Notes under the pieces: generated by a model
What the model saw: the letters and a program-made list of their open reading frames with translations, nothing else
Databases searched by the model: none
What the model was told of the DNA's origin: nothing
NCBI GenBank assembly: GCA_950295325.1
Contig: OX485809.1
Coordinates: 27,094,001 to 27,158,000, forward strand
Direction of reading: 5' to 3'
Source: Polytrichum commune
Lineage: Eukaryota; Streptophyta; Polytrichopsida; Polytrichales; Polytrichaceae
Length of the DNA stretch: 64,000 nt
Program-made: the position numbers and the translations under genes
Part shown: piece after piece, positions 1-64,000 of the stretch
How the letters are laid out: each line of letters begins with the position of its first letter
How positions within the stretch are numbered: the first letter of the stretch is position 1

Positions 1-3000
1 GCTCAAATCCCATCCAAACCTCTGTCTTGCAAAATTCCATCACCACTATACCCTCGGACAATTTAACATATACTTTTAATACCATGACCTGCTGGATATC
101 ATATCGTAAGTTCTCTTTCATTCCCCTTACCCACTTGTATATGTAAACACCAACACCCCCACAACACTGCTCAAACCCCATTTAAAACCCTACCTTTTGT
201 TCAGAACTCAGACTGCAAATTTCTGAAAAACACACTAATCCCAGACTAATTTTTTTAGTATTAAAAAGAACAAAAACTGTAGACATAGATTCATAGAACG
301 TGCCAGTTCCTTACCCTGGTCCCCGGCAGCCTCTTGAGCTCCGCGCAGGCGACTTTCCAACTGGTGCACCTGGAGACTGCCCAAACACTAACCCTGTGAG
401 CTCCAATTCACATGCAAATCCTCACCAAAAACATCACCGAAAGTCTCCATAGATGCACAAAAGAGAGAGAGATGACAAATTGACGTGCCGTGGATGGCGG
501 TGGCTGCTCGTCAGCCGTAGCAGAAGAAGAGATGGCAGTGAGAGCCATGGCTACAGAAAGGTGGTGGACGAGCAGAGAGAAGAGATTTAGCAGGGAGAGA
601 TGATGGGTGGATGCAATCCATCTAATTAGTCTTAATTAATTTGGTAAGCATATTTTCTGATTTAATTGGGCTTAATTAGGATTAATCAGAATATATTAGA
701 CTTAGTTGCATTCAATCTTACTTAACTAGTAGTCTAGTTTACATGCATATGAAAACTTTGTGATAGTAGAAGGTATTAACTATATTATATTAAACTATTA
801 AACTATTAAACTATTCAAAATTTTAAGAAAAAAACATTAAATTTAGTTTCATTTTAGAATGACAAAGTCCCTTTAATTGTAAGTGAGAAAAATTATAACC
901 TCAGTGCTAATGAGGATTTTGTAATATTTTTGACTTCCAAGTTAATTACATGCTTTATTGGCGGTTTCACTTTGAAAATGAAATCTAGTCAATTGCTTAT
1001 TTACTCAATGGAAGTGAACATATATATTGGATTTGAGACCTTGAAAATGAAGTGCACTCAATATGGGATTTGTGGACAAGTAGCCTTCAAAAATGCAAGT
1101 ACAATAGTTTTTTTGAAATCGGGCAAGCGGGCAACAGTTTTCGGTCAGGTGCAGAAAAAATGTCGGGCGGCTGCCCCTGACATAATATCCCCCCCCCCCC
1201 CCCCGAACATAGCAATAATATGGACGCTTGATTTGGGTCCACCTGCACTTCCCGGTTAAGGCTTCGGTTAGAGTAAGGAACCACTCAAATTAGTCAAATT
1301 GTGCCTGCACCACAATATGGTTAAGAGAATTGGCTAACATATGAGGCAGCTAGCCTCTATGAGAGCTAATCAATCTCACGCCGGCATTCTCCTAGTTAAA
1401 ATTAAGGTTTAAGTGAAAGTCATCAAACTAGAAGTCAGCTAATTTTTTGGACCTTGATTTTGTGAGGGAATCTTAACTCATTCATACCCCTCATGCTTAC
1501 CAACTCTCTACCAATGACTAGCCCGATATTTCTCTCAAAGGTTTGCATCTCATTTTCCCCATCTCAACTTCGTTCCACTACGAGGTGGACTGCACTATTT
1601 CTTACAACATCTTAAATTTAGCATAAATATCTTAATAATTAATAATAATATATTGATGACATAATACTATAACACCATTTTTAGGGTAAAATTATATCAA
1701 TCATATTTTTAGTTTCATTATAATGAAACACAAATGGTGTGAGCCACGTAAATTATAATGTATCATAATTAACGTCATGTTCAAAACTTAGGCAAGTTGA
1801 GTTAAACTTTGGTCGATCAACTTTAGCTCCTCTCTTACATTGGTCAACCTTTGATTAGTCATAACTAGGATGTGTGGGTGACAAGTTGTGCAATTGGTTA
1901 GGTAGCATATTAGTAAGTGGATTCTCACTAAGTCATGTTGTTAGTTGATTCTCCTAACTAGGTGGTGTAGGTGATTTGACCATAATTGTAGTTAGCTAGC
2001 ATTTTGATAAGTTGATCTTCACTAACTTATAAGTTAGCTAATTCTCTTAACTAGCCAATGTGGGTGGACCCTTAGACTAGTACGCGGTTGGGTGTGGATC
2101 TAAGAACGTCACTGATAAAAGATGTGTTAACAAGAGAGTGGACTATGTGCTCAAAACATGCTAGTCATTCTAGGCTCAATAGTCAACATTATCGAGGATA
2201 CTTTTTTGATCACTTCATGAACTAAGAATCTTCACTTTTGATAATGAATAGGATGTTCATATGAGCTCCAAAAACTACGAGGCTAATGGTTGCAAACACA
2301 ATCTAGACTTGTTAATGATTTTTGCATTGATTATGTGTTTCATATCCTACAAGAAGTGGGTGTAGATAGAAAAGTATTTGAAATAACACACGTCTACCTT
2401 AATATGGATAAATGGCAAATGGTGGAGGGCTACTTAAATGTACACTAAATAAAGAGGCACTTTAGGACCATTTATGATTCATGATTTCTCATGGTTATAG
2501 TCAACAGTCTGAAGCCATGACCAAGAAAAATCCACATCACTTTTTCATAACCTTGGTCATATGATGTAGTATAAATAAGACTTAGAGTGGGATGTAATTG
2601 TTTTAATTAAAAATGTATTCATAACCAATACATCTACTATTGCTACAAGGTGATGGTATCAAAATTAGGTACTCACTTTCTTTTATGCTTAGACAACCTA
2701 TTTGGGTTCTTTCATTGCAAAATCAAGGTGACCGCCAAACATTATCCACTTCTAGACATGTAAGACTCTATGTCACTTTCTTGTTTATTTTTGACAAGAT
2801 CGATCTTCTTTTTGGTGACCTAGTGTGAAGTGGAGTGGATTGCCACTCATTTCTCATTCATTGAAGGAGTTTAGAAAACAATGGTCATGGTCCATGTTCA
2901 TTATTGTAAGAATACCCTTAAAACAAAGTTTGGATTTCAATATACTAGAGTTCAAGGGCCCATGAACCTTGAAATTTTATATCTCTCATTGGTGGAAATT

Positions 3001-5400
3001 GCCGACTTGTATACTAATCAAGGGTTGTGAGATTTTGAAGTGTCATGGTATCTCCTAGTACCATGTGTAGAATCACTTCTTTGAGGTGGGCTTGACGCAA
3101 AATATATGACCTTGAAACAATATCCATTGCATGCCATGTAAAAGTCCATGTAGGTTTTTCATCTATTCCAACTTCCTTCGTCTCTTAGATTCTCAAGTTC
3201 CAGTGTAGAAAGAAGTGGGACGTTTTCCACTAATGAGAGATTTTAGATTGAATGGTCATGGGCCCTCAAACTCTAGGGTAAATTGCCCCTTATTGTGTAG
3301 AAAGACCCACATGAACAAAATGGTATGAATAACATTCAATTGAGAGTGGGTTGAAAGTCCCGTGACTTGTGCTTTTATATTACACTTAAACGCTAGTGAG
3401 CATATCACAAAATTCAATGCACACCATGCCATAGCAATGACAAAGACACATGGCCCCACCTACTATCACTATACAACCACAATTTCCTTGAAGGCCTCAA
3501 AATAGCAAAACACAATGCCACCACCTAAACAAACTTACACACACAACACTAATTTACACACTCACAAACACTGGTAATAAAAAAAATGCTCACAAGACCA
3601 CACCATCCCTTCATGGCTCTAACCATGCACATGCCTAGCTAGGCAATGCCCAAACTTGATGTATATACAAGGAGCAACACAAGAACAAAATAATCCATAC
3701 CCACCCGCTCCCAACCTAGCTGTACAAATAATAAAATTTACATTCATATATGACAAATTCACAAACCAAGCCATCAAAACCGAACAAGACAAATGCAACC
3801 CCCTTATTTTCAATAATAGAAGAACAAGGATGGATAATTAACCCACTCATTATCAATACTTGTGGGAATTTGTGGATCTATCCACACACAAAGCATAGAA
3901 ATACTAAAAAAAACTTACACATACCCCCTAAACTCATCAAAAAATCCATGAAAAACATCCGTCGCACTACCATAAATTATCTAACCTATCTTGTACTAAA
4001 CAAACAAAAATTTGACAACCAATAAACACCAATCCAAGCACATACATAAAGGCTAATGATAGACCTAGTGCATCATCTAGAATGAGCCTACCCACCACAA
4101 GGATAGGCAATAAACCCTACATCTGAGACAAGGGACTCTTATACACAATACGACCATTGGGCTCAAATACATGTTTATTTATTTATTAAAGAATGTGGTA
4201 ACAATTGCTACTCAAAACGAAGTAATAATCCATAAGATTTGGCTAGATGGGTGGACTACTCTAGTCTCTTCAAGCAATGCCGTTCTAATTCCTATAATTG
4301 TTTTATTTTATTCCATTCATCCATGTGATATGTTTTTCTAGCTTTAATTTCTAGCTTAATCCCTCACTTTGTCACTAACCACTAATTTTATCTCAAACTA
4401 CTAATTTCTATATCTACCTCATGTCTCTAAGCCTCAAACGCCACAAAACCCTCAATAACCATAATCTAATGCAAGTCCTAATGTAGAAACCTAATGCATA
4501 ACACTAATGTATAAGACTTAATTCACAAATTAATGTAAAGACTAATGCAAAATTTAATGAAGCAAGATATGAGGTAACAAAATTTATACAACCATAAACT
4601 TAGGATATCAAAAGCTAATGCAACTAGACAATAACATAACTCCTTAATAAAGTTCAAAAAAATCTTTAACTTAACATTTATAGGGTTTATAAACTCTTTT
4701 GTTCAATATTCTTATTCTTATCTATTCGAGAAGAAGTCTCTACGAGGCGAACAGCGGTTCTGCCCGCTCGTGAGGCCACGTCGCCACTCAGACCTCGAAA
4801 ACGCCGTTAATCTACCAATCTACGTAGAATCTACGTAGTTCTGTCATTTTGACCATTGTGTTTCCTTGAAGCTGCTTTTCGTCTCTCCGGTTTCGCCATA
4901 ACCACTGCCTCCGACACCCTCCTTCTCTCTTCCCTTTCCGCAATACTCCCCGTGCCACATACGCTTCGATCGAAAATTTTCTTCCGGTTCCAGCCATAGT
5001 CTTCTTAACGAATTTGGTCCAGTATTCCCTCTAAAATGCTGTTCCGAAATTACAATGAAAAAATTACGCCATCTTCTTCATTACCCTACGAGTCGGCGAC
5101 GCTCGAGAGTTGTGGTGGCAGCTGAAGTTGGAGAATCGACAGGAACGAATTTGCACACAATTGTGATTCGGAGAGTCGAAATCAAACCACCCAGCTGCGT
5201 CTTCTTCTTCCCTGACCTATCGCCCGGAAAGTTTCTTGAGCAGTAGTGGGTTTGTGTCTCGCTCGGCGGCTTAGAAATCACATGATTTGAGAGTTTCCCC
5301 CAATTCCCACATTCACAGGAGGCTAATCCAAGAAGTTGGGGATGCAGTAATTGCGAGTATAAACTCCAATTTCTGGGCAAACCAAAACCCCATCGAAGCC
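1..5400. other. Intergenic, no gene recognised
   Basis: AT-rich sequence with only short open frames that show no family resemblance. A run of 16 C lies at 1189-1204. The last 600 bases (about 4740-5400) are more GC-rich and run into the first exon at 5401, so they probably contain its promoter and 5' UTR. I could not place a TATA box with confidence. Confidence 0.6.
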
Positions 5401-7252
5401 ATGGAGCTGTGCCGCTGCTGCTGCTGCTCCACAATTTTGAACGCCAGCTCCAACAATTTACATCGCTCTTTCAAGCCTCACCAAGTTTCGGACACCTTGG
5501 GCCGTCGTCGCAACGGGCGGCTATCGTCGTCGCTGCTGGGGCGCGCATTGTTGGAATCCAGCGTCCAGCTCGGCCTTTCTTCTGCCAATTTGTTGACGAC
5601 TGGCAGCAGAGGGAGAAGTGCAACACAAGTGTGCGAAGGTGCGCCCGGGGACAGAGTGAGAGCGTGGCGGGAGGCAGTGGGGATGAACGGTGCGGTCGTC
5701 GCGTGGAGGGGGAGCGAGAACCGGCGGAGGGTTTTGGGTTTAAGGGTTGAAGCTGGTGGCGGGGGGGATACCATGTGGGTGACGGCCACGGCAGCGGTTG
5801 CACTAGTCCTGTCCCTTGCGGCGTTCGCTGCTATCGGTGGATTCCTGCTGTCCAAGGGTATGGACAACCAAATCCGAGAGGAGGTGAGCACAACAACGCC
5901 CGCTAAACCCTAAACCCTATACCTAAATTGGGGTTTCTTTCAAGAACAAAATTCAATCTAATGCCGGTGTCCCTGCCCAAGTAGGCCATTGATTGTCCAA
6001 CATGGATCCGGAGAAACCAAGAGGAACCCATTCCTTCAGGGCGACAATTTTTTCTGTCCAACCTTTTAGCTTAAATGATTTTGGTTACGGTGGAATTAGT
6101 GAATGTCACGTTTTCGTCGTTCGCTTGTGATCACACACTTGAAGTTCTTGACGTCCTGCCCAAGTAGGCCATTGATTGGAAAACATAGACACAATAATAT
6201 GATTCAGAGAAATCCAATGGGAACCCTTTGCTTCATGGAGAGAATTCTTCTGTCTATCCTTTTAGCCCAGGTTTTTTGGGTTTTGGTGGACATCACAGTT
6301 TGACCTTTGGTGAGCTGTATTCTACAGCATGAGAACCACAACATTCCTTCCAAATGCTTGGCATGATGAAACGTCAAGTAGATCAGGTGTTTTCTTCACA
6401 ATCAGAGATGTAGGACTTTAATGTTATCAAAATCAGTTGACGTGATGCCAACTGGCCTATGGAGCAAAAAACCATAGGCCAAAGAAGCATGTGAACATCT
6501 TCGGCTTCCTCCAAAGTTCTTGGTCGTGTGTGAAAGTACCATGTTGAAGGTTGTTTGTTAATGATGAATAACAGTGAGGATGTTGGGTGACACCTGATCA
6601 TTTTAGCAAAATTCTACAAAGAAAAATATGAAGTTGGACGAGTGTGGTGTATTAATCAATGAGATCAATGAAGCAAAAATGGTGATCCTTTTGCATGTGT
6701 TTGCTTCCTTTCAATCAATCTAATCAATGTGAAATGAGAATGCTTGAATTCTGAACCTTCAGATAGTCCTCGGTACTCTGATGTGGCATAAACTTGATCA
6801 TTCTTGTGCTCACAGGGATGTGTTTGACTTGGGCCTAAAGACGGCTATACAAATTTGAATTTCATCGCAAACTTTTGAAGACACCTCATATGGAATTTTT
6901 GATTAGGAGTTCAATTTTCAATATAACCGTCACTTGGCCAAAGTTGAACACCTCTGCTTCATTTCACCAAAATGGGGGGTTCCAACACCACTTGAATATT
7001 CCTTCAACATTTTAAAGTTGTTAAAAGTGGGGTGAAACTCCGTACCAAAACTTGAGTTTTTGAGAGACATTGATGACAACTCTAATATCCCTGCACTCAC
7101 TTGGAAGAGCTTTTTGCTGTGATTTCTTGCCACAGGAAGAGGAGATGGAGGAGCTGAAAGCTAAAGGGCTATACAGCGAGCCAAAGGTGACACAATATGA
7201 GGAACAAGGAGTTGGAACAAGCAAGCGAAATCGACGAGTGAGCGAGGAATAA
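5401..7252 (+). CDS. Two-exon gene, probable organelle-targeted single-pass membrane protein
   Basis: Exon 1 is 5401-5883 and exon 2 is 7136-7252. The donor reads GAG|GTGAGC and the acceptor CCACAG|GAAGAG, both in phase 0, giving 199 aa from the ATG at 5401. The N-terminus is Cys-, Ser- and Arg-rich with few acidic residues, as in plastid or mitochondrial transit peptides. Near residue 125 one hydrophobic helix starts (WVTATAAVALVLSLAAFAAI), followed by GGFLLSKGMDNQ and a strongly acidic then basic tail (EEEMEELKAKGL, ending KRNRRVSEE). This suggests a membrane-anchored protein with a soluble C-terminal tail. I do not recognise the family. The open frame extends upstream to 5287, but 5401 is the first ATG giving a transit-like start. 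The join rests only on splice consensus and phase. Confidence 0.6.
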
Positions 7253-8499
7253 ACAGCGGTACCTGGTAGGTAATAACATGAGCTCAAAGATTTGTATGTA
7301 GTTTTTATTATCAGTATTTTATACATGTGTTCCCTACTAAAGTAGATTTTCCCCCATAGTGATTAGAGTCTGATCCTTGTCTGATCTGTGGAATTTACCA
7401 ATCTCGACAAACAGAATGTATTTTACAATGTGCCAATTCATTTCAGTTGCCACGAATACATAGTGTCAGGTTTGAATCTTGTATTCAAATTTGCGGATTG
7501 GCAGTTCCAAGTGCACCCAAGTGCAGAGGCTTGAATGGTTTGGAACTCTGATTTTATATATTCCAAGAACAAACTTGTTGTTGTAATCATCTAACAGGGT
7601 CCTGATGTAGATGGAAAAATGATTTCTTATCGATTGGGTCATGTAGAAAGTAGCTTCAAGTAAGAGCAGAGAAACTAAGAAACTCAAAGCGACAGATGTC
7701 TTCTAAATTGAGGATGTAATGAGCTGGCTACATTATCCATTTTATGCAAGTTAACTCTTAGACTTTTGGACTACAACAGCATATCTATAGGAAACTGATG
7801 CAAATATGTTTACATCACTTCAAATTTAACCCAATACAGATTTGCGTGTTGAGTCATTTGATTTGTGAAATGCACCTTCTGGAAAATGTTCCATAGCCTA
7901 CTAGCATCAATCTATCCAAGAATAGTTGAAGGGTCACAGTAAATTAGTGATATACTTTTGAGATTGCTGCAAAACAGCATCAGCTCAAAAGGAAGGTAAT
8001 TACGTGGGGATTGGTCTTTGCAGTAGTGGTGGCCCTCTTTGCAGCAATTACCACCAGACAAACAACCTACCGTAGAAGCTTGATTTTTGACATACATTCA
8101 GTCTCAAGTTTTACAATTATATTTTCAGCATCTTACAGGTTGTTCTCATTGTGAAAGAAATACGACACAAGCAACAGCAGAGAGTGAATCTTTGGTTGCA
8201 TTGCATTGAGTGCTCCTTTGACATTTTCCTGTCCAATGTGTTCTTCTTTGTCAGCTTACTCTTCCTCACCTCAAAATTTAATGCTTCCTAACCTCAAAAT
8301 TTAATGCTTCAAAATTTAATCTTTACCTAATGTATGTCTGAGGTTTTGTGGGGTTTTGCAGCTTATTTAAGAAGCATTGGCAAACATGCACGGCAGGTCT
8401 GAATTCTTGTGGGCATGTTTACATTTGACATTCTGTCGGCTATTCTTGACCCGGAGAAGGTCGTGATGGAAATAACTCAAGTTTGGAGGCTTTCTCATG
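7253..8499. other. Intergenic, nothing recognised
   Basis: No coding exon could be supported. A kinase-domain N-terminal part belonging to the aspartate kinase relic downstream was looked for here and not found. The stretch at 8430-8480 may be a very eroded exon. Confidence 0.5.
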
Positions 8500-11200
8500 C
8501 AGTATGATGCCTTTGAACTTGGAATCATCACCACTGATGAATTCACAAATGCTGAAATCCTGGAGGTGACTTACCCCACAGTAAAGGATCGATTGCTTTA
8601 AGATATGGTAGAGGATCCCTCGAGGGAGTTACCATTGTGCATTGTCACGGGCTTCCTTGGTAAGGTATGGATGATAGGATGTTTTGATGCAAGACTATGA
8701 GGGGCGACAATTGTGTAGTATGTACAGTTTAAATTCTTCATTCTTGGTGAGAAGTGGTATAGGACTGGGAAACTGTCATTCCATTGTAAAGTGAATTGGT
8801 ATCAATCCTCTGTTAATCTGACTTCTGCTTGTGCAGGGTGTGCAAACGGGTTGTGTAACCATGCTAGGTCGGGGTGGGAGTGACTTAACGGCTACAGCGA
8901 TTGGTAGAGCGCTTGGTCTTCGAGAAATTCAGGTTAGTTATCCAATAGTTGATATTACTTGCTACTTCCAGCTATGTCCTACAATCTTTCTGTTGCCCAT
9001 GTCTGGTTTTAGGGTTCCTTGGTTAACAACTTAGATGTATACAATATTTGAGTTTTTGATGTTACCTTTAATTGTGAATATACACCTTGGTAGCGAAGAA
9101 TTTCAGGAGGTCCCACTAATCTTCCATCACCATAGAGTTCCTAATGGGATGCTGCATGAAAGATGATTGGAGAGTAGTAGTTACTCAATGCTTATGGACA
9201 TTTGAAAGAGATTATGTTGGATGAGTTCCTAGGACAAGTAAATTGGGTATCAGGGCTTTAAGCTACCTTAGAGCATCCAGCATCATCTGATTTCGACTGT
9301 CTTGAGATTGGCTGGAAGGGGTCCAAGTTTATTGTTTCTACTACATATAGAGTGTACTGGAGAATTAGGAATCTTATGAGCACATCTGTCGATCTGGTGG
9401 TTGTGAAAGGCAATATAGTACTGCAGTCATGTCCTACCCTTGTCCTTTTGCCTAGAAGCCACTGTTTCTCTTGACAAGCATTTTGGATCATTTTATATTC
9501 TTATCGGTTTGCAGTGTCATGTCTCTACTACATATTATGTATCTCACGAAGTGCACTGATTCAGTATTCCAGGTGGAGATGACAAGTATTGTACTTAAAA
9601 AGGATGTGACAATGTTGGATATTCAGAGCACTCGGATGCTCGGTCAAGTGGGGTTTCTAGCTAAGGTTAGTCTGTTCTGCTCCAACTGACTTATCCATAT
9701 ATATATCTATCTATTGTGGTTTAAGTTTCAGTCCTCTACTTAGGCATGATGATGTACATTCTTGGAGCTATTGTTTGATCTTTCGTGTCTTGCGACTCGT
9801 ATAACTTGATGTTCCTTATGACTGATATGGTACCGGGTTTTCCTGTAGGTCTTTACAACGTTTGAGGATCTTGGTATATCTGTGGACATGGTGGCCATGA
9901 GTGAGGTCAGCATATCTTTGACACTGGACCCTTACAAGTTGTGGGAACGAGCTCTTGTTGAGCAGGCAAGTTTCCACCTGAACACACTTGTGAAAAACCT
10001 ACACTCCCTGTGTGATTTGAGTGTTTCTAAAATTCTAAAGCACTACCTAGCAGGCTGCACAAAGTGAATAATCGTATACTACAAGGTAAACAACAATAGA
10101 TGATACGAAAACACCTGAGTGGCAGGTGATAAGAGGTTTTAGGTCTCCATGAATTTCTCCCATGCTAAGACAATTTGTTTGTTGTGCTCACACATTCCTT
10201 AATGTGTTTTTATATCTCTCTTTGCATCTTTCTGAAGGTTCTTGTTTCAAGGGTGTTGTTTGACAAGTAGCTAAGTAATGAGGGAGCTGCTGTTAACAGG
10301 AATTGGAAAAAATGAAGTCAGAGTTGGAAAGGATTGCTACAGTGGAGCTGCTGAAAAGCAAAGCGATTATCTCACTTATTAGCAATGTCCAGCAATCGTC
10401 GGCCGTTTTGGAGAAAGTATGACTAACTTCAAACCCTGTTCACTTGGTTACATATAAATGCCGTATTGGTATGGTAGTGTGCTCAGAATTGGGAAAAATG
10501 AGGGGTTGGATTGGTATCTGGGAACTAAATGTAGGCCTCACTAGGAGGACATGTGCGTGCATTTGATCAAATGATGCTCTTTATCAAATCGCTGATTTTG
10601 TAATGTGTTCTTCATTGTTGCAGGTTTTCAGGGTCTTTAAGAAGAACGAAATCAATGTCCAAATGATATCACAAGGAGCCTCTAAGGTGTGGAAATATTT
10701 GATTGCAAGTTTTTGAACAACAAGCATATATATGACGCCTTGATATTTCTTGCAGACCTAGAATGAGTACCTTCTCAGAGATGTGAATACTTGATGTGTG
10801 GATAGGTGCATGAAGAAGTGTGGTCAATCAGTACTCTCCATATTCATTCTGTAGTGCAACAAAGATGTTATGAAGTCTTCTACTCGTTTTTGTGGAAAGT
10901 TGGAAAGTTAATCTTAGATTTGTAGTCCAAGTTGCTTTATTTACAGTAATGGTCACGGGATAAATATGCACTGGCTTGTGAGTCAATAGTAATGAACAAA
11001 GTTTTTGCGGAACCATGTGGTCTTAAATATGCTCGGACATGATATGGAGACAAGGTTTTGATTTATACTTCTGCATGAAACATGTGAATATCTCCATGGT
11101 GGTGGATGATGAAGATGCTCCAAGGTGTGTGCAGGAATTGCACAAAGTATTCTGGCCTGAATCAGACAGGGCTATGTTGAAATCAACTATTGAAGTTTAG
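8500..11200 (+). pseudogene. Aspartate kinase (monofunctional plant type) pseudogene
   Basis: Aspartate kinase phosphorylates aspartate in the plastid, the first step to Lys, Thr, Met and Ile. Recognisable exons are about 8500-8664 (QYDAFELGIITTDEFTNA), 8837-8932 (TMLGRGGSDLTATAIGRALG), 9573-9665 (LDIQSTRMLGQVGFLAK), 9849-9965 (GISVDMVAMSEVSISLTLDP), 10300-10416 (AIISLISNVQQSS), 10624-10686 (NEINVQMISQGASK) and 11084-11200 (VNISMVVDDEDAP, ending in TAG). The last five form the two regulatory ACT domains, are multiples of three, and mostly have good GT-AG borders; one intron starts with GC at 9966. Damage: an in-frame TAA at 8599; no exon for the stretch between the GRGGSD block and the ACT region (nothing similar in 8933-9572); an AT in place of AG before 11084; and no N-terminal kinase or transit exons in view. 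The ACT half is well kept, so loss is probably recent. Confidence 0.85.
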
Positions 11201-13424
11201 AAACAGTTTCCCGCACTAAAACGGTTGTAGCTTTTTTCCGAGCAAAGAAACATTCTTTTCAGGGATTGAGACTGTCCTGACTGTTCAACAACGGGCAGTG
11301 GGGGCTGAGGAATTGAGAGAAGCTAGTCAGATACAGAGCAGACCTCACTTATTGACTGGTTTAGCTCAGGAATTCTGCTGAGTCTTGTGCTTTTGTTAGA
11401 GATCATTAACTCGAGTCATTTTATCCTGAAATATTCATTCAGGTACAAGTACAGTAGTGGTTATAGGAGTTTCCAGTGCTACAGGTATCCTGCTCCAATG
11501 TGAAGGAATTTTGTTACGACCTGTCCTAATATGATTTAGTTGAGTTCCAATGGGAAGATTGAAGATACTCACCTAAGTGTACTAGCAAGCAGATCACGTA
11601 ATTACTTGCACTAGGTTCCTAATAATTTGGCATTCATGTCATTGTTTTCAAAATATGCAACATATCAGATTCCTATTCCCCAGCTGGGCAAATGACATTT
11701 AGAGGTGCTTGTGTAACTGTCACAACAGTGAGTGGGGGTTGGCAGTCATGTCAAAATGTAGCAAATTCTTGATATTCAATACGAAGACCTTCAAACCTTG
11801 AAGCCTGGGATCTGTACTCCTTTCAATTGGCCTTCTTGCTTCAACCGGTGGGAAGTCATGTATACCATCCATTTTCTCACCAATTAGATCTAACAGGTCT
11901 CGCAGATGTTGAACCATCCTACTTGCATATTACTGCCTCTTCAAAATGATCCATGGAATTTTAAAGCATGGGCTGGTTATCCACCTAGGCATCCAAGATT
12001 TTGTGATGTGAAAATTAGATGTGGACCAAATTAAGATGGGAACTAAATGCTCATATGACATACACACTGATATGTGCAATTAGGTTGATCCTTGCTAATT
12101 TGTTGACACTCACATAGTTATGAATATTCATTACCATTTAGTAACAAAACAAATGAATTTATGTGGTTGCTATATGGTGTGTAAACAAAGTTTTAAGATT
12201 TTTTGATATGGTTTTGGCCCAAGTTTATTTGCATGGGTAAAGAGTCAACATATTCATGAATGTAGCCTAATTGCACATACCAGTTTAGTGAAAGTAAGCA
12301 TACTTCCACATGTGGTGATGGTGCTACAATGTTCATCGTAATTAGTGTCACTTACTCTGGAGTTACACCATGTTTTTACTTTTTTACTTGTGATGTAAGA
12401 TTTCACCAAGTAAAGTTGATTATGTTCTATAACCCTAAACAACCTATTTGACCTAGTATGTTGGCAAATAATGATATATATACAAAATAGTAATAGCCTT
12501 GTGTAGTTCCAAATAGTATGTGGTGAGGCATCTTCATTGGCAATAACTATGTTACAAGGCCCTCCGAGATATAGTAGATTAGGCACATTCTCTTGTGGGG
12601 TCGTCTTTGTGCATCAAAACTGCAATACCCATATGCACACTTCCAAACACAACTTAATTGAGATTATTGCAGGCCATCTTATAATGGCTTACATTATATC
12701 AATCATCCCTATGTTAGGTGTGGGCCAGATTTCAATGCCAAGATCAAAAATCAAACCATTCCATATTGTTTTGTAGTTGTTTTGATGATTCTTTTGGTGT
12801 AAGCATCACTACCTATTTCCCAAACAAACTCTCTGCTTTGCCAACTTCCCTGCGGACTTCTTCTCCCACCAGCGGTGGGCCTTTGGCCCCTAGCGGCTCG
12901 TTATAAACTATTTGCATCTATCTACATAGAAAAGGAAGAAAATGAGATAGTCATAACCGCGAGAGTGACAAAAAGGAAGTGAGCCTTCGCGCTTTCTTTC
13001 TCCGGACTACTCATTTCAACTACAAAGTCTTACTAGTTCTAACCATATCTATATCAAACGGTTAGTATCTACAGTCGACACCACCCTAGCCAACTTTACA
13101 TCCTAAACCCCTACATCCAACGGTCTTCGTTGGCCGCCCATTTGATCCAACGGCCTTTATCTGCGTCGACTTTATCCGTTGCCTAATTGTCTTAATACTA
13201 ACTAGTTGACCTTAATTTAATTTTTAACCATTTACTTCAATTCTAACTAGAACCCAAACAATTTGATTAATTCACGTTGAATAATATTAAAATGCCTCTA
13301 AAAATCTGAAAAGTAATTGAGAATGTTCTACGCACACATGTGTAGATAAATTCTTCTATATATTCACTTACATATTATTTCATGTTTTTAATACTATCTC
13401 AGTTAGGATAGCACCACTTTATGC

Positions 13425-13510
13425 AACCAACCGGATTTGAACCCGGGTTGGTCTAGACCTAATACCGGTATCAGTTTCTTAGACAACTCACATCCGCATG
13501 CGGATGTCCT
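13425..13510 (-). other. tRNA-like B box, possible SINE remnant
   Basis: On the minus strand GGTTCAAATCC (13433-13443) is an exact RNA polymerase III B-box shape and sits in a small stem-loop (CCGGGTTCAAATCCGG) like a tRNA T-arm. No cloverleaf or clear A box could be completed, so a working tRNA is unlikely. A tRNA-derived SINE fragment is the best guess. Confidence 0.3.
13490..13507. repeat. 18-bp perfect palindrome
   Basis: ACATCCGCATGCGGATGT reads the same on both strands and lies beside the tRNA-like B box. Function unknown. Confidence 0.8.
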
Positions 13511-15625
13511 AAACTCTGGTAGTCACTTATATATTGATTGTTACTAACAACTAACTTTTTTTTAATTATAAATTGTGGGCCTTAACTCTAACTCAAACTC
13601 CAAGCGATTTGAGTGGCCTACAATGTACATTTTTCTTTTTTTCTTTTTTTTCACTAATTTCAATATCTCGTGATACAACTTCCATATGATCATAATTTCA
13701 TGGTCATGGCGTGTGACTTGGGACAAGAGGGAATTAGTGCATATGAGTATACATCTTATTCATCCAACAAAAAACCCTTTTCAAATAACATGTAGGTTGG
13801 GGGTTACTTTGCATTAGATAAATTGACACAATAATTAGCTTCTAAGACCCCCCCCCCCAATTAGTCTACCACAACATACATGCAATGAATTAACCACAAA
13901 CCTCATAGGCAGTAAGTTTTTAACATGGATGGATGAGGAGGTAGGCAATTATCGCATAATGGTGTACCTCTCTTTCACCCGTTGATATAAATGCTCCAAA
14001 ATAGTATGATAAAATTGTTTTTAGTTGATTGATACCAAATCTAGCTTTAGCAATCCTAGATTGGTCTAGTCCAAGTCATTTGAGATAAATTAGTCACAAA
14101 CATATAAGGGATCAACTTTCATGTTGGATGGATGAGAAGTACTTTCGTATGCAACAATATCTCAAGGCACCTTTGCTAGTACCATAGAGGGCTCTCTATT
14201 TCAACCCATATGTGTTGGAATGTAGTTTCTACGTGAGATAGAAGTGGTCTTAGCAAATTTGAGCATGACATGTGGCAAAATTCGAAGGGGGGGTATTTAT
14301 TTTGTGTCAGAATAAAGAGCCCTCCATGGTATTGTACCTTGGCTCATGTTTCACAATGACTTCATATTCTTGTCTTAAAGACTCAAGGCAACGGACTTTC
14401 ATCTTTGAAAACCAAAGTTTGAATTATTTGGTTCTAAAATTATCTCTTGTTCAATCGTGGTTATTCTTGACTGTGTCTACATCTGCAATTAGGGTCTTGA
14501 GTTTAGCTAAGTAGTCCCATCTCATTTCTACGAAGCATGTGAATTGTCAACCCATGCTATATTCTTGTTAATCTTAGTCCTTTAAGCTTCCAAACTTTGA
14601 TACTTTGATAGATAGTTGTGATAGCTAAGAGATAAACTATTTCATGAGCAAGCTCATGAACCAAAGGTCATATGTCCGTGGTCGTAGGATATCCTATGAC
14701 CACATGAGAAGTTTTATAACACTACCCGAAAAAAAATCCATGTATGGATTTTTACTTGGGCATGATGGACAAGATGGATATTTTTCATGGGTGCCAAAGC
14801 AACATTTATGGCTACCCAAAAAATGTGCCCAACAAAAAAATTGCTTAGTAAATACACTTTAAAACTACGTATAGAGTTTGGAGAATTTTGTTGAGGTCAA
14901 TGCAAAGGAAGGGTGACCTCAACCTGGTACTTTGAAGCCTCTACACAATTGAATGTTAGCATTGTCACAAGTGCGAGGAGGAATTGAACACATGACATTT
15001 GACAATGTTAGGATGCGCACTTGGTTGTATGGGAAAATAAGTATTTTTAGGGGTTATCAACCAAAATATACAATGAAAATCAAAAAATTCAAGTACATAA
15101 TAATCTTCAAATGTGAAGGGGAATGAATATAAACCCTAGTGATTGATTAACATCTTCTATATTGCTAAGAGAAGGCTAGCAAAGATTGAATTCATGCAAA
15201 ACTGTACCCCTTATTATATATTTATATGTGCAATTAGGTTACTCCACATTAATCTGAATATTATTACCAAAATAACAAACTAGGTGATTATGATCTACTA
15301 TAGCGGTTATAAGTCCATAGATAAGCACAACTATAAGTTATGGTACTATGGGTTTGATCCAAGATAATTTGCATGGATATAGAGGAAACATAATTGCACA
15401 CATAAGAGTAACTATTTTTCCTCCATAACATGAAGATATCTAACAAATATTTAACAAAAAATAGATTCTTGAATTAAACTTGAACTAAATTAGCAATAGA
15501 TCACTAACATGTAAGGTTTAAAATAAAATAAGTACCATTAATTCATCTCTATGTGTAATTAGCAATAATTGTAAAATGTAATATGGATACAAAGCTCATG
15601 TAATATGGGGAGATCTTGGGATGCC

Positions 15626-15722
15626 TTGTGGACCAGGAGGTCTCCCCATCATATACGTAGATACTAATATGGAATATTTTGATTACAATGAATTATAGAA
15701 TGGGAGACCTCCTGGTCCACAA
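15626..15722. repeat. Inverted repeat with 50-base loop
   Basis: The left arm 15626-15649 and right arm 15700-15722 are reverse complements except for one extra C (core GGACCAGGAGGTCTCC). The spacer is AT-rich. It could fold as a hairpin or be the relic of a small foldback element. No target-site duplication was identified. Confidence 0.75.
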
Positions 15723-18562
15723 TCAAAAGACATGTTAAAGTTTAATGGGAGTAGATCTCCGAGTGTGGCTCCAAAGGTCAATATTGGAAAATCCACTACT
15801 ATCACCTTCAAAGGATGACTATCCCATGGATGGACATAACCATATTAACTTGTTTTCAATAAATACAATGGATGAGATCCTAAAAGACATAACGGAACCG
15901 TGGCACATCTAGGCATATGGTAAAATGAACCATATGTCCCTCACAGAGACATGGGAATTAAGCACATGCTTATTGATAAAAATAGACATATATGGACAAA
16001 ATTAGACAATTAGAACATACATGGCTAAAATTAGGTAATTGACACATTAGGTAATAGGGGTAGGTAGTAACCGCCTTATCAATGAGTTCCTAGACCCTAT
16101 ATAAGAGGGCACTTGAGGCCCCTAAAGTACCTCATTTACAATCAAAAACTCACGTGAGCATTGCGGAGGCTTATTGGGAGCGCATTATCTTTTAAGACCT
16201 ATTTGAAGACTCTTTCGAAGACTTATTGTAGGTAGTTTTTTGGTTACAAACAAACCCAGGGAAACACTCAAGGAAGACTTAAAAGGTGACTTGTACAACA
16301 TCTAGGTGTCTTAGATAAGATTTATTAGGGAAAACAAAGGGTGGTTTCACTTCATTTTGGATAATAGATGACAATTGGTTTACAGGTAAGGGATAAAAAC
16401 TCTAAAAACCACTCCACTTCATTACATGCATGTGACAGTCTCTCACCTCACTCTAATTTCCCAGGCAATGGTCTGGCAGTGAGTTCATTTTATTTGGACC
16501 AAGTGCGGTGCACAATCATAGGGCTCGCCATCGACCATAGTCATTTGCAAAAGTAACCCATTTTAGTCTTGCTTATCAAAGTCAAGGGCCCTTTAATATT
16601 GTCCATAGGCTGGTATTTACTTAACCCTTTTAATTGAACTTGAAATAGGCAGTGCCGTCATCCTTTCAGGATTGTCGAAGTTCCTTAATTAATCCTTTCA
16701 TTTTAAGTTATACTGTCCGACCATAGTCTTTACCAAGTCTTGGCCAAAGTAACCTTAATGTCCTTCCTCAAGGCAATAGATCAAAGCCACTTTAACAATA
16801 AAGTAATCAATTCATTAATGCATTATCTTATCCTCAACTAAGTTTAAATCAGTCAATTATTAGAGTGGTAATTTTCCAAAGGTTTCTTAATTCAATTAAG
16901 ATTGCAATTAATCCTCAAAACTTACCAAGGTCGTAAGTATCGCGACCTTTGGTCTCCTTCGCCCTCCTAATTAATCCTTCACAGGCCATAGCCTCTTCCC
17001 TTTAACGCTTCATGCTTCATGAAAGGTTAGTGGAGAACAATTTCTCCATTTACACAACAATGTCAATAGACTTCTTCATGAATTCAATCCAACTCTCAGA
17101 CACACCAACAAGTTCAACTCTCTGGTTTCCCAGTTTGTTTACTGGAAAACATTAATCCTTATCTGTGATTTTAAAGTGATACATAGATTGATATAATTAT
17201 CTCCAGATCCCTCTTTGTTCCCCGACAGGTACCCTATCCAGGAAAGGCGCTCTCAATATAACCAGGCCATAGACTCACAGACAATGACCTGCAATTGTGA
17301 ATCCTCGACTTTATGTTGATATCTGAGCATATTAAAATCCACCTTTGTTATACCCAGACGATTGCCGGATACGAATTCTATACAACCAACAATAAATTCA
17401 TACAATAATTATAATACGTGGCCCTTTCTCTCTCTCTCAGGAAAGTACACAGATTCCTTTTAGCGTCTCTTTAGGCGACCAAGACTATAGACTTGTCATT
17501 TTTTTTTTCTGTATCCAACACTACTCCTACGTTTCAGATTGTTAAACAATGGTCTATCATAACTCTCATCTCGTTCAGAAAGAGAGCAATTACAGACTCC
17601 AAACATTACATTAATGATTCATTTCAGTCACTGTTAATTCTGAGACAATGGACTGCAAATGTAACATCTGTAATCACTTTAAGTAACTACAATTTCCAGT
17701 TTCTTCATAACTCTACCTTACACAACAATTCGGAAAGCAAACCACTACAGATAAACAACCAACAGACGCAAGACAATAGCATGAATACATAATAACCTTA
17801 AAAACAATCTTCGAGTTCATTTATCGTAACTTCAAGTAATATAGTATAATCAACACATCATACACCGATTCGCAACAATGACAAGCATACCATAAATACA
17901 TATCAACATTCACTGTCGCCAGACAATAGACTGGACGTACAACACTGAAATTGGACTGCCATTACAGTAACGCACATTTCCTGATTATATTGCCTTGGGT
18001 AATTATAAGCATACAAAATCAAGTGCAAAGATAAATATGATATTCCAGTAATCCGGTATAAACCCCTTGGAATTACTACAGATAATATTAAGCTCTCAAC
18101 AGGAGCATACAAAAATACAATCTACTGAGAGAAATGTCAGAAAGCTAAAAAAAACAACAGTCCTCTCCCTCTCGGCTCTCTCAGCCTCGCCTCTACCCTG
18201 CCTACTGCCAGAGACTATATTCACCCAAAAACACAGAGAGAGACCCACCACAAAAGATTGTCGCCTATATCCCCCTTTGAGCCTCTTAGAAACAGACTGT
18301 AGCCCTTGGCGGTTACTTTCTTAACTACCAGACTATAGCCCTATTCACACTTACGAACTTTCACTTAGAAAGTCTAAAAACAAGCTACTTCTCACTTAAA
18401 CATTGTGTTGCTTTGAAAAATTCAAAAATTGATATTACACTTATTGAAGACCATCTTGGAGGCCTAGCGAAACACTTGGATTTTAAATGAAGAGGATAGT
18501 TCAAACGACCAAAAGTTCAAACCAATCTAGAATATATTGGAAACGACCGAGGGGTCAAACTG

Positions 18563-18840
18563 AGACTTAGAGATATTGCAAAAAGACTTGAATCATGAAA
18601 TTACATGAGACTTAGAGATATTACAAAGATACTTGAATCACAAAATTACATGAAACGTAGAAATATTGCAAAGATACTTGAATCACGAAATTATGTGAAA
18701 CTTAGAAATATTACAAAGATACTTGAATCATGAAATCACGTGGAAATTTGAGATATCATCAAAGTAATTGAATCACAAAAGTGGGTGCAACATAGAAAAA
18801 TGCTTGGACTTAGAGACATCACAAAATACTTGAAGACTTA
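18563..18840. repeat. 45-bp minisatellite, about six copies
   Basis: Units resemble ACTTAGAGATATTACAAAGA followed by TACTTGAATCACGAAATTAC and a short tail. They repeat every 45-46 bases, and the last copies are more divergent. Confidence 0.8.
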
Positions 18841-19846
18841 AAATAAAATAATAAAAAAAAACAACCAAAAAATCAACCCAAGTAAAGACATGGAAATCAA
18901 ACAAAAATAATTACGAATCATAATTCCCAAGAAGGAAGGGGTACAACAAAATGAGACATGAATTCCAAACAAGAGGAATGATAAGATATTTTATAATTTC
19001 AAATTTAGAACCATCAAGAAAATCTAACAATTTAGAATAGAGACATATGAAATCAAAAAGTTAGAAAATACCAAACTTATCAAAGGTTTGATGTTATGTT
19101 GGGCACAACAAAAGAGGAAAGTGTGGAAACTTTGCAAGAAAGCAACTCATGAAATGGAAAAGAGGATTTCCAATTTTTTTACTTAACCTTAACTTGTCAC
19201 CAACAAGGCACTTCTCAACTAGCAACGGATTTGATACCTCAAGGAAATTTGAGAAGGACGGATGACATCAAGTGGGAATAGATGGAAGCCATGATTCGAG
19301 AATAAGGGATATGAAGTTAAGGATACTTCATGAGAGGCCGTCAAATAGGCCAAATCATACATCATCTCGTCCATGCTTTATACTAAGATTTCACATCATA
19401 AAGTACTTCATACCAACCTAAGTAGACTTGGTATAAACAAATAGGGAAACACTCAAATTACAATTGTGAAGATCTTGAGACTTTAACTAAGCACATTTGG
19501 GATAGGTTTGAATAAATATTGATACAAACCATTCAGACCATGAAATGAATAAGAGTATCTACCCATCATTTTAGGCATTGTAAACGGTGTGGATATAGGA
19601 ACATATCCTACTCCAAAGACTCTTAACCTTGACATTACAGTTTTCAGGGAACATGAACTTGTAAGACATGGACATCTACCATGTGGGGGAGCCTTGAGAG
19701 ATTGTACAAAGAACTTTTGCAATTAATGAGTTATGTGAGTATTAGATTTTCACTATAGGCTTATCACTGGTGATTACACTTGGGTAATCATAGAACTTGA
19801 GAAGTTTAAAGTATACCTTGAAGAGACTTTACGACATTAAGACTAC
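18841..19846. other. Intergenic, nothing recognised
   Basis: AT-rich sequence with no supportable gene. It ends at the LTR boundary. ACTAC (19842-19846) is the left half of a possible 5-bp target-site duplication, but the right half is gone. Confidence 0.55.
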
Positions 19847-21826
19847 TGTAAAACCACTTTTTGGGCTATCGCCTAGTCGAACGAAGCAATTTCAAAATTT
19901 TAATGAGATTCATCCGGCTATTGACCACTGAAGACAAGGCAGTGTGAAAATGAATGGCTATCGCCGTGGTGGAAGCGGTTACTAGGCTAACCAACTGTCT
20001 CTCTCCCTCGGCACTATGAGGAGAGGGCAGCCTAGGTAGAATTCAGGCTATTTTTCCATTTTTGTAAATCAGGCATAGTCTCGCAGTGAAAGCAATAGGC
20101 TAGTGAAGGCGCCAACACTCAGTGATTGAGGTTGGGCGGCCAGTAAGCAACCCCAAGTGAGATGCTTGAGGGCATAGATATAGACTTTTCTGAGCCGAGT
20201 GATTCGGACTCTGACACTACTTAAACTTTGACAGTGGAAGTAAAAGATGTTGTTCCAATGAGATATCTGTGATAAGCTTGAAATGCAAGTTGATGTTGTA
20301 TGTGTATGAGCAATTGTCTGGAAATGGAATGTTGACAGGAATCTGTAAGAACTTGATAATTGAAGACGAGTCAAGCGAGTAGTCTGGTGAGAGGTATCCA
20401 AAGAAAGAGAGTAGAGTTATTTTGTCGAAGAAGAAAATGAAAGACACATCAGGCAATAGGCCGGCGGTGAAATTGATTCTAAGTTTAATTCTGAGAGAGT
20501 AAGGACGGGGAAAGCCAACATTGTCTGGGAATAATGGCAGTAACATGTTAAGGGCAATAGCCGTCTGAGTGGAAGGTACCTGACCATAAGGGCGTGGAAA
20601 CTTGAGTCAGTTGTGAGAGCTAAGTTCAATCAGGAAGGAGTGAAGTTCAAAGTATGCATAGAGATTGGCATTGTCGAAGGCCAGGGCATAATCAAACTCT
20701 TAAGGGCAATAGCCGAGAGAACATTGAGAGGTCTGAAAGATAAGAGCAGTTGTGCAGGCTGTGAGAGCCTTGGGCCATCGTCGAAGAGCGTTAATCAGGC
20801 TATGACCAGAGAGACAGAGGGATAAAGCATTGGCGATGGACAGCAACCAATTCGCCATTACCTGAGAGGTTGTGAGAGATAGGGATGAGTCGCCTGAGAA
20901 GGGCGATCGCCTGGTAGTGGGTGAGATAATTAAATTAGGCCAAAGCATCAGAAAGGCAAGTAGTCAAAGTGAAGATTGTGAAGGTTGAGAGGCCTGGGAT
21001 GGGCGAGACAACCTCCGAGAGAGATTAAGTGGCCATAGCCAGGTCCGAGGTAGGGAGCCTGAGAGACGAGAGTAGTCATTACCCGGCAATACCGAGGTAG
21101 GATATCGCCAAAGTAGACCCTGTTTACGAGAGGGAGAGATGAAGGCAAGGCGTCAGTAGCTGGTAGGCCATAGGCTGACAGGCGTTACCTGAGGAAGAGG
21201 AGACGTTACCAGCAAAGAGTAAGGTTAATTCTTGTGTAAGACTGAGTAAAAGTAACAGATTAAAGCTTTAACACAGGATATCGCCTAGCTTACTATGCAT
21301 TGCTTTATATATTGACAATGTGGGTGAATTTTGAGAGGAGTTGCCAGGTACACCGGAAGAACAAGATGATGGCTACTGGTTCTGCGACACGAACATGATG
21401 GTTGTAAGTTAATCGAAGAATTAATTAAGTTGTTGAATTACGCAATTGAGATTCATGATGAGCAAAGACTATACGGTTACTAAGACATTACCCCGGACTT
21501 TGTCCAGATTATGAGCCATTGACAATTTGCCGAGCTCTTGAGCTTCATAACTGACAATAGGTCGAAAACCATAGAGTGATAGAACACTTTCCTTTGAGAT
21601 AGGACAGACAACACTCACGACGGAACCTACACATATGAACCAATAAGGATGGGAATTGAGAAAATAAGTTAAGATTGGAGAGCATAAATAATGAGAATTA
21701 ACCATAATGTTATTAAGAACCTTAATCCAATGTGACATTAACCCTTATAGACACTAGCTCAGTCTTCCTGGAGACCTTGTTCCCTGGGTTTTTGTGGTTT
21801 TAAGAACATAGCAAAAACTTACTACA
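19847..21826 (+). repeat. 5' LTR (1,980 bp)
   Basis: It begins TGTAAAACC and ends ACTACA, a TG...CA pair, four bases before the PBS. The start is fixed by the match to the truncated 3' LTR at 32809. No other copy of its 3' portion is present in the window. It should carry the element's promoter and polyadenylation signals, which I did not resolve. Confidence 0.9.
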
Positions 21827-21830
21827 TTTT

Positions 21831-21847
21831 TGGCGCCGCTGCCGGGG
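21831..21847 (+). promoter_or_regulatory. Primer-binding site, tRNA-Asp type
   Basis: TGGCGCCGCTGCCGGGG begins with the TGG complementary to a tRNA CCA end. It differs by one base from the tRNA-Asp-type PBS known from Athila-like elements. This is where minus-strand DNA synthesis would start. Confidence 0.85.
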
Positions 21848-21916
21848 AAGGCTATGGTCGTCTTTTAAGGTTAAATTGGAAAGGAACGTAATAACAAATG
21901 GTCAACGTCAATCACA

Positions 21917-23177
21917 ATGAACACACAAAACAAATGGAGGTTTAGAGGTCGTAGAACTAGGGATAAGGTGCAGGTAACTGAAAGTCCAAATCAACGTTAC
22001 CCATCTATCTCTAATCCTACCCTTCCTCCTAAACCTTACAGTATTCGTCCAGTGTCAGGACCCATTGTAAGAATTGACAACCTAATTTATGAACTCTTGA
22101 GTATCTTTTCCGATAGACTCACTAGACTAGAACATTACGTGTACAACACGTCGGGGAGATTAAAGAGAGATCAGTACCGAGAGGATAATCTTCCAGGTGC
22201 AGAAGCACTGTGGTACCAAATTCGGCGAGGGAAAGCGAGAGAGTTTAGGGAAGGGATCAGTGTGTCGAGTGATCCGATCAGAGTTCGACCCAAACACCGT
22301 AGAGGATATTATAGAGATGATCCAATTGAGTCAACTGGGAAACCTAGAACCATCGACATAACTCAATGTCGTTATTGTTCTAGTTAGGCCCTGTCAAACT
22401 GATGGAGTGGTGTTGGCAAGTCTCGGACTCTGCTAAACACAAAATTTATTCAGGGGGATATCTATTCTCAGCTTTATATAGATTTTTCCGCTTCAGTTAT
22501 CACGGGAACGGAATCTATATTACTCCTGATATAGCCTTACCCAAAGACTTTATTGACTCGTTTGTAGCACTACCACTAGACTTACAACGGGACATTACTA
22601 ATCGGATTTGGAATAACGGGAAGGGATACAGACAAGTGATTGTTGACAATAATTCCCCTGTCTTACCTTTATCCCTTAGGTTCTTATTTTTTTGTTCATG
22701 GGAGATTGAAGAATATTACGTCAGAAGTAGTACCCCCTGTTGACGGAACATGGCAAAGGACTAAGTTGTCCAGAACAGAGTATAAATTTGTGTTTGGGAA
22801 GCCGAACCCAAGGGCTACACCTTTTATACCTGATTTCATGGACCAAAATCCCTTGTATTTTAACCCCGTTTACTTTAGAACAATATGTTTGTAGGAAGTT
22901 AAATAGCTAGGGAAAGGCAGTCAAACTGGAACCCGCACATGAAAAATCTCATTCTCAATCTGCATCCGTAAGGAAGGCAGCTAGTGATAAAGCTAGAGAA
23001 GATAGAGCGGCAGCCAGAGAGTATAGAAAACAAGCACATGATAGAAGACGAAGTTGGGTTAAGCCATTCTTAGAGGAAGCAAGAGAAGGTTCTGGTAGTA
23101 TCCCAGGGGATATCTTTAAAACACCAGTAAATAAACCTACAACAAGTGGTGAGAGAGATTTCTTATCACCAAAGGTT
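21917..23177 (+). pseudogene. N-terminal gag region, frameshifted
   Basis: An ATG at 21917 opens 156 codons rich in Arg and Pro. The similar-style reading then continues in a second frame (about 22402-22690) and a third (about 22690-22894). From about 22900 the frame matches that of gag and is open through 23178. This looks like one original N-terminal gag extension split by frameshifts and a stop near 22388. The 22920-23040 part is charged and rich in Arg, Lys and Ala. Its function is unknown; it would make this gag unusually long. Confidence 0.6.
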
Positions 23178-25433
23178 TTGTTTACTGAGAGTTCACCTCC
23201 CAGTTCACCTACTCCACCATTGTGGGCTACTGCCTATGAACGCACACCATCTCCTGAACTTGACACAACGGCTTACGCCAATGTACAAGGCAACCCATTG
23301 TTTACGCCTTATACACCATCAGTACCCGTAGCACAATTAATACCTCCTCCCTTACAACCCGTAGTACAACCACAACCTGTAGTACCGCTTCTCAATATGG
23401 CGGCCAATCCTCTAAGAATCAATAGTGTAGTGAATTTGCCTTATTACCAAGGTAGACCAGGAACAGATCCTGATGTCCATGTGAGGAAATTTGAGATTGC
23501 ATGTGCTGCAAATAGTGTACCTCCGAATGAACAAATGGAAGTATTTGCAGCAACATTGCAAGAGAACGCATTCTTATGGTTTTCCCGTCAACAACAATTT
23601 GCTACCTGGAACGACCTTAAGAATGCATTCCTTCAATATTTTAGACCCTTGGGGTTTGAAAACAGTTTAATGGAGAAATTGAGAACCATTCGTATGGGTA
23701 TTAACGAAACCATTGACAGTTACTGGGGGAGGATGAGCGACATACTACTGAGAATGCCCAATCATCAGATCCCGGATAATTTCCTACGGAATATATTCAT
23801 AGGAGGTCTATACCCTTTTGAGTTGAAATTATATGTGAGAGAGCGAACCCCAGCTACCGCACAGAATGCATTTACCTTAGCAAAAGCTTGGGAGGAGTCC
23901 CGCGTGGAGGACCAATATACTTTTGAGAATTATAATTATGACCTCTACGACCAACCCCTGAAGGATCAGACTTATTATCCTGTTTTACCTGGTCAATCTC
24001 TAACCTACCCAGGTGCTAAGCCCATGGTTGATGCCACACAATTTAGACATCCCAGTGCAGATTTGTTTGTACCACCGAGGATCATGACAAAACCTACACC
24101 AGTACTAGTGACACAGTCCAATTCTCAAGAGTTAGCCTTGATGGATATCACTAAGAAACTTGCAGATCTAGAAGTTAAGATCACAAGAGGGGCTAATAAA
24201 AGACCGTCACCCACTGAGGAGAGAACTAATATATGGTGTAACAATTGTAAGGGTCATGGTCACTTATCTAATGAGTGTCCTACTCCAAAGGGTTTGAGAG
24301 TTAAATGCACCTTTTGTGGAGGAAACCATTCAGTGAGTGAATGTTGGAACCTGTCTAAAAGTCGTGTGGTTAATCAGATAGACGCCAACCAATCACGACC
24401 TTGGCAACAAGAGCGTATGGGCGATATGCCCAACGCGAGTTATAACCCCAAAAGAAATTTTAACCGTCAGCCAGTGCCTCTTAGTTTTGGGAATCGACCA
24501 AGTTGGGGTGAGACCAATCAACCACCAAATTGGAGGGGTCCTCCATATAACCCCCGAACCCAAAATTATAAGACACCAATGCCTAACCAATATGTCGTAT
24601 GTTTCCGATGTGGAGAGATAGGTCATTATGCAGGGGATTGTCCCAATCCTAGAAAAGTTCAGCAATATATCCCATTGTGTGGAAATTGTAAAGAGGCAGG
24701 ACACCCTACAGCTGAGTGTAATCAACCCCGGAAGGAAGTTCCTCCATCCGATAGGGACTATAAAAAGGGTAAGCATGTGACCATACAAGAGGAAGAAAGA
24801 CATGATCGTAATGTGCATAGAGTTCAACACTCTAAGAGATTAGACGAGGAAGTGAGTGTAGCGACCACTAGATCCCGAAAACCTTCTTTAATACAACAAA
24901 ATGGGTCTAGTACCGAGAGGTTTAATGAACAACATAGTGATGTGGAAACGAGCCTCTCTGAATATTCTCAAGCACCTTTGATTAGAACTTCAAAGGATAA
25001 AACTAATGAGGAAGTTACCGTTGTGCCAGCGACGATTCCTGAGAAGGCTTATACTCCATCACCATCTGTTGTCATCAACCCTCCAGTTTTCAATCATGTA
25101 CCTGTCCTACCTACTAATATTCTTCAACCCCGTCTAAAGACCATCGCAAGAAAAGAAATGCCTAAGGTTAAAACAACTTCATGCCGATCATCCTGCACGA
25201 TGATGTTAGCTAAAGATCTTAAACCCTATGATATCATGGAAGATCTAGATAAAATACAACCAACTATCACAATGAAACAATTGTTGGCTGTTGCACGACA
25301 ATGTCGTAGTTCCTTGAGTTCATCCATGATACGTAGACGGCCTAAACCGGCGACAGTACATAATATTACCTTGAGTAGAGATCCTGGAGCCCCAACCGTT
25401 GATGTCATTATAGGAGGTGCTCTTATACTATGA
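23178..25433 (+). CDS. gag: Retrotransposon Gag (capsid and nucleocapsid)
   Basis: 751 codons. Residues about 75-240 form the plant retrotransposon gag domain (motifs ENAFLWFSRQ, LKNAFLQYFRPLG, ETIDSYWGRM). Four zinc knuckles follow: three of the CX2CX4HX4C type (CNNCKGHGHLSNEC, CFRCGEIGHYAGDC, CGNCKEAGHPTAEC) and one shortened CX2CX3HX4C (CTFCGGNHSVSEC). Gag would form the virus-like particle and bind element RNA. The frame ends in TGA at 25431-25433 and is open again immediately after it in the same frame, leading into protease. The true start probably lies further 5', because the frame is open upstream of 23178. Confidence 0.92.
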   Translation: MFTESSPPSSPTPPLWATAYERTPSPELDTTAYANVQGNPLFTPYTPSVPVAQLIPPPLQPVVQPQPVVPLLNMAANPLRINSVVNLPYYQGRPGTDPDVHVRKFEIACAANSVPPNEQMEVFAATLQENAFLWFSRQQQFATWNDLKNAFLQYFRPLGFENSLMEKLRTIRMGINETIDSYWGRMSDILLRMPNHQIPDNFLRNIFIGGLYPFELKLYVRERTPATAQNAFTLAKAWEESRVEDQYTFENYNYDLYDQPLKDQTYYPVLPGQSLTYPGAKPMVDATQFRHPSADLFVPPRIMTKPTPVLVTQSNSQELALMDITKKLADLEVKITRGANKRPSPTEERTNIWCNNCKGHGHLSNECPTPKGLRVKCTFCGGNHSVSECWNLSKSRVVNQIDANQSRPWQQERMGDMPNASYNPKRNFNRQPVPLSFGNRPSWGETNQPPNWRGPPYNPRTQNYKTPMPNQYVVCFRCGEIGHYAGDCPNPRKVQQYIPLCGNCKEAGHPTAECNQPRKEVPPSDRDYKKGKHVTIQEEERHDRNVHRVQHSKRLDEEVSVATTRSRKPSLIQQNGSSTERFNEQHSDVETSLSEYSQAPLIRTSKDKTNEEVTVVPATIPEKAYTPSPSVVINPPVFNHVPVLPTNILQPRLKTIARKEMPKVKTTSCRSSCTMMLAKDLKPYDIMEDLDKIQPTITMKQLLAVARQCRSSLSSSMIRRRPKPATVHNITLSRDPGAPTVDVIIGGALIL

Positions 25434-27566
25434 TTCCAAATTGACACGGGATCAAGTGTCAATTTGATGAATGTGGAAACCATGAACGAGTTAGGGATAT
25501 CTAATGTAGTCTCTACCACCATCATTCTAAAAATGGCAAACATCAATCGAGTGAAACCCCTAGGAGTATTGGAACAAATTCCAACTCTCGTAGCTAATAT
25601 TGAGTATAAGATTGATTATGTCGTTTTTAAGACAATGGACGGTGTACAATCTTATCCCGGTCTTCTTGGACGCACTTGGTTACTAGATACACAAGCCAAA
25701 GAAGATTGGGGAAAGGGTACATTGACCATTGGGAGTGGGTTAAAGAAGATTATTCTACCTCTATTTCCTACCCAATATCATGGTGAAACCCAAGAGGAGG
25801 AAACCGAATTCACCAGTGATGATGGTTACGAAACAGAGAGAGAGACTACTGTGAGTGAATCCATACATCGGATAAACGATAAACCCTTTCAGTATGCCCC
25901 CGTAGGAATGGGAGAATATTTCTGTGCACTCGGGGATGGAGATTCTGATGATGCTATTCTAGCATGGCAGAATACCGTACCGGTAAACAGGGTCAGCAAC
26001 ACGAGAACCCACAAGTTCGACCACCTAAAACTAGTTCATATAGTGCAAGAAGAGACACAACCTCAAATACTAGTTAAGGATGAGTTAGCTAAGAAATGGG
26101 AGTCTACCATGTTTGAGTCTGACCAACCCGTTAAAAATTCTGTAGTTAAGAATGTGTGTAAAGACATGAACTTGAGTGATGATGATACACCGCGTATTAT
26201 CAAAGTCTACGAAAAAATCACGGGTGAAGAGTGGAGGTTTTGGAGAGAGTTCTTTAAAAAGAACATTAAGGTCTTTGCATGGACGTACAAGGATTTGAGA
26301 GGAGTACCTCCAGAGATTTGTGAACATAAGATTGTATTAGAGGAAGGAACCACTCCCGTTCGGCAAAGACAGTACAGGATGAATCCAAAGTATTCCCTAT
26401 TGGCTAAGGAGGAAGTAGATAAGTTATTGGAAGTTGGTATCATTTACCCTATCCCGTATAGTGAATGGGTGTCACCCATAGTCGTAGTACCCAAGAAAAA
26501 TGGTAAGCTACGGATATGCGTGGATTATAGGAAGTTAAATAGTGTCACCAAAAAGGACTACTTTCCCTTACCATTCACAGACAGTATGTTGGACGGAGTA
26601 GCAAGTTATGATTGTTATTCCTTTATGGATGGAATCTCAGGATATAACCAAATTTCCATATATCCACCCCACCGTCCCTTAACTGCCTTTACCACACCAT
26701 GGGGTGTCTTTGCACATGCCCGTATGCCATTTGGAATGTGTAACTCCCCTGGGACCTTTTCCAGATTAGGAGTTAACACATTTCAGAAATACCTCCATCG
26801 CACGATGGAAGTTTTTTTAGATGACTTTGCAGTTTATAGTACAAGAGAGAAACATGCACAACACCTTCAAGAGTGTTTTGATGAGTGTATGAAAGTTGGG
26901 ATTTCTATTAACACAGCCAAGTCCGTGTTCCTGGTACCCTTTGGCAGGTTAGTGGGTCATATAATATCAAAGCAAGGAGTTGCTACCGATCCAGAGAAAA
27001 TTGCAATTATTGCTTCATTACCTTTACCCACCACCGTCTCAGAGGTCAAAGGATTTTTAGGACACAAGGGATACTATCGTTGTTTCATCTTTCGCTACTC
27101 GGTTATAGCAATGCCATTGACCGAGTTGTTAAAGAGAACCGATACCCCACCCGTCTGGACTCAGGCATGTACGGAAGCTTTTAACACCCTTAAAAAGAAG
27201 TTAATAGCAGCACCAATATTAGTGGCACCGAATTGGGAAAAAGACTTTGAAGTGTATGTGGATGCATCCAATGTAGCAGTTGGGGCAGTGTTAAGCCAAA
27301 AAGATGAGAAAGGTCATGACCACCCCATATACTTTGCTAGCCGTCAATTAGTTCAAGCAGAGCGCAACTACACAGTCACGGAAAGAGAAGCTTTAGGAAT
27401 GATATTCTCAGTGCAGAAGTTTAGACATTACCTGTTAGGGTACAAGTTCGTGTTCCACGTAGATCACGATGCCCTAAAATATATGATAAACAAACCCCAA
27501 TTGAGCGGAAGAATAGCTAGATGGGTTTTGTTGTTACAAGAGTTTAATTTTACCATCCAAGTTTGA
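25434..27566 (+). CDS. pol: Pol part 1: protease, reverse transcriptase, RNase H
   Basis: Same frame as gag, after a single TGA. The aspartic protease active site DTGSSVN lies at about 25443. Reverse transcriptase follows, with WVSPIVVVPKKNGKLRICVD, DYFPLPF, FGMCNSPGTF and the catalytic FLDDF at about 26812. RNase H is marked by FEVYVDASNVAVGAVLSQ and HVDHDALKYM. The frame stops at a TGA (27564-27566) just before the conserved PGKSHANADHLSRL stretch, which reads on in the same frame. Family members have a sense codon there, so this copy is broken. These enzymes would process Gag-Pol and copy element RNA to DNA in the particle. Confidence 0.92.
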   Translation, partial: FQIDTGSSVNLMNVETMNELGISNVVSTTIILKMANINRVKPLGVLEQIPTLVANIEYKIDYVVFKTMDGVQSYPGLLGRTWLLDTQAKEDWGKGTLTIGSGLKKIILPLFPTQYHGETQEEETEFTSDDGYETERETTVSESIHRINDKPFQYAPVGMGEYFCALGDGDSDDAILAWQNTVPVNRVSNTRTHKFDHLKLVHIVQEETQPQILVKDELAKKWESTMFESDQPVKNSVVKNVCKDMNLSDDDTPRIIKVYEKITGEEWRFWREFFKKNIKVFAWTYKDLRGVPPEICEHKIVLEEGTTPVRQRQYRMNPKYSLLAKEEVDKLLEVGIIYPIPYSEWVSPIVVVPKKNGKLRICVDYRKLNSVTKKDYFPLPFTDSMLDGVASYDCYSFMDGISGYNQISIYPPHRPLTAFTTPWGVFAHARMPFGMCNSPGTFSRLGVNTFQKYLHRTMEVFLDDFAVYSTREKHAQHLQECFDECMKVGISINTAKSVFLVPFGRLVGHIISKQGVATDPEKIAIIASLPLPTTVSEVKGFLGHKGYYRCFIFRYSVIAMPLTELLKRTDTPPVWTQACTEAFNTLKKKLIAAPILVAPNWEKDFEVYVDASNVAVGAVLSQKDEKGHDHPIYFASRQLVQAERNYTVTEREALGMIFSVQKFRHYLLGYKFVFHVDHDALKYMINKPQLSGRIARWVLLLQEFNFTIQV

Positions 27567-28940
27567 CCTGGTAAGAGTCATGCTAACGCAGACCACTTAT
27601 CACGGTTAAGTGATGCATTAGGCACTGAACCCATTGACGACTCCTTCCCTGATGCTAACTTGTTTTTCATAGAAAAGGTGTCTCCTGAATACGCGGAGAT
27701 AATTAACTATTTACAAACCAATACATTTCCCGAAGGACTCTCTAAGAAACAACAACAACGATTAATATTTAAAACGGCTCCATATTCTATCATCGCCGAT
27801 ACCTTATACAAAAAGGGCAAAGATGGTGTATTAAGACGTTGCATTATGAATTCGGAAATACCCTTAATCCTACAAGGATGTCATAGTGATTCAGCAGGAG
27901 GTCATTTTGTGGGTAATGTTACTGCTCGAAAAATCTTACAAGCAGGATATTGGTGGCCCACTTTATTTAACGACTGTGTCACGTATGCTAGACAATGTGA
28001 CGTTTGTCAACGAATGGGTAAACCGACGGACACCTCAACGACGCCATTACACCCTATCCTAACACTAGCACCTTTTGAGAAATGGGGAATAGATTTTGTT
28101 GGTCCAATTAACCCTCCTAGTAAAAGTGGACGACATCGTTATATTTTAGTTGCTACAGACTATGCCACTAAATGGGCTGAGGCTGAAGCCACTAAACGTG
28201 ATGATAAAGAGACAGTTGCTAAGTTCCTTAAAGCTAATATCCTATCACGTTTTGGATGCCCACGAGAGTTGATTAGTGATAGAGGCACTCATTTTGTTAA
28301 CGATGTCATTGAATTGTTAACAGAGAAATATAAAATCAAACATCGACTCACAACACCATACCACCCGAGAGCAAATGGTCAAACAGAAAAGACAAATGGT
28401 ATCTTGTGCAAAATCATAACAAAAACTGTCCAAGGCTCTATGGTTGATTGGGATGTTAAGTTACTAGATGCTTTATGGGCATATCGTACAGCTTATAAAG
28501 TCACTACAAAATTTACCCCTTTCCAATTGGTGTATGGTCAAGAAGCCATCCTACCCATTGAGTTGGAATTACCCTCTTTACGCATAGCATTGGAAGAAAG
28601 GCTAGATGATTCGGACTCGTTGCAAGAGCGTATCGCCATGTTAGAAAAATTAGATGAAATACGTGGCCAGGCATACCTCAATACGGCCGCAATTCAAAAA
28701 TGGCGTAAAACTTATTACGACAGCAAAATGAAAAATAAAATTATTGCTGATAATGATTTGGTCTTACTATATGATAGTCGATTTCAGAAGTTTCCAGGCA
28801 AGTTCAAAATTCGATGGCAAGGACCCTATAAGGTGGTTAAAGCCTACGAAAATGGATCCTGTGACCTGGAAGATTTCCAAGGACGGCCATTAGCTACCCG
28901 CATTAATGGGAATCGTTTGAAAGTATACCACACTAACTGA
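27567..28940 (+). CDS. pol: Pol part 2: integrase
   Basis: Continues in the gag-pol frame after the second TGA. It has an N-terminal zinc-binding region (His residues around GCHSDSAGGHF, then CDVCQ). The DDE core has D in WGIDFVGP, D in LISDRGTHF and E in NGQTEKTNG. A GPY-like module follows (GPYKVVKAYENGSCDLED), ending KVYHTN. No chromodomain is visible. Integrase would insert the cDNA into a chromosome. The frame is uninterrupted within this segment. Translation of it depends on passing two upstream stops, so it is not expected to be made from this copy. Confidence 0.92.
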   Translation, partial: PGKSHANADHLSRLSDALGTEPIDDSFPDANLFFIEKVSPEYAEIINYLQTNTFPEGLSKKQQQRLIFKTAPYSIIADTLYKKGKDGVLRRCIMNSEIPLILQGCHSDSAGGHFVGNVTARKILQAGYWWPTLFNDCVTYARQCDVCQRMGKPTDTSTTPLHPILTLAPFEKWGIDFVGPINPPSKSGRHRYILVATDYATKWAEAEATKRDDKETVAKFLKANILSRFGCPRELISDRGTHFVNDVIELLTEKYKIKHRLTTPYHPRANGQTEKTNGILCKIITKTVQGSMVDWDVKLLDALWAYRTAYKVTTKFTPFQLVYGQEAILPIELELPSLRIALEERLDDSDSLQERIAMLEKLDEIRGQAYLNTAAIQKWRKTYYDSKMKNKIIADNDLVLLYDSRFQKFPGKFKIRWQGPYKVVKAYENGSCDLEDFQGRPLATRINGNRLKVYHTN

Positions 28941-29880
28941 GGACAGTTAGCATAATTAAGTGGGAGGAGGGGTACATAAATAATATGTCGTAACATAGTC
29001 AATTAAATTTTTTTTGACATTAGGTAGTACAGTTAGGAGTTAAATTAAGGCTAAGCCCTTAATGGGAATGTGGAATAAATCAAAGATAGACGTAGATTTT
29101 AATCCTAGTAGTACGTAAGTTAGAATTAGGTGCGTACAATCCATAAATGGCCATAACCTAAAGGAAATAGGCGATAAGCAGAATTGGCCATAAACATGAT
29201 AAGTAAGTTTAGATACGGCTATAACCATAATAACAGAATGTGAGACTCATACACAAGTGAGTGAGCTAAGAAGTCGAAGTGACGCCGGATTCGGGTAAAA
29301 TCTGATCATTGCTCATCAAGAAAGGCAAATCGGCAACTGAATCATCATGGCAAGTAGCCGTGAAGTGGAGGTGGCCATCATCTTGACAATCAGGTGGATG
29401 CCCAAGCGGCGCAACCCAAGACGTCACAATGCGACAAACAGGCTATAGGCAGTGTAGCTGCATGAGAGCAGTCTGAGGGCAAATTTGAGTAAGTAAGCTT
29501 GAGACCAGCAGGGTAGAGTCTGAGCAAGCTTGAACGCCAGGTTTTAGTCTGAGTGCGCACATTGTTGCTGAGGGAGAATTCTGGACCTTGAACTTTGAGC
29601 AAACTGCTGCAAGTTGGAGTGAGAGATTGGCAATAGATTGAAGTTGAGAGTGCAAGAGGGCAACCTGAGAGAAAAATCTGAACAAGTTAGGTTGAGTCTG
29701 AAGGAGTTGGGTATAGTCTGAGTGTGATCACCATCGCCAAGCGAAGAGGTTGGTGTCTGTGTCAGGAGCATTGGGCAATTGCCGGAGTGAATGTGAGAAC
29801 TTGGCAACAGATTATACTCAAGAGGGTGAGTGAGGAAATTCTGTTGAGTTGCAAATTGATTGAGAGGAGAGATAAGTCCA
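28941..29880 (+). other. Retrotransposon spacer between pol and the third ORF
   Basis: No gene is supported. A purine tract (GTGGGAGGAGGGG, about 28961-28973) lies just after the pol stop and could be an internal polypurine tract. The rest shows G-rich phrases similar to those in the LTR. Confidence 0.5.
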
Positions 29881-32771
29881 ATGGCAGGACCATCAAAGGA
29901 AGGAAGAAAGAGAGGAGCCTTGCTCATTGAACCAATCTCATTTGATCAGATTCCTGAGGAGTTTAAGGAGAAAATCAGAGAGAAGGAGTCTCACCTGAAA
30001 TCAGCAGGGTTGTGGGAATTCATCACTCAGTTGGAGATTCCGTGGCCATGGCCTGCTGACTTAGCAGAATTTGTGCTGTCTGCTGGAGCGAGCGATTTTC
30101 GAGAGGTGCGAGTGCGCGATCAGCTAATTCGCCTAGAGACAGAGGCGATATCCCAGGTGACCACCTTGCCTGGAGTCGGCAGCGGCTCAGTGGCGTAGGC
30201 ATGCAGGGCAATTGACGCTCTAGAGTGGGGAGTGGTGTTCGAGAATGGCTAGGCAGCCTTTAGCGCCCGAAAGCAAGGGTGGGACCTAGAGAAGGCGATC
30301 TCACCTTGGCGGGAGTGGCTATTGCTGGTGCACCAGCGCATTGAGCTCGAGCGAGATGGCAATTTTATGGAGCACTGTGTAGTCTGTGCGGCATTGGCAG
30401 CCTGGATAAGAGGCACCAAATTCAATTGGGCAGAGGAGGTGAGACTGAGAATTCGGGAAAAAGTTGGCAAAGGCAAGTGTTTGCGACCTGTGCCTTTGAG
30501 ATCTGCTGGGTATATAGGCATGTTGTGTCAATCATCATTTAGTCCTAGCACATCCTCGGCTACTCGTCGGTCAGTTGCACCTTTCTTACCTAAACCTACT
30601 GGTTTTGTTAGTGAGGAACCCATGCCTTCAGTCCCCAGTCCCTTGCACAGTCCTGAACCTCCTGTCATTTTGGAGGAGTATATAGAGTTACATGGCGAGA
30701 GTCCAACAAGGTCTAAGTCTAAGGGACTCAGTCTGCCGTGGAAGGAGAGCTCGCCATTACCAACCCACGTGCCTGCTGTAGGGGCTGAGTGGCTAAAGAA
30801 GATGGCAATAGTCATGCAGGAGTTAGAGGATCAAAAGAGGTTAATGGAGAGGCAACAAGAGGAATTAAGCTTAGCCAGTGAGAAGGTAGCCCAATTGGCT
30901 AGAGAGAATTCTGAGTTGACCAAGTCTGTCCAGTAGTTGTCAGAGAGTCTTCACCAGTCAGAGGGTGAACAAAAAAAATGGCAAGTAAAATTTGGCAAGG
31001 TGGAGTTGGTGACCAGTCAGTTAATAAGAGAAAAGGAAGACTGGGAGAGGAGTAAAAGTAATTTTTCTAAGGAAAGAGCTGAGTGGCTGAATTTGAAGGG
31101 GAGACAGGAAAGGGCCATAGCCACTAAATCAGCCAAAGTCAAGAGTTTAGAGACTCAAGTACGAGCCTTTTTGACGGATGAGAAGGAGGCCATGGACTTA
31201 CAACAACGGGTAAAGGGTCTGAAATCCTTGTCAGATGCACAGGCTGAAATGATACAGTCTTTAAAGGTGAGGGTCGATAGGCTGAAGTCGGGACTGTGGG
31301 CTATAGAGAGTGCATGTCTACCTTATCACAATCTGTACAAGAGTTATGAGTACAGAGGGATATTTTCTTCATAGCCTATGACCTGAAACCATCCCAGGTG
31401 TTAGAGCCAACAGAGTTTGAGAGGCTATGGGAGGAGACGGTTAGAGAGAATCACGAGAACCTTCTGACAGAAATCCTAGTTAGGGGTGAACTCAAATTGC
31501 GAGATTTGTTCAAGGGATTTCAGATTATTGTCGATTTTGGGGTCCACGTCTTCTTGTACTATAGTCAATTGGAGTTATCTCTAAGCAAGAGAAGGCGAGT
31601 AGCTGCTGAGGTAGAGGCAAGCCAGCCTACTCGCCTGGTCAACTTACACCAGTGGAATCAAGCTGTTACCACAACTATGGCTATATGCCCACCTATGTTG
31701 CTACAGTCATGGCGGGCCCAGCTTGAGAGAATGAGCGCCAGCCTGGACAGCGACACCTACCTTCAGACGGTGATGGATGCGGCCTTGGAGAGGTTGGCGA
31801 TCAGCAAGCAGCTGGACATTGGAGCAGGCCAGTACCAGCTCAAATTTGACTAGATGAAGGAGCGATTAACGAGAAGCTTGCAGGCTATCGCCCAGCCAGG
31901 TGGCCGAATTCAAATACAATTATAGAACCAAGTTACATTTTTCCTACCCCCGGCTTATCTGGTGCAGAGGGCTTTACACTCGACGAGGAGACCACCAATT
32001 TCACCCTTAGCGCACCAGTACTTAGGGAACTACTCAGCCCTGTTCGATTTTGACATTGAGGAGCCCATTCCTAGTTGGAAAGCTTTTGATTGGATTTTTG
32101 AGGATGTAGGCTTGTCGAGGCAAATCAGTACTCGACCGGAAGAGGCGCATGACGTGGTTTACAGGAGAATTTGCCACGGCTAGAGTCCGACGCCTCATGT
32201 TACTGTCACTAATGACCCTAGATTTTGCGACTGCCCGAGGCGCTGGAAATGGCCACCTCAGGCACTCATTGATAGCCTAGAATATAATTGGCCAGTGATC
32301 CCTGGAAACTTCATGACGGCTCAAGACTGCTACGAGTCTTACATGCAGTTCTCATACGAGCATCGGGAGCACAAAGACCCAGTCTGCTTCCGAGCGGCTA
32401 TTTTCACAGCAATCTTGGGATTCTGGTGTAAGAAGTATGAATTTGTGTATAATGTGAATTTGCTGAGCAAGGCTAACCGGGAGGCGATGTTCTTAACCAA
32501 GATCAATTACAACTCAGCTAGGTGGTACCGTTGTCTGGAGGCCATGTGCGCAACGTATTTTATCATTGGGCCTCACCACAGTTTGGTGAATGAATTCAGC
32601 GCTACCCGCTACGGAGTAATCAGTCGAGCCTTGAAGAATCAGAGGCTGACACTGAACACTGTAGTCCCACAGGAAGAGGTAATGGCCCCAGGCTATGTGG
32701 AAGACTATGGGCCATCATCTCAAAGACAATACAAGAAGCTCGGACCAGATGGCAAGAGGCTGAAGCGGTAG
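29881..32771 (+). pseudogene. Third ORF of the retrotransposon, coiled-coil protein, broken
   Basis: From an ATG at 29881 one frame runs to about 31374, interrupted by TAGs near 30196, 30250 and 30934. A one-base shift near 31350-31374 leads to a second frame, open to 32771 but with more TAGs (after 31850, near 31922 and 32180). Read through, it would be about 960 codons. About residues 300-480 form a long coiled coil (MQELEDQKRLMERQQEELSL is typical). The C-terminal part has Cys, Trp and His-rich blocks without a recognised family. Position after pol on the same strand matches the extra or env-like ORFs of some Tat/Athila-type elements. I see no signal peptide or membrane anchor, so I do not call it an envelope. 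Confidence 0.65.
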
Positions 32772-32808
32772 AGTTTTTGCGAGACGCAAAAAGGTTAGCG
32801 TGGGGCTA
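32772..32808 (+). promoter_or_regulatory. Presumed polypurine tract before 3' LTR
   Basis: The 3' LTR starts at 32809. The preceding bases include GCGTGGGGCTA and an upstream GCAAAAAGG. The G-rich piece is in the right place for plus-strand priming but is a poor match to a typical plant polypurine tract. Confidence 0.4.
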
Positions 32809-33287
32809 TGTAAAACCACTTTTTGGGCTATCGCCTAGTCGAACGAAGCAATTTCAAAATTTTAATGAGATTCATCCGGCTATTGACCACTGAAGACAAG
32901 GCAGTGTGAAAATGAATGGCTATCGCCGTGGTGGAAGCGGTTACTAGGCTAACCAACTGTCTCTCTCCCTCGGCACTATGAGGAGAGGGCAGCCTAGGTA
33001 GAATTCAGGCTATTTTTCCATTTTTGTAAATCAGGCATAGTCTCGCAGTGAAAGCAATAGGCTAGTGAAGGCGCCAACACTCAGTGATTGAGGTTGGGCA
33101 GCCAGTAAGCAACCCCAAGTGAGATGCTTGAGGGCATAGATATAGACTTTTCTGAGCCGAGTGATTCGGACTCTGACACTACTTAAACTTTGACAGTGGA
33201 AGTAAAAAATGTTGTTCCAATGAGATATCTGTGATAAGCTTGAAATGCAAGTTGATGTTGTATGTGTATGAGCAATTGTTTGGAAAT
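32809..33287 (+). repeat. 3' LTR, first 479 bp only
   Basis: Co-linear with 19847-20325 without gaps. Differences are G>A at 33100, G>A at 33208 and C>T at 33280. All are transitions of the kind produced by deamination of methylated cytosine. Similarity ends after TGGAAAT. The remaining 1.5 kb and any target-site duplication are missing. Confidence 0.95.
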
Positions 33288-33596
33288 AACACTATATTCG
33301 GTAATTGGAGACTTTTTGTTGATTTTGAGACTATTTAAGGACGTGGCTTTCACATTTGTAGGAAGGAAAACACTAAAAATATGCTATGTTCCCAATTTTG
33401 GAAACAAATAAGAGACTCAAATGCATGGAACTACACATAAAAATAAGAAAATGGGATATATGAAAACATTTGCATATGGAAAATCAATATCATATTTATT
33501 GAATAGGGGTTGAAGTACAAAATGCAAGTGGAATATCCAATATTAGGCGAAAGTCCTAGAAACATAATTCCACAACTACATGTATGTTAATATAGC
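33288..33596. other. Intergenic, nothing recognised
   Basis: AT-rich sequence between the truncated LTR and the 3' end of the minus-strand exons. Confidence 0.5.
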
Positions 33597-34481
33597 CTAT
33601 ACGTTCGGATCATGATTACGACTCACTACTTTTGCTTTTGCAATACTATTATTAGCATTTATGGCCGTTTCACGTTCTTTTGCTTTCATGGCCTCCATGG
33701 CTCTAAAGATCTCGGGTCCGCGGCTGTAACCTTGTTTATTTGTCGACCCCGAATATGTGCCATTTGCCCATATTTGCCGACCCCCTACCGAATAAGTGGA
33801 ATACGAATGCGTTTGGGAAACCGAACGTCTTGCACTCTTCCGTAGGGCCAAACAACGATCAGACTCGCATGAAGCAGTCTTCAGTGTTCGCCTATCCAAT
33901 GACGAAGTCGAGGATGAACGGCCCACATTCATGTGTATTGGGGTCTGAAACAATGACCATAAATACATATAATGACGTGGGTTAGTATAAGTTACGGATG
34001 GAAGTCCGAAAAACCCAAGAATATGAAATCCACTAATGCACAGAAATCATGAAGGAAAAACTTGAGAATGCCAATAATTGGGCACCTTGGCCTGCGGGGC
34101 GGTGGTTTGAGCTTCTGCGACATCGAGGGGGGCCACAAGCACAATAGGGACGCTCGTAAATGCCGGGACATCAATTTGGGGTTCATCCATACAAAGGCGT
34201 CTGGTCGACCGCGGGTTTCGAACGTGCTTCTCATTGCGGAGGGGAGATGGAGATGGAGATGGAGCGTAATTGAGTTTTGCAACCTTTGGAGGAGGGCTAT
34301 CGACAACTCCGTCTTCAAACCCCGAGTTTTTGGAGTAATCAACAGCAGAGGCGGCATCGACGGCTGAAAATTGAAATAGTGAAGGCATTGAAATGTCGGT
34401 CACACCAATGGAAGGGGAGCTGGGGCCCGGTTTAGATGCACACATGCCATGGACGAGACTTTGGGATGCTTGGTGAGGCAA
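33597..34481 (-). CDS. Two exons of an unrecognised Ser-rich protein
   Basis: The minus-strand exons are 34481-34086 and 33944-33597. They join in phase 0 (donor GCCAAG|GTGCCC, acceptor GTTTCAG|ACCCC) and end in a stop. The first is Pro- and Ser-rich (APSPSPSPLR). The second is basic with a C-terminal EAMKAKERETAINANNSIAK stretch. An acceptor-like TCTTAG precedes 34481, so these may be the 3' exons of the adjacent FCP1-like gene. I found no donor in the right phase to connect them. An in-exon ATG would allow a separate short gene. Function unknown. Confidence 0.45.
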
Positions 34482-34569
34482 CTAAGACACAAAAATACAT
34501 TTACAAAATACGGGGAGAAATGTTAGATATAAACATGGAGAGTCCAAGTACAAACCCAAAAAGCAGTTC

Positions 34570-36027
34570 TCATATTAATTTATTGAGTTTGGCATAGCCG
34601 TACAACCTCCTAAATTCCTCATCTCTTGGGCCTAGAGGCCTATTGCCAATGGGGTACGGTTGGAGAGGACAAAATCCGGGACACTTCCGGGGTGATAGGC
34701 AAAGCCTCCTAATGTAGGGTCCTAGTTCATTCTCTAGAAAGTTGTCATTTCTATCACTCTCCCAAGGATCCGGGAATATGCAACTGCCCGGGGGATTGAG
34801 AATACTCTTTGCCGGGCTGTCATCAATGAGGAGCGTGTTCTCCGGGGTGGGCCAACAACCGTGGGGCACCCCCTCCAACATAGGGACGCCCACCCAAAGG
34901 TTCTTCCTCAGTACCTTTAGGAATTGAGGCCCTCGGCCTCCTCCGACCTTGGGTACAATGTTGCCATTACGGTCATAAAGGTCATCGCAGTGTTCTTGAC
35001 CGAGAAGCAAGCATGGCATTGCGAGTTCTCGGAAAAGGAAACCGACGATGGCCTTTGTGTTGTCCATGAGCATAGAGCTCCAGATGATGACATGGGCCAA
35101 GCCAAGGACATCACGAAGGAAGCACCTCAACCCGGGCCGGGCCCGTACAACCTTCTTGTTAATGAGAGTATCGAACTGTCCGCCGTAATCCATGTCTTGT
35201 GGACTACGGAAGGGACCCTTCGACGCACTATTGGAGATATGCATGGAATGACAAAGCACCCCATTGAGGTCAAATATTATGAACGGTTTCCTCATGGGCC
35301 GGCTTGGTCTTTCAGTGGGGTTGCGACATATCTCCGACGGACCCTGTGATGGAAAATACTATCTAGGTGAATGGTACTACCCATGAAAACCAATTGACAA
35401 GCATGCACAAACTCAACAAACAAATATAAGGCAAAAATAATACGAATACGCAGTTCAAAAAATTTATATTAATGTGATTGGTTTAATACATTTCGCGAAT
35501 AATTTACATTGTCACAAAAGGTCTCCCCTAAAACTAATTGAATCTATGTTGGCAAAATTGCATCCACCCGCCGGGCGAAGTCGAGCATCGAACTCGACAA
35601 TATGCACACGCCACGAAGTTGGCAGACAAGGAAGTTTCGGACGCGCGTCTGTAACGTGGGAGGCAAGCTCAAAGGTGGATTACCTCTTCAGCGGAGAGGC
35701 CCTCGCCAACAGTGCCTCCCTCACCAGGCCCCATCGTGGGCACAGGTTCCGGACGCGCGTCCGCAAAATTGTGCAAGCTATCCTCCACCACCAAGGCGCC
35801 TCCAGCCGCTTGCGACCCCTGGGTATCGACATGAGGTTGATCTTCATCTGTGGTGACTTGGCTGCCCCGCATATCTTCATCTTCTTGGCTGCCAATGGTT
35901 GTGATGTCTTCAATGGCGCCTTTCTCGTGAGCACCTGCCGTATAACGTGCAGGTCTCTCCTCCTCTCGTACGGTATGAGAGGAGGGCTCTGGGGTGGCGG
36001 CAACCTGGGGAGAGGGCGGGACATACA
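34570..36027 (-). CDS. FCP1/NIF-type HAD phosphatase-like protein
   Basis: The exon 35343-34570 (257 codons plus stop) holds an FCP1-homology (NLI-interacting factor) domain: nucleophile motif FDLNGVLC, then RPGLRCFLRDVL, VIIWSSML, and the metal-binding LLIDDSPAKSILNPP. In typical members the first motif is DxDx(T/V); here the second Asp is Asn, a variant I associate with some plant proteins, so activity is uncertain. An upstream exon ends at 35684 (donor GAAGAG|GTAATC, phase 0) and joins the acceptor ATCACAG|GGTCCG in phase 0. It encodes an acidic, Gln- and Ser-containing stretch (EDITTIGSQEDEDM). Its 5' limit is unresolved and 36027 is approximate; no in-frame ATG was found. FCP1-type enzymes dephosphorylate Ser/Thr of RNA polymerase II tails or other proteins. 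A second, more degenerate member lies in the CACTA element at 41.3-42.1 kb. Confidence 0.7.
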
Positions 36028-36527
36028 AGGCGGGGGCTGGATAGGTATGCTCTGGTATGTATACCGTATGGGAAACTCAAGTATGTGAGCGTAAAGCGGA
36101 GAGCAGAGAGCGGAGAGTGGAGAGCAAAATTTTTTGGTATAAATTTTGACAGAAAGTGGGTGTATTACCGTGGGTTTAGGGGGTATTAGTAGAAACATTT
36201 GTTGAAAAGGGAGCCCAATTCCGTTGAAATATACATAAATTAGGGCTGACGTCAGCACTATGTGAGCCCAATATCGTGCCCACATGCATTCTTAACATTA
36301 AAACTTATAAAGCCCTTGGTGGTGAGTGTTTGATTAAGGAGGTTCACATGTCAGGGGTGGAGTTAGATTTAGATCTATTATTTCAATCCTAACACACCCT
36401 AGTATCAATGTCACATCACAATCTAAATGACTAACTATTCCATCATCTATTGTATTGCTTTGGGCTTCCTCCCCCTTATCTCACATTGGGTTCAACCCTT
36501 TTAGGCATCGATATTAACTAACCCAGC
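36028..36527. other. Intergenic, nothing recognised
   Basis: Upstream of the FCP1-like gene; may hold its first exon or promoter. A long open frame on the minus strand here (to 36285) has no family resemblance. Confidence 0.45.
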
Positions 36528-36866
36528 TTAGCCTTAGTAGCAACCAGCAGCTTGGCTGCAACCAGAACCCAGCTTAGCCTTAATAGCAACCAGCAGCTTG
36601 GCTGCAACCAGAACCCAGCTTAGCCTTAATAGCAACCAGTAGCTTGGCTGCAACCAGAACCCAGCTTAGCCGCAGTAGTCCAGCAGCTTGGCTGCAACCA
36701 GAACCCAACTTAGTCTGAGTAGCACCAGCAGCTTGGCTGCAACCAGAACCCAACTTAGCCTCAGTAGCACCAGCAGCTCGGCTGCAACCAGAACCCAGCT
36801 TAGCCTCAGTAGTCCAGCAGCTCGGCTGCAACTAGAACCCAGCTTAGCCGCAGTAGTCCAGCAACA
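36528..36866. repeat. 46-bp minisatellite, about seven copies
   Basis: Each unit contains AGCAGCTTGGCTGCAACCAG and ACCCAGCTTAGCC, with small length changes in later copies. Both strands are open in some frames only because of the repeat structure. Confidence 0.9.
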
Positions 36867-37422
36867 ACCTTAAGCTGCAATAGTCTAATCCACAGTTGTT
36901 AGTTAACCCCGCTAAGCCCCTAACTAACACCGCTAATTAACTTCACTAATTCGCTAAACATCCCTTCCTAATTCACACATTGTCCTAGCTCTAAGAGCTC
37001 AAGACTTCTAGAGAAGGGAGTTAACTATACTTAAGGGCTAATCCACAAACTAATTAGATTAGCAGTAATAAATGAAGAATGCAATGTGGGTAGTATGAAT
37101 TGGAGTGTATTGTGTGGTGTGCAACTTAAGTATTATTGAATACTTATGATTTAATGAAAGAAGGAGGAGGTGTGTGAGGCACCAACCTTTTATTGGAATG
37201 GGCCGGGTGTATGCTAGATTGTTTTGTGACTAGAAGTTAAGAGATCCGAACAATGAAGAAAAAATGAAGAATGCAATGCGGGTTGACATTATGAATATGA
37301 AATAATGGAGAGAAAGAATGAAACTTGCGCCGGATATCAAAAATAAAACCAACACACAACTTTTTTTAAAGCCGGAAAACAACAACAAACTGAGTTATAA
37401 TCTCCAAAACCAAAATGATAAA
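36867..37422. other. Intergenic, nothing recognised
   Basis: AT-rich sequence downstream of the minus-strand methyltransferase-like exons. Confidence 0.5.
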
Positions 37423-39612
37423 CTAATGGCTTGGAGAACATTCCCTATCACTCTCCTCACCTTCATTTGCTTCTAACAAGAAAAGATATCGTGTTCCACG
37501 CGAGAAATGACGAACGCGAGGAAGAGGTGGGGACTCCGCCTTCGCAAAGCAATCCGCCATTGCACTAGCATACGGGGGAAGCTCAAATGGCTTCGGAGGA
37601 CTTGAGAACATGTCTCGACGAATGACTGCGTCCTCCGCTGGCTCTCTAAACACCCAAGCAAAAGGATTAGAAACATGATGACACTGGAAAATGAGAACCT
37701 GAAATCAAGGCAAACATGGCAAAATATAGAAATCAAACTTACGCACAAAGGAATCCGAATGCCCTCTTGGTCATCTTTTGAGGAGGATCAAAGATAGATG
37801 TAGACGGTGCGGCAACTGAGCGAGATATACGCGCAGGCTGGGGATCGCGCATGGGGAGTAGGTGTCGCAACCCTTGCTAGCCCTCCTTGACCATCTTGCC
37901 AATTTTCGTTTCTAGCAAAGGTTACGAGCGCTAACCATTCGCATTCCGCCATGCTAATGGATAGCTCCTCTTACCCCGGACCAATAGTTCATAGGAGGGA
38001 ACCAACCCTCCTACTTTGCTTTCGGGACTCACCCCTTAATCGGTAAACCATTTCCCCAATGTGGACTTCCATCCATGGAAGTCCAATCCTATGTTGATCA
38101 TCGCGTTGCCGGAGCAACACTACAACAACCCGAACCATACTAGGCAACTATGGCCTCACAATAGGCCAAAGCCCATGGAGGCCTTGCCGTTCGGCCTCGG
38201 GTGGGTGAGGCCACACCACCTCACCCATATAAGCCTCTAGGACTTCACGCGGGGCCCCTACCCCACCGTCAACCAACCTCTTGTCTCCCTACCAAGAGTT
38301 GGGGCCAAGTGGACATTTTCCTTTAGCTGCTGGGCCTAGAACCCCCCAGCAGCTTCAGACCATCATAACTTCCTTGTATGATGTCTGATCATAACAACCA
38401 ACCACTCCATCCTCATCTACGCTTCACGTAGATGCCGATGGACTCCTCACTTGCTCCATTCGAGCAAGTCGTGAGGAAGTTATGCCTGTTTGAACCTTGG
38501 CAGTCCCGGGAATCCCTCCCAGGCACTGCTGTAGCAGGGCGCTGTCCCGGGACAGCGCCCCACTCAAATGGCCATAACTCCTAGCTCACACCTCCGATTG
38601 AGGTGTTCTTGAGCATTCTAGAATCACCACGCCATGAGCTACGCATAGCTCATGGCCTTGCCCTTGTGCCTCCTAGTCTTCGTGGGTGGGAGGCGTTCCC
38701 AACGCCCGGGGCCCTCACCCACACTAGGATCACTTGGGCCCTCTCACCAACGGCGCCACAAGTCCCGGGTGTCACTCCGGGGTCCCCCTTGTGCCCATGG
38801 TGTTTCGGGCACTCCTCATGGAGAGGTGCGCGACAGTAGGAGTGCATTGAAAATGACGGGGTCACTCTCAAGGGCCACAATATGCCGCTCAAGGGAGCGA
38901 CATGCTGTAATCGAACCACCTAAAGTAAAGAGAGGTAAAATGTTAGTATGGAAACTAATGAAGAAAAAATAACCGCAAAATCAAAGTAAGGATGATGCTG
39001 AAAGAGAATGCGTACCTACACCACATTGCCAGTCCATAATAACATCATTCTTGTCGGTGAGAATAGCAAAAATGATAAAGAAAAAAACATGATGCTTTTC
39101 GCGAGCACCTCTCCAGGGTATCCCATCACTACGCATCGCCTGACTCTTCTCATCGGTGAAAGCATTCAACCATCCATCTCGCTGGAAGTTGTAACCATAC
39201 TCTTGCATGGCCTCCTCACGCACTTTGAGAACGGAGTTAATACGAACAAGAACCTTGATGTTGAATTTCCGAGTCTGAAAAAAACAAAACGATTTCATAA
39301 GACTCGGAAGAAGTGAAATGAAAAGCAAAACAAAATCGGAGTAGGAGATGGAGAGTAGCTTACAACTCCAGAGGGGACCACAGGAGATTGGAGGTCCAAA
39401 TCATTCATACCGAACCAATCTTCGGCGACGTAGAAGTCGTACGTATATGCCCAATCGAAAAGAATCCTAGAAACACTGGCACTCGCACAATGGGCTAGGA
39501 CAAGGACACCATGATCATAGAGGTTAGATTTCGCAAATGCAAAAAGACACTCATAATATGATTCATGTAGCTTGTTCCAAGCAGGAACATCGGTGGAGAT
39601 GTTGGGCACCGG
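37423..39612 (-). pseudogene. N4/N6-type SAM methyltransferase-like gene, truncated and LTR-interrupted
   Basis: Minus-strand exons are 39612-39364, 39274-39016, 38919-38836 continuing at 37857-37743, and about 37698-37423. The second and third spell a methyltransferase motif I across a splice junction: GAREK, LTDKNDVIMDWQCGVG, then GSITACRSLERHIVALESD. This fits the D-x-x-x-G-x-G, AC...RH...E-x-D pattern of the bacterial N4/N6 DNA methylase fold. The first exon (HGVLVLAHCA, AEDWFGMNDLDL) would be an earlier strand of that fold. Damage: the 5' end stops exactly at the CACTA terminus (39613) with the frame still open, and a 973-bp solo LTR splits the third exon. The last junction has two possible readings: a phase-consistent one ending at 37473 and another ending at 37423 that needs a phase change. 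Substrate unknown; a non-DNA methyltransferase is possible. Confidence 0.6.
37863..38835 (+). mobile_element. Solo LTR (973 bp) inside the methyltransferase-like exon
   Basis: Begins TGTCGCAACC and ends GTGCGCGACA, giving short inverted ends TGTCGC/GCGACA with TG...CA termini. It is flanked by the 5-bp direct repeat GTAGG (37858-37862 and 38836-38840). No internal retroviral region is present. Removing it with one GTAGG restores an open exon. A second copy in the opposite orientation lies at 55377-56353. It contains the palindrome CTGTCCCGGGACAG. Confidence 0.88.
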
Positions 39613-39641
39613 CACTACAACAGATTGGGTATTTTGTGACT
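39613..39641 (+). repeat. CACTA left terminal inverted repeat
   Basis: 29 bases starting CACTACAACAGATTGGG and ending TTTGTGACT, an exact reverse complement of 55283-55311. Confidence 0.97.
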
Positions 39642-40431
39642 GAAATTTATGAGTGCCTTAAGTCATAAAATCCCAAAATATGACTGACGAGGCTCCGGAT
39701 GAGGATGACGCGCGCGGTGACTGGGTCTAGTCATTACCGACGAGTCGCTTCGGACATGAGTCATATGAATATATACGGTTGTGGAGGCGTATAAAAGGAC
39801 AGTTTCTACGATCCCCACTGCATGTGGGACATACCTTGACTAGCCTTGGACTCAGTGCCCTTTTTTGACCTGCCCGGGCAGAAAAAATACCAAACCGACG
39901 TGGAATGTGACTCCATGTGATCATGTTCTCTGCTGACGTGTAATATGACTTCCATGCGTCATAATTTTGCCGACGTGGCAGGCCACGTGGAATGTGACTG
40001 CTAGTTTTTTGACTGCTTGTAGTCATGTTTTTTGGGGCGTTAGTCACATTTTCTGCGGGGATGACATTGTTATATAACGTTCTGTAGTCATATTCTTAGT
40101 AACATGTTCTGCACAATGTGACATGATGGAGTGATATTCGCGTAGATGGAGAGTCACATTGCGTAATTCTTTGTGCGTTGTGATAACTGTATTGAGTTAG
40201 ATTCGTATTACTTGTAATTCTGATTGTCAGTCACATTTCGTGCCACATCCCAAGCAATGACGATATATTCAAGTTATGCGCTACATAACTGAGCCAAGTA
40301 AGAAATTGAGCACACAAATTGAGTACATAAATTTCAATAACTTAAACGACTTTATGTAGTCCATGTCTCCAAGCATATCCAAATGTGTTCATCTTTCCTA
40401 CATGACCCCTAAATGCGTAAACTACCGAAAT
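39642..40431. promoter_or_regulatory. Left sub-terminal repeat region
   Basis: No gene. Repeated TGACT-containing motifs (AATGTGACT, AATATGACT and their complements) occur at irregular spacing, with GC-rich phrases such as GACGTGGCAGGCCACGTGG. It resembles the sub-terminal transposase-binding regions of CACTA elements. It also holds the 3' end region of the minus-strand gene. Confidence 0.65.
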
Positions 40432-43400
40432 CTAAGTGGCTTGTTGAGGTTCCAGCGGGATAGCCTTCAGTGCTTCCACTGGCCACTTGGTGATGGACTT
40501 CAGTGCATCGCCCAGACGCAACATCGGAGGATCGTCGTCGTTGTTGCCCTCGTACAACAACACGGACTCTGCTCCCGGCTCGATCGAGGACACGCTAACT
40601 GATACGTTGCCCTCCTCAATGAGGCGCTCGTGGAGTGAGCCTCCTGCAAGGCTCACGATGATGCCTTGCGCCACTACGTTCGCCTTGGCCTTGTTCTCCT
40701 CGTCCTGGTCAAACAATGCGACATTGGACCCCGTGGCCAACGGCAAGGGTGCGTCCTCCACCATCGCATTAGCCGTCTCCGACAATACGGCGGTGACCTC
40801 TTCTGCTTGTGTCTGCAGCAGAAAAAGTAATTATCAACAATCAAAACAATCCGCGTGGAGTTACTGGAGCTTCAATACTCAATATATGACCTCACACTAG
40901 GCCATGATTGCATAATATGATAGGATATACTCATATACCGTACCGCAGTCATCATATATGACAACAATGAGTAATATAATTGCGACCTATAACTGAACAT
41001 AGTCATATGACTGGACATAGTCATATAACCCATGACTAGCCATATTCATGTGACTGAACATAGTCATATTGCCTATGACTGACCATAGTCATATGACTGG
41101 ACATAGTCATATGACTGGACATAGTCATATTAGAATGAGCACAAAAAGTAACACATTCGCCTAAGGTCCTCATATTGCTTCGTGGAGTGACATACCTATG
41201 CGGACATGTGTTATCAGCATTTTCCTTGTTTGCGATTGGAGTTAGAACCAAATAGAAACAAAAAATATCCAAGAGCAGCTTACCTGTGTCGATGAACCTA
41301 CCAGGTTCGCAGGTACCGACGCTAGATGGACCTCCTTAGTCAGATACGCCAAACAATATTCAATGTCGGATTGCTTGCGGGCCAATCCTTCGAATGGCCC
41401 GCAGATTCTACCCAGGAAGTCATCGTTGGGGTTTAGGGGATCCCAGCGCGGAAAGTTTAGGACATTTGAGGGGGGGGAACGCGCCGTCGCCGTTGTATCC
41501 CAATCGATTTGGAGACACCGTGTTGAGCCGTGCGTGGGGTCCGGAATCATATCAAATAGATTGCGGAGGTCTCTTATTGGGTTCTGGAGGGGGTAAGTCC
41601 TCCCCCACAGAAAGCTCCATTGAGCTGTCGTTCCCGATGCAAGAAATGCGCCTACAACCTCTAGTACGTTCTGCTCTACGGGGGACCATATCCCGACATC
41701 AAAATTAGAGAACAACATCGACAAAAACTTGTCGCAGTCGGTCCTTTTTTTTATTTTTACATTCAGGTCCTTTGCGTGGTGGATGACTAGATCCGGGCCC
41801 CACTCTCTCCTATCGTGCAGAGGTCTGATATCGCAAAGAAGTCCTACAACATTCAACACTATAATTTTCCTACGCCCGGAATCCGACACTCTTACCGAGG
41901 GGACCTTCGGGTGTAACGGCTGAATCTTCGGAGCATTGCCAGCCTTCTTCTTCTTCTGTGGACTGCCTCCTTTATGTGCCCGTTTTGCCGGCCTCTTTGT
42001 CGCAGGCGCCTCATGGTCCTCGTCCTCCTGCAAGTCCATGGGTTGATCTTCACTCGCTCCAACCGTCATAACCTGGGAGGCCACGACCCATAACACTCTA
42101 GCGTTAGAGTATGACTCGGCCCTGTCATACACGACTGCTTGTGATAACCTCATGTCATGTTATATGACTGCCACTTGTCATGTTTATGACTGCATTGAGT
42201 CATATACTATGACCGCCTATAGGCATATAACATGACTGCCTAGAGTCATGTGATATGACTGCCTTCAGTCATATCATGTAACATAATCATATGACTGTCC
42301 AATGTTGAGGCCACATCAAAGACACAAAGCTTACACGTAAGGATAACTATCGGACAAGTATAATGTGCATATGACATGAATGCCAACCTCTTTATGTCGA
42401 GCCATTGCACGCCGGGTAGGCCGTGCATCGTGTTCCGCCAATAGCTTCTCCGCTTCGCCCTTCCTCTTCTTGGCTATGGGTTTCTTCTTTTCAATGATGG
42501 GTTGGCAACCCATATCTGCTAGGGTGTTACGCAGGGGCTCCGATGCCGCGGTCGACCCAGTATGCCCGGATTCCGCCGACCTCCCAGTTGCCTGCATGTT
42601 CTAATGATCCACATGAGGCGTGTATTAGTGAACGATCCTAATGCAAGACATACAACATTGCTGAAGCAAAGGTGTTCCATACATGTATTCGACTGGAGTA
42701 CTAGAGGATATACAGACGCAATCTTTTCGGCGGTTACTTGGATCACGTCGACTCCTGCTTCCGCCGTGGCTGGCGGTTCCATGTCCGTGGCCGTCGTTCG
42801 CTTCTGCACCTCCAGCAGAAGCTGCTTCATCATAGCCTTCACATCTTCCATCTCCCCCTTCATGCTATCCTGGAAGTCGTGCAGCTCTGTCCGCGTAACA
42901 AAGAGGGCTCTATCTCCCGCTCTTGCATTTGGGAGTGGCCCTCTGGATGACGATGACCGGCCCCGTCCTGATTTCCCGGGTGTCGCTAGCTCGGTTTCCA
43001 CCTCCAGCTGCGTGGGGGGCCGCTCTAAATCTGCGGCCTGTGAAAGGAGCAACTGTGGATCCATGAAAAATACGTAAACATACTAAATATGACTATGGAA
43101 AGTCATATTACTTAGAATATGACTAGCTGAAGTCATATTACTTAGAATATGACTAGCTGAAGTCATATTACTTAGAATATGACTAGCTGAAGTCATATTA
43201 CTTAGAATATGACTAGCTGAAGTCATATTACTTAGAATATGACTAGCTGAAGTCATATTACTTAGAATATGACTAGCTGAAGTCATATTACTTAGAATAT
43301 GACTAGCTGAAGTCATATTACTTAGAATATGACTAGCTGAAGTCATATTACTCAACGTATGGCTAGGTGAAGTCATATGACTCACAATATGACTAGGTGA

Positions 43401-46202
43401 AGTCATATGTCTCTAAATATGACTATGTGAAGTCATATTCAGGCAGCGTGTGACTATCTATGGTCATACGACTTCCGGTGTGACTATGTAAAGTGATATC
43501 ATTCATTATATGACTGAATTATATGACTGCAGGTTGTCACATATTTATGTTTGAATGACTTGCACACAAAATCACTTACCAGTCTAGAGCGCACCTCCCC
43601 TTCGGACCTTCCAGAATACGACAAGGTCTGCACGGTCTGCCGTGCGGCTTTCATGCGCGTGGCTTCCGCGATTTTGTCCGTCCGGGCAATTAACCTCTTG
43701 AAGTTGTCAACGTGCGCCTTCTTCACATACGGTGGGAGCGGGCCACAACTCTCTATGAGTTTCTTCATGTTCGACCTGCGAGTGCGCATCTGCTGCCGCA
43801 AAATCTGGAAAAAAATAGCTTCAGGCACGTCTCCGAGTCCACCACGGTACTCGAACTGTGCGGCCATCTTGTCTTTAATTGCCAACAACAAAGGCCGTGG
43901 GTGTGCCCTGAAGTTGTCGATGCTCCAGTCGAGGTCGCGAGAGTACCCGCGTAGTCGCGTCAGCCAGTCAGGCCTGTGTATCCATGTCGGGCACCCGGCC
44001 TCGTCGACCTCGACCCACAAACGCTGACCACCACTGGAACTGTGCAGCTCGTCACTCTTCGTCAAGGACCGCCTAAGGTTCTTCAACTTCGACTGTCGAA
44101 GCCGCGCGCTTCCGTCGCCGCCTTCAACCTCTGCCGTCCGGCCAAGGCAACGCACCTTCTCCCGAAGTTCCGTCGGATCGGCTCCTTTTTGAGCCATACG
44201 CCGCAAAATGCTTACTTCCCGGAGCTCCAGCTCGTCAAGGAGCTCGTTACGATGCCCTACGCCTATGTCTACCTCCTCGCTGTCCGCCGATGCTTCGTCG
44301 GCGTCCATCTCACAAGCCCGGAGAGTATCTTGCATGTCTTGGGACAGCAGGATATCCTCCTCCTCGACCGCCTTGCCCTTCTTTCCGCTAGATTGCAACG
44401 GCCATGACCTGGGTTCATTTGCATTACCCTACACACCCAGTTGTACAGTATGCTATATGAAACCGTGGAGTCACCCTACATGACTGTAGTAAGTTACATG
44501 ATTGCATCGAGTCACACTACATGGCCGAGTGGAAGGATATTATTGTATAATATGACTGGACAAAGTCATATGACTACCTATAGTCATATTACATGACTGC
44601 ACTAAGTATCATGTTCGGGGTCAGATTATGACCTCCTGGAGTGATATGCATATACGGACATATGTTATCAACATTTTTTCTATATGTGTTTGGAATGAGA
44701 CCCAAGTAACGCGAACGACTAAATGCGTTTCCAAGTGCAAGAAACTACGGAGATTTATGTTTTTACCTTCCGCCTCCTTGGTCTGGGCCGCTCGTCCTCG
44801 GAAGTCTCCTCTTCGTCCTCTTCGTCCTCGTCATCATCGAGGTCCGTTTCAGGAAGTTGTTTTTTTCCTTTCGCTCTAGTGGTCACACCCCAGCCACCAC
44901 CCTGCTCTACAGATGGGCCCGGCTCTCCCACAGGCATGCCACGGCTGCTCTCAAAAACACGCGCAACCTCATTCGAAGTCATTTCCAAAACCGGCAATGT
45001 AATTGCCGGGAAACTAGCAATTGTGCGAAAAACTTCCACTTGCATGCCATCAGGCAGATTAGCTATTTTTGTTATCAAATTGACAAGTACATTGTTCATT
45101 TCGGCATTTTTGGTGGAAGTCGTGGGAACCACACTGTTCAGTACGAGCGTGAGTTATTAGACGGACATTACATCCCACAAAAATTGTAAGGTAAACGACT
45201 GCCAATGTTGAAACATGACTCAAATGAGTCATGTGGTCTCCACATTTTTTTGACTGGGAGGAGTCATAATCATGAAATTGTTCACAACATGGATTGAGGA
45301 TGGTTGAAAATAAAAATTGAAATTGAATGTTATGAATCTATTGCAGAGTTGACAACACATACACATTGTCAACACATACACAACACATACACCACACATA
45401 CACATACACATACACAACACATACACGTACACATACACATACACAACACATAAAATTGAGTTTGAACCTTTGTGAATTCATCTTACGAAAGGAATATGTA
45501 ACAAACACATACACGTGCTCTAGCTAGTAATAATTGAGTTCCAATGATTCAAACTTTCATTATCATCACGGGCACCAACCAATCATGCATGTGGGCAGCT
45601 TAGTTAGCCCTCACTACATTGTTACTCAATATGACACCCGAAATATTTAGCCTATGCATTATGGTTTCAATTCCCTTTCAAATTTGGTAACTCTGGACTG
45701 TTGGGTAGTATGGAATTATTCATTCATTATGTGATGTCAAACAAAAACATTGTTCATACACATGATCATAAATGCACGATCATAGACAACCAATAGAAGC
45801 CACATATGATGCACAACAACATGGATGTTCGAAGAAGTTACAATATGTTTAGGACTGGGAAGACTCACACTCACAAAAATGTGACTGGACTGTGTCATAC
45901 AGACCTTAAAGTATGACTACAGGGAGTCATAATACTATGAACTATGACTGCAAACAATCATGTCTTCAGCAAGTTGTATGCAATTTATGACTACAAAGAT
46001 TCATAAAAGTTTCAAACTTCATAAGCAAAGCTAGCGGTAGCAGGTCCGTTGTATTAGGGTTTGGGGTTACATACCCGGGGTCCTCAGGCCTCTTGAAATG
46101 AGAGGTCCCAATTGGTGTCAGACCGAGTTCCCTCAGCTTCTGGTTGTTGGCCTCGATGTTTTTCTTCCGTATCCTCTCATACTCCGGAATTTCTTCCTCC
46201 AT
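40432..46202 (-). CDS. TnpA-like accessory protein fused to a degenerate FCP1/NIF-like domain
   Basis: Seven exons read from 46202 down: 46202-46075, 45133-44767, 44428-43580, 43037-42714, 42591-42388, 42072-41284 and 40812-40432. Every junction is GT-AG and phase-consistent, giving 1,013 aa without a stop. Residues 1-43 hold EYERIRKKNIEANNQKLREL. Residues 43-165 end in an acidic DDDEDEEDEEE tract and a basic RPRPRRRK. Residues 166-448 have a Transposase_24 (Ptta/En/Spm) feel (WVEVDEAG, PDWLTRLRGYSRDLDW, IAEATRMKAAR, SYSGRSEGEVR). Residues 449-556 are probably coiled coil. From about 692 to 880 is an FCP1/NIF-like fold (KIIVLNVVGLLCDI, DKFLSMLFSNFDVGIWSP, LNFPRWDPLNPNDDFL). The DxD nucleophile site reads NVV, and the DDSP motif is replaced by DWDTTA. 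So phosphatase activity is not expected. The C-terminal exon is short and acidic. Intact exons argue for selection or recent activity. The exon set is my own reading by splice consensus. Confidence 0.72.
43083..43430. repeat. 30-bp tandem array of paired ATATGACT/AGTCATAT sites
   Basis: About eleven units of ATATGACTAGCTGAAGTCAT plus ATTACTTAGA lie in intron 3 of the minus-strand gene. Each unit carries the motif ATATGACT facing its complement AGTCATAT across a 6-base spacer. The central units look identical and the outer ones diverge. The motif is the one repeated through the whole CACTA element. Confidence 0.95.
45345..45452. repeat. (ACACATAC)n simple repeat
   Basis: Irregular ACACATACAC / CACAACACATA run in the first intron of the minus-strand gene. 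Confidence 0.85.
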
Positions 46203-47214
46203 GATTCTGCAAAACCATAATCCACATTAGTGTTCACTAGAATACAAACAGGTTGTATACATTTTTTATGTTTGTTTTGTATTCCCTACCAGTCCTCATC
46301 GATGTTTTGTGGATGCTACAGGTTAGCGGATAAGGGATTGAACAACCAGCTCCTACTCAACAAATGCCAAGGGAGTTGCGAATATAGGTGAGGTCAACTT
46401 TCTCCACAGGTATTCGATTGTGTGTGCGGGGTTTTAGCATGATATTTAGGTGTTTGACTAAGATAAGTGACCGGATTAGAATAACTTTCATTCGTGACAT
46501 GTAGAATAATACATAGAGACCCGATTTTGTGTCCGAAATAGGGTTCATCATTTTTCAATTTAGATGTCGTCTTTCAAAGCACAAGTTTTGAAGTTTTTGA
46601 AGTATTATGAAATATTTAAACTAAAATTACTCTCCTTGGAGATGAGAGAGTGCACAACCTTGGAGGGTGAGTGGAAGTGGTGGAGAGAGGGAAAACCCTG
46701 AAAAGTTTAGGAGAGAGGTCTGCCTCTGAAAACCCTGCTGCCACGTTACCTCCCGAAATAAATTCAAATGTGGTGCCGAGGTGCACCCACCACCGAAGTC
46801 GGGGGGTGGAGGAAGCTGCACCCACCAGCCAGCAGCTCCGACACCGAATCTGGTGTCGATTTAAACTCAGAAATGGCCAATGTATACCTGTCTCCCGAAA
46901 CCCACCTGCTGCCGCAAAATCCACTCCCTCTCTCGAAACCCACTCCCTCTCGGCACCCACCACCCACCACCCACCACCCACCACCCACCACCCACCACCT
47001 CACCCAACACAACTCTCACAAAACCCTATCACCCACCACCTCACCTGAATGAGCCAAATGTATCGAGGCTGCGGAGATTTCGAGGCAGGTGCCGAATCCT
47101 TCGAGTCTGCCACCCTAAACCACATCAAATTTCGCGATCCCTAAACCATGTCTTCGACACTGAATCTGCCTCTCACCTGAATCAGCTATAAATTAAATCT
47201 GAATCCTCAAAGTT

Positions 47215-47645
47215 GTGACAGATGAGGGAGGAGGAGAGCGAGGGGATGGAGGGTGGGGGAGGGAGGGAGGGCGGGGGAGGAGGAGAGCGAGGGATGGAGG
47301 GCGGGGGAGGGTAGGAGGCACGAGTGAGGGACTGCGGCCGAGGGAGCGCGTGCGGGGGAGGGGACGAGGAGGGCGAGGCAGGGACAGGGAGGGGGGGAGG
47401 GACAGAGAGAGAGGGAGGGAGGGAGAGAGAGAGAGAGAGAGGGGGAGGGGGAGGGAGGGAGGGAGAGAGAGGGAGGGAGAGAGAGAGAGAGAGAGAGGGG
47501 GAGGGACAGAGAGAGAGGGAGGGAGGGAGAGAGAGAGAGAGAGAGAGGGGGAGGGGGAGGGAGGGAGGGAGAGAGAGGGAGGGAGAGAGAGAGAGAGAGA
47601 GAGGGGGAGGGGGAGGGGGAGGGAGGGAGGGAGAGAGAGAGGTAA
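47215..47645. repeat. GA-rich simple repeat tract
   Basis: Over 400 bases almost wholly of G and A on the plus strand: GGGAGG, GAGAGA and AGGGAGGG blocks with a larger partial duplication (about 47400-47510 and 47510-47640). The long open frames here are composed of Arg, Gly and Glu, or Pro, Ser and Leu on the other strand. They are repeat artefacts. Confidence 0.95.
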
Positions 47646-49076
47646 ATTATAAAAATAGACCTCTTTAAAATAGATCAGCAACTTTGATTTGCACGTAAAT
47701 AGTGAAATTTTACATTTTTTTATAGTAACAATTATTGGGCTATGAAAAAGTCATCAAACATTGTCGTGGATGGATGAGTTCATCCATCAACCAAATTAAA
47801 GCCCAACATTCTCTTTACTTTTACATCCTCAACATTTGAAATTACTTTTACATTCTCAACATTTGAAATTACTTTTACATTCTCAACATTCGAAATTACT
47901 TTTACCAAAAAAGTATATATGGGCTTCATGACACTTACTTATAACCGGGGTATATGACTCCCCTGGAATCGATTACGATATATTTACGGTATATATCATA
48001 GGTCCACACTTATCCATGTGATCTTTTATACCAATATAAGTTTATCGCTATCAAATGAAGAATTGTCCAGTAGGTCAAATATTCATTTTTTGTAAGGGGA
48101 TTCTAGCTCTTCTCCCTAATTTACTTTATAAGGCATGAACTTGACGAGGGATTCGTGGTGTCTATGTAAACTCATCCATTATGAAATTGACATCAAATTA
48201 CACATCAAAGTCCCTAAATTAATCTTATGGAGTCTAGTTGGAATAAATCGACCCTCAACCTTAACGGGGACCTTTTTTAAACTAAATCCCCTTCATCCAC
48301 ATTGGATCACTTGACATTATACGGACATAATAGTGGTCAATTATTTCTTAATATAATACCTATTCACCCTTTGAGATTGTATTTGGTACCTTCTTAATAT
48401 TCAAGTGTTTTGTTAACAAATGAAACCCATCCTTCAGGTCGGTGTTCATTGAGTCTGCTTTGCACTTCTAGGACGAGTTTTCATTTAGGAGCGAAAAGAA
48501 CTATTGATGTTGAAATGGTCCCTTGGTACCACCTTTTCTAAGTATGTAAGGTAGATGGGCTTAAGTGGCTCCCTTCTTTAATCGGACCCCTAGATATGAT
48601 TGATAATTGGTTCGGTGAGGATCATCAAAAAGAAAATATCATAAAGAAATATGTTTAGAAAAGATTGGAATACGTCTTCAAAATTCAAAGAACTACTCTA
48701 CATTGAACAATGAACACAATTGGGAGAACCCGCGTATTTAGTTAAGAAATCAACAAATGTTATGCATTTCTCATGACTATAATTAAATCAAATGAAAGTA
48801 ATGCTTGGTGTTTGCTCGGCTTTGAAAATAGGAAACTTTAGCTCACTATGTGTGAGCTCCCATATATAATTGTGTACACTCAATGACCAAGAAGATACAT
48901 ATTGTGCACAATGGTCATATCATACAATCATATGCCACGATTTATCAAACACGTTCATGAATGTTGTAAAAGAAGATTCATACAAAGTGGATTGGGTTCA
49001 TGATGTTTCATAATATTCCTTCAAGTTGCTTCACGGCTTCGGTTAGAGTATTTTCACGCCTTCTAGTCATGGGCTG

Positions 49077-49295
49077 ATGACTGTCATGTCTTATATGACT
49101 GACATGTGTTATATGACCCCCGTGTGTTCTATGACAACCAGTCATATGACTACCCTGTGTCATATGACTGTCATGTCTTATATGACTGACATGTGTTATA
49201 TGACCCCCGTGTGTTCTATGACAGCCAGTCATATGACTACCCTGTGTCATATGACTGTCATGTCTTATATGACTCCCCTGTGTTATATGACTGCC
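49077..49295. repeat. 87-bp tandem repeat built of TGACT motifs
   Basis: Unit 1 is 49077-49163, unit 2 is 49164-49250 and a partial third follows. Each contains several TATGACTG or CATATGACT motifs and related TATGACCCC. It lies about 130 bases upstream of the first plus-strand exon, so it may be part of a transposase-responsive promoter. Confidence 0.9.
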
Positions 49296-49428
49296 TCGAT
49301 ATATTTGACTTCCCTTAGACCGTATTAAGCCACATAGATAGGTGACTGCGTGCATACGAGCACTTCCTCCTTGTAAGGTATTCCCATATCACAAATTGAC
49401 CCAGCGCGTATGCCGTGCACACCACAGG

Positions 49429-50327
49429 ATGGCAGGAGGGGAGGTCGAAAGCTTGAAGCATCTACAGTTATGGCAAGAAGAAGAGGTCCAAACAGATGCA
49501 ATGCGGCTATCCAAGTACCCATGCCCCTGCATGGAGTGTGCAGGAGGGAAAGTCCTCGATCGAGCCACAATTCGAAAGCATCTTCGCAGCAAAAAAAGGG
49601 ACCCCGTGTTTACAGCCTCTATCTTGGTGAGTCATTCCATGAAACGACTTGTGAATGAGCGTTAGCGGGTGGTCCTGCTTTGAGCGAGTTTTCATCTTTG
49701 TGTACATGAATTTTGTAGGCCCGATGGAGACCCATTGTAAAAGCTGCTTGCAAGACATCCCTGAGAAAGTTTCTAGGAGGACACGAAATGCCTTCACAGT
49801 CAATGCCAAACACTGCGTCTGCAAGAGTACGAGCCTTGCAGTCATGGGGGTCAAACGTGTATGACGGACAGTGGTGTGACGGGCCCATCCCAAAACTTAT
49901 AAAGTTTTCATACTGGAATAGAGAATGGGAAGTAAGGGTGTCCAACTTCCCATTCATGGGTTGGGGTCTCTTTGCACTTCAACCCGCCAAAGAGGGAGAG
50001 GAACTGCTTCCATTCGTAGGACCACAATACACCAAGGGAGAATACAGTGCCTTGAAGAAGGCACATCCTCGAGTGAAGTCATATGCGATGCAAGTTGAGC
50101 CGGACTTGTACATCGATGGAGATGTAATGAAAGGGAATGTCGCAGGCTTCATAAATAGTTCCATAGGACGCAAAGAAATAGGAAATGTGGTGTGGGAATT
50201 TCGCATGTTGCCAAAACCCTGGAACAAACAGGAATGGGGGTATGTAATCACCATGGCCACAAAGGACATTATGGTCGGAGAAGAGTTGTATGCACATTAC
50301 TCTTTGAACCCGCACACCACATTGTAG
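49429..50327 (+). CDS. SET-domain protein with transposase-associated zinc motif
   Basis: Two exons, 49429-49626 and 49719-50327. The donor is ATCTTG|GTGAGT and the acceptor TTTTGTAG|GCCCGA, both phase 0; 268 aa. Residues 29-52 (YPCPCMECAGGKVLDRATIR, then KHL) match the CPC..C...HL pattern of the transposase-associated domain at the N-terminus of plant TNP2 proteins. Residues about 140-262 are a SET domain: FMGWGLFALQPAKEGEELLP, then YIDGDVMKGNVAGFINSS, then VITMATKDIMVGEELYAHYS. SET domains transfer methyl groups from SAM to lysines, often of histones. The usual FINHS is FINSS here (His replaced), the Asn is kept, and the GEEL-x-x-x-Y end is intact, so activity is plausible but unproven. No pre-SET or post-SET cysteines are visible. 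It lies just upstream of the transposase exons on the same strand. Confidence 0.78.
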
Positions 50328-50855
50328 GCTGACACCCATTAGTCCACATTCGGAATGACTAAAGTGTGCCATGTGTTCACTAACATGACTACACGAAGTC
50401 ATATTTTGTTTTGACAAAATTTTGTATACATGTCCAGACCACAGTATACATATGTACGTGGAACATGACCAATTTTTTACATCCAATGCTTGTATTTGTA
50501 TGGTGCATGAAATTTCTTTTACCTAACACACTCTTGTCTTCATAATCGATGAACATCCCCCCCCCCACGCATGTTACAAGTTCATGTTATATTCGGCGTT
50601 TCATGATTGCCCCTCGTAGATACATTGTTCATTTTATGACAGAATCATGTAACACAGAAGTCACAAATTTATGACTCATCCATGTGATACAATGTTACTT
50701 GTGATTGCTCCTTGTCGTTTTTATACATTTGTATATAATATGTGCACGTTATATACAGTCCGTGTTCTATGATCGTCATTGTTATGAGTCCTTGTCGTAT
50801 GTTTCTGCCAAAGCGAAAATATATAACATGCGAACAAATTTATCACTATCTGCAG

Positions 50856-53800
50856 GACGAGTACAGCCCGATTGACTTGTTCTCCCATGCACCCCGGATT
50901 GGGCAAAGAAGCCAGACATACCCTAACACAAACGATGGACAAGAAGGAGAAGTTGAGGTTCTACGTATGGTGGCAGAGTGCTTTGGCAAGTACGATGACC
51001 TCAAATTTGATGGACATGAAACCGAAGCCACCATACATGAGGGACTCGGGGATGCATTGGTTGAAGACGATGAAGGGGAGGATGGTTTCACAACGAAGGA
51101 CAGTGAAGGTAGCGAGGGGGAAAGGGAAGAAACGAATGACCCCATGGAAACAAGAGGGAGTACGATGAACAGTGAGGACCCCACTGGGGTAGACCACCAG
51201 AAGCTCTTATGCGAAGCTGGAACTCCACTGTATGAGGGAAGCCCCTCGAACCGTCTCACATCGACACTCTTGATACTATTGTGTTGCACCATATTCGCTG
51301 TACCAAACAACTTTGTGGATGAGTTGTTGAAGTTGTTGAAGGAGACAATTTTACCCAAGGACAACACAATACCGAAATCATTTAACGAGGCGAAAGGCTT
51401 GTTGATGAAGTTGGGGTTGTCCTACAACTCAATACATGCGTGTAGAGATGGATGTTGTTTGTTTCGGAAAGAATTGGAGAATGCAACGGAGTGCCCAACA
51501 TGCCACAAATCGCGCTTTGTAGAGAACTCCGGTACAATTCCAGTCAAAGTTTTGAGACATTTTCCCTTGATTCCTCGTTTGCGAAGGATGTACAGCTGCA
51601 CACGGATCGCGGGCCTAATGAAGTGGCATGTAGGTGGGAAAAGTAAGGACAAGGTGATGAGGTCCGTGGTGGACTCGAAGGCTTGGGACCACGTAAATAA
51701 TAGGTGGCCATGGTTTGCGGAAGATGAACGGAACGTTAGGCTTGGCCTTGCACTGGATGGCGTAAATCCATTTAGGAACCAAAGTCTCAGCCACTCTACT
51801 TGGCCCGTGGTCATGCTAAACTACAATCTCCCCCCTTGGTTAGTGACCAAAAACTTCTTCATGATGCTTGCGCTAATCATACCAGGAAAAGAGAGTGTAA
51901 GGGACAGGAACGTGGATGTGTACATGGCACCGTTGATTGAGGAGCTCCAAGAGCTTTGGAAAGGGATCGATTGCTTGGACGGATCGCAAGGAAACCCCAA
52001 AGAGAAAACATTTAAGCTACATGGCATGCTTTTGTGGACGGTGAATGACTTCCCGGCGTACGGTTTGATTTCGGGGCAAGTAACAAAAGGACATAGGGCT
52101 TGCCCCGTGTGTGGCCCCAACGTGGCAACACGGCGTTCCAAAGCGCTGAAAAAAAATGTTTACCTTGGGCATAGACGACAACTGCCAATGACCCACCAAT
52201 GGAGACGACAAAGGTCCAATTTTTGACGGGCAGCCGGAGATGAGACCACCGCCAAGAAGGATGAGTGGTCGAGAGCAATTGCGATATGCGAACAAGCGAG
52301 AAGAGTGGACGAAAAAACACTACAGAAACCAAACTGGGCAGACGACAGACCCCGTACACGAACATGGAGTGAAGAGGAGGACATGTCTATATGACCTTCC
52401 ATACTGGAAAATACGTGTTTCTTATTATGAGAATTAAGGGAGTGGACGTAGTCACATGATTGCATATAGTAATATTGTTTATGAGTATTATGTGAGTGGA
52501 CGTAGTCATGTACAGTCACATGATTGCACGTAGTGATATTGTAATTCGCTCCGGAGCATTTCTCACTAGGTCGAGTCATTGTGCAGGATTTTCTAATTCG
52601 ACATACGTTGGATGTTATGCACTGTGAGAAAAACATCGCTGAGAATGTGATGAAAACCATATTTGGAGAGAAGGATACACTTGGAGTTCGTCTGGACATG
52701 AAGGAGGCGGATATACGCCCGCATCTTTGGCCCGTAGCAGGAACAAAATCCGGTAGCGTGATTCTACCTCGATCCTCGTACGTTATGACGAAAGAAGAGC
52801 GTGAAGTCTTTGTGGAGCAAGTTTGTGCACTGCGAACCCCCACTCACTATGTGGGACAGTTGAAGAAGCGCGTAAACGTGGATGGGCAAATTAAAGGCCT
52901 GAAATCCCACGAGTACCATGTCCTCATGCAGCAAGTGTTGGCACTATGTGTGCGCTGCACAATGGAAAAGGAAGTGCGGACATCAATAATAATGTTGAGC
53001 CGTGTATTCAGGAGGGTGTGTGCTAAGTCCATTGATCCTGCAACAATACAGGAGATGAGGTGTGAAGCGGCCATAGCACTATGCATGTTGGAAAAAGAAT
53101 TCCCGCCATCATTTTTTGACATCATGAGCCATTTGGTCCTGCATCTCGTGGAGGAAATGGAAATTTGTGGACCCGTACATACACGTTGGATGTACCCTAT
53201 TGAGAGGTACCTGAAGACTCTAAAAGGGTATGTCCGAAACCGTACTCGCCCAGAGGGTTGCATGGCTGAAGGCTACGCCATAGTAGAGGCATTGGGATTC
53301 TGTACGGAGTATATGCAAGAATATACAGTCACCACTCGAAGAGTGTGGGATAACAAAGAAGACCCATCAATGTATGATGAGATCCTCGAAGGTGGCGGGC
53401 GGGCGCGTCATCTCCCATCCGACCTTCGACAATGGATACATGAGTTCGTGGTGAACAATGCGGCACCACTGGAGGAGTGGAGGAGGTGAGTTCACATTTT
53501 AGTGGAAGAACCTTAAATGCACCACCTCTCTTAGAACAACAGTGCAGACCATACGAACTATAACAAAACACATCTTTTGTGACCAAAAAATATGACTGCA
53601 GTCAATCATATTTTGGGATTTATGACTGAGTACAATCACAAAATGTAGTCGTAAAATATGCATTTCGTTGTAGTTATCACGACACAGTACGACTACTGTT
53701 GTATGCAAATATGACTACCCTTAGTGATTTTAGCAAGTCACGGGTAATGCTGTGTTGGGTTGTATCCAAAATGCAGGAAACACGAGGATGACATGTCACG

Positions 53801-54656
53801 GCGGGAATGTGAGAGGCACGAATACATGCGCAAGAAGCGGAAGGCGCGGGTAATGTACCCAGCGGAGCTGCGCGACGAGGATTTCCACATTTGGTTTCCA
53901 AAAGCAGTGATGCGCACCATAGAAGAAGGCACGGAGGAGGTACACGAAGACGTTAGGGCCTTGATGTTACCTCCATCGAATGCAGCGAAGTCGTATCGAT
54001 CCATGTATGCGTTTGGAAACCACATCCGTGTCCGAAGCGCACAGGCGCAATTGACAACGATGGACTCTGGGGTGGCCGCAACATTTCGACAAGTATGTCG
54101 CTCGGGCCTGAAGGACACAAATCCAAAGGCAGCGGAGTTGGAGTATGTGGGTTGGGTGGAGGAAATCCTATCTGTGGACTATGGATTCTTCGAGGTGGTG
54201 GTCCTCTATTGCAATTGGGTCGTTGCAAACATTAAGGGAGATGGGGCGACGATGAAGCGCGACGACTATGGTTTCACCAGTGTAAACTTTGACAGATTGA
54301 TCCCGTTCTCAGCACAATCATTTGCATTTCCTCTCCACATCGAACAAGTTTTTTTTGCACCTGATGTAGCGAAGTGTGGATGGGAAGTTGTTTTGCGCAA
54401 GGAACCGAGAGGGGTTCGGGTATTCTCCAAACAACAAGGAACGGATGAAGTACAGTGCATAGCACTAGGTAGGACTTCTGATTTTCCCGGATTACAAGTG
54501 ACGGCGTTTCAGGACGATATTGTACCGAAAACACCCATATTGGGCGATGCAGTGGAAGTAGGGCCAGGAGTGGTTGCCAAGGCACTAGAATGTCTAGAGG
54601 GACCGGATGACGCATCGGTAGATGACTCCGAGCACAGCGTATCGGACGGTGATTGA
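50856..54656 (+). pseudogene. CACTA TNP2-type transposase, one frameshift
   Basis: Exons are 50856-52416, 52587-53485 and 53777-54656. The first acceptor (ATCTGCAG|GACGAG) is in phase with the 49429-49626 exon, which would supply the usual N-terminal transposase-associated motif. After an acidic linker comes the Transposase_21 region (LLKLLKETILPKDNTIPKSF, GLSYNSIHACRDGCCLFRKE, ECPTCHKSRF, MLLWTVNDFPAYGLISG, KGHRACPVCG). The next exon has LIRHTLDVMHCEKNIAENV and a DUF4218 region (FFDIMSHLVLHLVEEM, RWMYPIERYLKTLKGYV). The last has a DUF4216 region (DYGFTSVNFDRLI, EQVFFAPDV). The frame breaks in a run of five T at 52220-52224 and continues one base over. It is otherwise open to a stop at 54656. 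The donor at 52416 is weak (GTTTCT). About 1,180 codons overall. It would bind the inverted repeats and cut the element out. The break may be real or a homopolymer sequencing error. Confidence 0.9.
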
Positions 54657-55282
54657 CTTCCCGTCCGTGCAAGAAGTTGTATAAATGAAACTTAGGTTTT
54701 TTATATATTTAATTTCAATTATATACATGTTCAATTAGTCTCTTGGCAATAGTAAAAATCAAATTTCCTCCCCAATTTCCCCCTATACTCCCTAAAACAT
54801 CAATCAATTAATTATTCAATAAATAAACATGGGACATTCCCAATTCTCATTGCCGTTCATACTATAACACACAAAGTACTTAATTTTGACCAATATCTGT
54901 CATTATTAAATAAATACTCCACACCATAATACTAGATAATGAGTCACGGGGCAAAAACACAAGAGGCCCATCTAGGGCAGCCTGAATTATCAAGGGCTGC
55001 CCAAAAGAAAGAAAAAAATGGTCCTAGTCAGAATGTGACTGAAGAATATGACTCGCAGAAAAATGTGACTGCCACACATGACTGGGCGTCCACCATAGAC
55101 GTTCCCCGTCGTTCCCTATAAAGGCACTCGTCGTTCCCATACGCCGTATATAGTACATTTGCTGAATACGACACAAAAATATGACTGCGAGTCATATTTT
55201 TGAATTTCATACCCGACAAAGGTCGAGGCCTGCCAAAATGTGACTGCATGTAGTCACCAGTCATCCCCAGTCACATTTCCCT
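54657..55282. promoter_or_regulatory. Right sub-terminal repeat region
   Basis: AT-rich, then from about 55,030 a cluster of AATGTGACT, AATATGACT and complementary AGTCATATT / AGTCACATT motifs up to the inverted repeat, mirroring the left end. Probable transposase-binding sites. Confidence 0.7.
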
Positions 55283-55311
55283 AGTCACAAAATACCCAAT
55301 CTGTTGTAGTG
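55283..55311 (-). repeat. CACTA right terminal inverted repeat
   Basis: Ends CTGTTGTAGTG; exact reverse complement of 39613-39641 over 29 bases. It is followed directly by satellite sequence (TAAGTGCTAACTC). Confidence 0.97.
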
Positions 55312-55376
55312 TAAGTGCTAACTCAAACATTCAAATCAATGCGACATCTGGTCCATTACCCTTGAAAGGCCTAGCC
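55312..55376 (+). repeat. Partial satellite monomer between CACTA end and solo LTR
   Basis: 65 bases that match the 75-bp satellite unit downstream, from TAAGTGCTAACTC to GGCCTAGCC. They show that the solo LTR at 55377 was inserted into the satellite array. Confidence 0.93.
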
Positions 55377-56353
55377 TATCGCGCACCTCTCCATGAGGAG
55401 TGCCCGAAACACCATGGGCACAAGGGGGACCCCGGAGTGACACCCGGGACTTGTGGCGCCGTTGGTGAGAGGGCCCAAGTGATCCTAGTCTGGGTGAGGG
55501 CCCCGGGCGTTGGGAACGCCTCCCACCCACGAAGATTAGGAGGCACAAGGGTAAGGCCATGAGTTATGCGTAGCTCATGGCGAGGTGATTCTAGAAAGCT
55601 CAAGAACACCTCAATCGGAGGTGTGAGCTAGGAGTTATGGCCATTTGAGTGGGGCGCTGTCCCGGGACAGCGCCCTGGTACAGCAGTGCCTGGGAGTGAT
55701 TCCCGGGACTGCCAAGGTTCAAACAGGCATAACTTCCTCAAGACTTGCTCAAATGGAGCAAGTGAGGAGTCCATCGGCATCTACGTGAAGCGTAGATAAA
55801 CATGGAGTGGTTGGTTGTTATGAATAGACATCATACAAGGAAGTTATGATGGTCTGAAGCTGCTGGGGGGGTTCTAGGCCCAGCAGCTAAAGGAAAATGT
55901 CCACTTGGCCCCAACTCTTGGTAGAGAGACAAGAGGTTGGTTGACGGTGGGGTAGGGGCCCCGCGTGAAGTCCTAGAGGCTTATATGGGTGAGGTGGTGT
56001 GGCCTCACCCACCCGAGGCCGAACGGCATGGCCTCCATGGGCATTGGCCCAATGTGAAGCCATAGTTGCCTAGTATGACTCGGGTTGTTGGAGTGTTGCT
56101 CCGGCAACGCGATGATCAACATAAGATGGGACTTCCATGGATGGAAATCCACATCTAGGAATGGGTTACCGATTAAGGGGTGAGTCCCGAAAGCAAAGTA
56201 GGAGGGTTGGTTCCCCTCCTATGAACTATACGGTCCGGGGTAAGAGGAGCTAACCATTAGCATGGCGGAATGTGAAGGGTTAGCGACTCGTAACCTTTGC
56301 TAGAATCGAAAATTGGCAAGATTGTCAAGGGGGGGCTAGCAAGCGTTGCGACA
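55377..56353 (-). mobile_element. Solo LTR (977 bp) inside the satellite
   Basis: Reverse-complement copy of the 37863-38835 solo LTR with scattered differences. On the minus strand it begins TGTCGCAACG; its far end has one changed base (TATCGCGC on the plus strand). It is flanked by the 5-bp direct repeat TAGCC (55372-55376 and 56354-56358). Removing it with one TAGCC restores a continuous satellite unit. Confidence 0.88.
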
Positions 56354-57701
56354 TAGCCTCTCCGAATCTAAGTGCTAACTCAAACACTCAAATCAATGCG
56401 AAATGTGGTCCAAGACCCTTGAGTGCCTAGCCTCTCCGAATCTAAGTGCTAACTCAAGCATACACAACAAAGTCAAAATCTGGTCCATTACCCTTGAAAG
56501 GCCTAGCCTCTCGGAATCTAAGTGGTAACTCAAGGATACACAACAAAGTCAAAATCTAGTCCATTACCCTTGAAAGGCCTAGCCTCTCGGAAACTAAGTG
56601 CTAACTCAAACATTCAAATCAATGCGAAATCTGGTCCAAGACCCTTGAGTGCCTAGCCTCTCGGAATCTAAGTGCTAACTCAAACATTCAAATCAATGTG
56701 AAATCTGGTCCATTACCCTTGAAAGGCCTAGCCTCTCGGAATCTAAGTGCTAACTCAAGGATACACAACAAAGTCAAAATCTGGTCCATTACCCTTGAAA
56801 GGCCTAGCCTCTCGGAATCTAAGTGCTAACTCAAACATTCAAATCAATTTGAAATCTGGTCCAAGACCCTTGAGTGCCTAGCCTCTCGGAATCTAAGTGC
56901 TAACTCAAACATTCAAATCAATGCGAAATCTGGTCCATTACCCTTGAAAGGCCTAGCCTCTCGGAATCTAAGTGGTAACTCAAGGATACACAACAAAGTC
57001 AAAATCTAGTCCATTACCCTTGAAAGGCCTAGCCTCTCGGAATCTAAGTGCTAACTCAAACATTCAAATCAATTTGAAATCTGGTCCAAGACCCTTGAGT
57101 GCCTAGCGTCTCGGAATCTAAGTGCTAACTCAAACATTCAAATCAATGCGAAATCTGGTCCATTACCCTTGAAAGGCCTAGCCTCTCGGAATCTAAGTGC
57201 TAACTCAAGGATACACAACAAAGTGAAAATCTGGTCCATTACCCTTGAAAGGCCAAGCCTCTAGGAATCTAAATGCTAACTCAAGCATACACAACAAAGT
57301 CAAAATCTGGTCCATTACCCTTGAAAGGCCTAGCCTCTCGGAATCTAAGTGCTAACTCAAACATTCAAATCAATGCGAAATCTGGTCCAGTAACCTTGAG
57401 TGCCTAGCACTTCGGAATCTAAGTCCTAACTCAAACATTCAAATCAATGCGAAATCTGGTCCATTACCCTTGAAAGGCCTAGCCTCTCAGAATCTAAGTG
57501 CTAACTCAAACATTCAAATCAATTTGAAATCTGGTCCATTACCCTTGAGTGCCTAGCACTTCGGAATCTAAGTGCTAACTCAAACATTCAAATCAATGCG
57601 AAATCTGGTCCATTACCCTTGAAAGGCCTAGCCTCTCGGAATCTAAGTGCTAATTCAAGGATACACAACAAAGTCAAAATCAAGTCCATTACCCTTGAAA
57701 G

Positions 57702-60700
57702 GCCTAGCCTCTCCGAATCTAAGTGCTAAGTCAAGCATACACAACAAAGTCAAAATCAAGTCCATTACCTTTGAAAGGCCTAGCCTCTCGGAATCTAAGT
57801 GCTAACTCAAACATTCAAATCAATGCGAAATCTGGTCCATTACCCTTGAAAGGCCTAGCCTCTCGGAATCTAAGTGCTAACTCAAACATTCAAATCAATT
57901 TGAAATCTGGTCCATTACCCTTGTGTGCCCAGCACTTCGGAATCTAAGTGGTAACTCAAACATTCAAATCAATGCGAAACCTGGTCCATTACCCTTGAAA
58001 GGCCTAGCCTCTCGGAATCTAAGTGCTAACTCAAACATTCAAATCAATTTAAAATCTGGTCCATTACCCTTCAGTGCCTAGCACTTCGGAATCTGAGTGC
58101 TAACTCAAAAATTCAAATCAATGCGAAATGTGGTCCATTACCCTTTAAAGGCCTAGCCTCTCCGAATCTAAGTGCTACCTCAAACATTCAAATCAATGCG
58201 AAATCTGGTCGAAGACCCTTGAGTGCCTAGCCTCTCGGAATCTAAGTGCTAACTCAAGGATACACAACAAAGTCAAAATCTGCTCCATTACCCTTGAAAC
58301 GCCTAGCCTCTCGGAATCTAAGTGGTAACTCAAACATTCAAATCAATGCGAAATCTGGTCCAAGACCCTTGAGTGCCTAGCCTCTCGGAATCTAAGTGCT
58401 AACTCAAGCATACACAACAAAGTCAAAATCTGGTCCATTACCCTTGAAAGGCCTAGCCTCTCGGAATCTAAGTGCTCACTCAAACATTCAAATCAATTTG
58501 AAATCTGGTCCATTACCCTTGAAAGGCCTAGCCTCTCCGAATCTAAGTGCTAACTCAAACATTCAAATCAATGCGAAATCTGGTCCATTACCCTTGAAAG
58601 GCCTAGCCTCTCGGAATCTAAGTACTAACTCAAGGATACACAACAAAGTCAAAATCTGGTCCATTACCCTTGAAAGGCCTAGCCTCTCGGAATCTAAGTG
58701 CTAACTCAAACATTCAAATCAATGCAAAATCTGGTCCATTACCCTTGAAAGGCCTAGCCTCTCCGAATCTAAGTGCTAACTCAAACATTCAAATCAATGC
58801 AAAATCTGGTCCAAGACCTTTGAGTGCCTAGCCTCTCCGAATCTAAGTGCTAACTCAAGGATACACAACAAAGTCAAAATGTGGTCCATTACCCTTGAAA
58901 GGCCTAGTCTCTCGGAATCTAAGTGGTAACTCAAGGATACACAACAAAGTCAAAATCAAGTCCATTACCCTTGAAAGGCCTAGCCTCTCCGAATCTAAGT
59001 GCTAACTCAAGGATACACAACAAAGTCAAAATGTGGTCCATTACCCTTGAAAGGCCTAGCCTCTCCGAATCTAAGTGCTAACTCAAACATTCAAATCAAT
59101 TTGAAATCTGGTCCATTACCCTTGAGTGCCTAGCACTTCGGAATCTAAGTGCTAACTCAAACATTCAAATCAATGCGAAATCTGGTCCATTGTCCTTGAA
59201 AGGCCTAGCCTCTCGGAATCTAAGTGCTAACTCAAGGATACACAACAAAGTCATAATCTGGTCCATTACCCTTGAAAGGCCTAGCCTCTCGGAATCTAAG
59301 TGGTAACTCAAATATTCAAATCAATGCGAAATCTGGTCCAAGACCCTTGAGTGCCTAGCCTCTCGGAATCTAAGTGCTAACTCAAGGATACACAACAAAG
59401 TCAAAATCTGGTCCATTACCCTTGAAAGGCCTAGCCTCTCGGAATCTAAGTGCTAACTCAAACATTCAAATCAATGCGAAATCTGGTCCATTACCCTTGA
59501 AAGGCCTAGCCTCTCCGAATCTAAGTGCTAAATCAAACATTCAAATCAATGCAAAATCTGGTCCAAGACCTTTGAGTGCCTACCCTCTCCGAATCTAAGT
59601 GCTAACTCAAGGATACACAACAAAGTCAAAATCTAGTCCATTACCCTTGAAAGGCCTCGCCTCTCCGAATCTAAGTGCTAACTCAAACATTCAAATCAAT
59701 GCGAAATCTTGTCCATTACCCTTGAAAGGCCTAGCCTCTCGGAATCTAAGTGCTAACTCAAACATTCAAATCAATTTGAAATCTGGTCCATTACCCTTGA
59801 GTGCCTAGCACTTCGGAATCTAAGTGGTAACTCAAACATTCAAATCAATGCGAAATCTGGTCCATTACCCTTGAAAGGCCTAGCCTCTCCGAATCTAAGT
59901 GCTAACTCAAGGATACACAACAAAGTCAAAATCTGGTCCATTACCCTTGAAAGGCCTAGCCTCTCGGAATCTAAGTGCTGACTCAAACATTCAAATCAAT
60001 GGGAACTCTGGTCCAAGACCCTTGAGTGCCTAGCCTCTCGGAATCTAAGTGGTAACTCAAGGATACACAACAAAGTCAAAATCTGGTCCATTACCCTTGA
60101 AAGGCCTAGCCTCTCGGAATCTAAGTGCTAACTCAAGGATACACAACAAAGTCAAAATCTGGTCCATTACCATTGAAAGGCCTAGCCTCTCGGAATCTAA
60201 GTGCTAACTCAAACATTCAAATCAATGCGAAATCTGGTCCATTACCCTTGAAAGGCCTAGCCTCTCCGAATCTAAGTGCTAACTCAAACATTCAAATCAA
60301 TGCAAAATCTGGTCCATTACCCTTGAAAGGCCTAGCCTCTCGGAATCTAAGTGCTAACTCAAACATTCAAATCAATTTGAAATTTGGTCCAAGACCCTTG
60401 AGTGCCTAGCGTCTCGGAATCTAAGTGCTAACTCAAACATTCAAATCAATGCGAAATCTGGTCCAGTACCCTTGAGTGCCTAGCACTTCGGAATCTAAGT
60501 GCTAACTCAAACATTCAAATCAATGTGAAATATGGTCCATTACCCTTGAAAGGCCTAGCCTCTCGGAATCTAAGTGGTAACTCAAGGATACACAACACAG
60601 TCAAAATCAAGTCCATTACCCTTGAAAGGCCTAGCCTCTCCGAATCTAAGTGCTAACTCAAACATTCAAATCAATTTAAAATCTGGTCCATTACCCTTCA

Positions 60701-60851
60701 GTGCCTAGCATTTCGGAATCTAAGTGCTAACTCAAACATTCAAATCAATACGAAATGTGGTCCATTACCCTTGAAAGGCGTAGCCTCTCCGAATCTAAGT
60801 GCTAACTCAAACATTCAAATCAATGCGAAATCTGGTCCAAGACCCTTGAGT
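57702..60851 (+). repeat. Higher-order satellite repeat, copy 1 (3,150 bp)
   Basis: The unusual monomer variants recur at an exact offset of 3,150 bases (42 x 75). Examples are the monomers with GTGCTAAGTCAAGC, CCCTTTAAAGG and TTGTCCTTG. Sequence upstream of 57702 does not match that upstream of 60852, which fixes the left edge. Confidence 0.9.
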
Positions 60852-63800
60852 GCCTAGCCTCTCCGAATCTAAGTGCTAAGTCAAGCATACACAACAAAGT
60901 CAAAATCAAGTCCATTACCTTTGAAAGGCCTAGCCTCTCGGAATCTAAGTGCTAACTCAAACATTCAAATCAATGCGAAATCTGGTCCATTACCCTTGAA
61001 AGGCCTAGCCTCTCGGAATCTAAGTGCTAACTCAAACATTCAAATCAATTTGAAATCTGGTCCATTACCCTTGTGTGCCCAGCACTTCGGAATCTAAGTG
61101 GTAACTCAAACATTCAAATCAATGCGAAACCTGGTCCATTACCCTTGAAAGGCCTAGCCTCTCGGAATCTAAGTGCTAACTCAAACATTCAAATCAATTT
61201 AAAATCTGGTCCATTACCCTTCAGTGCCTAGCACTTCGGAATCTGAGTGCTAACTCAAAAATTCAAATCAATGCGAAATGTGGTCCATTACCCTTTAAAG
61301 GCCTAGCCTCTCCGAATCTAAGTGCTACCTCAAACATTCAAATCAATGCGAAATCTGGTCGAAGACCCTTGAGTGCCTAGCCTCTCGGAATCTAAGTGCT
61401 AACTCAAGGATACACAACAAAGTCAAAATCTGCTCCATTACCCTTGAAACGCCTAGCCTCTCGGAATCTAAGTGGTAACTCAAACATTCAAATCAATGCG
61501 AAATCTGGTCCAAGACCCTTGAGTGCCTAGCCTCTCGGAATCTAAGTGCTAACTCAAGCATACACAACAAAGTCAAAATCTGGTCCATTACCCTTGAAAG
61601 GCCTAGCCTCTCGGAATCTAAGTGCTCACTCAAACATTCAAATCAATTTGAAATCTGGTCCATTACCCTTGAAAGGCCTAGCCTCTCCGAATCTAAGTGC
61701 TAACTCAAACATTCAAATCAATGCGAAATCTGGTCCATTACCCTTGAAAGGCCTAGCCTCTCGGAATCTAAGTACTAACTCAAGGATACACAACAAAGTC
61801 AAAATCTGGTCCATTACCCTTGAAAGGCCTAGCCTCTCGGAATCTAAGTGCTAACTCAAACATTCAAATCAATGCAAAATCTGGTCCATTACCCTTGAAA
61901 GGCCTAGCCTCTCCGAATCTAAGTGCTAACTCAAACATTCAAATCAATGCAAAATCTGGTCCAAGACCTTTGAGTGCCTAGCCTCTCCGAATCTAAGTGC
62001 TAACTCAAGGATACACAACAAAGTCAAAATGTGGTCCATTACCCTTGAAAGGCCTAGTCTCTCGGAATCTAAGTGGTAACTCAAGGATACACAACAAAGT
62101 CAAAATCAAGTCCATTACCCTTGAAAGGCCTAGCCTCTCCGAATCTAAGTGCTAACTCAAGGATACACAACAAAGTCAAAATGTGGTCCATTACCCTTGA
62201 AAGGCCTAGCCTCTCCGAATCTAAGTGCTAACTCAAACATTCAAATCAATTTGAAATCTGGTCCATTACCCTTGAGTGCCTAGCACTTCGGAATCTAAGT
62301 GCTAACTCAAACATTCAAATCAATGCGAAATCTGGTCCATTGTCCTTGAAAGGCCTAGCCTCTCGGAATCTAAGTGCTAACTCAAGGATACACAACAAAG
62401 TCATAATCTGGTCCATTACCCTTGAAAGGCCTAGCCTCTCGGAATCTAAGTGGTAACTCAAATATTCAAATCAATGCGAAATCTGGTCCAAGACCCTTGA
62501 GTGCCTAGCCTCTCGGAATCTAAGTGCTAACTCAAGGATACACAACAAAGTCAAAATCTGGTCCATTACCCTTGAAAGGCCTAGCCTCTCGGAATCTAAG
62601 TGCTAACTCAAACATTCAAATCAATGCGAAATCTGGTCCATTACCCTTGAAAGGCCTAGCCTCTCCGAATCTAAGTGCTAAATCAAACATTCAAATCAAT
62701 GCAAAATCTGGTCCAAGACCTTTGAGTGCCTACCCTCTCCGAATCTAAGTGCTAACTCAAGGATACACAACAAAGTCAAAATCTAGTCCATTACCCTTGA
62801 AAGGCCTCGCCTCTCCGAATCTAAGTGCTAACTCAAACATTCAAATCAATGCGAAATCTTGTCCATTACCCTTGAAAGGCCTAGCCTCTCGGAATCTAAG
62901 TGCTAACTCAAACATTCAAATCAATTTGAAATCTGGTCCATTACCCTTGAGTGCCTAGCACTTCGGAATCTAAGTGGTAACTCAAACATTCAAATCAATG
63001 CGAAATCTGGTCCATTACCCTTGAAAGGCCTAGCCTCTCCGAATCTAAGTGCTAACTCAAGGATACACAACAAAGTCAAAATCTGGTCCATTACCCTTGA
63101 AAGGCCTAGCCTCTCGGAATCTAAGTGCTGACTCAAACATTCAAATCAATGGGAACTCTGGTCCAAGACCCTTGAGTGCCTAGCCTCTCGGAATCTAAGT
63201 GGTAACTCAAGGATACACAACAAAGTCAAAATCTGGTCCATTACCCTTGAAAGGCCTAGCCTCTCGGAATCTAAGTGCTAACTCAAGGATACACAACAAA
63301 GTCAAAATCTGGTCCATTACCATTGAAAGGCCTAGCCTCTCGGAATCTAAGTGCTAACTCAAACATTCAAATCAATGCGAAATCTGGTCCATTACCCTTG
63401 AAAGGCCTAGCCTCTCCGAATCTAAGTGCTAACTCAAACATTCAAATCAATGCAAAATCTGGTCCATTACCCTTGAAAGGCCTAGCCTCTCGGAATCTAA
63501 GTGCTAACTCAAACATTCAAATCAATTTGAAATTTGGTCCAAGACCCTTGAGTGCCTAGCGTCTCGGAATCTAAGTGCTAACTCAAACATTCAAATCAAT
63601 GCGAAATCTGGTCCAGTACCCTTGAGTGCCTAGCACTTCGGAATCTAAGTGCTAACTCAAACATTCAAATCAATGTGAAATATGGTCCATTACCCTTGAA
63701 AGGCCTAGCCTCTCGGAATCTAAGTGGTAACTCAAGGATACACAACACAGTCAAAATCAAGTCCATTACCCTTGAAAGGCCTAGCCTCTCCGAATCTAAG

Positions 63801-64000
63801 TGCTAACTCAAACATTCAAATCAATTTAAAATCTGGTCCATTACCCTTCAGTGCCTAGCATTTCGGAATCTAAGTGCTAACTCAAACATTCAAATCAATA
63901 CGAAATGTGGTCCATTACCCTTGAAAGGCGTAGCCTCTCCGAATCTAAGTGCTAACTCAAACATTCAAATCAATGCGAAATCTGGTCCAAGACCCTTGAG
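60852..64000 (+). repeat. Higher-order satellite repeat, copy 2
   Basis: 3,149 bases matching copy 1. I saw no difference in the stretches compared. The window ends one base before the copy would be complete, so more copies may follow. Confidence 0.9.

Follow-up and report, generated by a model that had tools for sequence, protein, structure and literature searches.

A SET-domain exon between the first and main transposase exons of CACTA elements in Polytrichum commune, and a possible role in self-targeted chromatin modification

The CACTA element and its genes

The window, which here means the whole 64,000-nucleotide stretch that was analysed, contains a CACTA (EnSpm) element on the forward strand at positions 39,613-55,311. 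The element is 15,699 bp long, and its limits are the bases at which homology with three other copies is exactly lost. The left terminal inverted repeat (39,613-39,641, forward strand) is CACTACAACAGATTGGGTATTTTGTGACT; the right one (55,283-55,311, reverse strand) agrees with it at 29 of 29 bases, and the same sequence occurs at both ends of the three copies used for comparison (L001, L002 and L005; end sequences L043-L048). Each of these three copies is flanked by a 3-bp target duplication (TCC, CTC and TGT). No target duplication was found around the window copy, which has CGG on the left (39,610-39,612) versus TAA on the right (55,312-55,314); matching flanks were either lost or never there. 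The right flank of the window copy is inside a 75-bp satellite and the left flank is outside it, which suggests that this copy was rearranged later. The CACTA-starting inverted ends, the 3-bp duplication in three of the four copies examined and a TNP2 domain place the element in the CACTA superfamily. A 3.6-kb stretch around the SET exon is 99.4-99.6% identical between the window and copies L001, L002, L004 and L005, which suggests recent activity of the element.

Several other repeats are present in the surrounding sequence. A 979-bp inverted repeat, 95% identical, lies outside the CACTA ends at 37,863-38,836 and 55,376-56,353, and its right copy is embedded in the satellite. This repeat was considered as the ends of the element (37,863 and 56,353) and rejected because the copies terminate at 39,613 and 55,311. 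The satellite, with a unit of about 75 bp, forms a long array at 56,354-64,000 with a higher-order organisation, in which segments spaced by about 3.15 kb are 97% alike. A 479-bp direct repeat, 99.4% identical, is found beyond the element at 19,847-20,325 and 32,809-33,287.

The gene of main interest begins with exon 1 (49,429-49,626), followed by intron 1 (49,627-49,718, 92 bp), a SET exon (49,719-50,327), the remaining 528 bp of the transposase intron (50,328-50,855) and the TNP2 exon (Transposase_21, 50,856-52,226; PF02992, E 1.2e-66), all on the forward strand. The transposase continues in a DUF4218 region with approximate exon limits (52,545-53,489, forward strand; PF13960, E 1.1e-37), and an open frame at 53,748-54,656 (forward strand) has a sub-threshold match to DUF4216 (PF13952, 28.5 bits versus a cut-off of 30.6). 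In the window copy, TNP2 is open for 495 aa, versus 565 aa in all eight of the next-best matches, and so the transposase of this copy is probably broken near the end of the TNP2 exon.

On the reverse strand, the element has a divergent open frame without a known domain (43,499-44,428), for which the genome has 129 matches. Judged by eye in the window and at C7:24.01 Mb and C5:44.12 Mb, this frame lies 5-6 kb upstream of the SET exon and on the opposite strand. A second unusual domain is aboard: an open frame at 41,242-42,159 (reverse strand) matches the NIF/CTD-phosphatase profile PF03031 (27.1 bits, cut-off 21.8). The motif AGTCATA is present 77 times in the element, where 1.6 occurrences would be expected from the left flank, and it was the top-ranked 7-mer of that comparison. 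Many of the motifs are in tandem arrays in the divergent gene region and just upstream of exon 1, where an AGTCATA-rich tandem repeat at 49,077-49,291 (forward strand), directly upstream of the exon, contains a repeat pair that is 97% identical. In the divergent gene region, a 60-bp tandem repeat at 43,086-43,515 is made of AGTCATA motifs. Repeats near CACTA ends are ordinary.

Identity of exon 1 and the SET exon

A reading of this DNA made from the sequence alone (the sequence-only reading) had described exon 1 and the SET exon as a two-exon, phase-consistent gene. The two do splice, from GT to AG in phase 0, to an open frame of 268 aa, and the motifs quoted at the time (CPCMEC...HL, GWG, GNVAGFINSS and GEELYAHYS) are present. 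The SET assignment was borne out by the profile, which the second exon matches with 39 bits (PF00856, cut-off 22.4; E 1.2e-9) over profile positions 1-104 of 105. Six of six diverged copies also score above the PF00856 cut-off, one of them, L036, narrowly (23.1 versus 22.4) and over positions 36-104 only.

The SET products of the window and 20 database proteins were aligned; P0021-P0023 were left out as less complete. In the numbering of the 202-aa exon product, W82, G83, Tyr122, Asn146 and Tyr194 are invariant in all 21 sequences, and Gly81 is present in 19. The canonical NHSC motif is absent; its position is occupied by N-S-S in 21 of 21 sequences and then by a variable residue, and so catalysis by the SET protein is not certain. 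Among proteins of solved structure, the best sequence relatives are H3K4-specific Set1-type, ASH1L and NSD enzymes. The likeness is through the SET core only, and therefore the substrate cannot be firmly inferred. ASH1L and NSD enzymes methylate H3K36.

The zinc motif of exon 1 had been called TNP2-type. The comparison of profiles and all 12 exon-1 sequences compared agree with this, but the window exon by itself falls below the PF13963 (Transpos_assoc) cut-off, with 21.4 versus 27.7 bits. The same exon has 23 bits to the U-box profile, and the spliced product has 25.2 (cut-off 21.4). When the window and 11 relatives are considered, 12 of 12 exon-1 sequences match PF13963 at E <= 0.05 versus three of 12 for the U-box. 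A profile of exon 1 also aligns with the N-termini of seven TNP2 transposases (hhalign probability 97, E 9.5e-11, 32% identity over 56 columns). These seven, which include R1sor_003372 of the liverwort Riccia sorocarpa, have Transpos_assoc and TNP2 in one frame. Because of the 12 versus three matches and this alignment, we read exon 1 as Transpos_assoc, and the alignment makes it most likely that exon 1 is the normal front end of a transposase. The U-box is treated as a look-alike, given that three of the 12 sequences match it, and this is a judgement and not a disproof. A frame shift caused by the A-run in exon 1, with the true end of Transpos_assoc in a different frame, was also considered and rejected, as seven relatives (71-97% identical) keep the annotated frame at both ends of the exon; one of the seven, P0150, has a short local frame shift.

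Distribution, relatives without SET and selection

The same genome (407.8 Mb in 64 contigs, seven of them large) contains many copies. A search with the SET exon had 206 candidates, of which the best 150 were scored; some of these matches are pieces of one copy. The exon pair of the proposed fusion recurs in these copies: exon 1 is upstream, on the same strand and within 2.5 kb, in 107 of the 150 scored SET matches, and none of the scored matches has the pair in reversed order or on opposite strands within that distance. Exon 1 is upstream in all of the best 30 SET loci (the window copy is L003), although L006, L010 and L026 have only part of it. The TNP2 exon is downstream in 29 of the 30, the exception being L028, with the order constant. 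The GT donor and the AG acceptor of the SET exon are present in 30 of 30 loci, the window included, and the ATG of exon 1 in 29. The AG before 50,856 is present in 27 of the 28 loci listed out of these 30. A search that began with exon 1 had 402 candidates. Among the best 150, at least 59 have both SET and TNP2, at least 41 SET only and at least 22 TNP2 only, and 28 have neither; the neighbour counts are minimum values, as scoring was limited to the best candidates. At fixed coordinates and with L030 left out, the SET exon is free of stops in 18 of the 29 best loci. In 15 of these 29 near copies, exon 1 is open from its ATG and SET is open to its stop codon.

The arrangement extends to more distant elements. 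In L031-L035, the aligned part of SET shares 47-61% identity with the window, and the order exon 1, SET, TNP2 is kept. The same order is kept in L036 (G000:C3:52943300-52948300), where SET is 36% and TNP2 28% identical to the window; here, a Transpos_assoc-like stretch upstream matches PF13963 at E 5e-4 and is a putative exon 1, its donor site not located. L036 is very diverged, with a 326-aa SET open frame that has a proline-rich stretch, and there is an equal-scoring second match at C5:1795602.

The databases have 23 proteins of the same SET family, 44-96% identical. None of the 23 covers more than 74% of the 268-aa spliced query, and none spans the exon junction. P0015 resembles L032 and P0009 resembles L031 almost exactly, which implies that some of the database proteins are from the same or a very close species. 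A SET protein, P0017, and a TNP2 protein, P0057, both from source ena, have a longest contig of 2846 bp each; the two may share a contig in another species, but such a coincidence is too likely by chance to be used as evidence. When collections of viral and prokaryote contigs were scanned with the SET alignment, no relative was confirmed.

Six elements of the same genome (L037-L042) keep exon 1 and TNP2, and exon 1 is joined straight to TNP2. With seven SET queries, no match was found between the two exons at E <= 0.01. In these six and in L031-L035, exon 1 has the same last codon, followed by a GT donor. A usable phase-0 AG acceptor precedes TNP2 in 11 of the 12 diverged loci, L041 failing, and the TNP2 acceptors of L031 and L032 are at differing places. 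A usable phase-0 acceptor precedes SET in five of the six diverged loci and is changed in L033. When compared with the 12 diverged loci in six frames, neither intron 1 nor the 528-bp segment that separates SET from TNP2 nor the stretch upstream has any similarity, and a hidden exon between SET and TNP2 was rejected at E <= 1e-3. Since exon 1, SET and TNP2 are the only parts that are similar among the diverged families, no candidate N-terminal exon other than exon 1 was found for either product. The profile match to PF13963, the TNP2 N-termini and the relatives without SET thus point to a Transpos_assoc-like exon that is probably common to the transposase and the SET product. The proposal of a separate gene made of the zinc motif and SET is therefore only partly upheld: splicing in phase is possible, but by comparison the zinc exon is the transposase's own first exon.

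Selection on the three exons was estimated with a codon model. The dN/dS check of the SET exon, which the sequence-only reading had proposed, gave an omega of 0.25 across sub-families (eight sequences, 198 codons, 2dlnL 121 versus omega 1). Exon 1 has an omega of 0.12 (11 sequences, those without SET included) and TNP2 one of 0.20 (seven sequences), each far from 1. Among 14 recent copies of the youngest sub-family, the omega of SET is 0.51 (2dlnL 8.8), weaker constraint than across sub-families; these copies were picked for having no stops, which biases the value toward conservation, and kappa was fixed at its estimate in the null model. By a simple pairwise count, dN/dS is 0.41 for SET in 29 recent copies, of which 11 contain stops, and 0.46 for TNP2 in 27 copies, and so SET is kept about as strictly as the transposase.

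The TNP2 and SET trees place the elements they share in the same order. In the TNP2 tree, the six elements without SET, joined by the database protein P0057, form one clade (100/98) that is nested between SET-bearing clades (91/93 and 95/91). This nesting fits one loss better than several gains, and from these sequences the absence of SET in the six-element clade looks like a loss. The deepest part of the tree is unsure, L036 and P0106 having long branches. Copies that lack the exon or have it decayed, which had been named in advance as a finding against the fusion, thus do exist, in the form of one nested clade and of stops in 11 of the 29 near copies. The suggestion that SET might be a host fragment captured in one element gives way to a different picture, in which SET is a standing part of the family that is found in four diverged element types and is under purifying selection.

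A predicted chromatin enzyme with the front end of a transposase

We have high confidence in the anatomy, namely a SET exon nested in the transposase gene. The SET exon ends in a stop codon, and the transposase could be made only if this exon were left out by splicing; since the zinc exon is apparently common to both, alternative splicing would be needed to make the two products. We predict that exon 1 spliced to SET would give a 268-aa Transpos_assoc-SET protein and that skipping of SET would give the transposase. Both would have the same front end, which we take to be DNA-binding, and the SET protein should then reach the same places as the transposase, either the element ends or the AGTCATA repeats. 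There, it would most likely methylate a lysine, probably on histones. On balance, we lean toward this reading, in which SET would be an alternative last exon in the intron between exon 1 and the main transposase exon and element-targeted methylation would follow. Several observations count against it: the spliced product was not found among the 23 database proteins, constraint on SET is weaker within the youngest sub-family, only 15 of the 29 near copies have both exons open, the NHSC motif is altered, one clade is without SET, and the SET acceptor of L033 and the TNP2 acceptor of L041 are unusable in phase.

Plants silence transposons mainly through chromatin marks. The methylation might keep copies of the element accessible or unsilenced, or it might ready the ends for transposition. 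An anti-silencing role of the SET product is the one we prefer, but it is a tentative suggestion that leans slightly to the doubtful side. The most complete version of the proposal, that the transposase locus produces a self-targeted chromatin writer by splicing one front exon to either the transposase or SET, that each element could thereby set the chromatin of its own copies, and that this is an anti-silencing system whose age reaches back before the split of highly diverged sub-families, is possible and is offered with caution.

Other explanations were considered. The Transpos_assoc-SET isoform could mainly be a brake on the transposase or a modifier of it, competing for its DNA sites or methylating the transposase instead of chromatin. 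Exon 1 would be common to both products in this case too, and PMC4158355 gives the P element as a case in which retention of an intron inhibits transposition and raises the same possibility for CACTA elements. However, a pure competitor could do without a SET core, and yet W82, G83, Y122, N146 and Y194 do not vary among the aligned proteins and SET is under purifying selection; methylation of the transposase itself could still be true. This explanation seems unlikely, and we consider it distinctly unlikely that SET is instead a separate gene within the element, unfused to exon 1 and with a promoter and a start codon of its own. Three database proteins (P0002-P0004) start with MAS- at one place, and the lack of the spliced frame among the 23 database proteins could be viewed in the same way. 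However, Met is shared by at most four of the 21 sequences in any column ahead of the SET core, which argues against a conserved start codon of its own; the starts in the database are presumably choices of gene callers, and the frame is open up to the acceptor in five of six diverged loci, with the acceptor AG retained in every near locus.

If the SET protein is targeted, it could also work away from the element, choosing or opening chromatin for insertion at new target sites. A targeted methyltransferase could do so; we regard this as improbable. The least credible explanation is that SET is a captured piece of a host gene, a hitchhiker without function. PMC13317346 reviews how plant elements, CACTA among them, capture genes, and the stops in 11 copies would fit such a history, but the selection result (omega 0.25) strongly disfavours it, the same architecture is found in diverged families and 18 of the 29 near copies are stop-free. 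We therefore consider capture without function highly improbable.

If the prediction of a self-targeted enzyme made from the transposase locus is correct, a histone-methyltransferase-like domain on a transposase front end would be a direct counter-weapon to silencing, as well as a natural model of targeted epigenome editing.

SET genes have already been reported in other transposon superfamilies. HarbingerS and MuDR transposons of Phytophthora carry SET histone methyltransferase genes (Kojima and Jurka, cited in PMC12730594), and so, like the element described here, they are DNA transposons with a SET gene. However, they belong to other superfamilies and have oomycete hosts, the account in PMC12730594 does not mention an alternative exon with a transposase N-terminus, and the likeness is by description only (PMC12730594). 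The transposase of the present element is TNP2, and so it is not a Harbinger element. Among the matches listed, no title or abstract opening reports SET genes from CACTA elements of plants; a prior description, for example in Repbase Reports, is possible. Plant SET proteins were surveyed in 2017 in a paper whose main text lacks any word starting with 'transpos' (PMC5725981).

Other known systems resemble this one in part. The VANDAL elements of Arabidopsis encode their own anti-silencing factor, VANC, whose targets are often tandem repeats (PMC5735166), like AGTCATA here. However, VANDAL elements are MuDR-type and VANC is a gene of its own (PMC12730594, PMC13317346), and the abstract of PMC5735166 mentions no SET domain. 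TET/JBP dioxygenase genes in fungal transposons, EnSpm included, are likewise epigenetic enzymes on CACTA-type elements, but they act on methylcytosine in DNA and their hosts are fungi (PMC12730594). In SETMAR/Metnase, a SET domain is described as linked to a portion of a transposase whose targets are transposon ends; however, it is a protein of anthropoid primates with an inactive Hsmar1-type transposase (PMC8704517, PMC8327481), whereas here SET is inside many mobile CACTA copies. Finally, the plant TNP2-type CACTA transposases share Transpos_assoc, Transposase_21, DUF4218 and the CACTA ends with this element, and the difference is that here a SET exon is nested in the first intron.
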